A stretch of DNA of 64,000 nucleotides from an uncultured Gammaproteobacteria bacterium (lineage in GTDB: Bacteria; Pseudomonadota; Gammaproteobacteria; Pseudomonadales; Pseudohongiellaceae), in NCBI GenBank assembly GCA_913060695.1, contig CAJXUA010000002.1, forward strand, positions 62,001-126,000, read 5' to 3'. A program made the position numbers and the translations under genes. Each line of letters opens with the position of its first letter. Within the stretch, counting starts at the first letter, position 1. The notes under the pieces are model-generated. The model ran no database searches. It was not told where the DNA came from and saw only the letters and a list, made by a program, of their open reading frames with translations. Positions 1-64,000 of this stretch are shown here, one piece after another.

Positions 1-40
1 TAAAGAAACGGCGGATTATGTCGAATTCATCGGACGCCAA
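1..40 (-). CDS. thiL: Thiamine-monophosphate kinase ThiL, first codons only (runs off the window)
   Basis: Reading the minus strand from position 40 gives a TTG start followed by LASDEFDIIRRFF, which resembles the conserved ThiL N-terminus (GEFxLI.RYF type). A TGAGG ribosome-binding sequence lies about nine bases upstream, and a TAG stop upstream in the same frame limits the N-terminus. The position directly after nusB is the usual place for thiL in gammaproteobacteria. ThiL phosphorylates thiamine monophosphate to the diphosphate. Only 13 residues are visible, so the call rests on this short match plus gene order. Confidence 0.55.
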   Translation of the reverse strand, partial: MASDEFDIIRRFF

Positions 41-116
41 TGTGGCAGACCTCAGGGACTATTGTTGATTTTATGCTGCGCTGTTTCCTATGACCACGCA
101 CTCGTATGAGTGGATA

Positions 117-614
117 TTACTCAATCTCGAGAGTGCGAATCTGACGAGCGGCTTTGTCGAGAATGCCATTGACGTATTTATGACCATCGGTGGCACCGAA
201 GACACGCGCCAACTCCACGTGCTCATTTATTACTACTTTGTAGGGAACGTCGATGCGCTGCATTAACTCGTACATACCAAAGCGCAGCAAACATAATTCG
301 ATTGGGTCGAGATCTTTGATGTCACGATCTAGCCATTGTGACATCGCCTCGTCCAACTCCTTAACCAGTGGGGGAATCGCTGGGAACACTTCGTTGAAAT
401 ACGTCCAGTCGATCTTGCCGAGGTAATAACTGCGAAACTCGGCTTGAATATCACTGACCGTGGCGCCTGCAAGCTGCCATTGGTAGAGTGCTTGTAACAC
501 CATACGCCGCGCCTTCTGGCGCTCCGAAAGCTTCTTCTTCGGGCTTTCGATCTTAGCCTCGGTTGCCGGCGGCAGCTTGTTACGTATGATTGTTGAGTCT
601 GTCACTGATTTCAC
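117..614 (-). CDS. nusB: Transcription antitermination protein NusB
   Basis: NusB binds boxA RNA together with ribosomal protein S10 and supports antitermination on rRNA operons. The all-helical core starts around residue 30 (RQKARRMVLQALYQW) and contains the conserved LDPIELCLLR and YKVVINEHVELA segments and the C-terminal YVNGILDK. At 165 residues it is about 25 longer than E. coli NusB, owing to a charged N-terminal extension. The assigned start is a GTG directly abutting the ribH stop. A second GTG at 605 has better spacing from the AGGTG sequence and may be the true start. It is co-directional with ribH upstream and thiL downstream. Confidence 0.95.
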   Translation of the reverse strand: MKSVTDSTIIRNKLPPATEAKIESPKKKLSERQKARRMVLQALYQWQLAGATVSDIQAEFRSYYLGKIDWTYFNEVFPAIPPLVKELDEAMSQWLDRDIKDLDPIELCLLRFGMYELMQRIDVPYKVVINEHVELARVFGATDGHKYVNGILDKAARQIRTLEIE

Positions 615-1091
615 CTACGCGCTCAACTTCTTGATGACACTGACCATTTCCATGGCGCTTAAGGCCGCTTCCGCGCCTTTATTGCCGGCCTTAGTGCCTG
701 CACGTTCGATTGCCTGTTCTATGCTGTCCACTGTCAGCACACCGAAGGCGACAGGAATCTTACTCTCAAGACTCACAACACTAAGACCCTTTACGCATTC
801 GCCAGCGACATATTCGAAATGCGGTGTGCCACCACGAATCACCGCACCTAGGGCTATTACTGCATCGTAACTACCAGTATCGAGGACTATACGAGTCAGC
901 ACTGGCAGTTCGAACGCGCCGGGAGCCTTCACGATAGTGATATCCGCATCCTTCACGCCATGACGGCGCAGAACATCTAGAGCTCCTTCCTGCAGCTTGT
1001 CGACTACAAAGCTGTTGAAGCGGGCCACGACGATGGCGTAGCGCGCCGAGCCACCCTGAAAATCGCCTTCAATGGTCTTGATATTACTCAT
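615..1091 (-). CDS. ribH: 6,7-dimethyl-8-ribityllumazine synthase
   Basis: RibH condenses 3,4-dihydroxy-2-butanone 4-phosphate with 5-amino-6-ribitylaminouracil, the penultimate step of riboflavin synthesis, in the cytoplasm. The 158-residue protein has the family length. It shows the substrate-binding RFN near residue 24, the APGAFELP segment (56-63) and the catalytic region [12 protein letters not shown] with His91. An AGGTGATTAGAG sequence precedes the ATG. It sits between ribB and nusB; its stop codon touches the nusB start, suggesting translational coupling. Confidence 0.97.
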
Positions 1092-1137
1092 CTCTAATCA
1101 CCTATAGTTCAATATTTTGGGTGCCGGTTGACGGCCT

Positions 1138-2280
1138 TTACTCGACTACGGGCAGGTCCTGCCCGAACTTCTCATCAAACGGCACGAAGTCGACTACTTC
1201 TAAGTCGAATCCAGAGATCGCGTGGAATCTGGCCGGGTAGCTCAACAGGCGCATCTTGCCCACGCCTAGATCGCGTAGGATCTGCGAGCCTGTGCCGATA
1301 GTCAGGTCATTGCCTTTGCGGTTCTGACGCGGCGCGCCAGCCTCATCGCCAAACGCGGCGACCAGAGTTTCGTTGAAATTCTCGGCATATTCGTCACCGG
1401 ATAGTAACACAGCGACGCCACGGCCTTCCTTAGCGATTCGCGCCAATGCGGTACTGAATGACCAGCTTGGCCACACAGGATTCACAACATCACAGACATC
1501 ACGCAGCGTATTGGCGATGTGCACACGCACGAGCGTAGGCTCCTCGGCACTGACCTCTCCCATCGTCAAGGCGATATGAGTGCCGCCCATGATGTGATCG
1601 GAGAAGGTGTGCAACGTAAACTCCCCGTGCTCTGTATGCACCGGATGGGAGTCTTTACGGGATACTGTGCGCTCATTAGCGATGCGGTAGTGGATCAGGT
1701 CGACAATGGTGCCAATCTTTAATCCGTGCTGCTCGGCAAACTTCTCGAGGTCGGGGCGCCGCGCCATGGTGCCGTCCTCGTTCATAATCTCGACGATTGC
1801 AGCGGCGGGGCTAAAGCCGGCTAGTCGGGCGAGGTCACAGCCTGCCTCTGTATGACCTGCACGCTGCAAGACACCGCCAGGCTGCGCCATGATCGGGAAC
1901 ACGTGACCAGGCTGAACGATGTCCTCTGGCTTAGAGTCGCGAGCCACGGCCACCTGAATGGTGCGGGCGCGATCGGCAGCTGAGATACCTGTGGTGACGC
2001 CGGTAGCGGCCTCGATAGAGGCGGTGAAATTGGTATGGAACGCGGTGGCATTCTTATTCACCATGGGACGCAGATTTAGAAAATCACAGCGCTCGCGACC
2101 AAGGGTAAGGCAGATTAAGCCCCTAGCGTTCTTGGCCATGAAATTGATGTCTTCTGTACGCACACGCTCGGCGGCAATGACCAGATCACCTTCGTTTTCG
2201 CGGTCTTCGTCATCCATAAGAATGACCATTTTGCCCTGGCGAATGTCTTCGATAATCTCTTCTACAGTATTCAATTTCAT
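1138..2280 (-). CDS. ribB: 3,4-dihydroxy-2-butanone-4-phosphate synthase with degenerate GTP cyclohydrolase II domain (RibBX type)
   Basis: The N-terminal half (about residues 1-200) is a full DHBP synthase, which makes the four-carbon riboflavin precursor from ribulose 5-phosphate. It has the acidic loop MDDEDRENEGD (22-32), the GHVFP segment (125-129) and HTEAGCDLA (143-151). The C-terminal half (about 211-380) aligns with GTP cyclohydrolase II by its framework (LVRVH, EGRGVAVLL, GTGSQILRDLGV, MRLLS). It lacks the three zinc cysteines of active RibA: only one Cys is seen where the C...CDC pattern is expected. This matches the known proteobacterial RibBX variant, so only the RibB activity is expected and a separate ribA should exist elsewhere. 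Confidence 0.93.
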   Translation of the reverse strand: MKLNTVEEIIEDIRQGKMVILMDDEDRENEGDLVIAAERVRTEDINFMAKNARGLICLTLGRERCDFLNLRPMVNKNATAFHTNFTASIEAATGVTTGISAADRARTIQVAVARDSKPEDIVQPGHVFPIMAQPGGVLQRAGHTEAGCDLARLAGFSPAAAIVEIMNEDGTMARRPDLEKFAEQHGLKIGTIVDLIHYRIANERTVSRKDSHPVHTEHGEFTLHTFSDHIMGGTHIALTMGEVSAEEPTLVRVHIANTLRDVCDVVNPVWPSWSFSTALARIAKEGRGVAVLLSGDEYAENFNETLVAAFGDEAGAPRQNRKGNDLTIGTGSQILRDLGVGKMRLLSYPARFHAISGFDLEVVDFVPFDEKFGQDLPVVE

Positions 2281-2369
2281 TTGCTTATTTCACCAACGGT
2301 TGTTGCCGTTTTATCTGTTGAATGCGTCCTTCTGAGTACTATCCTTTTCTTGGCCTTCTGCGGGCCTCT

Positions 2370-3035
2370 TTAGATAAAGCCATTTTCTGCGAGCAGGCTC
2401 TTAGTTAACTTGCCTGCCGAGTCTTGCTGTTCTTCTGCCGCGCTATCGCCCTGCATGAGGCGCTCTAGATAGCGCGCAATCAGGTCGACCTCCAGGTTCA
2501 CTTTACTGCCGACCTTGTAATTCTGAATTATCGTTTCAGCTTGCGTGTGCGGAATGATATTCACGCTAAAGGTAGCACCGCTGACCGTATTCACCGTAAG
2601 ACTAGTACCATCGATGCAGATGGAGCCTTTCTGAGCGATGTATTTCGCTAACTCTTTCGGGGCGCGAAAATCCATGCGGATGCTAGCGCCGTCGCCTCGT
2701 AATGCAAGCAACTCCCCCACACCGTCCACATGGCCACTGACGATGTGCCCACCGAGACGCTTATTCGGGGTCAGGGCTTTCTCTAAGTTCACTTTCGAGC
2801 CTTTATCGAAACCACGAAGCGTAGTGTGCTCCATGGTCTCGTTGGAGACATCCACTTCGAAGCTGGCGTTGCCGAGCTTAGTGACCGTAAGGCAGACACC
2901 GTTAATTGCGATGCTGTCGCCGAGAATGACATCGCCGAAGTCTAGGGCCGCACTGTGAATGTTCATGCGCCACTCGCCGCTGCGCAATTGTAGATCGGCG
3001 ACGGATCCCAGGGCTTCAATAATTCCTGTAAACAT
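2370..3035 (-). CDS. ribE: Riboflavin synthase, alpha subunit
   Basis: Riboflavin synthase dismutates two lumazine molecules into riboflavin and the ribitylaminouracil reused by RibH. The protein of 221 residues starts with the family signature MFTGIIEALG. It shows the internal duplication of two lumazine-binding barrels: the first carries GDSIAINGVCLTV, the second KGSICIDGTSLTV. GHIVSGHVDGVG lies between them. The tail after about residue 200 is slightly extended. It lies 16 bases after ribD and 89 bases before ribB on the same strand. Confidence 0.97.
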   Translation of the reverse strand: MFTGIIEALGSVADLQLRSGEWRMNIHSAALDFGDVILGDSIAINGVCLTVTKLGNASFEVDVSNETMEHTTLRGFDKGSKVNLEKALTPNKRLGGHIVSGHVDGVGELLALRGDGASIRMDFRAPKELAKYIAQKGSICIDGTSLTVNTVSGATFSVNIIPHTQAETIIQNYKVGSKVNLEVDLIARYLERLMQGDSAAEEQQDSAGKLTKSLLAENGFI

Positions 3036-3051
3036 GATCTCTCCGAGAATG

Positions 3052-4173
3052 TCAGCTATTGATGAGTTGGGCTATGATGCGACAGTCGCCGTCGAGCTCT
3101 GCCACATCGACAATCTTGAGGCTGATATGATCGGCCATATGACGCAAGCCAGGTAGATTGAGCAGTGGCAACGCGTCACTGCCTAAAAATTTAGCGCCGA
3201 TATAGATGATCACTTCGTCCACGAGCCCAGCTTGAATCATCGCCCCACCTAAGGTTGGGCCTGCTTCGAGCATGACTTCGTTGCAATTGTAATCCTGCGC
3301 TAGAACGGCCATGGCGGCACGCAAATCGAGCCGCCCGCCAGGAATGGTGTCGACCTGACAAATCTGCGCGCTGCTGTTCGCAAAGCGCTGCTTCTGCTGC
3401 GCGTGGGGATTGCCTACTAGGAATAGGACGTCGCCCGGAAGCTGCACAACCTTAGACTCGGGTGGAGTGCGCAGTGAAGAGTCGACGATCACTCGCAGTG
3501 GTTGACGCTGTGCGATCTGGGCAGCCTGCTCATGTTCGAGCTGTTCGGCACGGACATTGAGCGAAGGGTTGTCACTGAGAATCGTGTTTACACCGGTGAG
3601 CACAGCACAGGACTGCGCACGTAAACGCTGTACATCGGCGCGCGCCTTAGGCCCTGTAATCCACTGACTCTCTCCGGAAGCCATCGCTGTACGGCCGTCT
3701 AGGCTCATCGCCATCTTGCAGCTTACGAATGGGAGCCCTGCAGTCATGCGCTTTATGAAGCCGCGGTTAATCGTTTTAGCTTCTGACTCAAGAAGGGGAC
3801 CGGTGACTTTTATTCCCGCATCGCGCAATGCTTGCACACCCTTGCCCGCCACCAGGGGATTTGGGTCCAGCATTGCAAACACCACCTCGCTGACTCCAGC
3901 ACTAATTAGCGCCTGAGTGCATGGCGGTGTGCGGCCGAAATGACAGCAGGGCTCTAGCGAAACATAAGCCGTGGCACCTTTGGCTGCCTCGCCGGCGGCA
4001 AGCAAGGCATTGACCTCTGCATGGTGCTCACCGGGCTTTTCGTGCAAACCGGTGCCCACTATCTTTCCGTCGCGCACGATCACACAGCCAACGCGCGGAT
4101 TCGGCGCAGTGCTATAAACGCGTTGAGCCGCAGTGATTGCGAGCTGCATGAAAGACTGTGCGGTACTGTCCAT
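3052..4173 (-). CDS. ribD: Bifunctional diaminohydroxyphosphoribosylaminopyrimidine deaminase / 5-amino-6-(5-phosphoribosylamino)uracil reductase
   Basis: RibD carries out the second and third steps of riboflavin synthesis. The N-terminal deaminase domain (about 1-145) has the zinc site His51-Ala-Glu, EPCCHFGRTPPC with Cys76 or 77 and Cys85, and the APNPRVGCVIV opening. The C-terminal reductase domain (about 146-373) has KMAMSLDGR, SQWITG and the late GPTLGGAMI segment, as expected for NADPH binding. Total length (373) is normal. It begins 17 bases after the nrdR stop, so both are probably in one transcript. Confidence 0.97.
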   Translation of the reverse strand: MDSTAQSFMQLAITAAQRVYSTAPNPRVGCVIVRDGKIVGTGLHEKPGEHHAEVNALLAAGEAAKGATAYVSLEPCCHFGRTPPCTQALISAGVSEVVFAMLDPNPLVAGKGVQALRDAGIKVTGPLLESEAKTINRGFIKRMTAGLPFVSCKMAMSLDGRTAMASGESQWITGPKARADVQRLRAQSCAVLTGVNTILSDNPSLNVRAEQLEHEQAAQIAQRQPLRVIVDSSLRTPPESKVVQLPGDVLFLVGNPHAQQKQRFANSSAQICQVDTIPGGRLDLRAAMAVLAQDYNCNEVMLEAGPTLGGAMIQAGLVDEVIIYIGAKFLGSDALPLLNLPGLRHMADHISLKIVDVAELDGDCRIIAQLINS

Positions 4174-4190
4174 TAGAGGGGTCCGGGCAT

Positions 4191-4646
4191 TTAGTTATCG
4201 TTTGCCAGACGGTCGATCTCGGCACGAAACTCGTTCAAGTCTTTGAAGCTGCGATAGACCGAAGCGAAGCGCACGAAGGCAACCTCGTCTAGCTGTCGCA
4301 GCTCTTGCATAACTTGCTCTCCTACGATGCGCGAAGGGATTTCCCGCTCCCCTGTTGCCCGAAGATGATGCTTGATACGGTTGATCGATTCTTCGATTTT
4401 CTCGATGCTCACCGGGCGTTTTTCCAACGCCTTGATCAAACCGGAATGCAGTTTGCTCTCATCGAAGGGCTCGCGATTGCCGTTCTGCTTGATGATGCGA
4501 GGCATCACCAGCTCCGCCGTCTCATAGGTGGTGAAACGTTCGGCGCAAGTGATGCACTCACGCCGACGTCGTACCTGATTCCCTTCGGAGACGAGGCGCG
4601 AATCGATCACCTTGGTATCCAAGGCATTACAGAACGGACAATGCAT
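4191..4646 (-). CDS. nrdR: Transcriptional repressor NrdR
   Basis: NrdR represses ribonucleotide reductase genes in response to ATP/dATP binding. The 151-residue product starts MHCPFC and contains a zinc ribbon with Cys3, Cys6, Cys31 and Cys34, followed by an ATP-cone domain (about 46-140; [20 protein letters not shown]). The reading frame is open further upstream into glyA, but an AAGGGAG ribosome-binding sequence just before the ATG at 4646 and the family N-terminus fix the start here. Its position between glyA and ribD is a common gammaproteobacterial order. Confidence 0.96.
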
Positions 4647-4663
4647 TCGCGCTCCCTTTGCCG

Positions 4664-5932
4664 CTATAGCGGCTGGGTAGAACCATAGACAGGAAAGCGT
4701 GCGCAGAGCGCCAGTACTTTCGCCTTGACGGACTCGATGACGCTCTCGTCTTCGATATTGTCCAGAACATCGCATATCCACGTAGTCAGCTCGCTCACTT
4801 CTGCTTCTTTGAAGCCGCGACGCGTAACCGCAGGCGACCCGATGCGCAGACCACTCGTAACGAACGGCGGACGTGGGTCATTCGGTACGGCATTCTTATT
4901 CACGGTGATATTAGCGCGACCCAATGCTGCATCGGCGTCTTTGCCCGTGATCTCTTGCTTCACTAAGCTGAGCAGGAATAGGTGATCGTCGGTGCCACCG
5001 GAAACAATATCGTAGCCACGATCGATGAAACCTTTCGCCATGGCCTGTGCGTTCTTGACCACTTGCTCTTGATAGGCCTTAAACTCAGGGCTCATTGCCT
5101 CTTTGAAGCACACCGCTTTCGCTGCAATAACATGCATTAGCGGGCCGCCCTGACTCTCGGGGAACACGGCGAAATTGAGCTTCTTCTCTAGCTCTGGGTT
5201 AGCGCGCGCAAGGATGATGCCGCCGCGAGGGCCGCCCAAGGTCTTGTGCGTGGTCGAGGTCGTCACGTCGGCGATATTGACAGGACTTGGGTATACGCCC
5301 GCCGCAACGAGGCCTGCGATGTGGGCCATGTCTACGACGAGATAAGCGCCAACTTTGTCGGCGATATCGCGGAAGCGCTTCCAGTCAACAATACGGGAAT
5401 AGGCAGAGAAGCCAGCCATAATCATGCGCGGCTTGTGCTCCAGCGCTAGTGCTTCTACTTGCTCGTAATCGATCTCGCCTGTTGCACTGTTCAGCCCATA
5501 TTGCACTGCATTGTAGATACGGCCCGAGAAACTTACGCTAGCACCATGGGTCAAATGACCGCCATCGGCCAAGCTCATGCCCAAAACTGTTTCGCCCGGC
5601 TTCATGAGCGCCATATACACGGCGGCATTGGCCTGGGAGCCCGAGTGCGGCTGCACATTGGCGTAATCAGCGCCGAAGAGCTTCTTCGCACGCTCTATTG
5701 CTAGGGTTTCGACAACATCGACGTGCTCGCAACCGCCGTAGTAGCGCTTACCGGGGTAGCCTTCCGCGTACTTATTGGTGAGTACGGTGCCTTGTGCTTC
5801 CATGACGCGAGGACTGGTGTAGTTCTCAGAGGCGATCAGTTCGATATGCTCTTCCTGTCGCACGCGCTCGGCATTGATGGCGGCATCGAGTTCAGGATCA
5901 AATCCCGCGATTTTCATGTCACGACTAAACAT
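4664..5932 (-). CDS. glyA: Serine hydroxymethyltransferase
   Basis: GlyA interconverts serine and glycine with transfer of a one-carbon unit to tetrahydrofolate, using pyridoxal phosphate. The 422-residue protein shows the N-terminal [16 protein letters not shown], the cofactor region HSGSQAN, the [11 protein letters not shown] segment and the PLP lysine in [12 protein letters not shown] (Lys230). Length is typical. A GGGGA sequence precedes the ATG. It is the first gene of the minus-strand block running into nrdR and the riboflavin genes, with only 17 bases before nrdR. Confidence 0.98.
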
Positions 5933-6088
5933 TCAGTTCCCCATAGTCTGGCTAAGTTTCAGTGGAGCGCCATTTTACAGCATGACCCTAGCCTGAGCAT
6001 CCTATAAGTTCGCTAAATCCGCCTTTTCGGCCTGATATTTTTGCATCCGCACTATGAATTGACTGCATATTGTCAAAATACGGTGGAA

Positions 6089-6241
6089 TCGCCTGCGAGG
6101 CAGGCTCCTACAGATCTTAGTTCCAACCGAATCCGAAAAACGAGCACCGATATGTAGGAGCCTGCCCTGCAGGCGATTGGCCAGAATCTGCCACAGATCT
6201 GTGTTAATCACACCTTTGCGCCTGCGAGGCAGGCTCCTACA
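6089..6241. repeat. Cluster of three REP-like palindromic elements
   Basis: Copies lie at 6089-6112, 6153-6176 and 6219-6241. Each is a short imperfect palindrome beginning TGTAGGAGCCTGCC and ending GCAGGCGA, or the reverse complement. The outer two are in one orientation and the middle one is inverted. The pattern resembles Pseudomonas-type REP sequences (GTAG head plus hairpin), which are usually mobilised by a RAYT transposase; none is in this window. Confidence 0.8.
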
Positions 6242-6289
6242 GTCAGTTGCCCCATGCAGATTGCAGTACACAAATCCGCTGCAAATTTA

Positions 6290-6298
6290 TGCCATAAT
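6290..6298 (+). promoter_or_regulatory. Candidate extended -10 promoter for ettA
   Basis: The sequence TGCCATAAT matches an extended -10 element (TGn followed by CATAAT, five of six to TATAAT). It lies 64 bases upstream of the ettA ATG. No good -35 box is seen at 17 bases, which is compatible with an extended -10 promoter. This is a motif match only. Confidence 0.4.
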
Positions 6299-6362
6299 GT
6301 TCCTCGAAATGAGGCCCCCAGCGGCCCCCAAGCAACAGCGTCAACATTAGGATTTATCCTCT

Positions 6363-8030
6363 ATGGCTCAATTCGTTTACACCATGCATCAAGTCGGCAA
6401 AATCGTCCCTCCTAAGCGCGAGATTCTTAAAGACATCTCCCTGTCCTTCTTCCCTGGCGCCAAGATTGGCGTACTCGGCCTCAATGGCTCGGGCAAGTCA
6501 TCGCTGCTCCGCATCATGGCGGGGCTCGACACGGAGCATCATGGCGAAGCCCGCGCACAGACCGGCATCAATATCGGCTATCTGCCACAGGAACCCGCGC
6601 TGAATCTCGACAAAGATGTGCGGGGCAACGTCGAGGAGGGCATCGGCGAGATCGTCGCACTAGTGGATAAATTCAATGCCATAAGCGATCGCTTCGCCGA
6701 GCCCATGAGCGACGACGAGATGAATGACCTGCTCGAGCAACAGGGTGAACTGCAAAATGCCATCGATGCAGCTGAGGGCTGGGATCTTGAGCGAAAGCTA
6801 GATATTGCCGCGGACGCCCTGCGCCTGCCACCTTGGGACGCCGATGTGAGCAAACTCTCCGGCGGTGAGAAGCGCCGCGTAGCTCTGTGTCGACTACTTC
6901 TTTCCAAGCCAGACATGTTGCTTCTGGACGAGCCCACCAACCATTTGGACGCCGAGAGCGTAGCCTGGCTCGAGCGTTTCCTGCAGGATTATCCCGGCAC
7001 CGTGGTCGCCATTACCCACGATCGCTACTTCCTCGATAATGCCGCCGGCTGGATCCTCGAACTCGACCGCGGCCATGGTATTCCCTATGAGGGCAATTAC
7101 ACCAATTGGCTTGAGACCAAGGAGCAGCGCCTGGCCACCGAGTCTAAGCAAGAGGCCGCTCGCGAGCGCACCATCAAGTCCGAGTTGGAGTGGGTACGTG
7201 CTAACCCTAAGGGCCGCCAGGCTAAAAGCAAGGCGCGACTCGCCCGTTTCGAGGAACTAAATTCGCAAGACTTCCAGAAGCGCAACGAGACCAGTGAGCT
7301 CTATATCCCCCCGGGCCAACGCCTCGGCGACAAGGTAATCGAGGTGAAGAACCTCTGTAAAAGCTTCGGCGATCGCACCCTCATCGACAATCTTAGCTTT
7401 AGCATTCCCAAGGGCAGCATCGTGGGTATTATCGGCGGCAATGGCGCGGGCAAGACCACCTTCCTACGCATGCTGGTCGGTCAAGAACAACCCGATAGCG
7501 GTAGCATTAGCCTAGGCGACACCGTGGAGTTAGCTTATGTCGATCAAAGCCGTGACTCGCTCGATGACAAGGTGACAGTGTGGGAGGAGATATCCGGGGG
7601 GCAGGAGGTTCTGCAGATCGGCCGCTATGAGGTGCAATCACGCTCCTATGCCAGCCGCTTCAATTTTAGGGGCAGCGATCAACAAAAATTCGTAAAAGAT
7701 CTCTCCGGCGGCGAGCGCAACAGACTCCACTTAGCCAAACTGCTTAAACGCGGCGCCAATGTCTTGCTACTTGACGAACCGACCAACGACCTCGACGTAG
7801 AAACCCTACGCGCCCTCGAAGAGGGGCTTTTAAACTTCCCCGGCAACGTCATCGTTGTATCGCACGATCGCTGGTTCCTCGACCGCCTATGCACCCACAT
7901 CCTCGCCTTCGAGGGTAATAGCCAGGTGGTCTGGCATGAGGGCAATTACAGCGACTACGAAGTGGACCGCAAGAAGCGTTTGGGAGATCAAGCCCAGCCA
8001 ACAAGGATGAAATATAAGAAACTTGCCTAG
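6363..8030 (+). CDS. ettA: Energy-dependent translational throttle protein EttA (ABC-F ATPase)
   Basis: EttA is a soluble ABC-F ATPase that binds the ribosomal E site and gates entry into elongation according to ATP/ADP. Two ATPase domains are visible. The first has Walker A GLNGSGKSS (near residue 40), LSGGEKRRV and LLLDEPTNHLD. The second has GGNGAGKTT (near 360), LSGGERNRL and LLLDEPTNDLD. The arm/linker (about 240-310) contains the ABC-F segment WVRANPKGRQAKSKARL. The length of 555 residues equals that of E. coli EttA. There are no membrane segments. It lies 17 bases before the CDGSH fusion gene. Confidence 0.97.
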   Translation: MAQFVYTMHQVGKIVPPKREILKDISLSFFPGAKIGVLGLNGSGKSSLLRIMAGLDTEHHGEARAQTGINIGYLPQEPALNLDKDVRGNVEEGIGEIVALVDKFNAISDRFAEPMSDDEMNDLLEQQGELQNAIDAAEGWDLERKLDIAADALRLPPWDADVSKLSGGEKRRVALCRLLLSKPDMLLLDEPTNHLDAESVAWLERFLQDYPGTVVAITHDRYFLDNAAGWILELDRGHGIPYEGNYTNWLETKEQRLATESKQEAARERTIKSELEWVRANPKGRQAKSKARLARFEELNSQDFQKRNETSELYIPPGQRLGDKVIEVKNLCKSFGDRTLIDNLSFSIPKGSIVGIIGGNGAGKTTFLRMLVGQEQPDSGSISLGDTVELAYVDQSRDSLDDKVTVWEEISGGQEVLQIGRYEVQSRSYASRFNFRGSDQQKFVKDLSGGERNRLHLAKLLKRGANVLLLDEPTNDLDVETLRALEEGLLNFPGNVIVVSHDRWFLDRLCTHILAFEGNSQVVWHEGNYSDYEVDRKKRLGDQAQPTRMKYKKLA

Positions 8031-8047
8031 TTAAAGGGAGAGTAACG

Positions 8048-9604
8048 ATGAGCAACCCGATCATAGCCAACAACCATCCCGCGAAAGTCTCGCTGGAGAA
8101 GGGGCAGGAGTATTATTTTTGCCGCTGTGGCCGCTCGAAGAAGCAGCCCTTCTGTGATGGCTCCCATCGGGACACCTCGTTTACTCCCCTCGGCTTTACC
8201 GCCGAGGAAACTGGCGATGCGTATCTATGTCAATGCAAGCACACGGGCAACGCTCCTTTTTGCGATGGCACCCACAAACAATTCTCTGCGCAGCAGATCG
8301 GCACGGAAGGGCCTGGTGTCATTGCAGAGCACACTGGCGCGCCAGTAGCTCAAGCTACCGAGGAGGAGCCTACTGTCGCATTCATCCATCAGCTTGCCAG
8401 AGAGGGCTTATCTAAGATGGGCCATCACGGCCCCATGACTGCGATGGGAGTGCCGCGTCACACACTTCCACATTGGGACGACTTACAGATAATGACCGCG
8501 CAGATGGCCACCCAGCCCCTGCTCGAGGATCACGAAGTGGCGACAGGACTCATTATTGGACCTGAAGCCAAGAAACCCTTGCTACTGAACATTCCCTTGT
8601 TTGTCTCCGACATGAGCTTCGGCGCACTCTCGCAGGAGGCCAAGATATCGTTAGCGACTGGCGCGCAATTGGCGGGCACTGGCATCTGTTCGGGCGAGGG
8701 CGGAATGCTACCCGAAGAACAGGCCGCTAACTCCCGCTATTTTTACGAGCTAGCCAGCGCACAGTTCGGCTATAAAGAAGAACTATTGAGTCGCGTCCAA
8801 GCCTTTCACTTTAAGGGCGGACAAGGCGCCAAGACTGGCACCGGCGGACACCTTCCCGGTAGCAAGAATGTCGGCAAGATATCCCAGGTGCGCAATATTC
8901 CAGAAGGCGAACCCGCGATATCGCCCCCTACCTTCAAAGACCTGCATACGCCGCAAGACTTCAAACGTTTTGCCGACCGCGTGCGCGAGATTAGCGGCGG
9001 TATTCCTATTGGCTTCAAGCTTAGCGCCAACCATATCGAGAAAGACATCCAGTTTGCGCTCGACGCTAGCGCCGACTACATCATTCTAGATGGACGAGGT
9101 GGAGCCACCGGCGCCGCCCCTGCCATGTTCCGTGATCACATCAGCGTGCCCACCATACCTGCGCTCGCCAGAGCCAGACGCTATCTCGATGCACAGGGTG
9201 CTAGCGGCCGCGTTACACTCATAATCACCGGCGGATTGCGCGTGCCCATCGATTTCGTCAAGGCCTTAGCCTTGGGTGCCGATGGCGTCGCAATCTCCAA
9301 TAGTGCGATGCAGGCGATCGGCTGTGTAGCGGCGCGCATTTGCAATACCAATAACTGCCCTGCAGGGATTGCCACGCAGAAAGCCGACCTACGACAAAGA
9401 CTCAACGTCGAGAAGTCGGCGCGGCAATTACACAATTTCTTCAGCGCGTCTGTCGAGTTGATGCAGGTCATGGCGCGCGCATGTGGCCACGACAGCCTCC
9501 ATAAATTCAACAAAAACGATCTCGCCACTTGGCATCGCGAAATGGCGCTGCTCTCTGGCGTGCATTACTCGGGATTAGAGAATCCTTTCCATGTTCCCAG
9601 ATAA
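8048..9604 (+). CDS. Fusion of two CDGSH iron-sulfur domains with an FMN-binding glutamate-synthase-like domain
   Basis: The first ~80 residues hold two CDGSH-type [2Fe-2S] motifs, CRCGRSKKQPFCDGSH and CQCKHTGNAPFCDGTH, each with the 3Cys-1His ligand set. The remainder (about 110-518) resembles the FMN/Fe-S domain of glutamate synthase large subunits and archaeal-type GltB2: PLLLNIPLFVSDMSFGALS, a GGMLPEE segment, GGQGAKTGTGGHLPG, the flavin-barrel strands IILDGRGGATGAAP and LIITGGLR, and a Cys cluster in CVAARICNTNNCPAGIATQ that would hold a further Fe-S cluster. No glutamine amidotransferase domain is present, so it is not a complete glutamate synthase. A redox role is likely; the substrate is unknown. 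AAAGGGAG precedes the ATG. Confidence 0.85.
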   Translation: MSNPIIANNHPAKVSLEKGQEYYFCRCGRSKKQPFCDGSHRDTSFTPLGFTAEETGDAYLCQCKHTGNAPFCDGTHKQFSAQQIGTEGPGVIAEHTGAPVAQATEEEPTVAFIHQLAREGLSKMGHHGPMTAMGVPRHTLPHWDDLQIMTAQMATQPLLEDHEVATGLIIGPEAKKPLLLNIPLFVSDMSFGALSQEAKISLATGAQLAGTGICSGEGGMLPEEQAANSRYFYELASAQFGYKEELLSRVQAFHFKGGQGAKTGTGGHLPGSKNVGKISQVRNIPEGEPAISPPTFKDLHTPQDFKRFADRVREISGGIPIGFKLSANHIEKDIQFALDASADYIILDGRGGATGAAPAMFRDHISVPTIPALARARRYLDAQGASGRVTLIITGGLRVPIDFVKALALGADGVAISNSAMQAIGCVAARICNTNNCPAGIATQKADLRQRLNVEKSARQLHNFFSASVELMQVMARACGHDSLHKFNKNDLATWHREMALLSGVHYSGLENPFHVPR

Positions 9605-9628
9605 TCGTTCAACGATACTCGGAGCAGC

Positions 9629-10711
9629 ATGACAATCGCACTAGCTCTCGCCACGGCCTTCATTGTCCTCGTCACCTTGCTGCCTATGTCGCGCCACCCA
9701 CATTGGCTAGTGCGGGGGCTAGACTTTCCGCGCCTACAGTTCGCCTTCATCGCCGTCGTACTGCTGCTACTACAGTGGAGCCTACTGGACCTGAGCGAGA
9801 GTAGTAGCTGGCTATACATCGTAGCAACCATGGCTAGTCTCGCATGGCAATTGTGGTGGATTCTGCCCTATACGAGACTCTGGCGCACAGAGGTAGCAGC
9901 GGCAGCGACTCAAGACCACCCCAATGAGATCAGCATCATGACTGCGAATGTGTTAACCACGAATCGCAATGCCGATGCCTTACTTAAACTGGTGCGGACC
10001 CATAGCCCAGATATCCTAGTGACTCTGGAGTCCGACCAATGGTGGCAGGAGCATCTCGATGCATTAAGTCAAAGGATGCCTTACAGCATTAAGTGCCCTC
10101 TCGACAATCTCTATGGCATGCACGTTTACTCTCAACTAGCACTGACCGACAGCGAGATCTCTTATCTAGTGGAAGACGATGTTCCCTCTATGCACGCCTG
10201 CGTAGAGCTACGATCAGGCAGCAAGGTGCGCATGCATTTCCTACACCCCGCACCGCCAAGCCCTACTGAGAACGAGGAGTCTGCACAGCGCGATGCGGAG
10301 CTGATAGTAGTGGCCCGCAGCGTTGAGAAAAGCGATCAGCCGGTGATCGTGACAGGCGATCTGAACGATGTGGCTTGGTCTGCCACAACACGCTTATTCC
10401 GAAAGATTAGTGGGCTTCTAGACCCACGGGTGGGTCGTGGCATGTTCAACACATATCATGCCCAGCTGCCATTCTTGCGCTGGCCTCTGGATCATTTATT
10501 CCACAGTCAACATTTCTGCCTGCGCAAGATTGAACGACTACCACCGATCGGCTCAGATCATTATGCGTTATTTGCGGTTTTGAACTTTAATCCGGAAAGG
10601 GGCACGCTGGGAGAAGGCCTCGATGCCGAGAAAGAAGATCGGAAATGGGCTGAAACGATCACCCAGGCCCAAGATGTACACAGAAACGAGGTCCCAAAAC
10701 CGGGAGAATAA
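9629..10711 (+). CDS. Membrane-anchored endonuclease/exonuclease/phosphatase (EEP) family protein
   Basis: About the first 90 residues contain three hydrophobic segments (near 3-18, 35-53 and 61-80), then an EEP-fold domain. Family motifs are visible in order: IMTANV with the Asn, LVTLESD with the metal-binding Glu, FLHPAPP, VTGDLNDVAWS with the Asp/Asn pair, and the final GSDHYALFA with the catalytic His. This layout is shared with YafD-type proteins. Whether the substrate is a phospholipid, nucleic acid or small phosphoester cannot be told. The charged tail after about residue 330 is not conserved in the fold. It follows the CDGSH fusion gene by 24 bases and may share its transcript. Confidence 0.8.
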   Translation: MTIALALATAFIVLVTLLPMSRHPHWLVRGLDFPRLQFAFIAVVLLLLQWSLLDLSESSSWLYIVATMASLAWQLWWILPYTRLWRTEVAAAATQDHPNEISIMTANVLTTNRNADALLKLVRTHSPDILVTLESDQWWQEHLDALSQRMPYSIKCPLDNLYGMHVYSQLALTDSEISYLVEDDVPSMHACVELRSGSKVRMHFLHPAPPSPTENEESAQRDAELIVVARSVEKSDQPVIVTGDLNDVAWSATTRLFRKISGLLDPRVGRGMFNTYHAQLPFLRWPLDHLFHSQHFCLRKIERLPPIGSDHYALFAVLNFNPERGTLGEGLDAEKEDRKWAETITQAQDVHRNEVPKPGE

Positions 10712-10719
10712 GGGCCTGA

Positions 10720-11394
10720 CTAGATGCCTAGCTCCGCACGCAATTTTTTCATGCGCGCCTGATTTTCCTGAGCAGAAAGTGGCTTAGGAATATGCTGGCT
10801 CAGCGCAGGCGGCGGTGGACTTACAAGCTCCTCGCCACGCATCACTCGCTGACAAAGCGCGTGATAATAGTATTGGAAAAGCGGATACACCTTATCCTCT
10901 GGCTCCGAGGCCAAGAAGAACCAGCCAGTAGATTTACCGGCGAAATAGACCGCCTCGTGGCTCCACTTCGCAGCACTCTTAGGCGAGGGCGCACGGCAGG
11001 CCTCGACATAGGCTTCCCGCGGGGAAGGCAGGCCGAACACACTCGCGCCATCTTCGCAGGCACGCACCACCACCGAAACGGTCGGTAAAAAATCATGGGT
11101 TTTCACCACATGACGTGCGGCCGCGACTATCTGCGCCGGGGCATAATTAGCGAGACAACTCAGCCAATACTTCTTAGCCAGCACAAGACGCTCTTCGTTG
11201 CTGTAGGCCTTGTAATATTGGTTGTGATAGGCAATCTCGAACTCCGCAAACAATTGATTGATCGCGTCGACTCGGTCCGGGCCGCTGTCGCCCTTAGGCT
11301 CGTGCTTAGTCTGCCCAGCTTCTGTCTGTGAATCTCTGGAAGGACGCGCCAAGGTCTTGCTTGCCCTTTCCAGTAAAGGATTTATCTTCTGCAT
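10720..11394 (-). CDS. Phage lambda P-like replication protein (putative helicase loader)
   Basis: The 224-residue protein has a central helical region (about 40-115) with the pattern of the phage replication protein P family: an LFAEFEIAYHNQY segment, an AKKYW segment, then HDFLPTVSVVVRAC. P-type proteins bring the replicative helicase to DNA, as DnaC does in E. coli. No Walker A motif is seen, so it is not a DnaC ATPase. The start at ATG 11394 overlaps the end of the upstream DnaT-like gene by 89 bases; a GTG nine bases further upstream is also possible. The pairing with a DnaT-domain protein supports a primosome role. The family call is from pattern resemblance. Confidence 0.55.
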   Translation of the reverse strand: MQKINPLLERASKTLARPSRDSQTEAGQTKHEPKGDSGPDRVDAINQLFAEFEIAYHNQYYKAYSNEERLVLAKKYWLSCLANYAPAQIVAAARHVVKTHDFLPTVSVVVRACEDGASVFGLPSPREAYVEACRAPSPKSAAKWSHEAVYFAGKSTGWFFLASEPEDKVYPLFQYYYHALCQRVMRGEELVSPPPPALSQHIPKPLSAQENQARMKKLRAELGI

Positions 11395-12457
11395 GAATAA
11401 CACTCATGTTTCGCGACTCTTCTAGTCGCCTTGCCCATTGGTATTTGATGAACTGTAGGTAGCGCGTGTTCCACGAGGCGTGCACCTGATTAGTATCGCG
11501 CCAATAGAGCACAAACTCACTGACCTTCTGCCGCGCAAACTCTTCGTCGATCTCGGCCATGTTCAGTATATCGAAGCATTCTGGCGCTGGCTGCCAGTCC
11601 TCGGCTATACGGCGAGGCTGCGTGTCGTGTTGAATCGAGGCTGAATACTTGCCCCACTGGCGACGAATATGCTCGATGAATCGAGTGTTCCACGCCCCAT
11701 TACTCGCTCCGCGCTCACGCCAATATAGAACAAACTCAGGAATCGCGTCCTCGATGAATGTGCTGCTAATGCCGGCGTTCTCTAGGATGCTCAATGCGTC
11801 ATCACTAGGCCACCACTGCGCCGACATCTCCGTGTCTAGCTCGCTCAAACCTCGTCGCGTCTGTTCTGAGCGCCACTCCCTTAAGACGTGTTTGTAGAAC
11901 GCATTGCCCCATGAGAAGCGCGCCTGTTTGCGGTCTCGCCAGTACATCACGAAGCCAGACACCAACTGCTGCACGAACTCTTCGGGAATATTCTGCTGCT
12001 TGCACTGTTTAATCCAGTCTTGGCTCGGCTGCCAGTTGGCGGGAATAAAACTAGCACCTTGCGCGGGGGCGGCCATCTCTGCTGCCGCCTGCGGATTGAC
12101 CCGCGGCCCTGTACTATGCCTATCAGAAGCACGGGAATCTGGCTCCTGCTCGCGCGGTTGATTTACAGCGAAATAATTGGTCTGTGCGTCGCTCGTGCTG
12201 GGGTCTAGCAGAATCAAGCCGAGATCTAATAGACTCTTCTGCACTCGCTTGATATCGATGAAGGCCCAGAAAGGCAATGCATCGCATAGGTCTTGTTGAG
12301 AGAGCTCTACCCAGCGCAGCCGGTCCTTCTCACGAATTGGACGATGCGCCATCAACTCGGTCAATACGTGCAGTAGCACCGCTTCCTCCAGCCCGATTGT
12401 AGCGGCTAGCGTTGGCGAAATTATGAGTGGACGTTCCGGTACGAGCGAGGACTGCAT
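11306..12457 (-). CDS. DnaT-like protein with three tandem DnaT ssDNA-binding domains
   Basis: The N-terminal part (about 5-85) looks like a winged-helix segment (SPTLAATIGLEEAVLL, ELSQQDLCDALPFW). After a linker of about 50 residues come three homologous repeats of about 55-60 residues (near 140-196, 214-268 and 287-345). Each has W-x-P early, EFVLYWRD or a close variant in the middle, W-x-x-x-F/Y and a final R-x-W. This is the signature of the DnaT C-terminal domain, which binds single-stranded DNA and DnaC in E. coli primosome assembly. E. coli DnaT has one such domain. The ATG at 12457, with AGG seven bases upstream, is preferred over an upstream GTG. Confidence 0.75.
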   Translation of the reverse strand: MQSSLVPERPLIISPTLAATIGLEEAVLLHVLTELMAHRPIREKDRLRWVELSQQDLCDALPFWAFIDIKRVQKSLLDLGLILLDPSTSDAQTNYFAVNQPREQEPDSRASDRHSTGPRVNPQAAAEMAAPAQGASFIPANWQPSQDWIKQCKQQNIPEEFVQQLVSGFVMYWRDRKQARFSWGNAFYKHVLREWRSEQTRRGLSELDTEMSAQWWPSDDALSILENAGISSTFIEDAIPEFVLYWRERGASNGAWNTRFIEHIRRQWGKYSASIQHDTQPRRIAEDWQPAPECFDILNMAEIDEEFARQKVSEFVLYWRDTNQVHASWNTRYLQFIKYQWARRLEESRNMSVIHAEDKSFTGKGKQDLGASFQRFTDRSWAD

Positions 12458-12553
12458 GCTAAACCTAGGTGGCACGAGGGGCCAACGTGATTATCTTAAA
12501 TTCTGCGGCAATCCTAACACAGCCCCTCGGTGCAAACCCATGCGCATCTTTGT

Positions 12554-15535
12554 TCAATTGCTCAGTGCAGACAGGCTCAAAGTCATTGGGACACGCCCCT
12601 CACTTAGCGCAACCTCCTGTGCAGCGCCGTCTCGCTGAAGTCTCTGCGCTAACTGCGGCTCTATTCCCGCAAGGGTTTCTTCGATCGAATTGCTGCGCTC
12701 CTGCCCAAGCTTTGCAAGGTCCCCCGCACTTACAGGCTCTAGCTCGATTAGGGTGCGGCGCAGCGCTTCGCTGTAGGCCAATGTGTCCAATTGCCCCTGT
12801 GGTGAGCTGCTGTCTTGACTGTATTGCTGCTGCATCTCCACTAACATCGCCTGTGCCGCGACCAATTGTGCAGCATCTTGTGCATTAGCTAAATAGAGCC
12901 CCTCCAGTACCTGCATGCGCAGCGCGGAGGGAGACTGGAGCGCGTCCGGCTGGGCTGAGGCGACCTCCACGGCGGTGCTCAGGCGAGTATCGAATCTCTG
13001 CTCCTGCAACGCGGCACTGTCGGCAGCGCTGGCATAGACTCCGGTAAGCCCTAATTGCAACTGCGGCCTCTCGAGAAGTGCCGAGCCTAGCTTGGCTAAC
13101 TTCTCACGCTCGGGCGGCAAGAGATCGGCGCGCCCTGGCGCGAACTCGATCAAACCGATATCGGCATCTTCCTCGCCCCCTACAAGATTGGCTAGGAAGC
13201 GAAAGGGAGAACTCACAATATTACTGATGATGTTGCCCAAGGCGCGGCTAACGACACTGCCGAAACTAAACTGTGGGTTATCTAGTTCTCCGGTGACCGG
13301 AACGTCGAGGTCGATGACACCATTGCGGTCCTTGAGTAACGCTATCGCCAGTCCCAGTGGAAGATCGAGCGCATCGGGGTGAGGCACGCGCTCGCCTAGC
13401 ACAAGGTCACGCATGACCATCGAGTTGGCACCATTGAGCTGCCCCTCATTGATTCGATAGGAGAGATCCACATCCAAGTCGCCCTCAGCGATCCTGCGCC
13501 CGGCGAACTTGATGACATAGGGCGATAATGATGGAATATCGAGGTTGCGGAAGAACATGTCGATCTCCGTAAGCGAGGCATAATCCAACGGACGCAGGCG
13601 CCCATCGATACTGACTTGGCCGTATTCATCGACCTGTCCCTCAAGATCAACCCTCGCAGGCTCTAGAGACCGTGTGGAGAGCGCAGAGATACTGCCTCCC
13701 AACGCGTCCATATGCACCGCGAAAGGCAGCGGCAGGCTGCTATCACTGAAATCGGCGCTGGCATTCTCTATCACGATACTCTCCAGCATCGCGGCGATCA
13801 TCTCTTCGCTCTGCGCAGGAGCGGCAGCCTCCACAGGGGCCTCTTGCGGCTCACTCTCGATAATTACTCGGCCGATGTTGGTCGAGCCATCCGCCTCGAT
13901 CTCCACGCGAGCATAGGGCTCCCGCAGGCGCACTACGCCTACCTCAATATTATTGCGCTCCCCAACTGCAACAGTGGCGGAGTTGACCTCTAGGGCGCTA
14001 ATGCCGAACAGCGCCTCGTTCTGAATGCGATCGATGATCGCTAGATCGTCTAGGCTCATAGCCCCACTAAAATCGCTCTGCTGCGCAGTTGCTTGTACGG
14101 TACCAGAGAGTGCGAAGCGGCCGCTCTCTAGGCCAATATTCGCGACGCTCGCGAGATAGGGTTGCAGCACCGGCAAACTGAACTCATCCAACGCAAACTC
14201 ACCGTCGAACAGTAGGGATGGAAGCAGTGTTAGCGCACCTCCTGCGCGCAACGCGCCTCCCGATTGCAAACTGATATCCGTATCGATGTTAATGGGCGAG
14301 TTGGCGCGATTACTGATATTCGTAGCACGCGCGGCGAGATCGATCACAACTTCGACGCCTTGCGCCGGCACCTCATCCCGCGCCCTAATCTGCCAACGCT
14401 CCAGTACCAATTCACTGACCTCTATATCCCAAGGCTCACTTGGCGCTGCGCTCTGCTCGGGATCGCCGAGCACGTCATCACCGGGATCACCCTCTGGAAT
14501 GAGTGAGAGAAAGTTAATGCTGCCGTCGGCAAACCGTGTTGGCAGAATGTCGAAGTCGTCTAGTTGAACTCTTGCCAACTGCACGCGCCGCTCTAAGAGA
14601 TTAAATTCCCCACCACTGATTACAACACTAGGCAACAAGGCTAAGCGCGTGCGGTCCTCGAGCGTGACAATATCGAGATTGCGCAGGCTAGCCTGAAGAT
14701 CGTGTACTTGAACATTAAAGCCCCCCTCTGGGGCCAAGCCTAATTCATAATTGAGCGTGGCATCGAACCAAGCTCTCTCTATGCCCACTGGTATCTGCGA
14801 TTGAAAATAACGGTAAGCCATATGGGTAATGGGACCAAAAAGTTGCAACTCTCCTGCCGAGCTAAATGGCGTCAAAGACAAGTCGCCACGCCAGCGCAAT
14901 TGCGAACCTTCACCCAATGCCAATGTAAAACTTTGGGCCGCCAAAGCTTCAGGTCTCGTGCTTAGATCTCGCAAGGAAAAATCGATCGACTCCACGAGTG
15001 TAATAAATGGGACTTCTGGCACCTCATCATTAACCCCAACACTAGCACCATTAACATTCAGCTGAGCGATCTCAAACATAAGCGCCTGCCCACCTTCATC
15101 TGCGCTCGTATCGGTTGACGCAGGAGGCGCGCTGGCAGCGAAACTCTCCGCGATGCTGGCGAGGTTAAGGCTGCCATCGGCATAGCGATGCACACCTATA
15201 TACAGCCCCTCTAGCGTGAGCTCGCGCAATGAAACGACACCGCGCAAGAATTGCATTGCCTGTAGATTGACTGTTGCGGAATCGAGCGCGAGTACCCGCT
15301 CGCCACTCTGATCAAGAAAGTCGAGATCGGCCACCGATACTGAAAACGTGAATGGATTGAGGGCGACGCGCGCGACACTGGCATCGAGCCCGAGGCGTTC
15401 CTGGGCGAAGGGCGCAAGTTGCGCCTTCGCGAACATTGGCACGAGTACAAAACCTAGGAGCGCATAGACGGCCACAAGTCCCCCAAGCCACCAGAGAATG
15501 CGCTTGGAACGTTTGCGGACTGGTTCAGCGACCAT
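12554..15535 (-). CDS. Large DUF748 / AsmA-like envelope protein
   Basis: The 993-residue protein starts with a positively charged stretch and a single membrane segment (about 13-33, ILWWLGGLVAVYALLGFVL). A long beta-rich periplasmic region follows, with typical DUF748 and AsmA-like features such as VARVALNPFTFSVSVADLDF near the start, repeated 'L.I..I.L.....' strands and a DVPVTGELDNPQFSFG segment. The C-terminal part (LIEFAPGRADLLPPEREKLA) recalls the OmpA-like motif common in this family. Such proteins are thought to act in envelope lipid homeostasis; this one is uncharacterised. The ATG at 15535 with AGGAGA upstream is chosen over a start inside gap. It lies 19 bases after gap. Confidence 0.85.
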   Translation of the reverse strand: MVAEPVRKRSKRILWWLGGLVAVYALLGFVLVPMFAKAQLAPFAQERLGLDASVARVALNPFTFSVSVADLDFLDQSGERVLALDSATVNLQAMQFLRGVVSLRELTLEGLYIGVHRYADGSLNLASIAESFAASAPPASTDTSADEGGQALMFEIAQLNVNGASVGVNDEVPEVPFITLVESIDFSLRDLSTRPEALAAQSFTLALGEGSQLRWRGDLSLTPFSSAGELQLFGPITHMAYRYFQSQIPVGIERAWFDATLNYELGLAPEGGFNVQVHDLQASLRNLDIVTLEDRTRLALLPSVVISGGEFNLLERRVQLARVQLDDFDILPTRFADGSINFLSLIPEGDPGDDVLGDPEQSAAPSEPWDIEVSELVLERWQIRARDEVPAQGVEVVIDLAARATNISNRANSPINIDTDISLQSGGALRAGGALTLLPSLLFDGEFALDEFSLPVLQPYLASVANIGLESGRFALSGTVQATAQQSDFSGAMSLDDLAIIDRIQNEALFGISALEVNSATVAVGERNNIEVGVVRLREPYARVEIEADGSTNIGRVIIESEPQEAPVEAAAPAQSEEMIAAMLESIVIENASADFSDSSLPLPFAVHMDALGGSISALSTRSLEPARVDLEGQVDEYGQVSIDGRLRPLDYASLTEIDMFFRNLDIPSLSPYVIKFAGRRIAEGDLDVDLSYRINEGQLNGANSMVMRDLVLGERVPHPDALDLPLGLAIALLKDRNGVIDLDVPVTGELDNPQFSFGSVVSRALGNIISNIVSSPFRFLANLVGGEEDADIGLIEFAPGRADLLPPEREKLAKLGSALLERPQLQLGLTGVYASAADSAALQEQRFDTRLSTAVEVASAQPDALQSPSALRMQVLEGLYLANAQDAAQLVAAQAMLVEMQQQYSQDSSSPQGQLDTLAYSEALRRTLIELEPVSAGDLAKLGQERSNSIEETLAGIEPQLAQRLQRDGAAQEVALSEGRVPMTLSLSALSN

Positions 15536-15554
15536 GGGCGTGTCTCTCCTGTTT

Positions 15555-16577
15555 TTAGCGCGGCAGCATGCCATCCATGCGTGCCAGGCGTTCAATTAAA
15601 TTCTCTACGCGAGTGCTATAGCCCCACTCGTTGTCATACCACGCGATGACTTTAACCATACGTTTTTGCATGACCTGGGTCAGCTCTGCATCGAAAATGC
15701 TCGAGTGCGAGTTGCCAATGATATCACTTGAGACAATTGGATCTGTGCAGTAGGACAAAATACCCCGCAGAGGGCCGTCTGCCGCAGCCTTCATCGCCGC
15801 ATTGACCTGCGCAACCGTCACATCCATGTCTACCTCCACCGTGAGGTCTACGAGGCTCCCATCTGGCACTGGCACTCGCATCGCCACGCCATCCAAGAGC
15901 CCTTTTAGCTCGGGCAGAATGACTCCGATGGTGCGCGCCGCACCCGTGGAGGTCGGCACAATATTGGTAGCGGCATTGCGCGAGCGGCGCTTGTCGGCAT
16001 GGGGAGCATCGATTAAGCGTTGGTCAGAGGTATACGCATGCACGGTGGTCAATAGACCATAGCGAATGCCGAAGGCATCGTGGAGAACTTTCGCTAGTGG
16101 CGCTGCGCAGTTCGTGGTGCAGCTGGCATTGCTGATGATACGAGTTTCCTTGGTCACCACTTGATCGTTGACCCCCATCACCAGTGTTGCATCCAAGGGC
16201 TCTTTAGTGGGCACTGTGACAATTACTCGCTTTGCGCCTGCCTCCAGATGCTTATTCAAGTCCGCAATTTTGCGAAACGCGCCACTCGCCTCGACCACAT
16301 AGTCCACGCCTAGCTTTTTCCAGGGTAGTTTCGCTGGGTCGCGCTCACAGAGCACATCAAAAGGATCACCATCGATCTCCATGCGGTTACCAGACACCGA
16401 TACCTCACCTGGATAGACACCATGATTGCTGTCGAAACGGAAAGCATAGGCCAATTGATCAGCACTGGACAGATCATTTACGGCGACTACATTGTAGTGA
16501 CCACGCAGTTTCGCAATACGCATTACCGTGCGCCCTATTCGCCCAAAGCCATTGATCGCAATTCTTGGAATAGCCAT
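15555..16577 (-). CDS. gap: Glyceraldehyde-3-phosphate dehydrogenase, type I
   Basis: This enzyme oxidises glyceraldehyde 3-phosphate to 1,3-bisphosphoglycerate with NAD(P) in glycolysis. The protein has 340 residues, the Rossmann start INGFGRIGR, the catalytic SNASCTTNC with Cys153, the TVHAYTSDQ segment with the catalytic His, and the C-terminal WYDNEWGYS. The sequence after the first strand (NDLSSADQLAYAFRFDSNHG) fits Gap rather than erythrose-4-phosphate dehydrogenase. It is followed closely by the DUF748 gene. Confidence 0.97.
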   Translation of the reverse strand: MAIPRIAINGFGRIGRTVMRIAKLRGHYNVVAVNDLSSADQLAYAFRFDSNHGVYPGEVSVSGNRMEIDGDPFDVLCERDPAKLPWKKLGVDYVVEASGAFRKIADLNKHLEAGAKRVIVTVPTKEPLDATLVMGVNDQVVTKETRIISNASCTTNCAAPLAKVLHDAFGIRYGLLTTVHAYTSDQRLIDAPHADKRRSRNAATNIVPTSTGAARTIGVILPELKGLLDGVAMRVPVPDGSLVDLTVEVDMDVTVAQVNAAMKAAADGPLRGILSYCTDPIVSSDIIGNSHSSIFDAELTQVMQKRMVKVIAWYDNEWGYSTRVENLIERLARMDGMLPR

Positions 16578-16632
16578 TAATCCTCCTAGAAAACATTGAT
16601 GGATTGAACTCAGTCTACACTGCCCAGAAATA

Positions 16633-16669
16633 AAAAAGGCCCGATTGCGTCAAGCAATCGGGCCTTTTA
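16633..16669 (-). terminator. Rho-independent terminator of PQQ dehydrogenase 1
   Basis: A perfect GC-rich stem (AAGGCCCGATTGC pairing with GCAATCGGGCCTT, loop of five bases) is followed on the minus strand by a run of T. It lies just after the stop of the gene ending at 16688. Confidence 0.9.
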
Positions 16670-16687
16670 ATCTAGCAAGCTAGCAGC

Positions 16688-18754
16688 TTAGTGGCCGCCC
16701 GCTCCTGAGCTAACAGGACCATGCAAGTTCATTGCAGTCAGCGTGCTACCAGTTTGCAGAATGATGTACTGCTCGCCTTTGTGGACGTAGGTCATCATGC
16801 CGTAGCGGCTGTTTGCCGGTACTTGTACTTTGCCGATTTGACGACCAGTCGCCTTATCAACTGCGAACAAGTGTGGCGTGCCATCGCTAGCTTGCGATGC
16901 ATAGATCAGCATGTTCTTAGTCACTGTCATTGGAGCGTGTGCACCAGTACCAGTGTTGCCAATATCAATCCCTGCAAGTGCTGGGTTGTTCTTAATGCGA
17001 TCAGGCGTCTCACCGACAGGGATCATCCATAAATGATCGCCAGTGTTCAGGTCGATAGCAGTGATACGGCTGTAAGGTGGCTTGAACAGAGACAGACCAC
17101 TTGGACCACGTGGACCACCGCCGCCAGCGCCTACAGCGTACTGAGCAGTAGTAGTACCAGTAGTAGTAGTGCCACTGTCAGTCATATAACGTAGGTCAGC
17201 TTCTTCACCAGGAACGATCTGGCGAGTCGTACAGCCACTCAAAGAAGTCACATAAAGAATACCAGTCTCGGGATCACCTGCCGCTGGGCCGGAGATGTTG
17301 ACACCACCGACATCACCTGGACACCACAGCGCACCGCGCTTGCCCATGTCGTTATCTCTATGCAGAGGAGGCGTGAACATTGGACCGTATTCCCACTCAG
17401 AGAGAATCTCCAGCGCCTGAGCACGAAGCTCTGGAGTGAAGTCGATCATATTCTCGTCATTCAAGCCTTGGCGATCAAAAGGAGCTGGCTTGGTTGGGAA
17501 AGGCTGAGTAGCAGACAGCATCTCACCGGGAACGTGTGATTGTGGCACTGGACGCTCTTCGATAGGCCACAGTGGCTCACCAGTTTCGCGGTTAAATGCA
17601 TAAGTAAACGCTTGCTTGGTTACTTGCGCGATAGCGGGGATTTTCTGGCCGTCGTGCATAACGTCTAGCAATACTGGGGCCGTTGGCGTGTCGTAGTTCC
17701 AGATGTCATGGTGAACCATCTGGAAGTGCCACTTACGCTCACCTGTCTTAACGTCAAGCGCGATAAGGCTAGTGCCGAAGAGGTTGTCACCAGGACGGAA
17801 ACCACCGTAGAAGTCGATTGTTGCGCCATTAGTAGGAATGTACACAAGACCAAGTTCTGGGTCGGCAGACATAGGTGCCCATGAAGACACGTCACCTGTG
17901 TATTGCCATGCATCGTTTTCCCAAGTGTCATGACCGAACTCGCCTGGCTGTGGGATCACATTGAATTTCCATAGGAATTCGCCAGTCTTAGAGTCATAGG
18001 CAAGGATGTCGCCTGGCACGTTCTCGATACGAGATTGGTTGTAACCCTGCTCTGCAGAGTTGCCCACCACGATCACGTCATTAACCACGATGGGTGGCGA
18101 AGAAGTGGTGATATAGCCAGTTTCTTTAGGGATACCGTAGAAAGGATCGTAATCGTGACCTAGATCGGCCAGCATGTCGACCACACCTGTTTCAGGGAAA
18201 CCCTCAACTGGCACTTTCTTACCAAAGCCTTCCAGAGGCGCACCGGTCTTAGCGTCGAGTGCTACAAGGAAGAAGGCTGGCGTACTAATGTAAATAACGC
18301 CTTTGCCGTCTACTACATTGTAGGCAACGCCTTTACCGTAGTCAGCTCGCATTGAGTATTCGTAGCGGAAAGTGTTTGGCTCGCGGTAAGACCATACAGT
18401 CTCACCTGTCACTGGGTCGATCGCTACAACGTGACGACGAGGGCCAGCAACAGTGTACAGCAGACCATCGATGAAGCTAGGAGTTGCACGGCCGCTCTGA
18501 GCGTCGAAGCTCGCGCCATCCCAAACCCATGCTTCTTTCAATTCACCGAAGTTCGATTCAGTAATGTTTGTGGCAGGCGAATAGCGAGTGTGATCGAAGT
18601 CACCACCCAGATGTACCCACTCTACTTCTTCTTGGGCTTGCACAGAGGCAGTAGCCGTCAAGAGCAGACCTAGAGCCAAGGTCTTTGTTAGCGATCGCCA
18701 GCTATTCTTAGCTGGCTGTCGGGCTAAACCCGACTCAACACGCAACTTTGTCAT
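16688..18754 (-). CDS. Secreted PQQ-dependent dehydrogenase, tandem copy 1
   Basis: This 688-residue quinoprotein has a signal peptide (cut near SVQA|QEE) and an eight-blade PQQ propeller. Several blades carry the A-x-D-x-x-TG-x-x-x-W docking motif ([33 protein letters not shown]). The metal-site Glu is likely that in GNSAEQGY and the Asn that in PTNGATID. The usual catalytic Asp is Asn in HHDIWNYD, while TKQ supplies a Lys as in glucose dehydrogenases. There is no CxxCH haem site, vicinal disulfide or membrane domain. Electrons would go to an external acceptor; the substrate is unknown. The start at 18754 is chosen because GAGGAAA is correctly spaced there, as in the paralogues. It is the most divergent of the four tandem copies. 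Confidence 0.88.
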
Positions 18755-19177
18755 TATCATTTCCTCGTTGAGTAATAGTTGTAGCTATACAGCTTGCGAT
18801 TCAAAACCCAAATCCCCCGCGGGCGATTCGTTCGCAATGAAGACTTGCCGATCACGCAGACTCAGCAAACACTTTTTGGATAGTACCGAACATAAAAAAG
18901 AGGACGAAGAATACCCTAGCTGAATTATCAAGTCCATTAGGGGACATGCGCCCTACAGGTTGCTAAAGTCCACTTAACGAATGCAGACTCCTTCACACTT
19001 CCATACAAGCCAAGACCGGCAATCGGTCCAAGTTGATTCCTCGCGAAGCTAGGTTTTTCGGTCTACACGCAGAAATTTCACTAAATCACAGCTTGCTAAG
19101 GATTGTTACATTTCGAGCTTCGAGATTTGCCGCTCATATGGAGGGGGCGTTGCTCCAAACCATGTAGAACCACTGAC

Positions 19178-19302
19178 TGTAGGAGCTCATGCCCTCGTAA
19201 GGGGGTGCCCTGCAAGCGAATGGGTGCGATTGAAGAAAATCTGTGGAGGAGTTTGACCGATCGCCTGCAGGGCACCCCCTTACGAGGGCATGGGCTCCTA
19301 CA
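19178..19302. repeat. Inverted pair of long REP-like elements
   Basis: The arms at 19178-19219 and 19261-19302 are nearly perfect reverse complements of 42 bases. Each starts GTAGGAGC and ends GCAAGCGA or GCAGGCGA, with an inserted CCCTCGTAAGGGGGTGCC core that the short copies lack. The pair could fold into one large hairpin. Confidence 0.8.
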
Positions 19303-19374
19303 ATCAGAGTGGTTTTCGAGACCGAATGGAATCCACCCCATGCAGGCGCATTTTCTCAACCTGAACAACCCCAT

Positions 19375-19411
19375 AAAAAAAGGCCGAACCCGCGAGGGTT
19401 CGACCTTCTTT
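19375..19411 (-). terminator. Rho-independent terminator of PQQ dehydrogenase 2
   Basis: The stem AAGGCCGAACCC pairs with GGGTTCGACCTT across a GCGA-type loop with one mismatch, followed on the minus strand by a T run. It lies downstream of the gene ending at 19448. Confidence 0.85.
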
Positions 19412-19447
19412 AGCACTCGTCAACGTGAGAGCGCGGATGCGGCTAGA

Positions 19448-21523
19448 TCAATGTCCGCCTACTGCAGCCTTAGGACCATGCAAGTTCATTGCAGTCAGCG
19501 TGCTGCCAGTTTGCAGCACGATGTACTGCTCACCATGATGCACATAGCTCATCATGCCGTAGCGACTACCCGCAGAGACAGGGATCCGGGCTAACTCACG
19601 GCCCGTAGCCTTATCGATCGCGAACAGGTGTGGCGTGCCATCGCTAACATCGCCCGCATAGATCAACATGTTAGCTGTTACCAGCATCGGCGCTTGTGCA
19701 CCAGTGCCGGTATTGCCGATATCCACCCCAGCCAATGCCGGATTGTTCTTAATGCGATCTGGCGTTTCACCAATCGGGATCATCCACAGGTGCTCACCGG
19801 TGTTCAGGTCGATTGCAGTAATGCGGCTATATGGAGGCTTCATCAAAGGCAGACCACTTGGAGCGCGTGGCGCGCCGCCACCAGCACCATTGGCATAGCG
19901 TGCAGGGGTTCTTCCCGTCGTAGTCGTGCCATTGTCCGTCATATAGCGTAGGTCGGCCTCATCTCCTGGTACCAGGATATTGGCGCTACAGGCGCTTTGC
20001 GACGTGAGATAGATGATGCCAGTCTCGGGATCGCCCGCAGCCGGCCCAGTGATATTGGAACCACCGCCATCGCCTGGACACCAGTACGAACCACGCTTAC
20101 CGAGATCGTTGTCACGATGCAGCGGTGGGTTGTACAAGGGGCCAATCTGCCAATCGGCAAGAGTGGCTATCGCCTGCTGACGCAGCTCGGGAGTGAAGTC
20201 GATCATCGTATCGACACTCAGGCCTTGCAAATCGTAAGGCAGAGGCTTAGTAGGGAATGGCTGAGTAGCAGAGAGCTGCTCCCCTGGCACTACCGACTGA
20301 GGCACCGGGCGCTCTTCGATTGGCCACAACGGCTCACCCGTTTCGCGGTTAAATGCGAACAATAGAGTCTGCTTAGTGGGCTGTGCAACCGCCTTAATGA
20401 TGCGGCCATTTTGCTGCACATCGAGCAACACAGGCGCAGTTGGAATGTCGTAGTTCCACACATCGTGGTGTACTAGCTGGAAGTGCCACTTGCGCTCACC
20501 GGTTGCGACGTCTATCGCAATCAAGCTCGTACCGAAGAGGCCATCGCCTGGGCTGAAGCCACCGTAGTAGTCGATCGTCGGTGGGTTAGTCGCAATATAA
20601 ACTAGGCCCAATTCAGGGTCAGCGGACAATGGTGCCCATGGCGAGACATCGCCCGTATATTGCCATGCATCACTTTCCCAAGTGTCGTGACCGAACTCGC
20701 CTGGACGCGGAATCACGTTGAACTTCCACTTGAAGTCGCCCGTCTTAGCGTCATAGGCAAGAATATCGCCAGGAACGTTTTCAATACGAGACTGGTTATA
20801 ACCCTGCTCTGCAGAGTTACCGACCACTACTACACCATTGACCACGATGGGTGGCGAGGAGGAGGTCAGATAGCCAACTTCTTTGTCGATACCATAGTAG
20901 GGATCGTAGGGATGGCCGAGGTCTTCGAGCATATCTACAACACCGGTCTGTGCGAAGCCGTCAATTGGGACAGGCTTGCCGAAACCAGGAAGTGGCGCAC
21001 CGGTGTCCGCATCGAGTGCGGTCAGGAAGAAAGCTGGGCTAATTATGTAGATAACACCTTTGCCATCGACTTCGGCATAGGCAACGCCCTTACCGTAATC
21101 CTTACGCATGGAGTATTCCCAGCGGAAGGTGTTCGGCTCGCGGTACGACCACAGAGTCTCGCCCGTTTCTGGATCCATCGCGATCACGTGGCGACGTGGA
21201 CCGGCGACGGTATAGAGCTTGCCATTGACATAGCTAGGCGTTGAGCGGCCGCTTTGAGCATCGAAGCTCGCGCCGTTCCAAACCCAAGCCTCTTGGAGCT
21301 CGCCGAAATTTTCAGGGGTGATGTTAGTTGCGGGGGTGTAACGCGTGTGGTGAGCGTTGCCACCGAGATGGGTCCACTCAACAGTATCTTGCGCTAAGGC
21401 GGGAGTTGCTACACTAACTAATAAGCCTAGCGGCAGTGCTCTCGTCAAAGTCTTTCTTAGTGAACGCCAGCGATTGCTCACCGACTGTCGGGCAGAGCCC
21501 GACTCAACAGTCTTTTTTCTCAT
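19448..21523 (-). CDS. Secreted PQQ-dependent dehydrogenase, tandem copy 2
   Basis: A 691-residue paralogue of copy 1. The signal peptide ends VATPALA|QDT. PQQ W-motifs include AMDPETGETLW, AYDAKTGDFKW, AIDVATGERKW and AIDLNTGEHLW. Metal-site Glu (NSAEQGY) and Asn (ATNPPTID) are present; the catalytic Asp position is Asn (HHDVWNYD). The C-terminus is the family SLHGP/NLHGP...GGH. There is no haem or membrane domain. The ATG at 21523 has GAGGAAA upstream; an in-frame upstream start in the leader is rejected. It is very close to copy 3 in protein sequence, but synonymous codons differ widely, pointing to an old duplication kept by selection. Confidence 0.88.
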   Translation of the reverse strand: MRKKTVESGSARQSVSNRWRSLRKTLTRALPLGLLVSVATPALAQDTVEWTHLGGNAHHTRYTPATNITPENFGELQEAWVWNGASFDAQSGRSTPSYVNGKLYTVAGPRRHVIAMDPETGETLWSYREPNTFRWEYSMRKDYGKGVAYAEVDGKGVIYIISPAFFLTALDADTGAPLPGFGKPVPIDGFAQTGVVDMLEDLGHPYDPYYGIDKEVGYLTSSSPPIVVNGVVVVGNSAEQGYNQSRIENVPGDILAYDAKTGDFKWKFNVIPRPGEFGHDTWESDAWQYTGDVSPWAPLSADPELGLVYIATNPPTIDYYGGFSPGDGLFGTSLIAIDVATGERKWHFQLVHHDVWNYDIPTAPVLLDVQQNGRIIKAVAQPTKQTLLFAFNRETGEPLWPIEERPVPQSVVPGEQLSATQPFPTKPLPYDLQGLSVDTMIDFTPELRQQAIATLADWQIGPLYNPPLHRDNDLGKRGSYWCPGDGGGSNITGPAAGDPETGIIYLTSQSACSANILVPGDEADLRYMTDNGTTTTGRTPARYANGAGGGAPRAPSGLPLMKPPYSRITAIDLNTGEHLWMIPIGETPDRIKNNPALAGVDIGNTGTGAQAPMLVTANMLIYAGDVSDGTPHLFAIDKATGRELARIPVSAGSRYGMMSYVHHGEQYIVLQTGSTLTAMNLHGPKAAVGGH

Positions 21524-21573
21524 TGTTATTTCCTCGTTGAGCAGATGTATCACTCAGCTAGACGATTAGTATT

Positions 21574-21579
21574 ATTGTA
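21574..21579 (-). promoter_or_regulatory. Candidate -10 box of PQQ dehydrogenase 2
   Basis: On the minus strand the sequence ATACAATAA lies about 50 bases before the ATG. The same ATACAATAA and following AATCGT, then a CTCAACGAGG ribosome-binding block, recur before copy 3, so the promoter and leader seem conserved between the two copies. No strong -35 box is seen. Confidence 0.4.
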
Positions 21580-21736
21580 TCGCCGCCTGAGATCTGCCGT
21601 ACCTTGCACAGCTAGTCGTCAGGCCCCTTCAGCACCACAAAATCGAGTCTTGAACCTCGCTGAAATGAGGCGTCGAGCATAACGCAGGGTAAGCCCTAAG
21701 TCCACAGCCTCCGGCGTTTGCAAGCAAGTTCGAAGT

Positions 21737-21777
21737 AAAAAACCCGACCGTTTCGCAACGACCGGGTTTTCTTTTTT
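21737..21777 (-). terminator. Rho-independent terminator of PQQ dehydrogenase 3
   Basis: The stem AAAACCCG pairs with CGGGTTTT around an inner CGTT/AACG hairpin, flanked by A and T runs. It lies downstream of the gene ending at 21809. Confidence 0.85.
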
Positions 21778-21808
21778 AGCGCTTCTAAAGGAAACTGATA
21801 GGGGCCAT

Positions 21809-23887
21809 TTAGTGGCCGCCAGCACTATTAGCTACCGGGCCGTGCAAAGACATCGCTGTTAATGTGCTACCAGTTTGCAGAACAATGTACTGCTCGCCCT
21901 GGTGCACATAGCTCATCATGCCATAGCGAGTTTGTGCCGGCACTGGCAAACGCGCCAACTCTCGCCCTGTCGCTTTATCGATGGCGAACAAGTGCGGCGT
22001 GCCATCACTCACTTCACCGGCATACAGCAGCATCGAGGGCGTTACCATCATCAATGCCTGCGCGCCTGTGCCGGTATTACCGATATCCACCCCTGCCAAT
22101 GCAGGGTTATTCTTGATGCGATCAGGCGTCTCACCAATTGGGATCATCCACAGATGCTCTCCGCTGTTTAAATCGATAGCGGTAATGCGGCTATAAGGAG
22201 GTTTCATCAAAGGCAATCCACTAGGTGCGCGAGGCGCGCCCCCGCCAGCGCCATTGGCGTAACGTGCCGGAGTTATTCCAGTGGTTGTCGTGCCATTGTC
22301 TGTCATATAACGCAAGTCTGCCTCGTCGCCGGGCACAAGGGTGTGTGGCGCGCACGCACTCTGCGAGCTTACGTAGATGATGCCAGTCTCTGGATCTGCA
22401 GCAGCAGGGCCGGTGATGTTTGAACCGCCCGCATCGCTTGGACACCAGTAAACACCGCGCTTACCTAAAGCGTTGTCTCGATGCAGAGGTGGGTTATACA
22501 TAGGGCCAATCTGCCAATCGGCAAGAGCGGCGATCGCCTGCTGCCGCAACTCTGGCGTGAAGTCGATCATTGTATCGACACTCAGGCCTTGCATATCGTA
22601 TGGCAATGGTTTGCTAGGGAATGGTTGAGTCGCAGAAAGTTGCTCGCCCGGCACAACGGACTGTGGCACAGGACGCTCTTCGATTGGCCACAAAGGTTCA
22701 CCCGTTTCGCGATTGAAAACGAACAACAGAGTTTGCTTAGTAGGCTGTGCCACTGCCTTGATAGTGCGACCATTTTGTTGCACGTCGAGCAACACTGGCG
22801 CAGTCGGAATGTCGTAGTTCCACACATCATGATGCACCAGTTGAAAGTGCCATTTACGCTCGCCAGTCGCGACATCTAATGCAATCAAGCTCGTGCCGAA
22901 AAGATTATCGCCAGGGCTGAAACCGCCGTAGTAGTCGATCGTCGGCGGATTGGTCGCGACATAGACTAGACCCAATTCCGGATCCGCCGATAGTGGCGCC
23001 CATGGGGAAACATCACCCGTATACTGCCATGCATCACTCTCCCAGGTATCGTGACCGAACTCACCAGGGCGCGGAATTACATTAAACTTCCACTTGAAGT
23101 CGCCGGTTTTGGCGTCATAAGCAAGAATATCGCCCGGCACGTTCTCTATTCGAGATTGGTTATAACCCTGCTCGGCAGAGTTACCCACTACCACGACGCC
23201 GTTGACGACTATGGGAGGAGACGAGGATGTCAGATAGCCAATTTCTTTATCGATGCCATAGTAAGGGTCAAAAGGATGCCCCAAGTCTGCGAGCAAATCG
23301 ACCACACCAGTCTGCGCGAACCCGTCGATAGGCACTGGCTTACCAAAACCTTGCAGGGGTGCGCCAGTATCTGCGTCGAGTGCCGTGAGGAAGAATGCTG
23401 GACTAATAATGTAAATCACACCTTTGCCATCGACTTCGGCATAGGCAACGCCCTTACCGTAGTCCTTGCGCATAGAGTATTCCCAGCGGAAGGTATTCGG
23501 CTCGCGGTATGACCATAGCGTCTCGCCCGTCTCCGGGTCCATTGCAATAACATGGCGACGCGGTCCAGCAACGGTATACAGCTTGCCATTGACGTAGCTA
23601 GGGGTGGAACGGCCGCTCTGCGCATCGAAGCTAGAACCATTCCAAACCCAAGCTTCTTTAAGCTCGCCGAAATTATTGGGATTGATGTTGTTGGCCGGTG
23701 TATAGCGGGTGTGGTGAGCATCGCCACCGAGATGAGTCCACTCAATAGTGTCTTGAGCGAGGGCAGGAGCCGCCGTACCGACCAGCAGCCCTAGAGGCAG
23801 CGCTCTCGTTAAAATATTTCCAATCACACGCCAGCGACTATTCGCTGACTTTCGGGGCGTTCCTGATTCAACAATATTTCTTTCCAT
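21809..23887 (-). CDS. Secreted PQQ-dependent dehydrogenase, tandem copy 3
   Basis: A 692-residue paralogue, closest to copy 2. The signal peptide ends GTAAPALA|QDT. PQQ W-motifs, Glu in NSAEQGY, Asn in ATNPPTID, HHDVWNYD with Asn at the catalytic Asp position, and TKQTLLF are all kept. Two Cys in the late part (YWCPSD, SQSACAP) are at the same places as in copies 1, 2 and 4. It starts MERNIVESG at 23887 with GAGGTAAA upstream. It is predicted to be periplasmic, and its substrate is unknown. Confidence 0.88.
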   Translation of the reverse strand: MERNIVESGTPRKSANSRWRVIGNILTRALPLGLLVGTAAPALAQDTIEWTHLGGDAHHTRYTPANNINPNNFGELKEAWVWNGSSFDAQSGRSTPSYVNGKLYTVAGPRRHVIAMDPETGETLWSYREPNTFRWEYSMRKDYGKGVAYAEVDGKGVIYIISPAFFLTALDADTGAPLQGFGKPVPIDGFAQTGVVDLLADLGHPFDPYYGIDKEIGYLTSSSPPIVVNGVVVVGNSAEQGYNQSRIENVPGDILAYDAKTGDFKWKFNVIPRPGEFGHDTWESDAWQYTGDVSPWAPLSADPELGLVYVATNPPTIDYYGGFSPGDNLFGTSLIALDVATGERKWHFQLVHHDVWNYDIPTAPVLLDVQQNGRTIKAVAQPTKQTLLFVFNRETGEPLWPIEERPVPQSVVPGEQLSATQPFPSKPLPYDMQGLSVDTMIDFTPELRQQAIAALADWQIGPMYNPPLHRDNALGKRGVYWCPSDAGGSNITGPAAADPETGIIYVSSQSACAPHTLVPGDEADLRYMTDNGTTTTGITPARYANGAGGGAPRAPSGLPLMKPPYSRITAIDLNSGEHLWMIPIGETPDRIKNNPALAGVDIGNTGTGAQALMMVTPSMLLYAGEVSDGTPHLFAIDKATGRELARLPVPAQTRYGMMSYVHQGEQYIVLQTGSTLTAMSLHGPVANSAGGH

Positions 23888-23939
23888 TATTGTTTACCTC
23901 GTTGAGCGGATCGATTACTCAGTAAAAACGATTAAATTT

Positions 23940-23945
23940 ATTGTA
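23940..23945 (-). promoter_or_regulatory. Candidate -10 box of PQQ dehydrogenase 3
   Basis: On the minus strand ATACAATAA occurs 53 bases before the ATG, followed by TTTAATCGT and the CTCAACGAGG ribosome-binding block, closely matching the leader of copy 2. A TTTGGT sequence 16 bases upstream is only a weak -35 candidate. Confidence 0.4.
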
Positions 23946-24014
23946 TTGACTCCTTACATTTACCAAAGCAAGCATAACTCTACAATCATCGGCGCCTATA
24001 CGCATGCCCGAAAC

Positions 24015-24053
24015 AAAAAAACCCGGCAGCTTCACAACAACCGGGTTTTTTCG
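24015..24053 (-). terminator. Rho-independent terminator of PQQ dehydrogenase 4
   Basis: The stem AAAAAACCCGG pairs with CCGGGTTTTTT around a 17-base loop, flanked by A and T runs, just downstream of the gene ending at 24087. Confidence 0.85.
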
Positions 24054-24086
24054 TGTGCATGCCCACAAGGCATCATTTGGACCTAC

Positions 24087-26165
24087 TTAGTGCCCGCCAG
24101 CCCCACTGGCAACAGGACCGTGCAAAGACATAGCTGTTAACTTACTGCCAGTTTGCAGAATGATGTACTGTTCGCCAGCATGAACATAGCTCATCATGCC
24201 ATAGCGACTAGTCGCCGGAACGGTGACTTTGCCTAACTGCTGACCAGTGGATTTGTCCACCGCAAACAGTGTAGGCGTGCCATCGCTCGTCTCAGAGGCA
24301 TAGACCAGCATCGAAGGCGTCACCATCATCGGTGCCATAGCGCCTGTACCGGTGTTGCCGATGTCTATCCCCGCTAGCGCAGGATTGTTCTTGATGCGAT
24401 CAGGAGTCTCACCCACTGGGATCATCCACAGGTGCTCGCCAGTGTTCAGATCGATAGCGGTAATGCGGCTATACGGAGGCTTCCACAATGGCAGGCCTGT
24501 TGGATGACGCGGTGCTCCAGCGCCAGGACCATTGGCATACTGCGCAGGCGTAACACCAGTAGTAGTGGTGCCATTGTCCGTCATATAGCGCAGATCCGCC
24601 TCTTCGCCTGGCAGCAGCTGAACCGCACTGCAGGCCGACTGCGACGTAACGAACAGGATGCCGGTTTCGGGATCACCCGCAGCTGGGCCTGTAATATTGG
24701 AACCGCCGCCGCCACCTGGACACCAGTAAGCGCCACGCTTACCGAGATCGTTATCACGATGCAGAGGCGGGTTATACAAAGGCCCTATCTGCCAATCCGC
24801 TAGTGCCGCAATCGCTTGCTGGCGCAGCTCTGGAGTGAAGTCGATCAAGTCGTTTACCGTCAGGCCGTTCAGGTCATAGGCCACTGGCTTAGTAGGGAAT
24901 GGCTGCGTAGGCGATGCATGCTCGCCAGGCACGTGAGATACGGGCACTGGACGCTCTTCGATCGGCCACAATGGCTCGCCAGTCTCACGATTGAACGCGA
25001 ACAGCAATGTCTGCTTTGTCGCCTGGGCCACCGCAGGTATCTTCTGCCCATTGTGCATCACATCTAGGAGCACGGGCGCCGTAGGCACATCGTAGTTCCA
25101 TATATCATGGTGCACTAACTGGAAGTGCCAACGACGCTCTCCAGTTTCGACGTCTAGCGCAATGAGGCTAGTGCCGAACAGATTGTCGCCAGGGCTGAAA
25201 CCACCGTAATAGTCAACTGTAGGAGGATTCGTGGGGATATAAACTAGCCCCAACTCTGGGTCAGCCGAGAGCGGCGCCCAGGGAGAGACATCTCCTGTGA
25301 ACTGCCATGCATCGTTCTCCCAGGTGTCGTGACCGAACTCACCCGGGCGAGGAATCACGTTAAATTTCCACTTAAATGCGCCAGTCTTAGCGTCATAGGC
25401 GAGGATATCGCCAGGAATATTTTCCATACGGGATTGGTTGTAGCCCTGCTCCGCAGAGTTACCGACTACCACCACTCCGTTGACCACGATGGGTGGCGAG
25501 GAGGACGTGACATAACCAACTTCCTTGGGAATGCCGAAATAGGGATCAAAATCGTGCCCAAGATCGCCCAGCAGATCGACCACACCAGTCTGCGGGAAGC
25601 CATCGATTGGCACGGGCTTTCCGAAGCCCTCAAGCGGCGCGCCGGTGTCGGCGTCTAGCGCTGTAAGGAAGAAGGCAGGGCTGATGATGTAGATCACGCC
25701 TTTACCGTCGACTTGCGCGTAAGCAACACCCTTACCGTAGTCCTTGCGCATGGAGTATTCCCAGCGAAAGGTATTGGGCTCGCGATAAGACCATAGCGTC
25801 TCACCGCTCACGGGATCCATAGCGATGACATGACGGCGTGGACCGGCCACTGTAAACAGCTTACCTTCGACGTAGCTAGGCGTAGAACGACCACTCTGCG
25901 CATCGAAACTAGCACCATCCCACACCCAAGCCTCTTTCAGCTCGCCGATGTTGCTAGGGGTAATATTATCTGCGGGGGTGTAGCGCGTGTGCTCAGGATT
26001 GCCACCAAGATGGGTCCATTCGACTTCATCTTGGGCAAAGGCTGTGCTTGCTACAGACACCAGAAGCCCTAAGGGCAACGCCTTGGTCAATACTCGACTA
26101 ATTGAACGCCAACGACTGTGCGTCGACGACCGGGAAAATCCCGACACTTCATGCTCTTCTCTCAT
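24087..26165 (-). CDS. Secreted PQQ-dependent dehydrogenase, tandem copy 4
   Basis: A 692-residue paralogue and the first gene of the tandem array in transcription order. The signal peptide ends VASTAFA|QDE. W-motifs include AMDPVSGETLW, AYDAKTGAFKW, ALDVETGERRW and AIDLNTGEHLW. Glu (NSAEQGY) and Asn (PTNPPTVD) of the metal site are present, with HHDIWNYD again carrying Asn at the catalytic Asp position. The ATG at 26165, preceded by GAGAGGAAA, is chosen over an upstream start. There is no cytochrome or membrane domain. Confidence 0.88.
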   Translation of the reverse strand: MREEHEVSGFSRSSTHSRWRSISRVLTKALPLGLLVSVASTAFAQDEVEWTHLGGNPEHTRYTPADNITPSNIGELKEAWVWDGASFDAQSGRSTPSYVEGKLFTVAGPRRHVIAMDPVSGETLWSYREPNTFRWEYSMRKDYGKGVAYAQVDGKGVIYIISPAFFLTALDADTGAPLEGFGKPVPIDGFPQTGVVDLLGDLGHDFDPYFGIPKEVGYVTSSSPPIVVNGVVVVGNSAEQGYNQSRMENIPGDILAYDAKTGAFKWKFNVIPRPGEFGHDTWENDAWQFTGDVSPWAPLSADPELGLVYIPTNPPTVDYYGGFSPGDNLFGTSLIALDVETGERRWHFQLVHHDIWNYDVPTAPVLLDVMHNGQKIPAVAQATKQTLLFAFNRETGEPLWPIEERPVPVSHVPGEHASPTQPFPTKPVAYDLNGLTVNDLIDFTPELRQQAIAALADWQIGPLYNPPLHRDNDLGKRGAYWCPGGGGGSNITGPAAGDPETGILFVTSQSACSAVQLLPGEEADLRYMTDNGTTTTGVTPAQYANGPGAGAPRHPTGLPLWKPPYSRITAIDLNTGEHLWMIPVGETPDRIKNNPALAGIDIGNTGTGAMAPMMVTPSMLVYASETSDGTPTLFAVDKSTGQQLGKVTVPATSRYGMMSYVHAGEQYIILQTGSKLTAMSLHGPVASGAGGH

Positions 26166-26472
26166 TGTTTTTTCCTCTCTGAGCAAATGAATAAACTGCG
26201 AACCTACGATTTGCCATTCGAACGCAAACCGACCATTCAGCCGCTTCGGTTTAACGCGAACGGTAAATGCTAATCATTTGGCAGGGCGCCGAAGCGCATA
26301 GGATACGAAAACACAGACAGGGTCAGACAATGCTACATAGGACTGAATCTGTATTTATTATTTTCGATTCCCGCCGCATCATCCTGTGCGGCTCGAGCCT
26401 TTCCCCCAAGCAAGACTAGCGCAGCGAAATTGGCAAGTCCAACAAAGATTTGCAGCGCTCCTAAGCCCCAGT
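26166..26472. other. Intergenic region between rlmJ and PQQ dehydrogenase 4
   Basis: This 307-base stretch must contain the promoter for copy 4. It has a possible operator-like inverted repeat (AAACCGA at 26226-26232 and TCGGTTT at 26246-26252). No gene, clear terminator or REP element is seen. Confidence 0.5.
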
Positions 26473-27318
26473 TTACTCAGCTTCGGTAAGGGTCTCGATC
26501 AGGAAAGAAGCGTTATCGCCTAGTAGTGGCACGACCTCTTCGAACACGTCCTGCATGAGGGCTGAAAACTGCCAAGGAGTGTTGATAAGAAGCATACCGG
26601 ATCCGTGCATCCCATATTCCTGAGCCTGCTCGGCGACGCGCAGCTCGATACTCATCACCGAGCTCAATTTCTCGCGTTGCAGCGCTGCCTTGAGCCAAGG
26701 GCTGCGGTCTCGATCGGAAGCGAGGATGGGATACCAGATAGCCATAATGCCGACGGGCCAACGGCGCATGACCTTCTTCGCCACATTGACCACACGCTGG
26801 TAGTCCTCTTTCTGCTCGAAGGAGGGATCGATTAATGCCAAACCACGCCGCGGCTCTGGTGGCGTCAAGGCGAGCAGGCCCTCAAAGGCGTCGCGTTGAT
26901 GGATACTCACTCGCTCGTCGCGCCCTAGATAATATTGCAGCACCCCGAGCTCTTCGGGCTGCAAATCGAGCAGCTGCAGTCGGTCTTGAGTTCGGGCCGA
27001 CCACAGCGCAAAGGCAGGGGAACCGGGATAGAAGCGAAGTTCGCCGTCTTCGTTAAATGACCTTACACAGGCCAGATAATCCTGCAGCAGCGCGTTCTTG
27101 AAGTCGTGTTTCCACAGACGGCTAATGCCACTTTCGTATTCTGCATTCATCAAGGCATTGCTGCTAAGCAGGTCGTACATGCCTGCGCCACTGTGGGAGT
27201 CGATATAGCTAAACGCTTTGTCCTTGGCGCACAGCTTTTTAAGCACACCTAATAAGACGATATGTTTCAACACATCGGCGTGATTCCCAGCGTGAAAACT
27301 GTGACGATAGCTCAGCAT
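26473..27318 (-). CDS. rlmJ: 23S rRNA (adenine-2030 N6)-methyltransferase RlmJ
   Basis: RlmJ methylates A2030 of 23S rRNA using S-adenosylmethionine. The 281-residue protein starts with the family signature MLSYRHSFHAGNHADVLKH. It has YIDSHSGAGMYDL (SAM-binding region) and the catalytic motif as IDPSFEQKEDY, where E. coli has DPPY. Length and C-terminal motifs are typical. It follows the symporter gene by about 55 bases on the same strand. Confidence 0.95.
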   Translation of the reverse strand: MLSYRHSFHAGNHADVLKHIVLLGVLKKLCAKDKAFSYIDSHSGAGMYDLLSSNALMNAEYESGISRLWKHDFKNALLQDYLACVRSFNEDGELRFYPGSPAFALWSARTQDRLQLLDLQPEELGVLQYYLGRDERVSIHQRDAFEGLLALTPPEPRRGLALIDPSFEQKEDYQRVVNVAKKVMRRWPVGIMAIWYPILASDRDRSPWLKAALQREKLSSVMSIELRVAEQAQEYGMHGSGMLLINTPWQFSALMQDVFEEVVPLLGDNASFLIETLTEAE

Positions 27319-27373
27319 AGCCGCACCTTATGTTGGCCGCATTCTGAGGCTATTCGACAGGGTCGCAATAACA

Positions 27374-28816
27374 TCATACGGTAGTAACTTGCGCCAGACC
27401 GTGGCGATTCGCAGAATGCGGATTCGGGGAAATAATAGAGCCTAGCACCATACCGATGAAACTGAGCAGCAGACCGAGCAACTGCGGCTCGAAAGGCAGG
27501 TCTGCGAAGAAGACTTCCAACACCAGCCAACTACCTAGCCCTAGAGCCATAGAGAGGGCCGCGCCTAGATTGCTCGCTCTGGACCAGAACAGGCCCGCCG
27601 TCAACGGCACAAACACACCGGCTAAGGTGATCCTATAGGCGTTCTCGACCATGCCATGGATACTTTCATTGGACAAAGTCGCATTGGCAACTACTAGCAA
27701 GGTGAAAATAAACACGGTAATTCGAGTAGCCTTCAGAAGCTCTGCATCACTCATATTCGGCCGAAAATTCTTCAACACGTTCTCGGTAAAAGTTACTGAA
27801 GGTGCCAACAGCGTGCTGGATGCGGTACTCATAATGACGGACAACAAGGCACCAAAGAACACAGCCTGCAACCAGAAAGGCATATGCGTGAGCACGAAAG
27901 TCGGCAATACGAGCTGGGAGTCTTGCTGCATCAATAAATCCGTCTGCGCCGGATCGATCATGCTAGCGCTGTAAGCAAGATAGAGCGGCACTGCCGCGAA
28001 CAAGAAATAGGCGATGCCCCCGAAAGTAGTCGCCCACACCGCCACGCTCTCGTTCTTAGAAGTATTCACACGCTGGAAAACGTCTTGCTGCGGAATGGAC
28101 CCAAGCGCCATAGTAAACAGCGCCGCCAACCAGCTGAGCATGTCGACCAAGTCCAAGGAAGGCAGCCACTCGAACTTGCCTTCCGCAGCGGCCTTGCTCA
28201 GTACCCCCGACATTCCTCCGGCCATATCGCTCGCGGTGCTGGTTACTAGAACTAGACCAATCACAATGATGACCATCTGCACACAGGTGGTCACCGCAAC
28301 GGACCACATGCCCCCAAACAGGGTATAGGCGAGCACTACCGCAGACCCGATGAGCATCCCTTGCGTCATCGAAACACCACCCTCGGACAACACATTGAAG
28401 ACTAGCCCGAGCGCAGTGACCTGTGCAGACACCCAGCCGAGATAGGATAGGACGATGCACGCGGAGAGCACTAACTCGGTATTCTTGTTGTATCGAATGT
28501 GGAAAAAGTCACCGAGCGTCATCAACTTCAGCCGATACAGAGGCAGTGCGAACACCAGGCCGAAGAGCACCAAACAGATTGCAGCGCCAAGGGGGTCTGA
28601 GATCAGGCCGCGAAAGCCTTCATCTAGGAAGGTAGCCGAGATTCCTAGAACGGTTTCGGCACCAAACCAAGTGGCGAAGACCATGGCCATTACCATTGGC
28701 ATGGGCAGGCTACGCCCGGCAGTAATGTAATCACTCGCCGAATGCACCTTGCGGGCGGCGTAAAGACCAATGGCGATCGAAATGACGAGATAAAAAATGA
28801 CGATAGCAAGCAGCAT
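27374..28816 (-). CDS. Sodium:solute symporter family transporter
   Basis: The 480-residue protein is strongly hydrophobic, with about 13 membrane segments. It has the SSS-family features ITAGRSLPMPMVMAMVFATWFGAETVLGIS near the N-terminus, GLISDPLGAAICLVLFGL and SALLSVIMSTASSTLLAPSV. The fold couples solute uptake to the sodium gradient; the substrate (amino acid, carboxylate or other) cannot be read from the sequence. The start at 28816 gives a proper first membrane segment and has GGGA upstream. The reading frame is open 35 codons further upstream without family similarity. Confidence 0.9.
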   Translation of the reverse strand: MLLAIVIFYLVISIAIGLYAARKVHSASDYITAGRSLPMPMVMAMVFATWFGAETVLGISATFLDEGFRGLISDPLGAAICLVLFGLVFALPLYRLKLMTLGDFFHIRYNKNTELVLSACIVLSYLGWVSAQVTALGLVFNVLSEGGVSMTQGMLIGSAVVLAYTLFGGMWSVAVTTCVQMVIIVIGLVLVTSTASDMAGGMSGVLSKAAAEGKFEWLPSLDLVDMLSWLAALFTMALGSIPQQDVFQRVNTSKNESVAVWATTFGGIAYFLFAAVPLYLAYSASMIDPAQTDLLMQQDSQLVLPTFVLTHMPFWLQAVFFGALLSVIMSTASSTLLAPSVTFTENVLKNFRPNMSDAELLKATRITVFIFTLLVVANATLSNESIHGMVENAYRITLAGVFVPLTAGLFWSRASNLGAALSMALGLGSWLVLEVFFADLPFEPQLLGLLLSFIGMVLGSIISPNPHSANRHGLAQVTTV

Positions 28817-29200
28817 AATGTTTCCCAATGGATCTGAGGTTCGCGTAGGTTGACCGGCTATCGACCCACGCGGGGTCAGCAGTTTTGCCGCTCTTCGGCA
28901 TAATATAGAAAAACACTCCACAAAAAAAAGCTTTTTTTAGGCTGTATCAACCTCGTTTAACCTACTGTTTAGATAGTGGAATTTCGCAATTTCCCGCCTA
29001 ACTCCAGCGCGTGTCTGCGCGATTTTGACAACAATCTGTCAGCAACGCTGGCGAAGACCGGTCAAATGAGAGTATTGCCGGGCTGCACAAGCAACAATAT
29101 TCGACCGATGCCGTGTTCCATATGCCTTTCTGTGCTAGTGTAGCCGCTCTTGACGAGGCGCTACCCATAGTCGCGTTTTGAGATCAAAGCTGAGTATTTT
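28817..29200. other. Divergent intergenic region, symporter / methyltransferase
   Basis: The 384 bases separate two divergent genes and should carry promoters for both. An AT-rich stretch with a palindrome of A7-GC-T7 type lies at 28923-28938, and a TATATT box near 28902-28907 could serve the symporter. A TTGACA at 29025 has no fitting -10. No gene is seen. Confidence 0.5.
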
Positions 29201-29767
29201 GTGGCCATAAATTTCTACAAGAAAATCAAACGCAACATTAGTGAAGACGGCCTACTAGTAGGCAGCTCTGGCTTCTTGGTCAACTCCATGGTTGGCAAGA
29301 TCGACTTCACAAAACCCTTGCGCATTCTTGAAATAGGCAGCGGCAAAGGTCCCTTCACGCGCGAGATAATTCGGCGCATGTCCATCGACTCCACCCTCGA
29401 TGTTTCCGAAATAAAGAGCGAATACAACCCGTGGATTGAGGGCATGATACAGGCCAATCCACTGAAAAAAGTGCAGCTTTTCAACGGCTGTGTCACAGAG
29501 CTTTTGACAAGACCAGAGCACTACGACGTAATCGTCTCGTCCCTACCCCTGAAGAACTTCTCGCGCATGAATGATCAAAACGCTTTCCTCTATCGCCTGA
29601 TCGAAGGCTTTAAATTCGCCTTGAGCGACGGGGGCATCTATCTGCAATATCAATACTTCAGGAGTAATAAGGGCGATATAGAAGCGGTATTCGGCAAAGA
29701 GATGGATCACATCGATTTCGTGCCTTTGAATATTTTGCCCGCATTTGTCTACAGCATGACCAAGTGA
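29201..29767 (+). CDS. SAM-dependent methyltransferase resembling phospholipid N-methyltransferases
   Basis: The 188-residue protein is a class I methyltransferase with motif I as ILEIGSGKGPFTREI (about 42-56), an acidic second strand (LDVSEI) and the motif YDVIVSSLPLKNFS (about 109-122). The S-x-LPL-x-NF pattern is typical of PmtA-type phosphatidylethanolamine methyltransferases and their rRNA-dimethylase-like relatives. The start is a GTG at 29201. It lies ten bases before the membrane protein gene, so the two are probably co-translated. Lipid methylation is an inference. Confidence 0.7.
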   Translation: MAINFYKKIKRNISEDGLLVGSSGFLVNSMVGKIDFTKPLRILEIGSGKGPFTREIIRRMSIDSTLDVSEIKSEYNPWIEGMIQANPLKKVQLFNGCVTELLTRPEHYDVIVSSLPLKNFSRMNDQNAFLYRLIEGFKFALSDGGIYLQYQYFRSNKGDIEAVFGKEMDHIDFVPLNILPAFVYSMTK

Positions 29768-29777
29768 TTCTAAGACC

Positions 29778-30368
29778 GTGAATAAAGACAAATTCGAAAC
29801 CGTCGGGTCCTTCGGCCTCTACCTATGGCTGGCCCTGATCGCTACTTGCCTCTGCCTCTATACAATGCGGCCCGACCTCTTCGAACCAGATAATATTCGC
29901 AGCTTCTTCTCGGACAACCTCTACAGCGGTCTTGCTGTGTATCTGGTCATTTGTACTCTGCGCGGCTTCACGCTAATCCCTTCAACGCCTTTCGTGCTGG
30001 CGGGCATACTCGTTTTTCCGCCACTGCCTCTATTTCTCGTCAATCAATTGGCAGTCTATAGCTCCTCTGCCGTACTCTATTACATGACCAGATCCATGCG
30101 CTTCGATAATTTTTTCTTCACCCATTATCCAGAGCAAGTCGAACGCTTGATCAATCTATTACGAAAGCGCGAGCTACCTGTAATCAGCCTATGGGGCTTT
30201 GCGCCCTTCATCCCCACCGACATGATTGTATGTATCTGCAGTGTGCTGCGTATCAGTGTTTGGAAAACTTTGATGGGCGTGTCCATCGGAGAGGGTATAA
30301 TCTGCGCTATCTATATTTTCGGCGGCTCGGCTACCCTTGCTGCCCTCATGCAATATTTACAGATCTAA
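29778..30368 (+). CDS. VTT/DedA-like (TVP38/TMEM64) inner-membrane protein
   Basis: The 196-residue protein has four to five hydrophobic segments. It shows VTT-domain hallmarks: FTLIPSTPFVLAGILVFPP in the first half and a re-entrant-type region around WGFAPFIPTDMIVCICSVLRIS (about 138-160) with the usual F-x-P-x-D-x-x. Members of this family act as lipid scramblases/flippases or affect membrane homeostasis. The start is GTG at 29778. It pairs with the upstream phospholipid-methyltransferase-like gene. Confidence 0.7.
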   Translation: MNKDKFETVGSFGLYLWLALIATCLCLYTMRPDLFEPDNIRSFFSDNLYSGLAVYLVICTLRGFTLIPSTPFVLAGILVFPPLPLFLVNQLAVYSSSAVLYYMTRSMRFDNFFFTHYPEQVERLINLLRKRELPVISLWGFAPFIPTDMIVCICSVLRISVWKTLMGVSIGEGIICAIYIFGGSATLAALMQYLQI

Positions 30369-30372
30369 ATCC

Positions 30373-32598
30373 ATGAGCTCATCTCAGAAAAACGCGCAGC
30401 AAGCTAGCGCCCTGTCCTTATTTGTCACCTGCTCCAAGGGCCTCGAAGGCCTTCTCGAGAACGAACTACGCGAATGCGGGGCACAGCAAGTGCGCCAGAG
30501 CGTTGCGGGAGTCTATTGCACAGCGGACCTGCGCGTTGCTTATCGCTTGATCATGTTCTCGCGCTTATGTAATCGCGTAATTTTGCTGCTCGCCGAAGGC
30601 CCAGTGACGAACGCGGATGACCTATATGACAGCGCCAGCGTCGTGGATTGGAGCGATCACTTACTCCCCAGTCACACACTGTTAATCAGCGCTGCCGGCA
30701 GCACGGAGCAGCTAATCCACACCCAGTTCGTCGCGCAGCGCATAAAAGATGCGATTGTCGATCAGTTCCGCAACAAGGGCCTAGAGCGACCCAATGTGTC
30801 TCGCGACGCACCGGACTTGCTGATTCACGCGGTAATAAAAAAGGATCGCTTGAGCCTTGGTATCGACTTGGCTGGCGCAAGCCTCCACCGTCGCAACTAC
30901 CGTCTGGAGCAGGGCGAAGCACCTCTGAAAGAGACGCTTGCTGCCGCATTGCTCATGCGCGCCGGCTGGCCACAACGCGAGAATCCAAAGCCCACACTCT
31001 ACGATCCAATGTGTGGTTCCGGCACTCTATTGATTGAAGGCGCGCTGATGGCGCTCGATATTGCTCCGGGCCTAGTACGCGAGAGTGTCTTGACGCGCTG
31101 GCCTCATCATCAGGTGCAGATTTGGCAAGAAGTACAGCACGAGGCCGAGGCTCGCAAGGCTGCCGCGCAAGGCTGGCAAGGCATGACTATGGGCAGCGAT
31201 TTAGACCCGCGCGCTATAGACAAGGCTCGCCGCAACGCACAGCGCGCAGGCGTGGAAGCCTTTGTACAACTGACCGAGGGCGGACTCGCACAGACACACT
31301 TGACCGAGCCCCCCAGCCTCGTTATCTGCAACCCACCCTACGCAGAACGCCTAGGCGAGCAGACCGAGGTCGAACTCCTCTACACGGAGCTCGGCAACTG
31401 GTTGCACGAAAATGCCTTGGGCGCCACCGCAGCCATCTTCACCGCCAAACCCGAGTGGGGCAAACTGCTCGGCATTCATAGCCACAAGCAGTACGCACTC
31501 TTCAATGGCGCTTTGCCGGCTAAGCTCCTGCTGATGCACGTTAATGAGGACAGCATCTACAGCAAACGCCAACAGGCAACACCTGCGCCCTATGCCGAGA
31601 GAGCATCTCGCATAGCTCAGCCTCAAATTGAGTTAGATAACGGCGCGCAGATGTTCGCGAATCGACTGCGCAAGAACCTGCGCAGTCTTGGCAAGTGGGC
31701 ACGCACGCAAGGCCACGAATGCTACCGCCTCTACGATGCTGACATGCCCGAATACGCGTTCGCAATCGACTGCTATGGCACTCATATTCATATGCAGGAG
31801 TACAAAGCGCCCGCCACAATCAGCGAGGAGGATGCCGCCGAGCGCCGCCGCCAGGCCTATCAGGCCCTATGCGTGGTGATGCAAGATACTTTGCAGATCC
31901 CGCCGCAACAGATAAGCCTGAAAGTGCGCGAGAAACAAAAGGGTAGCGAGCAGTACCGCCCCACCCATAAGAAAGGCGAAGACTTCGAGGTGCAGGAAGG
32001 CCAGGCGCGTTTCATCGTGAATTTGGAGCGCTACTTAGACACCGGGCTATTTCTCGACCACCGCCCCATCCGCCAATGGATCTACCAACACAGCCGCAAT
32101 TGCCGCTTCCTGAACCTGTATTGCTACACTGCCACTGCCAGCGTGCACGCAGCCTTAGGCGGGGCAGTGTCCACCACAAGCGTGGATTTATCGCGCACCT
32201 ATTTGCAGTGGGCGCAGCGCAATTTTGAGCTCAACAATATCGACATGCGTGAGCATGCCTTGGTGCAGACCGACTGCCTGAGCTACCTGCAGGAAGCTCA
32301 GGAGGAGTTTGACCTAATCTTCCTAGACCCACCTACCTTCTCAAACTCCAAGAGCACCGAGAACGTGCTGGATATTCAGCGGGATCATCAGGAGCTCATC
32401 GGTCACTGCATGCGGGTGCTAGCACCTAACGGCCTGCTGATATTTTCCAATAATCACCGCCGCTTCTTGCTCGATGAGGCGGTCAGTGAGCATTACCTAG
32501 TCCAGGACTGCTCGCCGGCCAGTATCGATAAGGATTTTGCCCGCAACCCCAAGATTCATCGCACTTGGTTCATACGCCACCGCGAAGAAACTGCGTAA
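30373..32598 (+). CDS. rlmL: Bifunctional 23S rRNA methyltransferase RlmL (RlmKL): m2G2445 and m7G2069
   Basis: The 741-residue protein has an N-terminal THUMP domain, then the RlmL methyltransferase (DPMCGSGTLLIEGA and NPPYAERLG), then the RlmK methyltransferase (FLNLYCYTATASVHAALGG and the catalytic FLDPPTFSNSK). It modifies G2445 and G2069 of 23S rRNA during large-subunit assembly. The ATG at 30373 is chosen because upstream codons lie within the preceding membrane-protein gene and the family starts with LSLFVTCSKGLEGLL soon after. Length is close to E. coli (702). Confidence 0.96.
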   Translation: MSSSQKNAQQASALSLFVTCSKGLEGLLENELRECGAQQVRQSVAGVYCTADLRVAYRLIMFSRLCNRVILLLAEGPVTNADDLYDSASVVDWSDHLLPSHTLLISAAGSTEQLIHTQFVAQRIKDAIVDQFRNKGLERPNVSRDAPDLLIHAVIKKDRLSLGIDLAGASLHRRNYRLEQGEAPLKETLAAALLMRAGWPQRENPKPTLYDPMCGSGTLLIEGALMALDIAPGLVRESVLTRWPHHQVQIWQEVQHEAEARKAAAQGWQGMTMGSDLDPRAIDKARRNAQRAGVEAFVQLTEGGLAQTHLTEPPSLVICNPPYAERLGEQTEVELLYTELGNWLHENALGATAAIFTAKPEWGKLLGIHSHKQYALFNGALPAKLLLMHVNEDSIYSKRQQATPAPYAERASRIAQPQIELDNGAQMFANRLRKNLRSLGKWARTQGHECYRLYDADMPEYAFAIDCYGTHIHMQEYKAPATISEEDAAERRRQAYQALCVVMQDTLQIPPQQISLKVREKQKGSEQYRPTHKKGEDFEVQEGQARFIVNLERYLDTGLFLDHRPIRQWIYQHSRNCRFLNLYCYTATASVHAALGGAVSTTSVDLSRTYLQWAQRNFELNNIDMREHALVQTDCLSYLQEAQEEFDLIFLDPPTFSNSKSTENVLDIQRDHQELIGHCMRVLAPNGLLIFSNNHRRFLLDEAVSEHYLVQDCSPASIDKDFARNPKIHRTWFIRHREETA

Positions 32599-32722
32599 TT
32601 ATGCAATCGATGATTGCGTCGTGTGCTCAGGCTGTTTAATCTTGGGCAATGCGACGCGCTTTTCGAGCACTGCAAGGCCCCGCAAAAAACCGTTTACCCT
32701 AATAACAATAAGGGATATCCCA

Positions 32723-33430
32723 ATGCGTATACGAACAATTTTGACCCAATCCAGTCTCGCCGTTTGCGGCCTGATGTTCTACCTCTCCAACAGCCCCGTT
32801 AGCATTGCTGCCGAAGCTGCGGAAACCCCCGGCCCAAACGACCGTGTAGTTCCTATCCTGCAAGAACCACGTCATCGCACCATGCATAAGGATGGCGACA
32901 TTCGCCTGCTCGACGTGCAGATCAATCCGGGCGACATGACCTTATTCCATACCCATGATGCGGCGATCATGTACACGTTCATCAGCTCGGGCACTGGCCC
33001 GTCAGAGGGACGGATCTCCAGCAACACCGATTATGTGCAGGAGAATTTTACTCACCAAGTAGCCAACCAAGGCCCTGGACTGTTCCGCATCATCGCATTG
33101 ACTAATTACGGCCCTGCTATGGGCTCATTGACGAGTGATCGACCAACAGGTCTCGCAGGTGAGCCAGAATTAGAGAATCTGTATTTCCGCTCTTACCGCG
33201 TCACGCTCGCCCCAGGCGAGACTTCGGCTCCGCAGACCCACAAGAACCCCAGCGTAGTAGTGCAGGTTTCCGAAGGTTTGACCCACGTCACTCGCACCGA
33301 CGGCATAACTGCCGAGCTCACGGCGAATGGTGACTGGGCATGGCGTGAACCCAACGGCGCTTATCAGATTAAGAACATGGGCTCCGTGCCTGTAGAATTA
33401 GTCATCAACGAAGCCCGACGCGCGATGTAA
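32723..33430 (+). CDS. Secreted cupin-fold protein
   Basis: The 235-residue protein has a signal peptide (hydrophobic core about 9-27, cleavage near SIAAEA) and two cupin-like halves. The first shows MTLFHTHDAAIMYTFISSG, a metal-binding type H-x-H. The second shows the pattern VTLAPGETSAPQTHKNPSVVVQVSEG. The ligand or enzyme activity is unknown. AAGGGA nine bases before the ATG at 32723 fixes the start; the open frame upstream overlaps rlmL. It precedes another small cupin gene by 77 bases. Confidence 0.75.
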   Translation: MRIRTILTQSSLAVCGLMFYLSNSPVSIAAEAAETPGPNDRVVPILQEPRHRTMHKDGDIRLLDVQINPGDMTLFHTHDAAIMYTFISSGTGPSEGRISSNTDYVQENFTHQVANQGPGLFRIIALTNYGPAMGSLTSDRPTGLAGEPELENLYFRSYRVTLAPGETSAPQTHKNPSVVVQVSEGLTHVTRTDGITAELTANGDWAWREPNGAYQIKNMGSVPVELVINEARRAM

Positions 33431-33507
33431 TCGTTGCGCTTTTCCTAAGTTGAGTCAGTTTGTGTTCGGCGGGCCCTGCGCCCGTCGGTTGTTCTGACGG
33501 AGATCCC

Positions 33508-33891
33508 ATGCAAACATTTACCAAGACTGTGTTATTCACCGATGCGGACGGTCACGCGAAATTCCGCAACGAAGATGTTCCCCTAACCGAAGGCACCCCC
33601 GAAGTACGCCTGTCACGCGAATTCGCCGCACAAGAATTGCAATTACGCGAAAGCCCAGTTGGCTTTCGTAGCGAGATGCACTGCACCACCTCCCCGCAAT
33701 GGCTATTCGTTCTAAGTGGCGCGATGGAGATTGGCTTGGCTGACGGGAGCACCCGTATTTTTAAGGCAGGCGAGCATTTTTATTCAGCGGACCTATTACC
33801 CGCGAAGACTGTTTTCGATCCAGCCATTCACGGACACTGGAGCCGCCAAGTCGGCGACGTGCCACTAGTCACTCTTTTCGTAAAGGATTAG
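33508..33891 (+). CDS. Small cytoplasmic cupin-domain protein
   Basis: The 127-residue protein has a single cupin barrel: FRSEMHCTTSPQWLFVLSGAMEIGLADGSTRIFKAGEHFYSADLL, then GHWSRQVGDVPLVTLFVKD, with no signal peptide. Similar proteins are annotated only as cupins, some binding a metal through the His in EMHC and the Glu and His later. GGAG precedes the ATG at 33508. Its stop overlaps by four bases the stop of the convergent ATP-grasp gene. Confidence 0.75.
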   Translation: MQTFTKTVLFTDADGHAKFRNEDVPLTEGTPEVRLSREFAAQELQLRESPVGFRSEMHCTTSPQWLFVLSGAMEIGLADGSTRIFKAGEHFYSADLLPAKTVFDPAIHGHWSRQVGDVPLVTLFVKD

Positions 33892-35048
33892 TCGGCCACC
33901 TCTGGAGCTGCCAACTCGATGATGAGCTCGCGCTTGATGAGCTCGTGTAATGCTAGCCTTTCTTCCGGGCTGGCACTGGCATGTACAACATAGCCGGTGT
34001 CATGCCCAAATCCCGTGCGGGCCGGCAGCAGCTCCCCCACTTTTACCTTCAAGCGAAACTCGCGAACACCTTGCTCATCAAGCACTCGAGACTTCCCTCT
34101 CACCGCACTCACAACCCCGGCACCGGGATAGAGCACTTCAGAAGCTGCGAATTGACTAGCATGCTCAGGAAAGTTAAAAGCCTCTCCGAGCTCCATCGCT
34201 ACGAAAGCGGCCCAAGGATTAAAGTCCCACGCATGGCTGATCGCATTCATGATATAGCCACCGGGTGGGCGTAGCGCAACCTCACCAAACAAGGGACCAT
34301 TCTCGGTGAGGTAGACCTCTAGGTGGGTCATGCCCCAGACGATACCGAGCGCGGAGATCACTCGCTCGTTCATTGCGAGCAGCGTATCGCTTAGCGCCTT
34401 ATCAAGAACTGCCGGTACAAAATTGCAGTATCCCTTGCTGTGATACGACGTGATATTTGCAAACTGAATAGCACCATTGTTGATAAAGGACTCAACACTT
34501 GCTTCTGGCGCGTTGATATAGCGCTCTAGGATGCAATCACCATGATCCCCTGGCAGGTAATCCTGTGGACGCTCCAATAACGTTAATCCCCTACCACCCG
34601 AGGATTTGCGGTATTTGCGCACCACGGGCGCCCCAAGCTCGGCGAACACCTGCTTAGGATCTTGGCTTGGAGAGTCTTCGAGAAAACGTGTCATGGGAAT
34701 GCCGAAGCCGGCGAGGTGTTGCTTCATGTGGAGTTTGTCGCGACAACGCGTGCCCGTTGCGGCATTCGCAAGGCGTGCGCCGACTTGGCGACGAGCAACG
34801 GTTGCAGGGAGAACGGAGGCTTCAGTACCAGCGATCACATGGGTGAAGCGCTGACCTGGAAAAGACTTGCGGACCTGCTCTCGGTTTTTTTCTGCGGAGT
34901 TCCAAAAGGGAGCGATCACACTCTTCTGCCCGGCGCTGACGTTGAATACGTGTCGATTCTGCCAGATTGAGAAAGGAATGTGTCGCTCTCGCAACTCGTC
35001 TATGAGTCCACGGCGTGGTCCGATTACTAGTACACGATAGTCTTTCAT
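33888..35048 (-). CDS. ATP-grasp domain carboxylate-amine ligase-like protein
   Basis: The 386-residue protein begins with a Rossmann-like pre-ATP-grasp domain (YRVLVIGPRRGLIDELRER). It continues with an ATP-grasp fold: DKLHMKQHLAGFGIPMTRF, PVVRKYRKSSGGRGLTLL (nucleotide-binding lysine and Gly-rich loop, about 140-160), CILERYINAPEASVESFI, and the metal-binding THLEVYLTENGPLFGEVALRPPGG. This is the layout of amino-acid or peptide ligases and PurK/CarB-like enzymes; the substrate is unknown. The ATG at 35048 is used; a TTG five codons upstream is possible. A 35-residue lysine-rich ORF lies 33 bases upstream. Confidence 0.8.
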   Translation of the reverse strand: MKDYRVLVIGPRRGLIDELRERHIPFSIWQNRHVFNVSAGQKSVIAPFWNSAEKNREQVRKSFPGQRFTHVIAGTEASVLPATVARRQVGARLANAATGTRCRDKLHMKQHLAGFGIPMTRFLEDSPSQDPKQVFAELGAPVVRKYRKSSGGRGLTLLERPQDYLPGDHGDCILERYINAPEASVESFINNGAIQFANITSYHSKGYCNFVPAVLDKALSDTLLAMNERVISALGIVWGMTHLEVYLTENGPLFGEVALRPPGGYIMNAISHAWDFNPWAAFVAMELGEAFNFPEHASQFAASEVLYPGAGVVSAVRGKSRVLDEQGVREFRLKVKVGELLPARTGFGHDTGYVVHASASPEERLALHELIKRELIIELAAPEVAD

Positions 35049-35081
35049 CAATAACACAGCCAAGGATCTACGAGCTTAGGG

Positions 35082-35189
35082 TCAATCGACTCGGGACTCT
35101 TTCTTTACCTTCTTAGCGACTTTTTTCTCTTTCGAAGATAAGGCAGGTTTCTTCTTTACTTCTTTCTTGGCATTGCGCTCTTTGGACAT
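35082..35189 (-). CDS. Small lysine-rich hypothetical protein (35 residues)
   Basis: The frame runs from ATG at 35189 to TGA and encodes a strongly basic peptide. It starts MSKERNAKKEVKKKPAL and continues with SSKEKKVAKKVKK, with about 15 Lys in 35 residues. An AAGGTG sequence seven to ten bases before the ATG supports translation. Short lysine-rich proteins of this look are common in gammaproteobacteria and have no known role. It lies upstream of the ATP-grasp gene on the same strand and could share a transcript. Confidence 0.55.
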   Translation of the reverse strand: MSKERNAKKEVKKKPALSSKEKKVAKKVKKESRVD

Positions 35190-35332
35190 GATGAATCACC
35201 TTAACATCAGGATTGGAGACCACGAAGGTGGCACCGGAGCGGATACTTTAACCCTTCCTTCTGAGGCTTTTCAATACATCATCAATGTCGTGAGAAGGAA
35301 TATTTTCAAACGTCATTATTGCGGGCACAATA

Positions 35333-35363
35333 TCCGACACGAGGCAAGCTGCTTCGTGTCGGA
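35333..35363. other. Strong hairpin downstream of efp
   Basis: Arms TCCGACACGAGGCA and TGCTTCGTGTCGGA form a 14-base-pair stem with one G-U pair and a three-base loop. There is no T tract on either side, so it may be an mRNA 3'-end stabiliser or a weak terminator for efp rather than a standard intrinsic terminator. Confidence 0.6.
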
Positions 35364-35387
35364 ACTATGCAAATCGAGCCCTAAATA

Positions 35388-35954
35388 CTAGCCCTTAATG
35401 CGCGACTTATACTCGCCAGTACGGGTATCGAGCTCGACAGAATCGCCGATCTCACAGAAAGCAGAAACACTCATCTCGTGTCCACTTTTTAGGCGCGCTG
35501 TCTTCATCACTTTGCCGGAGGTATCTCCGCGTGCAGAAGGCTCTGTGTATTCGATTTCTCGAACGATGGTGTTGGGCAGGTCGATGGAGATCACCTTGCC
35601 GTTGTAGAACACCGCCGCACAAATATCTTCCATGCCATCTTCGATGTAGTCGATCACGTTATCGAGATCATCTTTGGCGATCTCGATCTGCTCATAATCG
35701 GCATCTACGAAGACATACATAGGATCTGCAAAGTAAGAGTAGGTCACTTCTTTCTGCTCGAGAATGACCATTTCGAATTTGTCGTCGGCCTTATAGACAG
35801 TCTCGGTTGCGACGCCATTGAGTAGGTTCTTCAGCTTCATTTTACAAACGGCGGAGTTACGGCCGGATTTGTTAAACTCAGTCTTCTGCACCTTCCAAGG
35901 TGAACCGTCGATCATCATGACCTGTCCGGCACGGATTTCTTGCGCTGTTTTCAT
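35388..35954 (-). CDS. efp: Elongation factor P, arginine (rhamnosylated) type
   Basis: EF-P relieves ribosome stalling at proline stretches. The 188-residue protein has the three-domain EF-P layout: KOW-like N-domain, [19 protein letters not shown] in the middle, and the C-terminal signature with VPAF-like [21 protein letters not shown]. The modification loop reads [10 protein letters not shown], with Arg32 where E. coli has the beta-lysylated Lys34. The Arg type is the substrate for EarP rhamnosylation, and earP is the gene immediately upstream. Confidence 0.97.
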
Positions 35955-36014
35955 TGATAAAGTCTCGATTTCATGTTTTGTAAAACTTTCGTTTGGGCTT
36001 GGGTCTTCTGACCT

Positions 36015-37268
36015 TTAACAGGCGCCTTCCGTACCGTTTATCTCGACTCTATCGCGATAAAACTGCACTAGGTTAGCGGCTAGATCAGGCCTCTGGGCCA
36101 GTTTTTGCTGCCAGCTCCGAGCCTGTCTTTGCAGGGCCGGAAGTTGTGGCCGCAGATGATGCCATAGATCGCGACAATCTTCACCTTGATTCCAGCTGCC
36201 CCAAAAGCTGTGCAATGCGGCCTCCGGCTCACTTTCCTCGCTGTATAAGGAGAAGAAGGCTTCCATTTTGGGCAGATGGGCGTTCTGATGCTGCGGATAC
36301 AGATGCCATAACATTGGCCTGCCTGCGAACTGCGCCCTCACAAAGGAATCCTCGCCTCGTACAATATTGAAGTCGCAAATACTCAGCAGCCGATCGTAGT
36401 CGTCTTGACTCGAGAAAGGCAGCACGACAAGTGTGAGTGAGCCACGCCCCAGTACGGTGCCAGGCGCTGGCTCCTCATCTAGCTCGAAGAAAGACTGTAC
36501 GCTGCGCAGGCTGCGACCTTCGGGAACGAGACAGAGCGTACGCTCCTCCGCCTCTGCCAAAGCCGCCAAAAGACTACGCAAGGCAAGCCCTTCGTAGCAA
36601 AACAGGGACATCACGAGGCAACGCCGATCGTCGAGTAGCTCTTTAGACAGCGTAAAGGGCGCCAAGAAAGCGCTGCGGGCAAGGGGCAAGGCCGACTGCA
36701 AACTGGCATGCCTTTCCAGCAAGCCGGCTTCGCGCAGCACCCCCCCAGTACCCTCAACAAACCCAGGAAAGAAAAAGTATTTATTCAGCCCTATAGGTGC
36801 GCCAGCGGCATTAGGAACACTCTGCGGAGAAGGCAGAGCATGACACTCCTTCACCCAGTCTTCTGCGCTCAGGTACTCTAGATTCAGCCACAGCGCAGGT
36901 GTTGCGCTATTGGCCATGGCGCTGACGAGTATGGGGGGTAAAGAGCAGGCAAAGGCTTCGATGATGACGGCGGAGCCTGCGATACGCTCAAGCGACTGCG
37001 CACTGACTACCCAAGGCGAGTGCCAATGACGAAAGTGCACGCCTTGCACTACATGGCTATCTTGCGATGCGATGGATGGCTCCGACAGGAAGCGCGCAAG
37101 CGCAGCCCAGTCATCTACCCACAGCTCTACGGCGATGCCGTACTCTTGTCGCAGCTGCCGCGCAAGTCGCCAACACACACCGATATCGCCGTAATTATCG
37201 ACGGCTGCGCAAAACAATATCCAAGGGGTTATTACGGCACTCGGAACTGGCTTGTTCTGCAAAGACAC
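36015..37268 (-). CDS. earP: EF-P arginine rhamnosyltransferase EarP
   Basis: EarP transfers rhamnose from dTDP-rhamnose to Arg32 of EF-P. The protein (417 residues from this start) has the family's N-terminal ILFCAAVDNYGDIGVCWRLARQL with the catalytic-site Asp, a GT-B fold, and the C-terminal nucleotide-sugar site region FNIVRGEDSFVRAQFAGRPMLWHLYPQ. The assigned start is a GTG at 37268 with GGAAG upstream. The frame extends further but lacks similarity there, and the mature family N-terminus begins close to residue 17. It is co-directional with efp, 60 bases apart. Confidence 0.93.
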   Translation of the reverse strand: MSLQNKPVPSAVITPWILFCAAVDNYGDIGVCWRLARQLRQEYGIAVELWVDDWAALARFLSEPSIASQDSHVVQGVHFRHWHSPWVVSAQSLERIAGSAVIIEAFACSLPPILVSAMANSATPALWLNLEYLSAEDWVKECHALPSPQSVPNAAGAPIGLNKYFFFPGFVEGTGGVLREAGLLERHASLQSALPLARSAFLAPFTLSKELLDDRRCLVMSLFCYEGLALRSLLAALAEAEERTLCLVPEGRSLRSVQSFFELDEEPAPGTVLGRGSLTLVVLPFSSQDDYDRLLSICDFNIVRGEDSFVRAQFAGRPMLWHLYPQHQNAHLPKMEAFFSLYSEESEPEAALHSFWGSWNQGEDCRDLWHHLRPQLPALQRQARSWQQKLAQRPDLAANLVQFYRDRVEINGTEGAC

Positions 37269-37461
37269 GGGGCGCTTCCAAGGGTTTTGACTGAGCCAGC
37301 AAGAATACAGCAGGCACCGCACAAACAAAATATGCATTTAGATTGTTGTTTTTGTTAGCGAATGCAAAGCCTACAAGCCTTGCGGACTCTGCTCCGCTAT
37401 GGATTTTAAAGAGGAGTTGTTTTATCCTTCCGCTCCACTTGTCATGAGCAGACCTGGGACT

Positions 37462-40236
37462 ATGAAACAAACCGCTATGAACGCCACTAAAAAAACCACC
37501 ACTAAAAAAGCGGCAAAGTCCGTCAAGACCACTAAATCATCTCAGTACGTTTACAATTTCGGTCAGCAGACCGATGGTAACGCGACCATGCGCGAGCTAT
37601 TGGGCGGCAAGGGTGCAAACCTTGCAGAGATGGCGGCGATTGGCTTGCCAGTTCCCCCTGGCTTTACCATCAGCACAGAGGTGTGTACCTATTTCTACGC
37701 ACACGGCCGCAGCTATCCAAAGAGCTTAACTTCGGATGTGAAAACTGCAGTCGGGCTCATCGAGAAACAGATGAAGAAAGTGTTCGGCGGCAAGGACAAC
37801 CCCTTGTTAGTGTCCGTGCGCTCCGGTGCCCGCGACTCTATGCCAGGCATGATGGATACCATTCTTAACCTCGGCCTCAACGATGTCACAGTTGAAGGCC
37901 TAGCAAAGATCTCCGGCAAGCCTAGCTTTGCGTGGGACTGCTACCGCCGCTTCATTCAGATGTATGGCGATGTGGTGATGGGCGTGCAAGCGGTTGACGA
38001 AGAGTCTGACGACCCATTTCACGAACTATTAGATGCATTGAAGAAGTCGCTGAACAAGAAACTAGACAGCGAATTAACCGCCGAAGACCTGCAGCTGTTG
38101 GTCGGGCAGTATAAAGAGCTTATTCGCAAGCGCACCGGCACAGCCTTTCCACAAGACGTGTACGAACAATTATGGGGTGCGACTGGCGCCGTGTTCGGGT
38201 CTTGGAGAAACGACCGCGCGATTCTATACCGCCAGCAATATGGCATCCCCGCAGAGTGGGGCACAGCCGTCAACATTCAGGCGATGGTATTCGGCAATGC
38301 TGGCGACGACTGCGCCACGGGCGTGGCGTTTACCCGCGACCCAGCCAATGGCGAGAAGCGCTTCTATGGCGAATATTTGATCAATGCCCAAGGCGAAGAC
38401 GTAGTAGCGGGTGTGCGCACCCCTAAGGCGATCTCTGTCATGGAGAAGGAAATGCCTAAGAGTTTCGCAGCCCTTGAGAAAGTGCGCACGAAACTGGAAA
38501 GCCATTTCAAAGATATGCAGGACTTCGAGTTCACTATCGAAGGCGGTCGACTCTTTATGCTACAGACCCGCAACGGTAAGCGCACCGGCCTTGCGGCGAT
38601 TCGTATCGCGGTAGAGATGGTGAAAGAGAAGCTAATGGATCAGCGCACCGCCTTGCTGAAGATACCAGCGGAATCTGTAGATACCCTGCTGGTCCCGATC
38701 TTCGATGCACGCTCGCAGAAAGAAGCCACAATGATAGGCAAAGGCCTACCGGCGGGCCCAGGGGCTGCGACCGGTCGCATCGCCTTCACCGCTGCAGCTG
38801 CAGAGATCGAGTCGCGCAAAGGCAATAAAGTAGTACTGTGCCGCACCGAGACCTCACCAGACGACTTGAAGGGCATGCTCTACTCATCAGGCATCCTCAC
38901 TACTCGTGGCGGCGTGTCCTCCCATGCGGCACTCGTTGCCCGTCAGCTGGGCAAGGTCTGCGTCTGCGGCGCAGGCGATGTAACAATCAATTATGAGAAA
39001 CGCACGCTAACCGCCGGCGGCGTCACGCTGTCCGAGGGCGATTACATATCGATCAATGGCACCACCGGTGCAATCTATAAAGGCATGATCGAGAGCGCGG
39101 ACTCCGAAGTAAAACGCGTTCTCGAGGGCACCCTGAAGCCTGAGAAGAGCTATACATACGAGCTGTTTCAAACCGTCATGGAATGGTCAGACAAGTACCG
39201 CAAGCTACGCATACGCACCAACGCGGATACTCCAGCGATGGCCGAGACAGCTGTGGCTTATGGCGCAGAAGGTATCGGCCTATGTCGTACAGAGCATATG
39301 TTCTTCGAAGGCGATCGTATCGACTTCATGCGCCAGATGATTCTGGCGGTGGATCAGGTGCAACGCAAAGCCGCGCTCAAGAAGTTGCTACCGTTCCAGC
39401 GCAAAGACTTCGTTGGCTTGTTCAAGGCCATGGCCGGTCGCCCAGTCACGATTCGTTTGCTCGACCCGCCATTGCACGAGTTCCTGCCGCAAGACGACGC
39501 CGTGCGGCGCCAGCTAGCAGATAAACTTGGGCTGCCACTGGAGTTCGTGATCGAACGCATTAAAGCACTGCATGAAGAGAACCCAATGCTGGGTTGTCGT
39601 GGTTGTCGTTTAGGAATCCTCTATCCAGAAATCACAGAAATGCAGGTTCGCGCTGTGTTCGAGGCGGCGGCATCAGTGATGACAGCAAAGAAGTCGCCAC
39701 TGAAGGTAAATCCGGAGATCATGATTCCATTGGTTGGCTTCAAGGCGGAGCTTGCAGACCAGTTGGCGATCGTGCACCGCGTTGCGAACGAGGTGATGGA
39801 GAAGAACCAGATCAAGATCGACTATATCGTCGGGACGATGATCGAGGTACCGCGTGCGGCTATTACTGCTGAGCAGATCGCTGAAGAGGCACAATTCTTC
39901 AGCTTCGGTACTAACGATCTGACGCAGACGACATTGGGTTTGAGCCGCGACGATATGGGCTTGTTCTACGATGAGTATCAGCGCAAGGAGATCTACAACA
40001 AGAACCCCTTTGCGAGCCTAGACCAAACCGGTGTTGGCAAGCTGATGGAGTTTGCGGTAGAGAATGGTCTCAAGTCACGCAAAGACTTGAAACTAGGCAT
40101 TTGCGGTGAACACGCAGGCGATCCAGATTCGATCGACTTCTGCCACCGACTCGGCCTGCACTATGTAAGCTGTTCACCACCCCGTGTGCCGATAGCACGC
40201 TTGGCGGCGGCGCAGGCAGCCTTAAGAAACAAGTAA
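37462..40236 (+). CDS. ppdK: Pyruvate, phosphate dikinase
   Basis: PPDK interconverts pyruvate, ATP and phosphate with phosphoenolpyruvate, AMP and pyrophosphate. The 924-residue protein has the N-terminal ATP-grasp domain ([43 protein letters not shown]). The phospho-histidine domain has the catalytic His in [15 protein letters not shown], and the C-terminal PEP barrel has [26 protein letters not shown] and the Cys-containing [12 protein letters not shown] basic, Thr/Lys-rich extension of about 25 residues precedes the core. The ATG at 37462 with GGGA upstream is preferred; ATGs at 37399 and 37444 are alternatives. Divergent from earP. Confidence 0.95.
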
Positions 40237-40251
40237 GCGAACACTTGCTTT

Positions 40252-40290
40252 GAAAAGCCCCAGCGATTATGCATCTCTGGGGCTTTTTTG
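40252..40290 (+). terminator. Rho-independent terminator of ppdK
   Basis: AAAAGCCCCAG pairs with CTCTGGGGCTTTT around a short loop, followed by a T run. It starts 16 bases after the ppdK stop. Confidence 0.9.
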
Positions 40291-40332
40291 TGGGCAGACC
40301 TGACTCGCTATCAGCAAAATGAAAGCACTGAC

Positions 40333-40438
40333 TGTAGGAGCTCTTGCCCTCGTAAAGGGGGTGCCCTGCAAGCGAATTGGTGCGATTGATCCGGACCCTT
40401 GGAAAAACCATGCCTTCGCCTGCAGGCAGGCTCCTACA
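40333..40438. repeat. Inverted pair of REP-like elements
   Basis: A long-form copy (40333-40375, with the CCCTCGTAAAGGGGGTGCC core) faces a short-form copy in the opposite orientation (40416-40438). Both have the GTAGGAGC head. This is the same family as at 6.1, 19.2, 57.8, 60.5 and 61.6 kb. Confidence 0.8.
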
Positions 40439-40859
40439 ATCAGAAACATTTTCTAGCGAAGCTTGGCAAAACCTACTGAATGCAGAATTGATGCAAAATT
40501 GAGCGATTCTGAAATTGCGACAAACTATTACAATTACGGTATGGGCCGCTGATTGATATTAGTGGATACTTTCACTGCAGGATCGGAACGGCCGAGGGGC
40601 ACTTCGCAACACCCGTTATTTACAGTAAATATCAAACAGTTAATAACGATTGAGCTTTCCGCAAGGCTGTAAAGCTGGCGTTAAGCTTGCCTGTCCTATC
40701 ATCTATCCTATACACGCGGGGGGCCCGCTTGACCCGGCTAGGGCACGTGGTTACTCTTGCGCCAGCGGTGGTAAATGCGTAGCATCCTGCCGGTTGACTC
40801 CGTCTACTTGAATGGCGGATGTGCACGAATTACCGACATATTAGCGGGAGAATCCAAAA

Positions 40860-42794
40860 ATGATCACAAGAAAAAGATTGATGTCTTCACTCATTGCAAG
40901 CGTTGGCGTCATGATCTGTGCCCCGGCTGCACTAAGCCAGTCTGGCACTGATGTATATGCAGGCGATTGGCCTGATTATAACGGCAATATGGCGGCTCAA
41001 CGCTATTCCCCGCTCGATCAGATTAATGCTGAAAACGTAGGCACTATTCGTCAAGCTTGGAGCTTCTCAACAGAGAAGTTCGGGCCTTCACCAGAATTCA
41101 ATAACACGTCTACCCCACTAGAAGTAGACGGCGTTCTCTACGCCACTATGGGCGCAACGCGTAACGTAGCAGCACTAGATGCTACTACGGGTCAATTACT
41201 ATGGATGTGGCGCCCCGAAGAAGGCTCACGTTACGATGACGCGCCTCGCAAAGGTGCAGGCCGCGGCGTTGCATTCTATCGCGATGGCGACAATACCCGC
41301 ATCATGACCATCACTCCGGGCTTCTTCCTTGTGGCACTCGATGCCAAAACAGGCATCCCTGACCCAAGCTTTGGCGACAATGGTCGCGTCGACCTCTTCG
41401 ACGGTCTACGTAATGCATATGCCGATGGTTACGAAGATGTCGATATCGGCTCATCAATGCCTCCCTTCGTTATGAACGATGTAGTAGTTGTCGGCCCTGC
41501 TCACAAAGTAGGCATGCGTCCTCGCTCCATGACAAATGTTAAGGGCGATGTTCGAGCCTTTGATGCGCGCACAGGCGAAGTACTATGGACTTTCAAGACG
41601 ATCCCAGAGCGCGGCGAATACGGCTCTGAGACTTGGTTAGATGACGGAATCGAATTTACCGGCAACGCTGGTGTTTGGGCTCCTATGTCAGGCGACCCAG
41701 AGCTGGGTCATGTATATCTACCAGTGGAATCTGCTACTGGCGACCGCTTTGGTGGCGACCGTCCAGGCGACAACCTATTTGCGAATAGCCTAGTTGCTGT
41801 GGACATCAAGACTGGTGAGCGTCAATGGCATCACCAACTGATTCACCACGACATCTGGGACTGGGATAACCCCTCAGCGCCTGTTCTAGCTGACCTGCCC
41901 AATGGCCGTAAGGTTGTTATGCAAGTGACAAAACAGAACTTTGTCTACACATACGACCGCGCAACTGGCGAGCCAGTTTGGCCAATTGACGAACTACCAG
42001 TACCTGCCGGTGATGTGCCTGGCGAATGGTACTCACCTACTCAGCCTTTCCCAAGCAAGCCACCGGCATTCGATCGCCAAGGCTTCACCGAGGCTGACTT
42101 GATCGATTTCACTCCAGAGTTGCGTGCCGCAGCCCTAGAGGCCATCAAACCTTTCCGTTTGAGCACTAACCTTTACACACCTCCTTCACTCGCCGAAGGC
42201 TCGCCCGATGGCACCGTTGGTGTATTGAGCCTGCCCTCTGCTACTGGTGGCGCAAACTGGGAAGGAAGTGCACTCGATCCAGAAACTGGACTGCTCTACG
42301 TACCATCCAGAACTGCGTTAGCTGTACTTTCTGTAGGCAAAGATGACGATTCAGATTTGGCCTTCAGCGCAGCATTCGGCGTACGCGTACCGCGTGTAAG
42401 CGGCCTCGAAATTGTAAAACCCCCATATGGTCGAGTGACTGCGATCGATATGAATGTTGGTGAACAAGTTTGGCAAACCGCTAACGCGGACACGCCAGAC
42501 TCGATCACCAATAACCCTGCACTGCAAGGCGTGGATATTCCTCGCACAGGCGTAGCCACGCGCGCAGGCCTACTGCTAACCAAGACTCTCCTATTCGTAG
42601 GCGAAGGCGTTGGTGGTGGCAACAAGCTTTACGCTCAAGATAAAGCGACTGGTGAAATCGTTGCCCGCATCGAGCTGCCTAATACGCAGACTGGGCAGCC
42701 ATTTACATACGAGCACGAAGGTAAGCAATACATCGCCATGTTTGTTAGTGGCGGCGGCAGACCAACTGAATTGGTCGCCTTCACATTACCTTAA
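40860..42794 (+). CDS. Secreted PQQ-dependent dehydrogenase 5 (YceI-linked)
   Basis: The 644-residue quinoprotein has a signal peptide (cleavage near AALS|QSG) and a PQQ propeller with W-motifs ALDATTGQLLW, AFDARTGEVLW, AVDIKTGERQW and YDRATGEPVW. It opens with a bacterial quinoprotein-like pattern (GDWPDYNGNMAAQRYSPLDQ). The catalytic Asp is present in HHDIWDWD, followed by TKQN. The Glu and Asn of the alcohol-dehydrogenase metal site are not obvious (PAHKVG and PVESATGD at those places), so it is closer to glucose-dehydrogenase-like enzymes. No Cys occurs in the mature part and there is no haem site. GGGAGA precedes the ATG. It forms an operon with two YceI genes. Confidence 0.88.
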   Translation: MITRKRLMSSLIASVGVMICAPAALSQSGTDVYAGDWPDYNGNMAAQRYSPLDQINAENVGTIRQAWSFSTEKFGPSPEFNNTSTPLEVDGVLYATMGATRNVAALDATTGQLLWMWRPEEGSRYDDAPRKGAGRGVAFYRDGDNTRIMTITPGFFLVALDAKTGIPDPSFGDNGRVDLFDGLRNAYADGYEDVDIGSSMPPFVMNDVVVVGPAHKVGMRPRSMTNVKGDVRAFDARTGEVLWTFKTIPERGEYGSETWLDDGIEFTGNAGVWAPMSGDPELGHVYLPVESATGDRFGGDRPGDNLFANSLVAVDIKTGERQWHHQLIHHDIWDWDNPSAPVLADLPNGRKVVMQVTKQNFVYTYDRATGEPVWPIDELPVPAGDVPGEWYSPTQPFPSKPPAFDRQGFTEADLIDFTPELRAAALEAIKPFRLSTNLYTPPSLAEGSPDGTVGVLSLPSATGGANWEGSALDPETGLLYVPSRTALAVLSVGKDDDSDLAFSAAFGVRVPRVSGLEIVKPPYGRVTAIDMNVGEQVWQTANADTPDSITNNPALQGVDIPRTGVATRAGLLLTKTLLFVGEGVGGGNKLYAQDKATGEIVARIELPNTQTGQPFTYEHEGKQYIAMFVSGGGRPTELVAFTLP

Positions 42795-42820
42795 TCTGAA
42801 AACTAGGAGTAAGTATTACT

Positions 42821-43396
42821 ATGCGAACTTTAGTAAAACGCGCGGTGTTTGCACCGCTTTTGTTGGTCGTTGGCGCACAGGCGCAAGCTGCAAATTGGGA
42901 AATCGACTCGGCTGAATCCCGCGTTGTTTTCAAATATTCCTATGAAGGCACTCCATACGAAGGCGAGTTCAAGAACGTTGCAGCCACCTTCGATATCGAT
43001 CCGATGAATCCGGCATCATGTGACTTCTCGGTCACTATCCCAATCGCTGACATCAGCGTAGGCGATGCAGAGACTCTGGATTATTTGATGGATTTGGAAA
43101 TGTTCGACGTAGACCAATTCCCAACGGCGACTTTCCACGCAGAGAAGTGCAGCATGTCTTCGATGAATCAGTTCTCATCGGAAGGAATGCTAACGATCCG
43201 CGATCAGACTCATCCAATGACATTCCCATTCACAATGGAAATGGAAATGTATGATGGTCAGCCGCGCTTTCATTTGACTAGCGAAGTGACTGTTCAGCGC
43301 CTAGATTACGGCGTAGGTCAGGGCTACTGGGCAAACACAGCAACGATTCCGAATGAAGTAGTCGTTGTAATCGACGTTTACGCCAATCAGAAGTAA
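42821..43396 (+). CDS. YceI-family periplasmic protein 1
   Basis: The 191-residue protein has a signal peptide (cleavage near AQA|ANW) and a YceI lipocalin-like barrel: WEIDSAESRVVFKYSYEG, FDIDPMNPASCDFSVTIPIADI, FDVDQFPTATFHAEKC, EGMLTIRDQTHPMTFPF and LDYGVGQGYWANTATIPNEVVVVID. YceI proteins bind long isoprenoid chains, including quinones, in the periplasm. AGGAG lies just upstream of the ATG; the gene starts 27 bases after the PQQ dehydrogenase stop. Confidence 0.9.
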   Translation: MRTLVKRAVFAPLLLVVGAQAQAANWEIDSAESRVVFKYSYEGTPYEGEFKNVAATFDIDPMNPASCDFSVTIPIADISVGDAETLDYLMDLEMFDVDQFPTATFHAEKCSMSSMNQFSSEGMLTIRDQTHPMTFPFTMEMEMYDGQPRFHLTSEVTVQRLDYGVGQGYWANTATIPNEVVVVIDVYANQK

Positions 43397-43429
43397 TAAC
43401 GTAAGCACCACCGTAAATAGGGTATTTCA

Positions 43430-44077
43430 ATGTTAAATAGTTTACTTTCAAAATGCCGCTGGGTAGCTCTAGGCCTAGTTTCTTCTGCCGTATTGGTTTC
43501 ATGCGATAAGTTGTTGACGCCAGATTTCAACACCGACGTTGCAGAACTTCGGGGTGGTGCTTACACCTTGGACAAGGATCACGCGTCCTTGATATTCGAA
43601 ATCAATCACCTTGGCTTCTCCACTTTCATCGGTGGTTTCGATGACTTCGAGGCGTCTTTGGATTTCGATCCAGAGAACGTTGCGAACTCGAGCCTAGAAG
43701 TGATCGTGAATATGGACAGCCTAGACGTGAACCTGCCAGAGTTCGAAGAAGAGCTTAAGGGCGACAACTGGTTCAACGTTGCGCAGTTCCCACAAGCCAT
43801 CTTCCGCACTACTTCCTATGTGGGAGCTGGCGAGGGCGAGGGCGCGCACGTGTTCGTAGGCGATCTGACTATGCACGGCGTGACTGCTCCAGTAACTCTG
43901 AACGTTGTATTCAACGGCGGTGGCCGTAACTTCCTAACCAGAAGCTACACACTAGGCTTCGAAGCAAGCGCAGAGTTCAAGCGCTCTGATTTCGGTGTAG
44001 ACCGATTCACCAACTTCGGTGTTGGCGATGACATCACACTCGCGATCAACGTGGAGTTCCAAGAGTCTTCAGAATAA
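43430..44077 (+). CDS. YceI-family lipoprotein 2
   Basis: The 215-residue protein has a lipoprotein signal peptide ending in the lipobox LVSC (Cys at about 25) and a YceI barrel: YTLDKDHASLIFEINHLGFSTF, ASLDFDPENVANSSLEVIV, FNVAQFPQAIFRTTSY, VGDLTMHGVTAPVTLNVVF and RSDFGVDRFTNFGVGDDITLAINVEF. Membrane anchoring distinguishes it from the soluble YceI protein encoded just upstream. It is the last gene before a strong terminator. Confidence 0.9.
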   Translation: MLNSLLSKCRWVALGLVSSAVLVSCDKLLTPDFNTDVAELRGGAYTLDKDHASLIFEINHLGFSTFIGGFDDFEASLDFDPENVANSSLEVIVNMDSLDVNLPEFEEELKGDNWFNVAQFPQAIFRTTSYVGAGEGEGAHVFVGDLTMHGVTAPVTLNVVFNGGGRNFLTRSYTLGFEASAEFKRSDFGVDRFTNFGVGDDITLAINVEFQESSE

Positions 44078-44103
44078 GACTCCTGTAACAACATAGAACG
44101 CTC

Positions 44104-44150
44104 AAAGGGGCGGCGATGAGAGGATAACTCTCGCGCCGCCCCTTTTTTAT
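44104..44150 (+). terminator. Rho-independent terminator of the PQQ5-YceI operon
   Basis: AAAGGGGCGGCG with GAGAG pairs with CTCTC and CGCCGCCCCTTT in a long GC-rich stem, followed by a T run. It begins 27 bases after the second YceI gene. Confidence 0.9.
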
Positions 44151-44199
44151 TCCTGTAATTTTAAACTTTGCGATTATGCGAACTAGCACTTCGTAGGTC

Positions 44200-44369
44200 G
44201 CGCTGGTCGTCGGGTAGTGGTGTTCTGGAACCGCCAAAATGCGTACTTCCCTGTACAGGCTTGACGCCCGCGTCCGACCGCCATGGATGGCGGGCGTGTC
44301 GAAAATGCAGGAGCAATTTATCGGCCTGGCGGTCGACATTCCTGAACCCCACTACCCGACGCCCAGCGC
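44200..44369. repeat. Imperfect inverted repeat, arms of about 30 bases
   Basis: The arm 44200-44229 (core GTCGTCGGGTAGTGG) is matched by the reverse complement at 44340-44369 (core CCACTACCCGACG) with a few mismatches. The 110 bases between contain the left arm of the larger repeat at 44269. Confidence 0.7.
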
Positions 44370-44644
44370 TGACTTTGTGCGGACTGCTAGAAATTTACTT
44401 GGGCTAAATTTAGTAACAACTGACTCGCAGATAAACCTTGTGACGCGACAGGATCTAGAATTCAGCGCAACAAATAAAGAGAGAAATTACCGCCACGACG
44501 AAGCACCAAAGCACGTAGATCCTAGTCGCACCTACAAAGTCAGAGGGGCAATGTGGGGTGCTTCGATGCAGGACCATGAGCCGCCTAGCCGATGAATAGC
44601 TCCTGCATTCTCGGCACTCCCGCCATCCATGGCGGTCGGACGCG
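44269..44644. repeat. Long inverted repeat, arms of about 64 bases
   Basis: The left arm 44269-44332 and right arm 44581-44644 are reverse complements at most positions. Each contains the self-complementary CCGCCATGGATGGCGG next to GTCCGAC, and ATGCAGGAGC. The similarity weakly continues outward (around TACAAGGACGTATTC on the right). The shape suggests a non-autonomous mobile element or structured repeat; no transposase is present. Confidence 0.7.
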
Positions 44645-44768
44645 GCGACTGAGCCTACAAGGACGTATTCACGGCGTGTCCAGCAGCGAAGTACGCCGCA
44701 GTGCCACTCGTGCTACGGAGTGCTATGGAGTAGAAATCTTTACGCAGACATTCTTCAATCGTACCCAT

Positions 44769-44792
44769 TCGCTTGCAAGGCAAGCTCTTACA
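44769..44792. repeat. Single REP-like element
   Basis: A degenerate copy of the family, reading TCGCTTGCAAGGCAAGCTCT followed by TACA. It lies at the right end of the repeat island near the exporter gene stop. Confidence 0.65.
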
Positions 44793-44850
44793 GTCAGTGG
44801 GTTCTTTTCAGATTTTGCTGCATTTCTCTGCTTGCAGGCACAACCCTAAT

Positions 44851-46635
44851 TTAAGGGTATACAACCGCATCGGCCACTAGGGCTTTCTGTAGCTGCAGCT
44901 CGTGCATGTGGCGGTATAGCCCGTCTTGGGCTAGTAGGGCCTGGTGCGGGCCTTGCTGCACTATTCGCCCCTGATGTAGGACCACTATCTGGTCCGCGTG
45001 GGTGATGGTGCTCAGGCGATGCGCTATAGCTAGGATCGTTGTGCTGCCACGCAGCTTGTTTAACGCTTTCGTGATTACCGCTTCTGTATGACTGTCTACG
45101 TTCGCAGTCGCCTCGTCCAGAATCAAGATACGCGGCTCTCTCGCCAACGTTCGCGCCAAAGACAGCAGCTGTCGCTGGCCAGTCGATAAATTGCCGCCAC
45201 GCTCTCCTAAGAGCGTGTCATAGCCATCCGGCAGGCTCATCACGAACTCATGGAGCTGCGCCTGCTGTGCTGCCGCTATCATCTTCTCTTCCGGTATGGG
45301 TAGTCCTAGCGTGATATTGTCGCGCACCGAGCCCGCGCTGATGAATGGGTCCTGTAGCACTACTCCCATCTGCTCACGGAGATTATCTTGATCGATCTGG
45401 TCCAACGGCGTTCCATCGATCAAAATGCGCCCTTTCTGCGGCGTATAAAAGCGCAGTAGTAGGCTCATCAGCGTGCTCTTGCCGCTGCCCGTGTGCCCTA
45501 CTATCGCGTAGAACTGCCCCGGCTCAACTGTGAAATCGATACCCTCGAGCACCGGGTGCTCCCCATCGTAGCTGAAGCCCAAATCCTCTACCTGTACCCG
45601 CCCAGCGCCGATCAGGCTCGCAGACGGCAGCTGTGATTCACTCGCCTCGTCCATGATGCCGAAGACGCGCTCTCCCGCCACCACCGCCTGCTGCAATAAG
45701 CTCAGACGCTGGGTCATCTCCACCACCGGCTGTGTAATGCGCGAGAGATAATTGATGAAGGCGTAGATAACCCCCACTTCAACCACACTCTCGAAAGACT
45801 GCGTGCCGAAATAGTAAAGCAGGCCTGCTAGCGTCAGCGTGCGTATCAGGTCCGGCAACGGACGCAGCATGAGGGCGTCCAAGCGCAAATTACTCATGCG
45901 CGCGTTGAATAGATCCTGACTGACATTGCCGAAGTCAGCATTAAAGCGTTTCTGCTGATTCAGCATCTGCACGATTCGCATACCCTGGATCGACTCGCTG
46001 AGGGTCGCATTGATACGGCTGAGCACGCTGCGCGCACGGTGGTAACGAGGCGCGCTCAGTCGTTGATAATAGAACATCACGATAATGACAGTCGGCAGAA
46101 TAATACTGCACAGCAACATCAGGCGAACGTCCAAATAGGCCATGGCGATGAACACCGCGATTATCAGGGTAACGTTCTGCACGAATGTGGACATCACCTG
46201 CACGAACAGCTCTTTGATGGCCTCGGTGTCATTGGTGATCCGTGACACCAAAGCGCCTGTAGGCCGGTGATCGAAATAGGAGAGCGGCTTGCGCATCACC
46301 GCGGCGAAGACCTGCGAACGAATCGTACGCACGACATTGAAAGCCACCTCATTGAAGCGCATCGCATTCTGGTAACCCGCCCATGCCGACAAGGCATAGA
46401 AAATAACATAGGCGAGCGCTAGCCCACCCAGCTCCAACACCGGATAATGACCCTGCGTTACATAATCATCGAGGAATACCTTTACGAGCACAGGCCCTAG
46501 CACCTGACCCGCCGTGGCCAGCAAGAGCAGACCGCCGGCCTGTTTAAGCAGGCGCGGATAGGACAAGGCGTAACGCAGCAGTCGCCAAAGTGCCGATAGG
46601 TCTAAACCCTCGGAATGTTTATCGTCCAGATTCAA
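44851..46635 (-). CDS. mdlB: ABC exporter half-transporter, MdlB-like
   Basis: The protein has a six-helix type IV exporter domain followed by an ATPase with Walker A GHTGSGKST, signature LSTGQRQ and Walker B ILILDEATANVD. It would pair with the upstream half-transporter as a heterodimer. The start is taken as TTG at 46635, with GGAG seven bases upstream. This gives 594 residues, close to E. coli MdlB (593), and only a 17-base overlap with the upstream gene. An upstream start at 46713 would overlap it by 95 bases. The substrate is unknown. Confidence 0.88.
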   Translation of the reverse strand: MNLDDKHSEGLDLSALWRLLRYALSYPRLLKQAGGLLLLATAGQVLGPVLVKVFLDDYVTQGHYPVLELGGLALAYVIFYALSAWAGYQNAMRFNEVAFNVVRTIRSQVFAAVMRKPLSYFDHRPTGALVSRITNDTEAIKELFVQVMSTFVQNVTLIIAVFIAMAYLDVRLMLLCSIILPTVIIVMFYYQRLSAPRYHRARSVLSRINATLSESIQGMRIVQMLNQQKRFNADFGNVSQDLFNARMSNLRLDALMLRPLPDLIRTLTLAGLLYYFGTQSFESVVEVGVIYAFINYLSRITQPVVEMTQRLSLLQQAVVAGERVFGIMDEASESQLPSASLIGAGRVQVEDLGFSYDGEHPVLEGIDFTVEPGQFYAIVGHTGSGKSTLMSLLLRFYTPQKGRILIDGTPLDQIDQDNLREQMGVVLQDPFISAGSVRDNITLGLPIPEEKMIAAAQQAQLHEFVMSLPDGYDTLLGERGGNLSTGQRQLLSLARTLAREPRILILDEATANVDSHTEAVITKALNKLRGSTTILAIAHRLSTITHADQIVVLHQGRIVQQGPHQALLAQDGLYRHMHELQLQKALVADAVVYP

Positions 46636-48364
46636 CGGTTCGCTCCAATCTCTGATAATCCACCATCTGCGCATACCAGCCCTTATGGGCGAGTAGTTGC
46701 GAATGGGTGCCACGCTCCACTACCTCGCCATGATTGAGCACGACGATCTGCTGAGCATCTTCCACCGCAGAGAGGCGGTGACAAAGTACGATGCTTGTGC
46801 GCTGCGCGCGCACTTCGCGAAGATGTTTAAGAATGCTACGCTCCGTTCCCACATCTACCGCAGACAAGGCATCGTCAAGAATCAAAATTGGCGCATCCAA
46901 TAGCAATGCACGCGCGATCGCAATACGCTGCTTCTGCCCACCCGAAAGCGTGATACCACGCTCGCCCACTAGTGTTTCGTAACCCTGCGGGAAGCGCATA
47001 ATGTCTTGATCGATAGCGGCCAAATCGGCAACGGCGCGAATCTCCTCACGACTAGCATTGGGTTTACCGAGCGCTATGTTCTCTGCAATCGTTGCCGTGA
47101 ACAAAAATGGGTCTTGTGGCACCATTGCGATCTGCGCGCGAAGAGTCTCTAGCGTCAAATCCTGAATCGAAACACCACCGATGCGTAGATCGCAATCTGG
47201 ATGATCGAAGTAACGTAGTAGTAAATTAATTAGGCTCGTTTTTCCAGACCCGGTAGGACCAACAATACCGAGCGTATGTCCCGACTCCACATCGATCTGA
47301 ATATTGTGCAGTACCGGCATAGCACTACCGAGGTGTGTGAAACTCTTGATACCGAAGTGAACGTCAGCCCCAGCTACCTCTGTCACAACGCCTGCGTCCT
47401 GCACAGGAGACTCTGTCTCAAGCAATTGCTGGATGCGCTCGTAGGCAGCCGAACCACGCTCCAAAATATTGAGTAGCCAGCCATAGGCAAACATTGGCCA
47501 GACCAGGAACCCTAAGTACATTGTGAAACTAGTGAGCTGGCCCAAGGTGATGCGTTCCTGCTCTACCTGCCACGCACCCATGCTGATACATAGCAGGAAG
47601 GAAGACCCCACTGTAATAAAGATCGCGGGATCGTAGAGCGAATCAGTTGCCGCTACGCGCATATTGGCCTCTGCAGTGCGATCGGCGATGTGCAGGAAGT
47701 TGTCATCCTCAACCTGCTCGCGGCCGAAGGCGCGTACCATGCGAATTCCCGAGACACTCTCTTGCACTCGATCGTTCAGATCCGAGAAGCGCTCCTGCGC
47801 ATCCCTGAAACTGACGTGCAGGCGCTCGCCAAGAATCGTGAAATACCAAGCCATGAATGGGAAAGGCAGGAGTGCCACCAGGGTCAATTGCCAGTCGATA
47901 AAAAACATCATGATGGCGATCACTAGCACACCCGTAACCAAACCATCGATACCGGACAAGACGCCCTCGCCCGCCGTCATCTCTAGCGCGGAGATGTCAT
48001 TAGTGGCCCGGGCCATGAGGTCTCCAGTTCTGTGCTGCGCGAAGAACTGCGGTGCCATCTTCGTCATATGGGCGTAGAGACGCTGCCGCATTGTCTCGGC
48101 CAACTGGAATGAGGAGTAAAACAGGAACACCCGCCAGAGATAGCGCATGACATACACGACGAAACCGATGGCCACGACGATGCCCACATAACGCATCAAC
48201 AACTCGCGACTCAATGTGTTTGCGACTACTTGATCAATAAGCAGGCCGGTGATCCATGGCACCGTCATCTCTAGCACGTCGGTGCCCAACAGCATCAAGA
48301 TCGCCGCCGTGTACCGGCGCCACTGCGCCTTGAAATACCACCCTAGTTTAAAAAACAGTTCCAT
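46619..48364 (-). CDS. mdlA: ABC exporter half-transporter, MdlA-like
   Basis: The 581-residue protein has six membrane helices (with VPWITGLLIDQVV early and a FSDLNDRVQESVSGIRMVRAFGRE coupling region) and an ATPase with GPTGSGKTS, LSGGQKQRIAIARALL and ILILDDALSAVD. The Walker B is followed by Asp rather than Glu. In heterodimeric exporters such a change marks the degenerate ATP site, so the partner's DEA site may do most of the hydrolysis. Length matches E. coli MdlA (590). It is translationally coupled with the downstream half-transporter. Confidence 0.9.
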   Translation of the reverse strand: MELFFKLGWYFKAQWRRYTAAILMLLGTDVLEMTVPWITGLLIDQVVANTLSRELLMRYVGIVVAIGFVVYVMRYLWRVFLFYSSFQLAETMRQRLYAHMTKMAPQFFAQHRTGDLMARATNDISALEMTAGEGVLSGIDGLVTGVLVIAIMMFFIDWQLTLVALLPFPFMAWYFTILGERLHVSFRDAQERFSDLNDRVQESVSGIRMVRAFGREQVEDDNFLHIADRTAEANMRVAATDSLYDPAIFITVGSSFLLCISMGAWQVEQERITLGQLTSFTMYLGFLVWPMFAYGWLLNILERGSAAYERIQQLLETESPVQDAGVVTEVAGADVHFGIKSFTHLGSAMPVLHNIQIDVESGHTLGIVGPTGSGKTSLINLLLRYFDHPDCDLRIGGVSIQDLTLETLRAQIAMVPQDPFLFTATIAENIALGKPNASREEIRAVADLAAIDQDIMRFPQGYETLVGERGITLSGGQKQRIAIARALLLDAPILILDDALSAVDVGTERSILKHLREVRAQRTSIVLCHRLSAVEDAQQIVVLNHGEVVERGTHSQLLAHKGWYAQMVDYQRLERTVESGR

Positions 48365-48564
48365 CGTCGTTCCGCAACGGGCTTAGCCCTCGTCTTCCAC
48401 CTAGAAAGCTGCGCAGTCTAGCAGGCTTTTTTAGCCATGGAGTGCGCCGGGTCACATTTGCTTTTTGTCTGTTAAATCAGGCTACTATCGTCGTGCAGCA
48501 CAGCGTCATCGAAGAGGGCACTGGGTTGTCATAAAAGTATATTGAGGGTTTATGAAATTGCGCA

Positions 48565-48592
48565 TTTACCTGTGGAATCTCTTTGTTACAAT
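48565..48592 (+). promoter_or_regulatory. Candidate promoter of the decarboxylase gene
   Basis: TTTACC (four of six to TTGACA) is separated by 16 bases from TACAAT, which is preceded by TGT as an extended -10. Transcription would begin near 48599, leaving a leader of about 54 bases before the ATG at 48653. Confidence 0.5.
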
Positions 48593-48652
48593 AGCGCACC
48601 TAATCGAATACCCACCCGCTAAGGCTTTGCCGCGGAGGAGACTAAACCGTCA

Positions 48653-49825
48653 ATGAATACAGAAAACACTCGAGTGGAAGACTTTTACGCACCGGAAACT
48701 TTTAAGCGTATCAAAGAGTTAGCGGATACCAAAGAGACGCCCTTCGTTGTCATAGACATCGCAACGATCGAAACTGCGTTTGACACTCTAAAAGAGCTCT
48801 TCCCCTACGCGAGCGTGTATTACGCGGTAAAAGCGAATCCAGCACCCGAAGTACTCACCTGCCTGCGCGATCGCGGCTCGAATTTCGACGTGGCCTCCAT
48901 CTACGAATTAGACAAACTGCTCTCCCTCGGCGTAGAGCCAGAGCGTTGCAGTTATGGCAACACCATCAAGAAGGCACGGGATATCCGTTACTTCTACGAG
49001 AAAGGTGTGCGCATGTATGCCACAGACTCCGAGGCCGACGTCCGCAATATCGCAAAAGCCGCACCAGGCTCACGCATATACGTGCGCATTCTCACAGAGG
49101 GTAGTGGCACGGCCGATTGGCCACTGTCGCGTAAGTTCGGCTGTCAGAGCGACATGGCCATGGACATCCTCGTATTGGCCCGTGACCTCGGCCTGGAACC
49201 CTATGGAGTATCCTTCCACGTTGGCTCGCAGCAGCGCGACATTGGCGCCTGGGATGCGGCGATCGGCAAGGTTAAGGTAATCTTCGAGCGCCTCAAGGAA
49301 GAAGACAACATCACCCTGAAAATGGTTAATCTAGGCGGCGGCTTCCCTGCTAATTACATCAATAAGGCCAACACTCTCGACGTCTATGCCGATGAAATTA
49401 CACGCTTTATTGAAGAAGACTTCGGCGACGACTTCCCCGAGATCATTCTCGAACCAGGCCGCTCATTGATCTCCAACTCAGGAATCTTGGTTTCAGAGGT
49501 CGTACTGATCTCGCGTAAATCCCACACTTCTTTGCAGCGTTGGGTATTCACCGATGTCGGCAAATTCTCCGGCCTTATCGAGACGCTAGACGAGTGCATT
49601 AAGTACCCGATCTATGTCGAGAAACAGGGGGAGTTGGAAGAAGTGGTAATCGCTGGGCCTACTTGCGATAGCGCCGACATCATGTACGAACATTATAAAT
49701 ACGGCTTGCCACTGAACCTAGCTATCGGCGATCGGATGTATTGGATCTCTACCGGCGCCTATACCACTAGCTATAGCTCAATTGAGTTCAATGGCTTCCC
49801 ACCGCTGAAGTCTTACTTCGTTTAA
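48653..49825 (+). CDS. Type III PLP-dependent decarboxylase (ornithine/lysine decarboxylase family)
   Basis: The 390-residue protein is an alanine-racemase-fold decarboxylase. The PLP lysine is in YYAVKANP (about residue 61), with SFHVGSQ, a phosphate-binding NLGGGFPANY, EPGRSLIS, and the late GPTCDSADIMYEHY with the catalytic Cys and the substrate-binding Asp. These features fit bacterial ornithine or lysine decarboxylases that make putrescine or cadaverine rather than diaminopimelate decarboxylase. Exact specificity cannot be read. GGAGGAG lies 12 bases before the ATG. It is convergent with the tcyP gene. Confidence 0.88.
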   Translation: MNTENTRVEDFYAPETFKRIKELADTKETPFVVIDIATIETAFDTLKELFPYASVYYAVKANPAPEVLTCLRDRGSNFDVASIYELDKLLSLGVEPERCSYGNTIKKARDIRYFYEKGVRMYATDSEADVRNIAKAAPGSRIYVRILTEGSGTADWPLSRKFGCQSDMAMDILVLARDLGLEPYGVSFHVGSQQRDIGAWDAAIGKVKVIFERLKEEDNITLKMVNLGGGFPANYINKANTLDVYADEITRFIEEDFGDDFPEIILEPGRSLISNSGILVSEVVLISRKSHTSLQRWVFTDVGKFSGLIETLDECIKYPIYVEKQGELEEVVIAGPTCDSADIMYEHYKYGLPLNLAIGDRMYWISTGAYTTSYSSIEFNGFPPLKSYFV

Positions 49826-49829
49826 AACC

Positions 49830-49847
49830 AACGGGCCGAAGCCCGTT
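49830..49847. other. Small hairpin between convergent genes
   Basis: AACGGGC and GCCCGTT form a seven-base-pair stem with a four-base CGAA loop right after the decarboxylase stop. No T tract follows on the plus strand, so termination here is uncertain. Confidence 0.4.
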
Positions 49848-49878
49848 AGCGTCTAAACCCCACGGCTAAGCGAAGGCA

Positions 49879-51264
49879 TTAAACCTTCGCGGCGCCCTGC
49901 GCGGCGAGCACATCCTCTTCGGACTGCTGCATCGATAATAACTTCGTAGTAACCACACCGCTGGTGATCGCCCCATTCACATTGAGTGCGGTGCGCGCCA
50001 TGTCGATCAGTGGTTCGATGGAGATCAACAGTGCCACCACGGTCACAGGCAGGCCCATCGCAGGCAATACAATCAACGCCGCGAAGGTGGCGCCACCGCC
50101 AACCCCAGCCACACCGAAAGAGCTGATGGCGATGATAGCGACAAGGCTAACGATAAACATGAAGTCAGTGGGATCTACACCGACCGTCGGCGCTACCATC
50201 ACTGCCAACATCGCAGGATAGATGCCCGCACAGCCATTCTGACCAATGGTCGCCCCGAACGTAGCGGCGAGATTCGCGATTGGAGAAGGCACTTTCAGCT
50301 CCTCGATCTGCGTCTTCACTGTCAGTGGGATAGTGGCGGCAGAACTGCGCGTTGCGAACGCGAAACTCAGAACCGGCCAGATCTTCTGGAAATAGCTGCG
50401 GATATTCATGCCACTGCCGATGATGAACAGCGCGTGCACGCCGAACATCAGTAAGATTGCGGTATAAGAAGTCAGCACGAAGCTAATCAGGTTCAGGATA
50501 TCCTCGCCATCGGAGCTCGCTACAACATAAGTCATCAGCGCTAAGATGCCGTAAGGCGTAAGGCCCATGACCATGCGTACTAACTTCATGACTATAGCCT
50601 GCACCGCCGTCACGAATGACTTGATCGTCTCGCCTTGCGCTGGGTTGTCCTTGCCAACTAATAGGGCAGCAATACCGCTTAGGATCCCGAAGATCACTAC
50701 CGAGATAATAGAGTTGTCACGCGCCTCGGTCAGGTCCGCGAAGATGTTCGTGGGAATAAACCCAGCAATGACATCGGGCAAACTCAGTCCGCTTACGCTG
50801 CCACGACGCACCTCCAACACATCGGCACGAGCAAGCTCGCGTGCTCCAGCCACCATGCCTTCTGCGCTCAGCCCTGTTAGCAAGGTCAGTCCAATACCGA
50901 TCAAAGCAGCGATAGCCGTGGTTAGCACCAGCATGCCTACAATCGAGAAGCCGATCTTGCCAAGCGATGCAATGGCATCCATGCGCAATACCGAGGCGAT
51001 CATGGTGATTAGAATCAGCGGCATGATGATCATACGCAGAAGGCGCACGTATGCATCACCGACCAAGTTAGTCCAGTTTAGTGTCTGGGCCATTACTGCG
51101 GAATCAACGCCATAGAGCAATTGCAGCGCAAAGCCAAAGGCTAGCCCCAGCACCATGCCGGTGAATACTTTGCGTGAGAGACTCTCGGTCTTCTTGCTGA
51201 TGCTGTAGATCACATACAACAAACCGCAGAAGAAAATGAGATTGAGAATGGTATATAGGCTCAT
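49879..51264 (-). CDS. tcyP: L-cystine:cation symporter, TcyP-like
   Basis: The 461-residue protein belongs to the dicarboxylate/amino acid:cation symporter family and closely resembles E. coli TcyP (YdjN) along its length. Matching segments include RLLRMIIMPLILITMIASVLR, GFIPTNIFADLT, SFAFATRSSAATIPL (helical hairpin 1), FGATIGQNGCAGIYPAMLAVMVAPTVG, GVAGVGGGATFAALIVLPAMGLPV (hairpin 2) and the SIEPLIDMARTALNVNG substrate/cation site. It would import cystine across the inner membrane. Confidence 0.9.
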   Translation of the reverse strand: MSLYTILNLIFFCGLLYVIYSISKKTESLSRKVFTGMVLGLAFGFALQLLYGVDSAVMAQTLNWTNLVGDAYVRLLRMIIMPLILITMIASVLRMDAIASLGKIGFSIVGMLVLTTAIAALIGIGLTLLTGLSAEGMVAGARELARADVLEVRRGSVSGLSLPDVIAGFIPTNIFADLTEARDNSIISVVIFGILSGIAALLVGKDNPAQGETIKSFVTAVQAIVMKLVRMVMGLTPYGILALMTYVVASSDGEDILNLISFVLTSYTAILLMFGVHALFIIGSGMNIRSYFQKIWPVLSFAFATRSSAATIPLTVKTQIEELKVPSPIANLAATFGATIGQNGCAGIYPAMLAVMVAPTVGVDPTDFMFIVSLVAIIAISSFGVAGVGGGATFAALIVLPAMGLPVTVVALLISIEPLIDMARTALNVNGAITSGVVTTKLLSMQQSEEDVLAAQGAAKV

Positions 51265-51355
51265 GAGGGGATGCTCGTCTTTTTAGTATTGCCGTGAAAT
51301 TAAACTACCTTTGGCACACTTACAAGGACAAGATTCGGGCGAGCTTGTTACAAGA

Positions 51356-52069
51356 TCAATCTGGTAAATTCGACATCATGATGGCGAGCGTGTCGGAGCG
51401 GAATTCGCGTCGATACAGTACGGCCACTATTAGCGTCGAGAGAATCATGAACACCCAGAAATTCACGAACCAACCCAACACCGCCATGCTGAAGTAATAA
51501 GTACGCAGCCCATTATTGAAATTGCCAGCAGCTTTAGATGACATGGTGGAGATACTGTCGATATTGCGCTCTAGAAACTCATCAGATGCGTTCTCATGAC
51601 TCTCGGGCACGCCCCCTAGCATCACGGATACCTGGCCGAACTGACGTAAACCCCATGTGAACTTGAAGAAGGCGTAGACGAAGAGGCAGATCAATAAGAG
51701 CACTTTGAGCTCCCACGCGCCTCTGCTATTGGCGTCTGAGAAGGGAATATCCCGCAGCATCAGGATCACAGTTTCGGACGAGGTGCCGAGTACCGTCATC
51801 AAACCCGCTAGGATGAAAAGCGTAGTGGAGGCGAAGAAAGACACGCTGCGCTCGAGATTGGCAATGATATTGGTGTCGGCAATACGATTGTCGCGACGCA
51901 TCGCCTTGCGAATCCATTGCTTACGAAAGCGGTGCATGGCATAAGCGAGGGTTGGCGTGTCAACGCTGCGTAAGTCGGTGTAGTAAAAATAGCCCCTAAA
52001 ACACAGTAGGAACCACGCCACCGCAAGCAGATTGCCAATATTGTCTTTGAGAAATTCTACCGTCGCCAT
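51356..52069 (-). CDS. DUF599 family inner-membrane protein
   Basis: The 237-residue protein has about four hydrophobic segments (near 10-28, 80-98, 122-142 and 200-220). DUF599 hallmarks visible are the RKQWIRKAMRRDNRIADTNIIANLERSVSFFASTTLFILAG stretch and the FNNGLRTYYFSMAVLGWFVN end region. Function is unknown. It lies 23 bases downstream of the ABC permease gene on the same strand, but the family is also found alone. Confidence 0.85.
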   Translation of the reverse strand: MATVEFLKDNIGNLLAVAWFLLCFRGYFYYTDLRSVDTPTLAYAMHRFRKQWIRKAMRRDNRIADTNIIANLERSVSFFASTTLFILAGLMTVLGTSSETVILMLRDIPFSDANSRGAWELKVLLLICLFVYAFFKFTWGLRQFGQVSVMLGGVPESHENASDEFLERNIDSISTMSSKAAGNFNNGLRTYYFSMAVLGWFVNFWVFMILSTLIVAVLYRREFRSDTLAIMMSNLPD

Positions 52070-52092
52070 GCTCAGACTATTTCCTTATAAGC

Positions 52093-52854
52093 TTATTTCT
52101 TTATGTGATAACCGGTTCTGAATATCCACGACACTATCAATAAACATGCCGTCAGGAATACCAGAACCATCGCGAGAGACACGCCGACACTGACATCTGA
52201 TATCTCATAGAAACTCCAACGGAAGCCACTGATCAAATATAGCACTGGATTAAACAAAGTTACGGTCTGCCAAAATGGCGAGAGCATACTCGCCGAATAG
52301 AAGCTGCCACCCAGGAACACAAGTGGTGTCACAATGAGTAGTGGTATCAGTTGTAGCTTCTCGAAATTATTCGCCCAGATACCGATAATGAACCCAAATA
52401 GACTGAAGGAAATACAAGTCAGTAGCAAGAACAGCGCCATCAAGAAGGGATGCGCGATCTGTAGTGGCACGAAGAAACCCGCAGTAGCCAGAATGATGGC
52501 CCCGAGGATAAGCGACTTCGTCGCTGCAGCACCTACGTAACCAAGCAGCGCCTCGAACATCGAGATCGGCGCAGACAACAACTCATAGATGGTGCCCGTG
52601 AACTTCGGAAAATAGATACCAAATGAGGCGTTGGAGATGCTATTGGTCAATAGCGATAACATGACCAAGCCTGGAACGATGAAAGCCCCGTAGCTGATGC
52701 CGTCCACCTGCTGAATGCGGCTGCCGATAGCGGCACCAAACACTACAAAATAGAGCGAGGTAGAGATAACAGGGCCGATGATGCTCTGCATAAGTGTGCG
52801 CCTAGTGCGCTCCATCTCGAATGCGTATATTGCCTTTACTCCCTGCCAGTTCAT
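52093..52854 (-). CDS. yadH: ABC-2 type transporter permease, YadH-like
   Basis: The 253-residue protein has six hydrophobic segments and the ABC-2 pattern ([29 protein letters not shown]-like and [23 protein letters not shown]). Length and sequence match E. coli YadH (256). It would form the channel for the ATPase encoded just upstream. Its first base coincides with the end of the ATPase gene, so translation is coupled. The substrate is unknown. Confidence 0.9.
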
Positions 52855-53777
52855 TACGCCTCCTCCACTAGTTTTACGAATATATCTTCCAAGGATCTCT
52901 GCGTGGTACGCATGTCCTTGAAGCGTATGCCGGCATCGCGCAGCTCTTCCATCAAGTTGGTGATGCCTGTGTGCTCGCCCTGAGTGTCATAGGTATAGGT
53001 GAGTGTTGCGCCGTCCTCGGAAACCTCTAGGCTGAGCGCCAACAGACTCTCCGGCAGGCTTGTCAGAGGCTCCACTAGGTCGAGGATCAATTGCTTCTTA
53101 CCTAACTTGCGCATCAGCTCGTCTTTCTCTTCTACCAATAAGATCTCGCCTTTGGTGACGATACCGATGCGATCAGCGATCTCCTCGGCCTCTTCGATAT
53201 AGTGAGTAGTCAAGATGATGGTCACGCCAGAGTCGCGCAGTTTGCGCACCAGCCCCCACATATCCTTGCGCAACTCTACATCTACACCAGCCGTCGGCTC
53301 ATCGAGGAAGAGAACAGTCGGTTGATGGGCAAGGGCCTTGCCGATCAGCACGCGGCGCTTCATGCCACCGGATAGTTCGATGATCCTATTGTTCCGCTTA
53401 TCCCACAAAGACAGGTCTTTGAGGACGCTCTCGATATAGGCAGGATCGGGTGTCTTGCCGAACAGACCACGGCTGAAGCTTAGAGCCGCGAACACTGTAG
53501 AGAAGGAATCGATAGTCAGTTCCTGTGGAACTAAACCGATCATGGAGCGCGTGGCGCGAAAGTCAGTGATGATATTATTGCCATCAACTAACACTTCGCC
53601 TTCGCTCGGATTTACGATGCCGCAGATCACAGAAATTAGCGTGGTCTTACCCGCTCCGTTGGGCCCGAGCAGGGCGATGATCTCGCCTTTTCGGATTTCG
53701 AGATTGATATCCTTGAGCGCTTTAAACCCGTCGTCATAGGTTTTCGATAAGTGACGAACTGACACAATAGACTGCAC
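52854..53777 (-). CDS. yadG: ABC transporter ATP-binding protein, YadG-like
   Basis: The 307-residue protein has an ATPase domain with Walker [11 protein letters not shown], a Q-loop (GLVPQEL), signature [15 protein letters not shown], Walker [13 protein letters not shown] and a switch His ([14 protein letters not shown]). A C-terminal domain of about 85 residues follows, as in E. coli YadG (308). Its start is two bases from the radA stop, so radA and yadGH may be under separate control or read from one transcript. Confidence 0.92.
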
Positions 53778-53779
53778 TT

Positions 53780-55159
53780 TTATACCTCTGCAACTGCTTC
53801 GATAGCCTCTGCCAATCTGGCGACGCCGATAATGGTCATGCCGTCGATACCGCCACGAGGCACGTTCGCCTTGGGCACGATGGCACGCTTGAATCCGTGT
53901 TTAGCCGCCTCGTACAGGCGCTCCTGACCGCTAGGAACGGGTCGAATCTCCCCCGCTAAGCCCACCTCGCCAAACACTACTAGATCTTGCGGCAAGGCCT
54001 TGTCTCTAAAACTCGAGACGATGGCGAGAAGGAGCGCAAGATCGGCGCTTGTCTCGGTGACCTTCACTCCGCCTACCACATTGACGAAGACGTCTTGATC
54101 GGCCATGTACAAGCCACCATGGCGGTGCAGAACTGCTAACAACATCGCCATGCGATTTTGATCGAGGCCAACCGCTAGCCTGCGGGGATTACCCAACTGG
54201 GTGCCATCTACGAGCGCCTGAATCTCGACCAATAGGGGCCGGGTGCCTTCCCATAGCACCATCACCACTGAACCGGCACTCTCGTCTTCGGTGCGGGCTA
54301 AGAAGATTGCAGAAGGGTTCTTCACTTCCTTTAAACCCTTCTCCGTCATCGCGAACACGCCGAGCTCGTTAACGGCGCCAAAGCGATTCTTCTGACCACG
54401 CAGGGTGCGATACTTATTATCACTGCTACCGTCGAGCATCAGGAAGCAATCGATCATATGCTCCAAGACTTTCGGTCCGGCCAAGTTACCGTCCTTAGTG
54501 ACATGCCCTACTAGAAACAGGATAGTGTTAGTCTGTTTAGCATATTGGATAAGGTATGCAGCACACTCGCGCACTTGCGACACACTGCCCGGGGCCGAGG
54601 CGATGTCGGCACTGTGCATGACCTGAATAGAATCCACCACGAGCAATTGCGGCTGATGCTGCTGGGCCACCTGACAGATCTTTTCAACATTGGTCTCGGC
54701 CAACATCTTCAGATTCTTTTCCGGAAGACCGAGTCGTCGAGCACGCATGCCAACCTGTTGCAGAGATTCCTCCCCAGTGACATACAGCGCGCTGGTGCTC
54801 TGCGCAAGCAAACACATCACCTGTAGCAACAAGGTACTCTTGCCAGCCCCCGGACTACCCCCGATGAGAATCGCGGAACCCGGCACAAGGCCACCGCCCA
54901 ATACTCGGTCTAGTTCAGCGATGGTACTGGAAAGCCGGGGCACTGCCTCGAGATCGATCTCGGAAAGGTCTTGCACGCCCGAGGTAGTGCCCGCGTAACC
55001 CTGTTTGCGAAAGTCAGGTTTTGCAGCAGGCGAGGCGGCGCTGCCAAGGCTAATTTTTGACAGCGTGTTCCATTCTTTACAGGAGGCACACTGCCCCTGC
55101 CACTGCCCATGTTCGGCACCGCATTCGGTGCACACATAGGCGTTCTTCACCTTCGCCAT
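53780..55159 (-). CDS. radA: DNA repair protein RadA
   Basis: RadA is a RecA-related branch-migration helicase used in recombinational repair. The 459-residue protein has the N-terminal zinc finger ([18 protein letters not shown]), a RecA-like ATPase with Walker [12 protein letters not shown], the RadA-specific [15 protein letters not shown], and a Lon-protease-like C-domain ([34 protein letters not shown]). Length is that of E. coli RadA (460). Confidence 0.97.
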
Positions 55160-55193
55160 GCTGTTCCCTTACATTGTGTTGCTAAGCACTGCG

Positions 55194-56351
55194 TCACACG
55201 TAAATATAATGTATTCGACGCGTTACCTGACAGAATAGTTCATAGGCGATCGTATTGCAGCGCTGTGCGATCTCGTCGGCTGGTAATCCTTCTCCCCAGA
55301 GAATGACCTCGTCACCTACCCGCGCATCGGGGCAATCACTCAGGTCCACAATCGTCATATCCATTGATACACGGCCGCAGAGTGGAGCTCGTTGAGGCTC
55401 AGCCCCTTTCTTCGCACTGCATTTAATCAACACGGGCGTGCCTGCAGGCATGCGCCGCGGATAGCCATCACCATAACCAATCGATATGACACCAATGCGC
55501 TGCTCGCTTTCGCACACATAGCTTGCGCCATAACCGATGCTCTCTCCTGCCGCCACGGCCTTGATCGCGATCAGCCGAGCTCGCAGTGTCATGACTGGCG
55601 CTATATCTCTTTCAATCGCGTTCTCGCCGGCTATGGCAGTGCCGCCATACAGCATGATGCCGGGACGCAACCACTGAAAATGTGACTCCGGCCACTGCTG
55701 AATAGCAGAGGAGGCCGCGAAGCTAATCTCACGCTTGTCTGCCGCCACACCAGCATCTTCGAGAATTTTGTTTAACTGGGCGAGCTGGCGCTCTGTCATA
55801 TCACTCTTTTTGTCATCGGCGCAGGCGAAATGCGACATGACGACCAGCTTGTGCACGTGCACGTGCCAGTTTAAGGCTTGCCACGCCTGCTTGAACTCAG
55901 AGGCCGAGAGGCCGAGCCTATGCATACCAGTATCGATTTTTAGCCAAATTGTCAGAGGCGTGCTTAGCGACCTAGCCTCGAAAAAAGCCTCCAAAAGCGC
56001 CAGCTGGAAAGGCGAATGTACTACCAGCGCAAAATTGTTCTCCACTGCCTGACGCAGGTGAACGGCATTGAATACGCCTTCTAGAAGTAAAATGGGGGTG
56101 CTGATGCCTGCCTGACGCAGCTCTAGCGCCTCGTCGATGCTAGCCACGCCGAAGCAGTCGTCATCGCGCAGCTGTCCGCGCAGGGTTTGCGCTACGGCGA
56201 TGGCGCCGTGTCCGTACGCGTTGGCCTTCACGACGGCGACGATAGCCGCCTCTGGCTTGTAGGCGCGGGCCTTCGCAAAGTTCGCCAGTAAAGCCCCTAA
56301 GTCGATCGTGGCCCAGGCGCGAGAATCATTCGCGTTGGGTATAGCTTTCAT
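55194..56351 (-). CDS. alr: Alanine racemase
   Basis: Alr makes D-alanine for peptidoglycan with pyridoxal phosphate. The 385-residue protein has the PLP lysine (Lys42) in AVVKANAYGHG, the opposite catalytic Tyr in the SIGYGDGYPRRMPAG/MLYGG regions, and GRVSMDMTIVDLSDCP. The assigned ATG at 56351 lies inside the 3' end of dnaB, giving a 26-base overlap; a later start is possible. The order dnaB-alr is typical of gammaproteobacteria. Confidence 0.96.
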   Translation of the reverse strand: MKAIPNANDSRAWATIDLGALLANFAKARAYKPEAAIVAVVKANAYGHGAIAVAQTLRGQLRDDDCFGVASIDEALELRQAGISTPILLLEGVFNAVHLRQAVENNFALVVHSPFQLALLEAFFEARSLSTPLTIWLKIDTGMHRLGLSASEFKQAWQALNWHVHVHKLVVMSHFACADDKKSDMTERQLAQLNKILEDAGVAADKREISFAASSAIQQWPESHFQWLRPGIMLYGGTAIAGENAIERDIAPVMTLRARLIAIKAVAAGESIGYGASYVCESEQRIGVISIGYGDGYPRRMPAGTPVLIKCSAKKGAEPQRAPLCGRVSMDMTIVDLSDCPDARVGDEVILWGEGLPADEIAQRCNTIAYELFCQVTRRIHYIYV

Positions 56352-57735
56352 CGTAATCCTGTCGCGCTAGGTTCTCGAAGCGAGTGAACTGTCCTACGAA
56401 GCCAAGTCGTACCGTGCCAATTGGACCATTACGCTGCTTACCAATGATGATCTCGGCTACGCCCTTGTCCGGCGTGTCCTCGTTATAAACCTCATCGCGA
56501 TAGACGAAGGCGATGATATCCGCGTCTTGCTCGATCGCGCCCGATTCACGCAGGTCTGACATGACAGGCCGCTTATTAGGGCGCTGCTCTAGACCACGGT
56601 TGAGCTGAGAAAGGGCGATTACAGGGCATTGAAACTCGCGCGCCATAGTCTTGAGGGAGCGCGAGATCTCGGAGATCTCCCCCACGCGATTATCACCGAA
56701 GCCTTTGATCTGCATCAGTTGCAAATAGTCGACTACGATCATACCGATCTCGCCATGCTCACGCATTACCCGCCGAGCGCGCGAGCGCATCTCCATAGGA
56801 CTAAGGCCAACGCTATCGTCGATCAGTAGCGGTTTGTCTTTGAGTTTGCTAACGGCAGCCGTGAGCTTAGGCCAGTCCTCGTCTTCCAATTGACCAGTGC
56901 GCAGGCGACGCTGATCGATCTTGCCGATGGAGCTGATCATCCTGAAGATCAGGCTCTCGGCAGGCATCTCTAGCGAGAACACTAACACTGGCTTATTGGC
57001 CAACATCAGCGCGTTCTCAGCTAAGTTCATCGCGAAAGAGGTCTTACCCATGGAGGGACGCCCGGCCACAATGATGAGGTCGGACTTTTGTAAACCCGAG
57101 GTCTTCTCGTCCAAGTCTTTAAAGCCCGTTGGCAAGCCGGTAAGCGCACCCTTGGACTTAAATAGCTCATCGACGCGGGTTACGGCCGCTTGGAGCAGAG
57201 GATTGATTGGCTGAGGGCCGCCATCTTTGGGGCGGTCGTCTGCGATCTGAAACACTTTCTGTTCGGCCACATCTAACACGTCGTCGGCACGCTGCCCTGC
57301 CGGATTGAAACCGCTATCGGCGATCTCGTAGGCCACGCGAATCAGTTTACGCAGCTTAGAGCGCTCAGCGATGATGTCTGCATAGGCCGAAATATTGGCT
57401 GAACCGCGTGCGTTACTGACTAGGTCACTCAGGTATTCGATGCCGCCGGCGCTATCTAGTTCGCCTAGGCTGTCGAGGGCTTCGACCAAGGTCACCACAT
57501 CCAAAGGCTTATCGGCCTCGGTCTGGGTGAACATCACGCGGTAAATGAGCTGGTGCTCGTGGCGAAAAAAGTCCTCGTCGATGATTTTCTCAACAACAGT
57601 GTCCCAAACGGAATTATCCAACATCAAACCACCCAGCACGGCCTGTTCGGCTTCCACCGAATGCGGCGGCACCTTCAGCGATGCTAGCGAGCCAGCGTCG
57701 AGTGGCTTACGGTTTTTTTCAAACGGTTCGGACAT
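56326..57735 (-). CDS. dnaB: Replicative DNA helicase DnaB
   Basis: The 469-residue protein is the hexameric helicase of the replication fork (E. coli: 471). The N-domain begins VPPHSVEAEQAVLGGLMLD. The C-domain has Walker A GRPSMGKTSFAMN, IDDSVGLSPMEMRSRARR, the Walker B VVDYLQLM and SRSLKTMAREFQCPVIALSQLNR. The frame stays open 50 codons upstream through a REP-like element. The ATG at 57735, which starts MSEPFEKN, is taken as the start from family length. The ribosome-binding site is weak. Confidence 0.96.
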   Translation of the reverse strand: MSEPFEKNRKPLDAGSLASLKVPPHSVEAEQAVLGGLMLDNSVWDTVVEKIIDEDFFRHEHQLIYRVMFTQTEADKPLDVVTLVEALDSLGELDSAGGIEYLSDLVSNARGSANISAYADIIAERSKLRKLIRVAYEIADSGFNPAGQRADDVLDVAEQKVFQIADDRPKDGGPQPINPLLQAAVTRVDELFKSKGALTGLPTGFKDLDEKTSGLQKSDLIIVAGRPSMGKTSFAMNLAENALMLANKPVLVFSLEMPAESLIFRMISSIGKIDQRRLRTGQLEDEDWPKLTAAVSKLKDKPLLIDDSVGLSPMEMRSRARRVMREHGEIGMIVVDYLQLMQIKGFGDNRVGEISEISRSLKTMAREFQCPVIALSQLNRGLEQRPNKRPVMSDLRESGAIEQDADIIAFVYRDEVYNEDTPDKGVAEIIIGKQRNGPIGTVRLGFVGQFTRFENLARQDYDESYTQRE

Positions 57736-57785
57736 TGGGAAGGTCGCTATATTGCAAAGCAGATTTAAATTTTTTCTTGATTTGG

Positions 57786-57828
57786 GTAGGAGCGCATGCC
57801 CTCGTAAGGGGGGGGCATGCGCTCCTAC
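57786..57828. repeat. Long-form REP-like palindrome
   Basis: A near-perfect palindrome with heads GTAGGAGC and GCTCCTAC around GCATGCCC, a CTCGTAAG loop and GGGCATGC. It lies between the terminator of the ribosomal-protein operon and dnaB. Confidence 0.75.
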
Positions 57829-57865
57829 AGAATTCTCTAAATTTTTGGAGCCTTCAGGCTTAAAA

Positions 57866-57906
57866 GCAAAAAAAAGCGCCATCATCCCGAGGGATAACAG
57901 CGCTCC
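57866..57906 (-). terminator. Rho-independent terminator of the rpsF-rpsR-DUF2232-rplI operon
   Basis: On the minus strand the sequence AGCGCTGTTATCCC pairs with GGGATGATGGCGCT with small bulges, followed by a run of nine T. It lies about 70 bases after the rplI stop. Confidence 0.85.
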
Positions 57907-57974
57907 ATTGTCACCTATTGTCCGCCCAGCAACAACCGCATATTGCGAATGCTGTGACCGAATTCAATAGTGAA

Positions 57975-58424
57975 TTATGCTGGTACGATTGCCAGAGTAA
58001 TGACTTCTTCTACTTCGTAGCCGAGGTCGATACTGATTTCGTACTCACCGACATCGCGCAGCGCGCCGTTTGGCAGTCGCACTTCAGCTTTGCTCAGCTC
58101 TTCGCCGGTTGCAGCAGTGATCGCTTCCGCGATGTCGCGAGTGCCGATAGAGCCGAACAGCTTGCCTTCTTCGCCAGCGTTAACCGCCATAGTAACGCGA
58201 AGACCTTTCAGCTTCTCTGCACGAACCTGTGCAACGGCAACTTTCTCATTGTGCGCTGCTAGTAGCTGTGCGCGACGAGTCTCGAAATTATCCAAGTTGG
58301 TCTTGGTGGCAGGGATCGCCTTACCAGTCGGGAACAGGAAGTTACGAGCGTAACCAGCCTTTACCGAAGCAGTATCGCCTACTGCGCCAAGCTTGCCCAC
58401 TTTCTCCAATAGAATGACGTTCAT
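57975..58424 (-). CDS. rplI: 50S ribosomal protein L9
   Basis: The 149-residue protein (E. coli length 149) starts [13 protein letters not shown] and has [13 protein letters not shown], then the long connecting helix and the C-domain with [14 protein letters not shown] and GEYEISI. L9 binds 23S rRNA near the L1 stalk. It is the last gene of the S6-S18-DUF2232-L9 operon and is followed by a terminator. Confidence 0.98.
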
Positions 58425-58522
58425 CTTTGCTTCCTCATTAAAATCTGCGTGTATTCTTAAATTCGTTTAAGCGCTTAGCGCCTGCTTTGACTCGCTTTGC
58501 GTTTGCCTTAATCCATTGCGCC

Positions 58523-59374
58523 CTATTCGCGAGGGCGTACCCTCGACCGAAAGTCGTACCAGCTGTCTGCTAAAGCGGCGAGTGCCAGAAGCTGGAACAT
58601 CACCGGGCTAATCAGGGCTGAGTAAAAAATCACCAACACCGCAGTGGGCAATTTCCTTCGGCCTACCAGGCCATGCACTAAGGCAACGCCTGCAACCAGC
58701 AGCGGCATCAAGAAGAACAGAGCGAGCTGCTGAAATACTGGCGGACCGTAATCTGCCAATATGAACATCAAAAACATTACTGCACTGGCCTTCCAACCAA
58801 GCCGCAGTTGGTGAAATTCCTCGCGGAAACCACCGGGATTGAACAAGCCTGCTTGCCAGCTGCGCGCCAACATCAGCAGCGCGATGGAGAAGAACACCAC
58901 CATGGTGCCGAACACCATTAGTAACCACTGGTGTAGCTGCTCCGGCGCGGCAAATATCACCTGCCCCTGTAGCTCTGGATTATTCGCCAGTTGCTCCATT
59001 AGCTGGGTGACTTGCTCTTCCATCAGAGCAAGAAACGCTGGCTGCAAAGACAGGCCTAATTGCGCGCCGAAACCGACGCCAATAGAGGCAATTAGTGTTG
59101 CCTCCCAAGAGCCTGTGCTGCGCAGCACTAATGCCAGCACCGCAATCCCTAACATTAACAATAGGGGAATCATCTCCCCGAGGATCGCCCAACCTAGTGC
59201 CGGTAATAAAGCCCAAGCTAAAACGATCAAGGCCTCTGACTTGCCGTGACGCAGGGCTACTAGAGCAACTACCGGTGGGCTCAAGAAATTGACCACCGGT
59301 AAAAACCCGAGAAGTACTGCCGCCAGAATTGCCTGACGACGTCCTGACATCGCGAACTGGGCCAGCGCCCTCAT
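58523..59374 (-). CDS. DUF2232 membrane protein (YybS-like)
   Basis: The 283-residue protein has about eight hydrophobic segments. It starts MRALAQFAMSGRRQAILAAVLLG and includes FNPGGFREEFHQLRLGWKASAVMF and LALFFLMPLLVAGVALVHGLVGRRKLP. This arrangement is that of the DUF2232 family, which in many gammaproteobacteria lies between rpsR and rplI, as here. Function is unknown. Confidence 0.85.
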   Translation of the reverse strand: MRALAQFAMSGRRQAILAAVLLGFLPVVNFLSPPVVALVALRHGKSEALIVLAWALLPALGWAILGEMIPLLLMLGIAVLALVLRSTGSWEATLIASIGVGFGAQLGLSLQPAFLALMEEQVTQLMEQLANNPELQGQVIFAAPEQLHQWLLMVFGTMVVFFSIALLMLARSWQAGLFNPGGFREEFHQLRLGWKASAVMFLMFILADYGPPVFQQLALFFLMPLLVAGVALVHGLVGRRKLPTAVLVIFYSALISPVMFQLLALAALADSWYDFRSRVRPRE

Positions 59375-59431
59375 ACTTTTCTCCGCACTACTACGAACGC
59401 GGCGAGCCGCTTCGCATGATTCTTAACGGAA

Positions 59432-59662
59432 TTAAGCAGTATGGCTGTCTGTATACGGAATCAGAGCCAAATGACGTGCACGCTTAACCGCAGTCGCCAA
59501 TTGACGCTGGTAACGCGCCTTAGTACCAGTGATACGGCTTGGTACGATCTTGCCAGTTTCAGACACATACGCCTTCAGTGTTTCGATATCTTTGTAATCA
59601 ATCTCAATGGTGCCTTCTGCGGTGAATTTGCAGAACTTGCGTCTACGGAAAAAACGAGACAT
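59432..59662 (-). CDS. rpsR: 30S ribosomal protein S18
   Basis: The 76-residue protein starts [17 protein letters not shown] and has [27 protein letters not shown] and [20 protein letters not shown]. It is a full-length S18, which pairs with S6 on the 30S platform. It lies 83 bases after rpsF. Confidence 0.98.
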
Positions 59663-59745
59663 GTTGGTTTCCTTTCAGTAAGTTTGGTGTGCTTTTCAGC
59701 TGCCCTTTGCCTTTTGCCGCGCATCGAGTGCGCGAAGGCTCAAAA

Positions 59746-60270
59746 TCAATCCTTGGAATCGTCAGAATCCTGATCGTCGTCTTGATCGTCGCCGGAATCA
59801 TCAGAATCATCTAAGTCTTCTACTTCGTCTTCGTCGCTCTCTGCGGCATCAGCTTCTGCTTTCGCTTCTGCATTAGCGGCATCACGAACAGCTGCATCTT
59901 CTTCAAGCTTACGCTTCTGCTCTGCACGCGCACGACGCTCACGGCTTTCGCGCTCGCCCTTCAGAATCAAAGACTCTTCAGTGACAGGACCGGACATCTT
60001 CATGACGAGGTTACGGATGATCGCATCGTTGTAGCGGAACAAAGTGGTGATTTCTTCCAACACTTCACTGCCACACTCAACATTCATAAGAATGTAATGC
60101 GCTTTGTGGATTTTGTTGATTGGGTAAGCTAGCTGGCGACGGCCCCAGTCTTCAAGACGGTGAACTGTGCCACCACTATCTTTTACCATCTGGGTGTAGC
60201 GCTCTACCATGCCCGGAGTTTGGTCGGACTGGTCTGGGTGTACCAAAAATACAACTTCATAATGTCTCAT
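59746..60270 (-). CDS. rpsF: 30S ribosomal protein S6 with long acidic tail
   Basis: The S6 core (about residues 1-100) has [38 protein letters not shown] and YILMNVEC. A helical, charged segment follows ([23 protein letters not shown]). The last ~30 residues are almost only Asp, Ser, Glu and Gly ([19 protein letters not shown] and so on). Total length 174 exceeds E. coli S6 (131-135 with added glutamates). First gene of the ribosomal operon. Confidence 0.96.
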
Positions 60271-60745
60271 AGAGACTCCTTACGGGTTGAAGTCTTCTGT
60301 CGAACACCGGTTTGAGAGACCGTTGCGCAGGAAGACAAGGAGTTAAGGGGGTTTGCCTAAAGACAGCTCCCCGAAATTAAAGAGCGGGCATTCTAGAGAA
60401 CCACTGCTCAACATGCAAACAGTTTTTGGGTGGGGGTTTGTAGCGTGGAGGGCCATATTCTTTGTAGATCTGTTTCAATTGCACCTAATCGCTTGCAGGG
60501 CAAGCTCCTACAGCCAGAGGTTTCTATCCAAACCGGGTCAGCGCCCTGAGTGTAGGAGCCTGCCCTGCAGGCGATTTGCCTAAATCTTCCACAGATTTGT
60601 ATCAATCGTACCGATTCGCGGGCAAGCCCCCCATAGATAGGGCAAGCGCTCCTACCCCTTCGATTTGCGATAGCATAATCCTACGTTAGGGCTTACCTGT
60701 AAGCGATATGAGCTCCGAATCGAGCGATTGCCATTGTGCAGGCGA
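60271..60745. other. Intergenic region between rpsF and rlmB
   Basis: The 475 bases upstream of rpsF should hold the promoter of the ribosomal operon (and the leader where S6-S18 autoregulation would act), then a cluster of REP-like elements at 60489-60656. No gene was recognised; frames through the repeats are not supported. Confidence 0.6.
60489..60656. repeat. Cluster of REP-like elements
   Basis: A copy at 60489-60512, an inverted copy at 60551-60574, and a degenerate longer one at 60615-60656 (TCGCGGGCAAGCCCC ... GGGCAAGCGCTCCTACC). All share the GTAGGAGC head and the GCAGG stem. Confidence 0.75.
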
Positions 60746-61507
60746 TTAAGAAGTTCGGCGCTGCCTCACCGCCTCAAACAGGCACAGGCCTGTGGCGACC
60801 GAGACATTGAGGCTGCTGAGCTCGCCAGCCATGGGAATAGAGAGTAGATAGTCGCAGTTCTCACGCGTAAGGCGACGCAAGCCCTTGCCCTCAGAGCCCA
60901 TTACAATTGCGATTGGCTGCTTGAAATCCATAGTATAGAGGCTGTCTTGGGCCTCGCCGGCCGCCCCCGCAATCCAGATACCGCGCTTTTTCAGCGACTC
61001 TAGAGTGCGACTGAGATTGGTGACAGCGGCGAAGGCTATCGTATCTGCCGCCCCGCAAGCCACCTTGCGAGCAGTCATATTCAGAGGCGCGGCGCGATCC
61101 TTGGGAACGATTACAGCATCCACTCCCGCCGCATCTGCTGTGCGCAGACACGCGCCAAGATTGTGGGGGTCGGTTACTTCGTCGAGGACTAATAGTAGTG
61201 GCGAATGGCTGAGGCCATCGAGCAAGGCATCGAGACCTCGCTCGTCGAGAATGCTGCCGCCAAGTTTACACAGAGCAACAACCCCCTGGTGAACAGCCCC
61301 AGCTCCCAAGTTACGCAGGCGTTTATCTAGATCCTTGCGGTCCTGGCCCTGCCAACTCACACCAGCAGCCGCAGCCAAGCTCTTCACTTCATTGATACGC
61401 TTGTCTTCGCGGTCCTGCTGAATCAGCAGCTCAAGCACATCCTCTGGATGCTGCTTGAGTAGCTCGCTCACGGTGTGAATGCCGTAGACCCATTCTTTCT
61501 GGCTCAA
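60746..61507 (-). CDS. rlmB: 23S rRNA (guanosine-2251 2'-O)-methyltransferase RlmB
   Basis: RlmB methylates Gm2251 in 23S rRNA. The 253-residue protein is a SpoU-family SPOUT enzyme: the N-terminal L30e-like substrate-binding part has EWVYGIHTVSELLKQ, then LVLDEVTDPHNLGACLRTADAAGVDAVI, and the knotted C-part has VMGSEGKGLRRLTRENCD and IPMAGELSSLNVSVATGLCLFEA. It lies downstream of rnr on the same strand, a conserved pairing. Confidence 0.96.
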   Translation of the reverse strand: MSQKEWVYGIHTVSELLKQHPEDVLELLIQQDREDKRINEVKSLAAAAGVSWQGQDRKDLDKRLRNLGAGAVHQGVVALCKLGGSILDERGLDALLDGLSHSPLLLVLDEVTDPHNLGACLRTADAAGVDAVIVPKDRAAPLNMTARKVACGAADTIAFAAVTNLSRTLESLKKRGIWIAGAAGEAQDSLYTMDFKQPIAIVMGSEGKGLRRLTRENCDYLLSIPMAGELSSLNVSVATGLCLFEAVRQRRTS

Positions 61508-61571
61508 TTCGAAATCCTTCGCTTATGCTTTCTTTGATCGGCCTATCTTCCGGCTAGAATGTTACCTTGAC

Positions 61572-61659
61572 TGTAGGAGCCTGCCCTGCAGGCGAAGGCC
61601 AGACGTTTACACGGATCCGTGTCAATCTTACCCAATCGCCTGCAGGGCAGGCTCCTACA
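61572..61659. repeat. Inverted pair of short REP-like elements
   Basis: 61572-61595 (TGTAGGAGCC ... GCAGGCGA) and 61636-61659 (its reverse complement) are the two cleanest copies of the short form. They sit between rnr and rlmB and could form a single stem-loop in the joint transcript. Confidence 0.85.
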
Positions 61660-61675
61660 GTCAGCGATTTCGCCA

Positions 61676-64000
61676 CTAAACCGAAATAATTTTCTTACTA
61701 GGGGCTCGGCGCTTACCTTTATTCTTAGGGGCAGGCTTGGCAGCCGCGGGCTTCGGCCCACCAGCTGGCTTTTTGGCTCGCGCTGGCTTCTTGTCAGCGG
61801 CAGATGCGCGGCCTTGTTCGCTTTGCTTCTTGCTGCCGCCGCCCTTCTTGCCAGGCTTGTCTTTAGCAGCGCGCTTAGCTGGACGGTTCGGTGGGTTACC
61901 GCCCTCAGGCACATTGCCCACGCTGTCGAGCATCGCTAGGTCGATCTTGCGATCATCCAGGTCAACACGCACCACTTTGACCCGCACCACGTCACCGAGG
62001 TGATAGACCATGCCATTGCGCTCGCCGCGCAGCTGGTGCCGCACGGGGTCGAACTGATAATAGTCATTCTTCAGGGCGGTGATATGCACTAAACCCTCTA
62101 CATAGATGTCGCTCAGCTCCACAAACAAGCCAAACGCAGTGACACTGCTTACAGTGCCGGAGAACTCGTCGCCCACTCTGTCTTTAACATATTCGCACTT
62201 GAGCCAGTCCACCACATCGTAGCCCGCCGCATCGGCACGCCGCTCAGACATCGAACATGTCTCGCCAAAGCTCTGCATTTCTTTCAAGTCATAGGGGTAG
62301 ATGGTCTTGCGCGCTAATGGCGCCACGCCCTGCACTTTCTTCACATGAGTCGTCTGCTTCGCACTTCTAATGAGGTAGCGCAGAGCACGATGCACCAATA
62401 AGTCCGGGTAGCGACGAATCGGGGAGGTGAAGTGGGTATAGGCCGCAAAGCCTAGGCCGAAATGGCCGAGGTTCTCTGGCTGATACACCGCTTGCAGCAA
62501 GGACCGGATCATTACCGTCTGAATCAGATGCGCATCGGGGCGATCGGCGATCTTGAGCAGCACGCGTTGATAGTCCTTGGGCTCCGGCTTCGCATTGCGC
62601 GTTAGCACAAGGCCGATCTCCTTCAGGAAGGCCTTCAGATTTTCCATCTTGTCCATATTGGGGCCGTCGTGTACGCGGTACAGAACTGGCAGAGAAGACT
62701 CCGCCAAGAACTTCGCCGTGCACACGTTCGCCGCTAACATGCACTCTTCGATCAAACGGTGAGCACTGTTGCGCAGTACCGGCACGATCGAACTAATCTT
62801 ACGAGTCTCGCCGAACACGATTCGAGTCTCGGTGCTGATGAAATCTAGCGCGCCTGCCGCTTGGCGCAGCTTGGCGAGCTTGTGATACACCGTATACAGG
62901 GATTCCAAAGCAGGCAGCACCGCTGCGTACTTCAAACGCAAACGCTCCTTCGTCTTGGCCCGCATCGGGGTCTCTGGCTCTTCCAGGATGTCCGCCACTT
63001 CCGTATAGGTCATGCGCGCGTGGGAGTAGATAACTCCCTCGTAGAAACTGTAGTCCTGCACTCGGCCCTGTTTATCTAGCTGCATCTCGCAGACCATCAC
63101 CAGACGGTCGACCTGCGGCTTCAGGGAGCACAAGCCATTGGACAAGGCCTCTGGCAGCATCGGGATCACGTGGCCCGGGAAGTACACTGAGTTACCGCGG
63201 GTCTGTGCCTCCACGTCCAGTGCCGATTCTACCGAAACGTAATGAGACACGTCCGCGATGGCCACGAATAGGGTACACGCGCCACCGGCCTCTTGCCGGC
63301 AATAAACCGCGTCATCGAAGTCTTTGGCATCCTCGCCATCGATAGTCACGAATGGCAGCTGACGCAGATCGATACGCTGCGCGGATTCCGACTCTGGCAC
63401 TACTGTTGGGAACTGCTTGAGGCTCTCTAGCACCTCTTTCGGCCACTTATAGGGAATATTGTGGCTGCGTACCGCAACGTCGATCTCCATACCCGGCTTC
63501 ATATGATCGCCCAGTATCTCGACTACCGTGCCGACGGCCTTGCGGCGCTGCGTAGGGTAGGAGGTTATCTCGGCGACGACGAACTGGCCGTCTTGCGCGC
63601 CGCGATTCTCTTTCTCAGGGATCATAATCTCGTGGCTATTCCGGCGATTGTCCGGCACCACGACACCAAAGCCCTGCTCCCAGTAATAACGCCCTACTAC
63701 CTGCTTGCTGCGGCGCTCTAGCACCTCGAAGATCATGCCTTCTTTGCGGCCACGGCGATCGACGCCTGAGACCCGCGCGAGCACGATGTCACCATCAAAG
63801 ACCTTCTGCATTTCGGAGTTAGGTAAAACGAGGTCCCCAGACCCATCGACAGGGATAAAGAAGCCGTAGCCATCTTTGACGCCCTGTACGCGCCCCTTAA
63901 TGAGCTCCATGCGATTGACCAAGCCATACACGCCTCGGCGGTTGCTGATCAACTGTCCATCGCGGGCCATCGCAATTAAGCGGCGGCGCAAGGCTTCAGT
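61676..64000 (-). CDS. rnr: Ribonuclease R (5' end outside the window)
   Basis: RNase R is a processive 3'-5' exoribonuclease that degrades structured RNA. The visible 774 codons include the end of the winged-helix region (LRRRLIAMARDGQL), cold-shock domains (GRVQGVKDGYGFFIPVDG), the RNB catalytic domain (FVTIDGEDAKDFDDAVYC, with four Asp for metal; HVIPMLPEALSNGLCSLKPQVDRL; FTSPIRRYPDLLVHRAL) and an S1 domain (DEFSGTVSSVTAFGLFVEL). A basic tail of about 70 Lys/Ala/Pro-rich residues follows. The frame stays open through position 64000, and by comparison with E. coli RNase R (813 residues) about 60 N-terminal residues are missing. Confidence 0.96.
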   Translation of the reverse strand, partial: TEALRRRLIAMARDGQLISNRRGVYGLVNRMELIKGRVQGVKDGYGFFIPVDGSGDLVLPNSEMQKVFDGDIVLARVSGVDRRGRKEGMIFEVLERRSKQVVGRYYWEQGFGVVVPDNRRNSHEIMIPEKENRGAQDGQFVVAEITSYPTQRRKAVGTVVEILGDHMKPGMEIDVAVRSHNIPYKWPKEVLESLKQFPTVVPESESAQRIDLRQLPFVTIDGEDAKDFDDAVYCRQEAGGACTLFVAIADVSHYVSVESALDVEAQTRGNSVYFPGHVIPMLPEALSNGLCSLKPQVDRLVMVCEMQLDKQGRVQDYSFYEGVIYSHARMTYTEVADILEEPETPMRAKTKERLRLKYAAVLPALESLYTVYHKLAKLRQAAGALDFISTETRIVFGETRKISSIVPVLRNSAHRLIEECMLAANVCTAKFLAESSLPVLYRVHDGPNMDKMENLKAFLKEIGLVLTRNAKPEPKDYQRVLLKIADRPDAHLIQTVMIRSLLQAVYQPENLGHFGLGFAAYTHFTSPIRRYPDLLVHRALRYLIRSAKQTTHVKKVQGVAPLARKTIYPYDLKEMQSFGETCSMSERRADAAGYDVVDWLKCEYVKDRVGDEFSGTVSSVTAFGLFVELSDIYVEGLVHITALKNDYYQFDPVRHQLRGERNGMVYHLGDVVRVKVVRVDLDDRKIDLAMLDSVGNVPEGGNPPNRPAKRAAKDKPGKKGGGSKKQSEQGRASAADKKPARAKKPAGGPKPAAAKPAPKNKGKRRAPSKKIISV

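What the first reader, a model, noticed from the sequence alone, without database searches (positions are those of the whole stretch)
16688..26165. Tandem array of four paralogous secreted PQQ dehydrogenases
Four full-length genes of 688-692 residues lie head to tail. Each has its own signal peptide, a CTCAACGAGG-type or related ribosome-binding block and its own intrinsic terminator. Copies 2 and 3 are nearly identical in protein but differ at many synonymous sites, so they are old and selected copies. No PQQ biosynthesis gene, cytochrome or transporter lies within the array. Such an expansion suggests different substrates or conditions for each copy.
Basis: partly seen in the sequence, partly recalled or inferred. 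Interest (0 to 1): 0.65.

Follow-up and report, generated by a model that had tools for sequence, protein, structure and literature searches.

The report
Quinoprotein array lacking catalytic aspartate
A bacterium keeps four side-by-side genes for exported enzymes of a sugar- and alcohol-oxidising type, and all four carry an asparagine where the key catalytic aspartate is expected while still being strongly preserved, which raises the question of what reaction they carry out.

Summary
The array is real: four minus-strand genes (688, 691, 692, 692 aa), each with its own leader and terminator hairpin. Copies are 75-90% identical with near-saturated synonymous sites; dN/dS against the nearest sister genome is 0.016-0.036. 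Sister genomes of the genus have it too.

The first Asp of the DYD-type motif (E. coli Gcd D466) is Asn in all four copies. Seven of seven other GDH-type paralogues in this genome keep Asp. Among 235 unique relatives, 172 are Asn and 63 Asp, with one change on the tree; the Asn class is one clade inside the GDH type. Other pocket residues are kept.

Asn-class genes elsewhere precede a small cytochrome c in 17 of 80 loci; this genome has an unlinked homologue. pqqC and pqqE were not found, but a PqqU-like receptor was.

Best reading: redox-active periplasmic quinoproteins without the usual Asp, using scavenged PQQ. A new variant of a known kind; cofactor, activity and substrates are untested.

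The parts
24087..26165 (-). copy D (first in transcription order), 692 aa exported Asn-class quinoprotein
   Evidence: PF01011 full length; NYD motif; counterparts in sister genomes
21809..23887 (-). copy C, 692 aa, Asn class; 90.3% identical to B
19448..21523 (-). copy B, 691 aa, Asn class (the ORF list opens it earlier, at 21553)
16688..18754 (-). copy A (last), 688 aa (690 from an upstream ATG), Asn class
25095..25097 (-). codon AAC, Asn357 of copy D, at the catalytic-Asp position
22817..22819 (-). codon AAC, Asn357 of copy C
20453..20455 (-). codon AAC, Asn357 of copy B
17696..17698 (-). codon AAC, Asn353 of copy A
24015..24086 (-). 3' region of copy D holding a terminator-like hairpin and T-run
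   Evidence: fold z -3.7; not in the consensus scan
21735..21808 (-). 3' region of copy C holding a terminator-like hairpin and T-run
   Evidence: fold z -2.75; not in the consensus scan
19370..19447 (-). 3' region of copy B holding a terminator-like hairpin and T-run
   Evidence: fold z -4.1; scan lists the stem on the other strand only
16620..16687 (-). 3' region of copy A holding a terminator hairpin and T-run
   Evidence: fold z -5.4; also in the consensus scan
26473..27318 (-). flanking rlmJ-like gene (name recalled from the sequence), same strand, upstream of the array; same neighbour in 7 sister loci
15555..16577 (-). flanking glyceraldehyde-3-phosphate dehydrogenase-like gene (name recalled from the sequence), downstream; same neighbour in 4 sister loci
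40860..42794 (+). fifth quinoprotein gene of the window, 644 aa, Asp class (WDWD), outside the array

Best explanation
The array encodes four periplasmic eight-bladed quinoproteins of the glucose-dehydrogenase type, belonging to a clade in which the catalytic-position Asp became Asn once. Shown by sequence: the array, the Asn in every member examined, a single clade, strong purifying selection, conserved pocket Lys/Trp/Thr, a small cytochrome c directly downstream in some relatives, an unlinked homologue of that cytochrome in this genome, and no pqqC or pqqE hit. Inferred: the proteins are exported, bind PQQ imported through a PqqU-like receptor, oxidise a substrate with another residue (the second Asp of NYD, or the class-specific Glu239) in place of the Asp, and pass electrons to the unlinked cytochrome c; lineages A, B/C and D have distinct roles.
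For: Asn at the catalytic column in 4 of 4 array copies against Asp in 7 of 7 other GDH-type own paralogues and in 6 of 6 proteins examined from 5 of the 557 plasmid records that matched. Of 235 unique proteins 172 Asn and 63 Asp, one change on a tree built without the motif columns; Asn class a clade inside the GDH type, SH-aLRT 100. dN/dS 0.036, 0.031 and 0.016 for A, B and D against G012. Lys493 and Trp404 (E. coli numbering) in 172 of 172, Thr424 in 170 of 172 of the Asn class. Cytochrome c directly downstream, same strand, in 17 of the 80 best named Asn-class loci; it is homologous to the cytochrome c beside an Asp-class gene on a Sphingobium plasmid (two-sequence E 7e-24 and 1e-16), and the same model hits the reading frames of two own Asp-class genes, L014 and L017, which have CxxCH near the N-terminus (49 and 55 bits). 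Own stand-alone homologue at G000:C4:199845-200207, 121 bits. Best PDB matches of the model are PQQ alcohol dehydrogenases, Z 29. PqqU-like receptor, 34% identity, E 1.6e-101.
Against: The Asp is regarded as essential (recalled mutant work on E. coli GDH and methanol dehydrogenase), so Asn could mean no dehydrogenase activity. The model is weak (pLDDT under 50) at residues 238-251, 279-284, 290-294 and 316-329, the first of which includes the class-specific Glu239. No cytochrome gene lies in the array, and in 63 of 80 named loci none of that family was found next door (many loci end at contig edges, and frames under 100 aa were not listed). One of the three published PqqU signature residues (R304) aligns with Lys, with an Arg one position before. 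Co-occurrence with the cytochrome is confounded by genus, the model was built mostly from Asn-linked cytochromes, and genomes without Asn-class genes have lower-scoring stand-alone hits (for example 85.5 bits in G029).
Confidence: 0.55

Rival explanations
1. Pseudoenzymes: the clade lost dehydrogenase activity with the Asp and now acts as a periplasmic PQQ-binding, storage, scaffold or sensing protein.
For: Asn throughout the clade; long stem branch, 0.54 and 0.74 changes per column in two trees; many other class-specific changes; pqqC and pqqE not found in this genome.
Against: Pocket Lys, Trp and Thr kept; cytochrome c directly downstream in 17 of 80 loci; several copies under strong constraint are hard to explain for a store.
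Confidence: 0.2
2. A non-redox enzyme on the quinoprotein fold, such as a hydrolase or lyase, as in tetrathionate hydrolase, which shares the fold.
For: Tetrathionate hydrolase is among the fold matches (7cqy, Z 22.9); some relatives sit next to lyase-type genes: a DHDPS-family gene directly upstream in 14 of 80 loci, a PatB-like lyase gene in 9 of 80 (one member of each scanned; the PatB-like one scored 312.9 bits, under its cut-off of 340).
Against: Closer to PQQ alcohol dehydrogenases (Z 29 against 23; full-length PF01011); recurrent cytochrome c neighbour.
Confidence: 0.1
3. Ordinary PQQ dehydrogenases in which Asn is a tolerable replacement for Asp, the array being a dosage or substrate-range expansion.
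For: Other hallmarks of the family are present; paralogue expansion is normal in this genome, with 19 PF01011 genes.
Against: A single change on the tree of 235 proteins shows that the residue does not drift freely; the copies are old, not recent dosage copies.
Confidence: 0.15

Closest known systems
Glucose/quinate/shikimate-type quinoprotein dehydrogenases (PF01011; E. coli Gcd as yardstick)
   Same: Full-length Pfam match, eight-bladed fold, Lys493, Trp404 and Thr424 equivalents kept
   Different: Asn at Asp466; no N-terminal membrane domain (alignment); far under the TIGR03074 cut-off (286-319 against 832.65 bits); class-specific Glu239, Asn313 and Cys512, copy C numbering
Lanthanide-dependent alcohol dehydrogenases XoxF/PedH with the DYD motif
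   Same: Second Asp of the motif kept (NYD); same fold
   Different: First Asp is Asn; TIGR03075 168-197 bits against a cut-off of 480.05; no adjacent Cys pair in the four sequences
Asp-class quinoprotein plus cytochrome c on Sphingobium indicum B90A plasmid pSRL1
   Same: Quinoprotein gene followed by a homologous small cytochrome c, as in 17 of 80 Asn-class loci
   Different: Keeps WD at the catalytic position; the window's array itself has no cytochrome
PQQ scavenging through PqqU (PMC12124388, abstract, passages and sections 9-10 seen)
   Same: No pqqC/pqqE hit, many quinoproteins and a PqqU-like receptor
   Different: Signature residue R304 not clearly met; the receptor itself is untested

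Membership tests
PQQ-dependent dehydrogenase, GDH type (PF01011) | Full-length PF01011 match above the curated cut-off | tested here: met
   545-577 bits, 1-595 of 595, cut-off 26.7
PQQ-dependent dehydrogenase, GDH type (PF01011) | Eight-bladed quinoprotein fold | tested here: met
   Model of copy C, pTM 0.83; top matches PQQ alcohol dehydrogenases, Z 28-29
PQQ-dependent dehydrogenase, GDH type (PF01011) | Catalytic/metal-site Asp (Gcd D466, recalled; XoxF 6DAM Asp327) | tested here: not met
   Asn in 4 of 4 copies
PQQ-dependent dehydrogenase, GDH type (PF01011) | Other pocket residues K493, W404, T424 (roles recalled) | tested here: met
   K384, W296, T316 in copy C; in the class K and W 172 of 172, T 170 of 172
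PQQ-dependent dehydrogenase, GDH type (PF01011) | Metal ligands at Gcd 354/355 (roles recalled) | tested here: inconclusive
   Gln/Gly in 159 of 172, but Asp-class members also vary and the loop alignment is uncertain
PQQ-dependent dehydrogenase, GDH type (PF01011) | PQQ-dependent substrate oxidation | not testable with these tools
   needs protein
TIGR03074 membrane-bound glucose/quinate/shikimate dehydrogenase | Score above curated cut-off | tested here: not met
   286-319 against 832.65 bits
TIGR03075 methanol/ethanol dehydrogenase | Score above curated cut-off | tested here: not met
   168-197 against 480.05 bits
REE-dependent alcohol dehydrogenase | DYD motif | tested here: not met
   NYD in all four copies; motif definition from passages of PMC11845868
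TIGR04528 acido-empty-quinoprotein group A | Score above curated cut-off | tested here: not met
   177-201 against 650 bits
PqqU (receptor at G000:C45) | Y/F/W99, R304, R365 signature (PMC12124388 section 10) | tested here: inconclusive
   F99 and R365 met; position 304 aligns with K, R one before

The most novel reading that the evidence does not exclude
A clade of quinoproteins that gave up the otherwise invariant Asp once and rebuilt the pocket (Glu at Gcd 353, Asn at 421, Asn at 466, a new Cys at 612) to run a different chemistry or use a modified cofactor, still wired to a small cytochrome c of its own, and kept as a multi-copy array in one genus.
Probability: 0.35. Interest if true: 0.75.

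Novelty: new variant of a known kind. Interest (0 to 1): 0.5.

Why it matters
The Asp is treated as a hallmark of eight-bladed PQQ enzymes. A large, selected, partly cytochrome-linked clade without it is a natural test of what the residue does, and suggests that many genes annotated as PQQ dehydrogenases in Pseudohongiella-type and Woeseia-type MAGs may run another reaction. Just over half of the genomes that hold such genes in the relatives set lack pqqC and pqqE hits (20 of 37), so it also bears on PQQ cross-feeding.

Tried and rejected
Recent duplication or gene conversion: rejected, third-position identity is low along all pairs in nearly every 60-codon block. One copy in G010 is split; the partial matches of G002, G006, G009 and G011 on the contigs fetched run to contig ends.

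So the 172 are near relatives by construction. I added Asp-class relatives and plasmid homologues before the count. Proteins under 480 aligned residues and identical aligned sequences were dropped there (355 ids to 235); some of the 235 may be truncated duplicates from overlapping loci, or the same genome seen under a G handle and a contig name. Asn proteins outside this clade are not excluded.

A draw of 143 class genomes gave a match at E <= 1e-80 only in the own genome and in one other, at 9.8e-81 with a stop inside; that cut hides distant Asp-class members.

Equating Glu239 and Asn313 with the XoxF Glu/Asn ligands: left open, a hand alignment puts each one residue off. Substrate: no evidence found. 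Sigma-70-like promoters: 7 found, 9.9 expected. The fold matches do not exclude folds not listed.

Literature: ten searches. In the listings (titles and starts of abstracts; searches matched 322 and 176 papers and listed 20 and 10) I saw none that describes this Asn class. Only CC-licensed PMC text is covered. Papers opened: PMC12124388 (abstract, passages, sections 9-10), PMC11845868, PMC5487730 and PMC6881810 (passages), PMC8741260 (one passage, in its reference list).

Not done: no signal-peptide predictor; model coordinates were not at hand to measure pocket distances; pqqA, pqqB and pqqD were not searched; G002, G006, G009 and G011 were left out of the genus tree.
Full report
OBSERVATION. 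The window holds four intact genes on the minus strand, D 24087-26165, C 21809-23887, B 19448-21523 and A 16688-18754 in transcription order, between an rlmJ-like gene and a gapA-like gene (the two flanking names are recalled from the sequences). All four match PF01011 over its whole length. Leaders share CTCAACGAGG (CTCAGAGAGG in D), and each 3' region folds into a hairpin followed by T (z -5.4 to -2.75), although a consensus scan lists only A's on this strand. Protein identities are 90.3% for B-C and 75-83% for the other pairs; NG86 dS is 1.5-2.9 (YN00 gives 1.05 for B-C), so synonymous sites are near or at saturation.

AGE AND SELECTION. All 13 other genomes of the genus searched have matches at 1e-180. 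Arrays of nine of them were put in a tree of 36 rows (33 array proteins, 3 outgroup rows; two pieces of one split G010 copy were too short and left out). win_A falls with seven other genomes at 100/99, and in all eight that copy is last in transcription order. win_D falls with G012, G003 and G001 at 100/99, and win_B/win_C with the same three genomes at 100/99; deeper forks among the remaining copies are open or weak (for example 81/89), so orthology of B/C and D beyond these four genomes is not settled. The nearest sister, G012, has A, B and D counterparts (97% identical) but no C; C branches outside the B pair (96/95), which suggests loss in G012. dN/dS of A, B and D against G012 is 0.036, 0.031 and 0.016. 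Among the 80 named loci the rlmJ-like gene lies upstream in 7 and the gapA-like gene downstream in 4, so the place is shared within the genus; many loci are cut by contig ends. Of the four sister genomes left out of the tree, the partial copies on the contigs that I fetched run to contig ends.

THE MISSING ASPARTATE. Alignment with E. coli Gcd and XoxF 6DAM puts Asn where Gcd has D466 and XoxF has the first Asp of WDYD. The 6DAM ligands are listed as Glu197, Asn285, Asp327 and Asp329, with DYD the signature (PMC11845868, passages); that Gcd D466 is the catalytic residue is recalled. All four array copies read HHD[IV]WNYD with codon AAC. The other GDH-type genes of this genome keep Asp in 7 of 7, and so do 7 of the 8 genes of the other type, the eighth (L028) being hard to align. 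Six proteins from five plasmid records keep Asp. A first count gave 172 Asn and 9 Asp among 181. After adding Asp-class relatives, 235 unique proteins gave 172 Asn and 63 Asp, with one change on a tree built without the motif columns. A smaller maximum-likelihood tree with own methanol-type proteins as outgroup puts the 24 Asn rows as one clade inside the GDH type. So within this sample Asp was lost once.

THE REST OF THE POCKET. In the Asn class the equivalents of Lys493 and Trp404 are invariant and Thr424 is kept in 170 of 172. Other columns changed together: Glu at Gcd 353 (Glu239, 164 of 172), Asn at 421 (Asn313, 172 of 172; Glu in 51 of 63 of the Asp class), Cys at 612 (Cys512, 172 of 172) and others. 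The model (pLDDT 77.9, pTM 0.83) matches PQQ alcohol dehydrogenases best (22vi, Z 29.2, rmsd 2.6, 473 aligned), but several loops near the predicted pocket are of low confidence.

PARTNERS. In 17 of the 80 best named Asn-class loci a small CxxCH cytochrome lies directly downstream on the same strand (one scanned with Pfam; eight aligned). A homologue follows an Asp-class gene on Sphingobium plasmid pSRL1, and the same model hits the reading frames of the own Asp-class genes of L014 and L017, which have a CxxCH near the N-terminus. This genome has a stand-alone member on another contig (C4:199845-200207, 121 bits). Among the 36 genomes of the family searched, those with Asn-class matches have a stand-alone hit of at least 118 bits in 22 of 24 (misses G002 and G019, 86% and 90% complete), those without in 0 of 12 (Fisher 7e-8). 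Cautions: the cut was chosen after seeing the gap, the model was built mostly from Asn-linked cytochromes, genera are not independent, and genomes without Asn-class genes have lower-scoring stand-alone hits. In other loci a DHDPS-family gene lies upstream (14 of 80) or a PatB-like lyase gene with a Tat-like N-terminus (by eye) nearby (9 of 80). No cytochrome lies in the window's array.

COFACTOR SUPPLY. pqqC and pqqE hits occur in the same 24 of 95 genomes (pqqC in G019 only as a weak fragment); both are missing here and in 8 of 13 sister-genus genomes. Of 37 genomes with an array-profile match at 1e-180, 20 lack both. pqqA, pqqB and pqqD were not searched. The genome has 19 PF01011 genes (11 matched over the full length, 8 in part) and a TonB receptor 34% identical to PqqU, with F99, R365 and R536 but Lys at R304 and Glu at K274. 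Import of PQQ by non-producers is established in general (PMC12124388, abstract and sections 9-10).

MECHANISM. Likely: exported protein, PQQ taken from the medium, substrate oxidation in a rebuilt pocket, electrons to the unlinked cytochrome c. Every step here is inferred from sequence. The main rival is a pseudoenzyme.

RELATION TO KNOWN FAMILIES. It works like a GDH-type quinoprotein by fold, pocket and partner, but a defining residue was tested and is absent, and scores are far below the TIGR03074, TIGR03075 and TIGR04528 cut-offs; I therefore call it a variant clade, not a member in the functional sense.

ORIGIN. Named relatives carry titles such as Pseudohongiella, Woeseia and unnamed Gammaproteobacteria or Pseudomonadales MAGs; that the window's genome belongs near Pseudohongiella is inferred from those titles.

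Noticed in passing
window 40860-44077 (+): A fifth, Asp-class quinoprotein gene is followed by two YceI-family genes; each of the 13 sister-genus genomes searched has a close homologue of it (best hits 75-95% identical).
   Followed up: partly
window 10720-12475 (-): Overlapping frames with a phage lambda P-like domain and DnaT domains (three stretches) lie side by side, a primosome-like pair.
   Followed up: no
L099, L106, L125, L128 and similar, downstream of the cytochrome c: A PatB-like lyase gene with a Tat-like N-terminus (by eye) follows the quinoprotein-cytochrome pair in several loci, some titled Woeseia, perhaps hinting at sulfur compounds.
   Followed up: partly
G048, G054, G020, G043: These family genomes give 67-84 first-look candidates for the array profile although no pqqC or pqqE hit was found in them, which may be a very large quinoprotein expansion.
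   Followed up: no
L085: A record titled Klebsiella pneumoniae MAG holds array-type genes, best segment 86% identical to copy C, so its label is probably wrong.
   Followed up: no
L157 (G010:C38:44605-46613): One array copy is split into two overlapping frames, a frameshift or an assembly error.
   Followed up: partly
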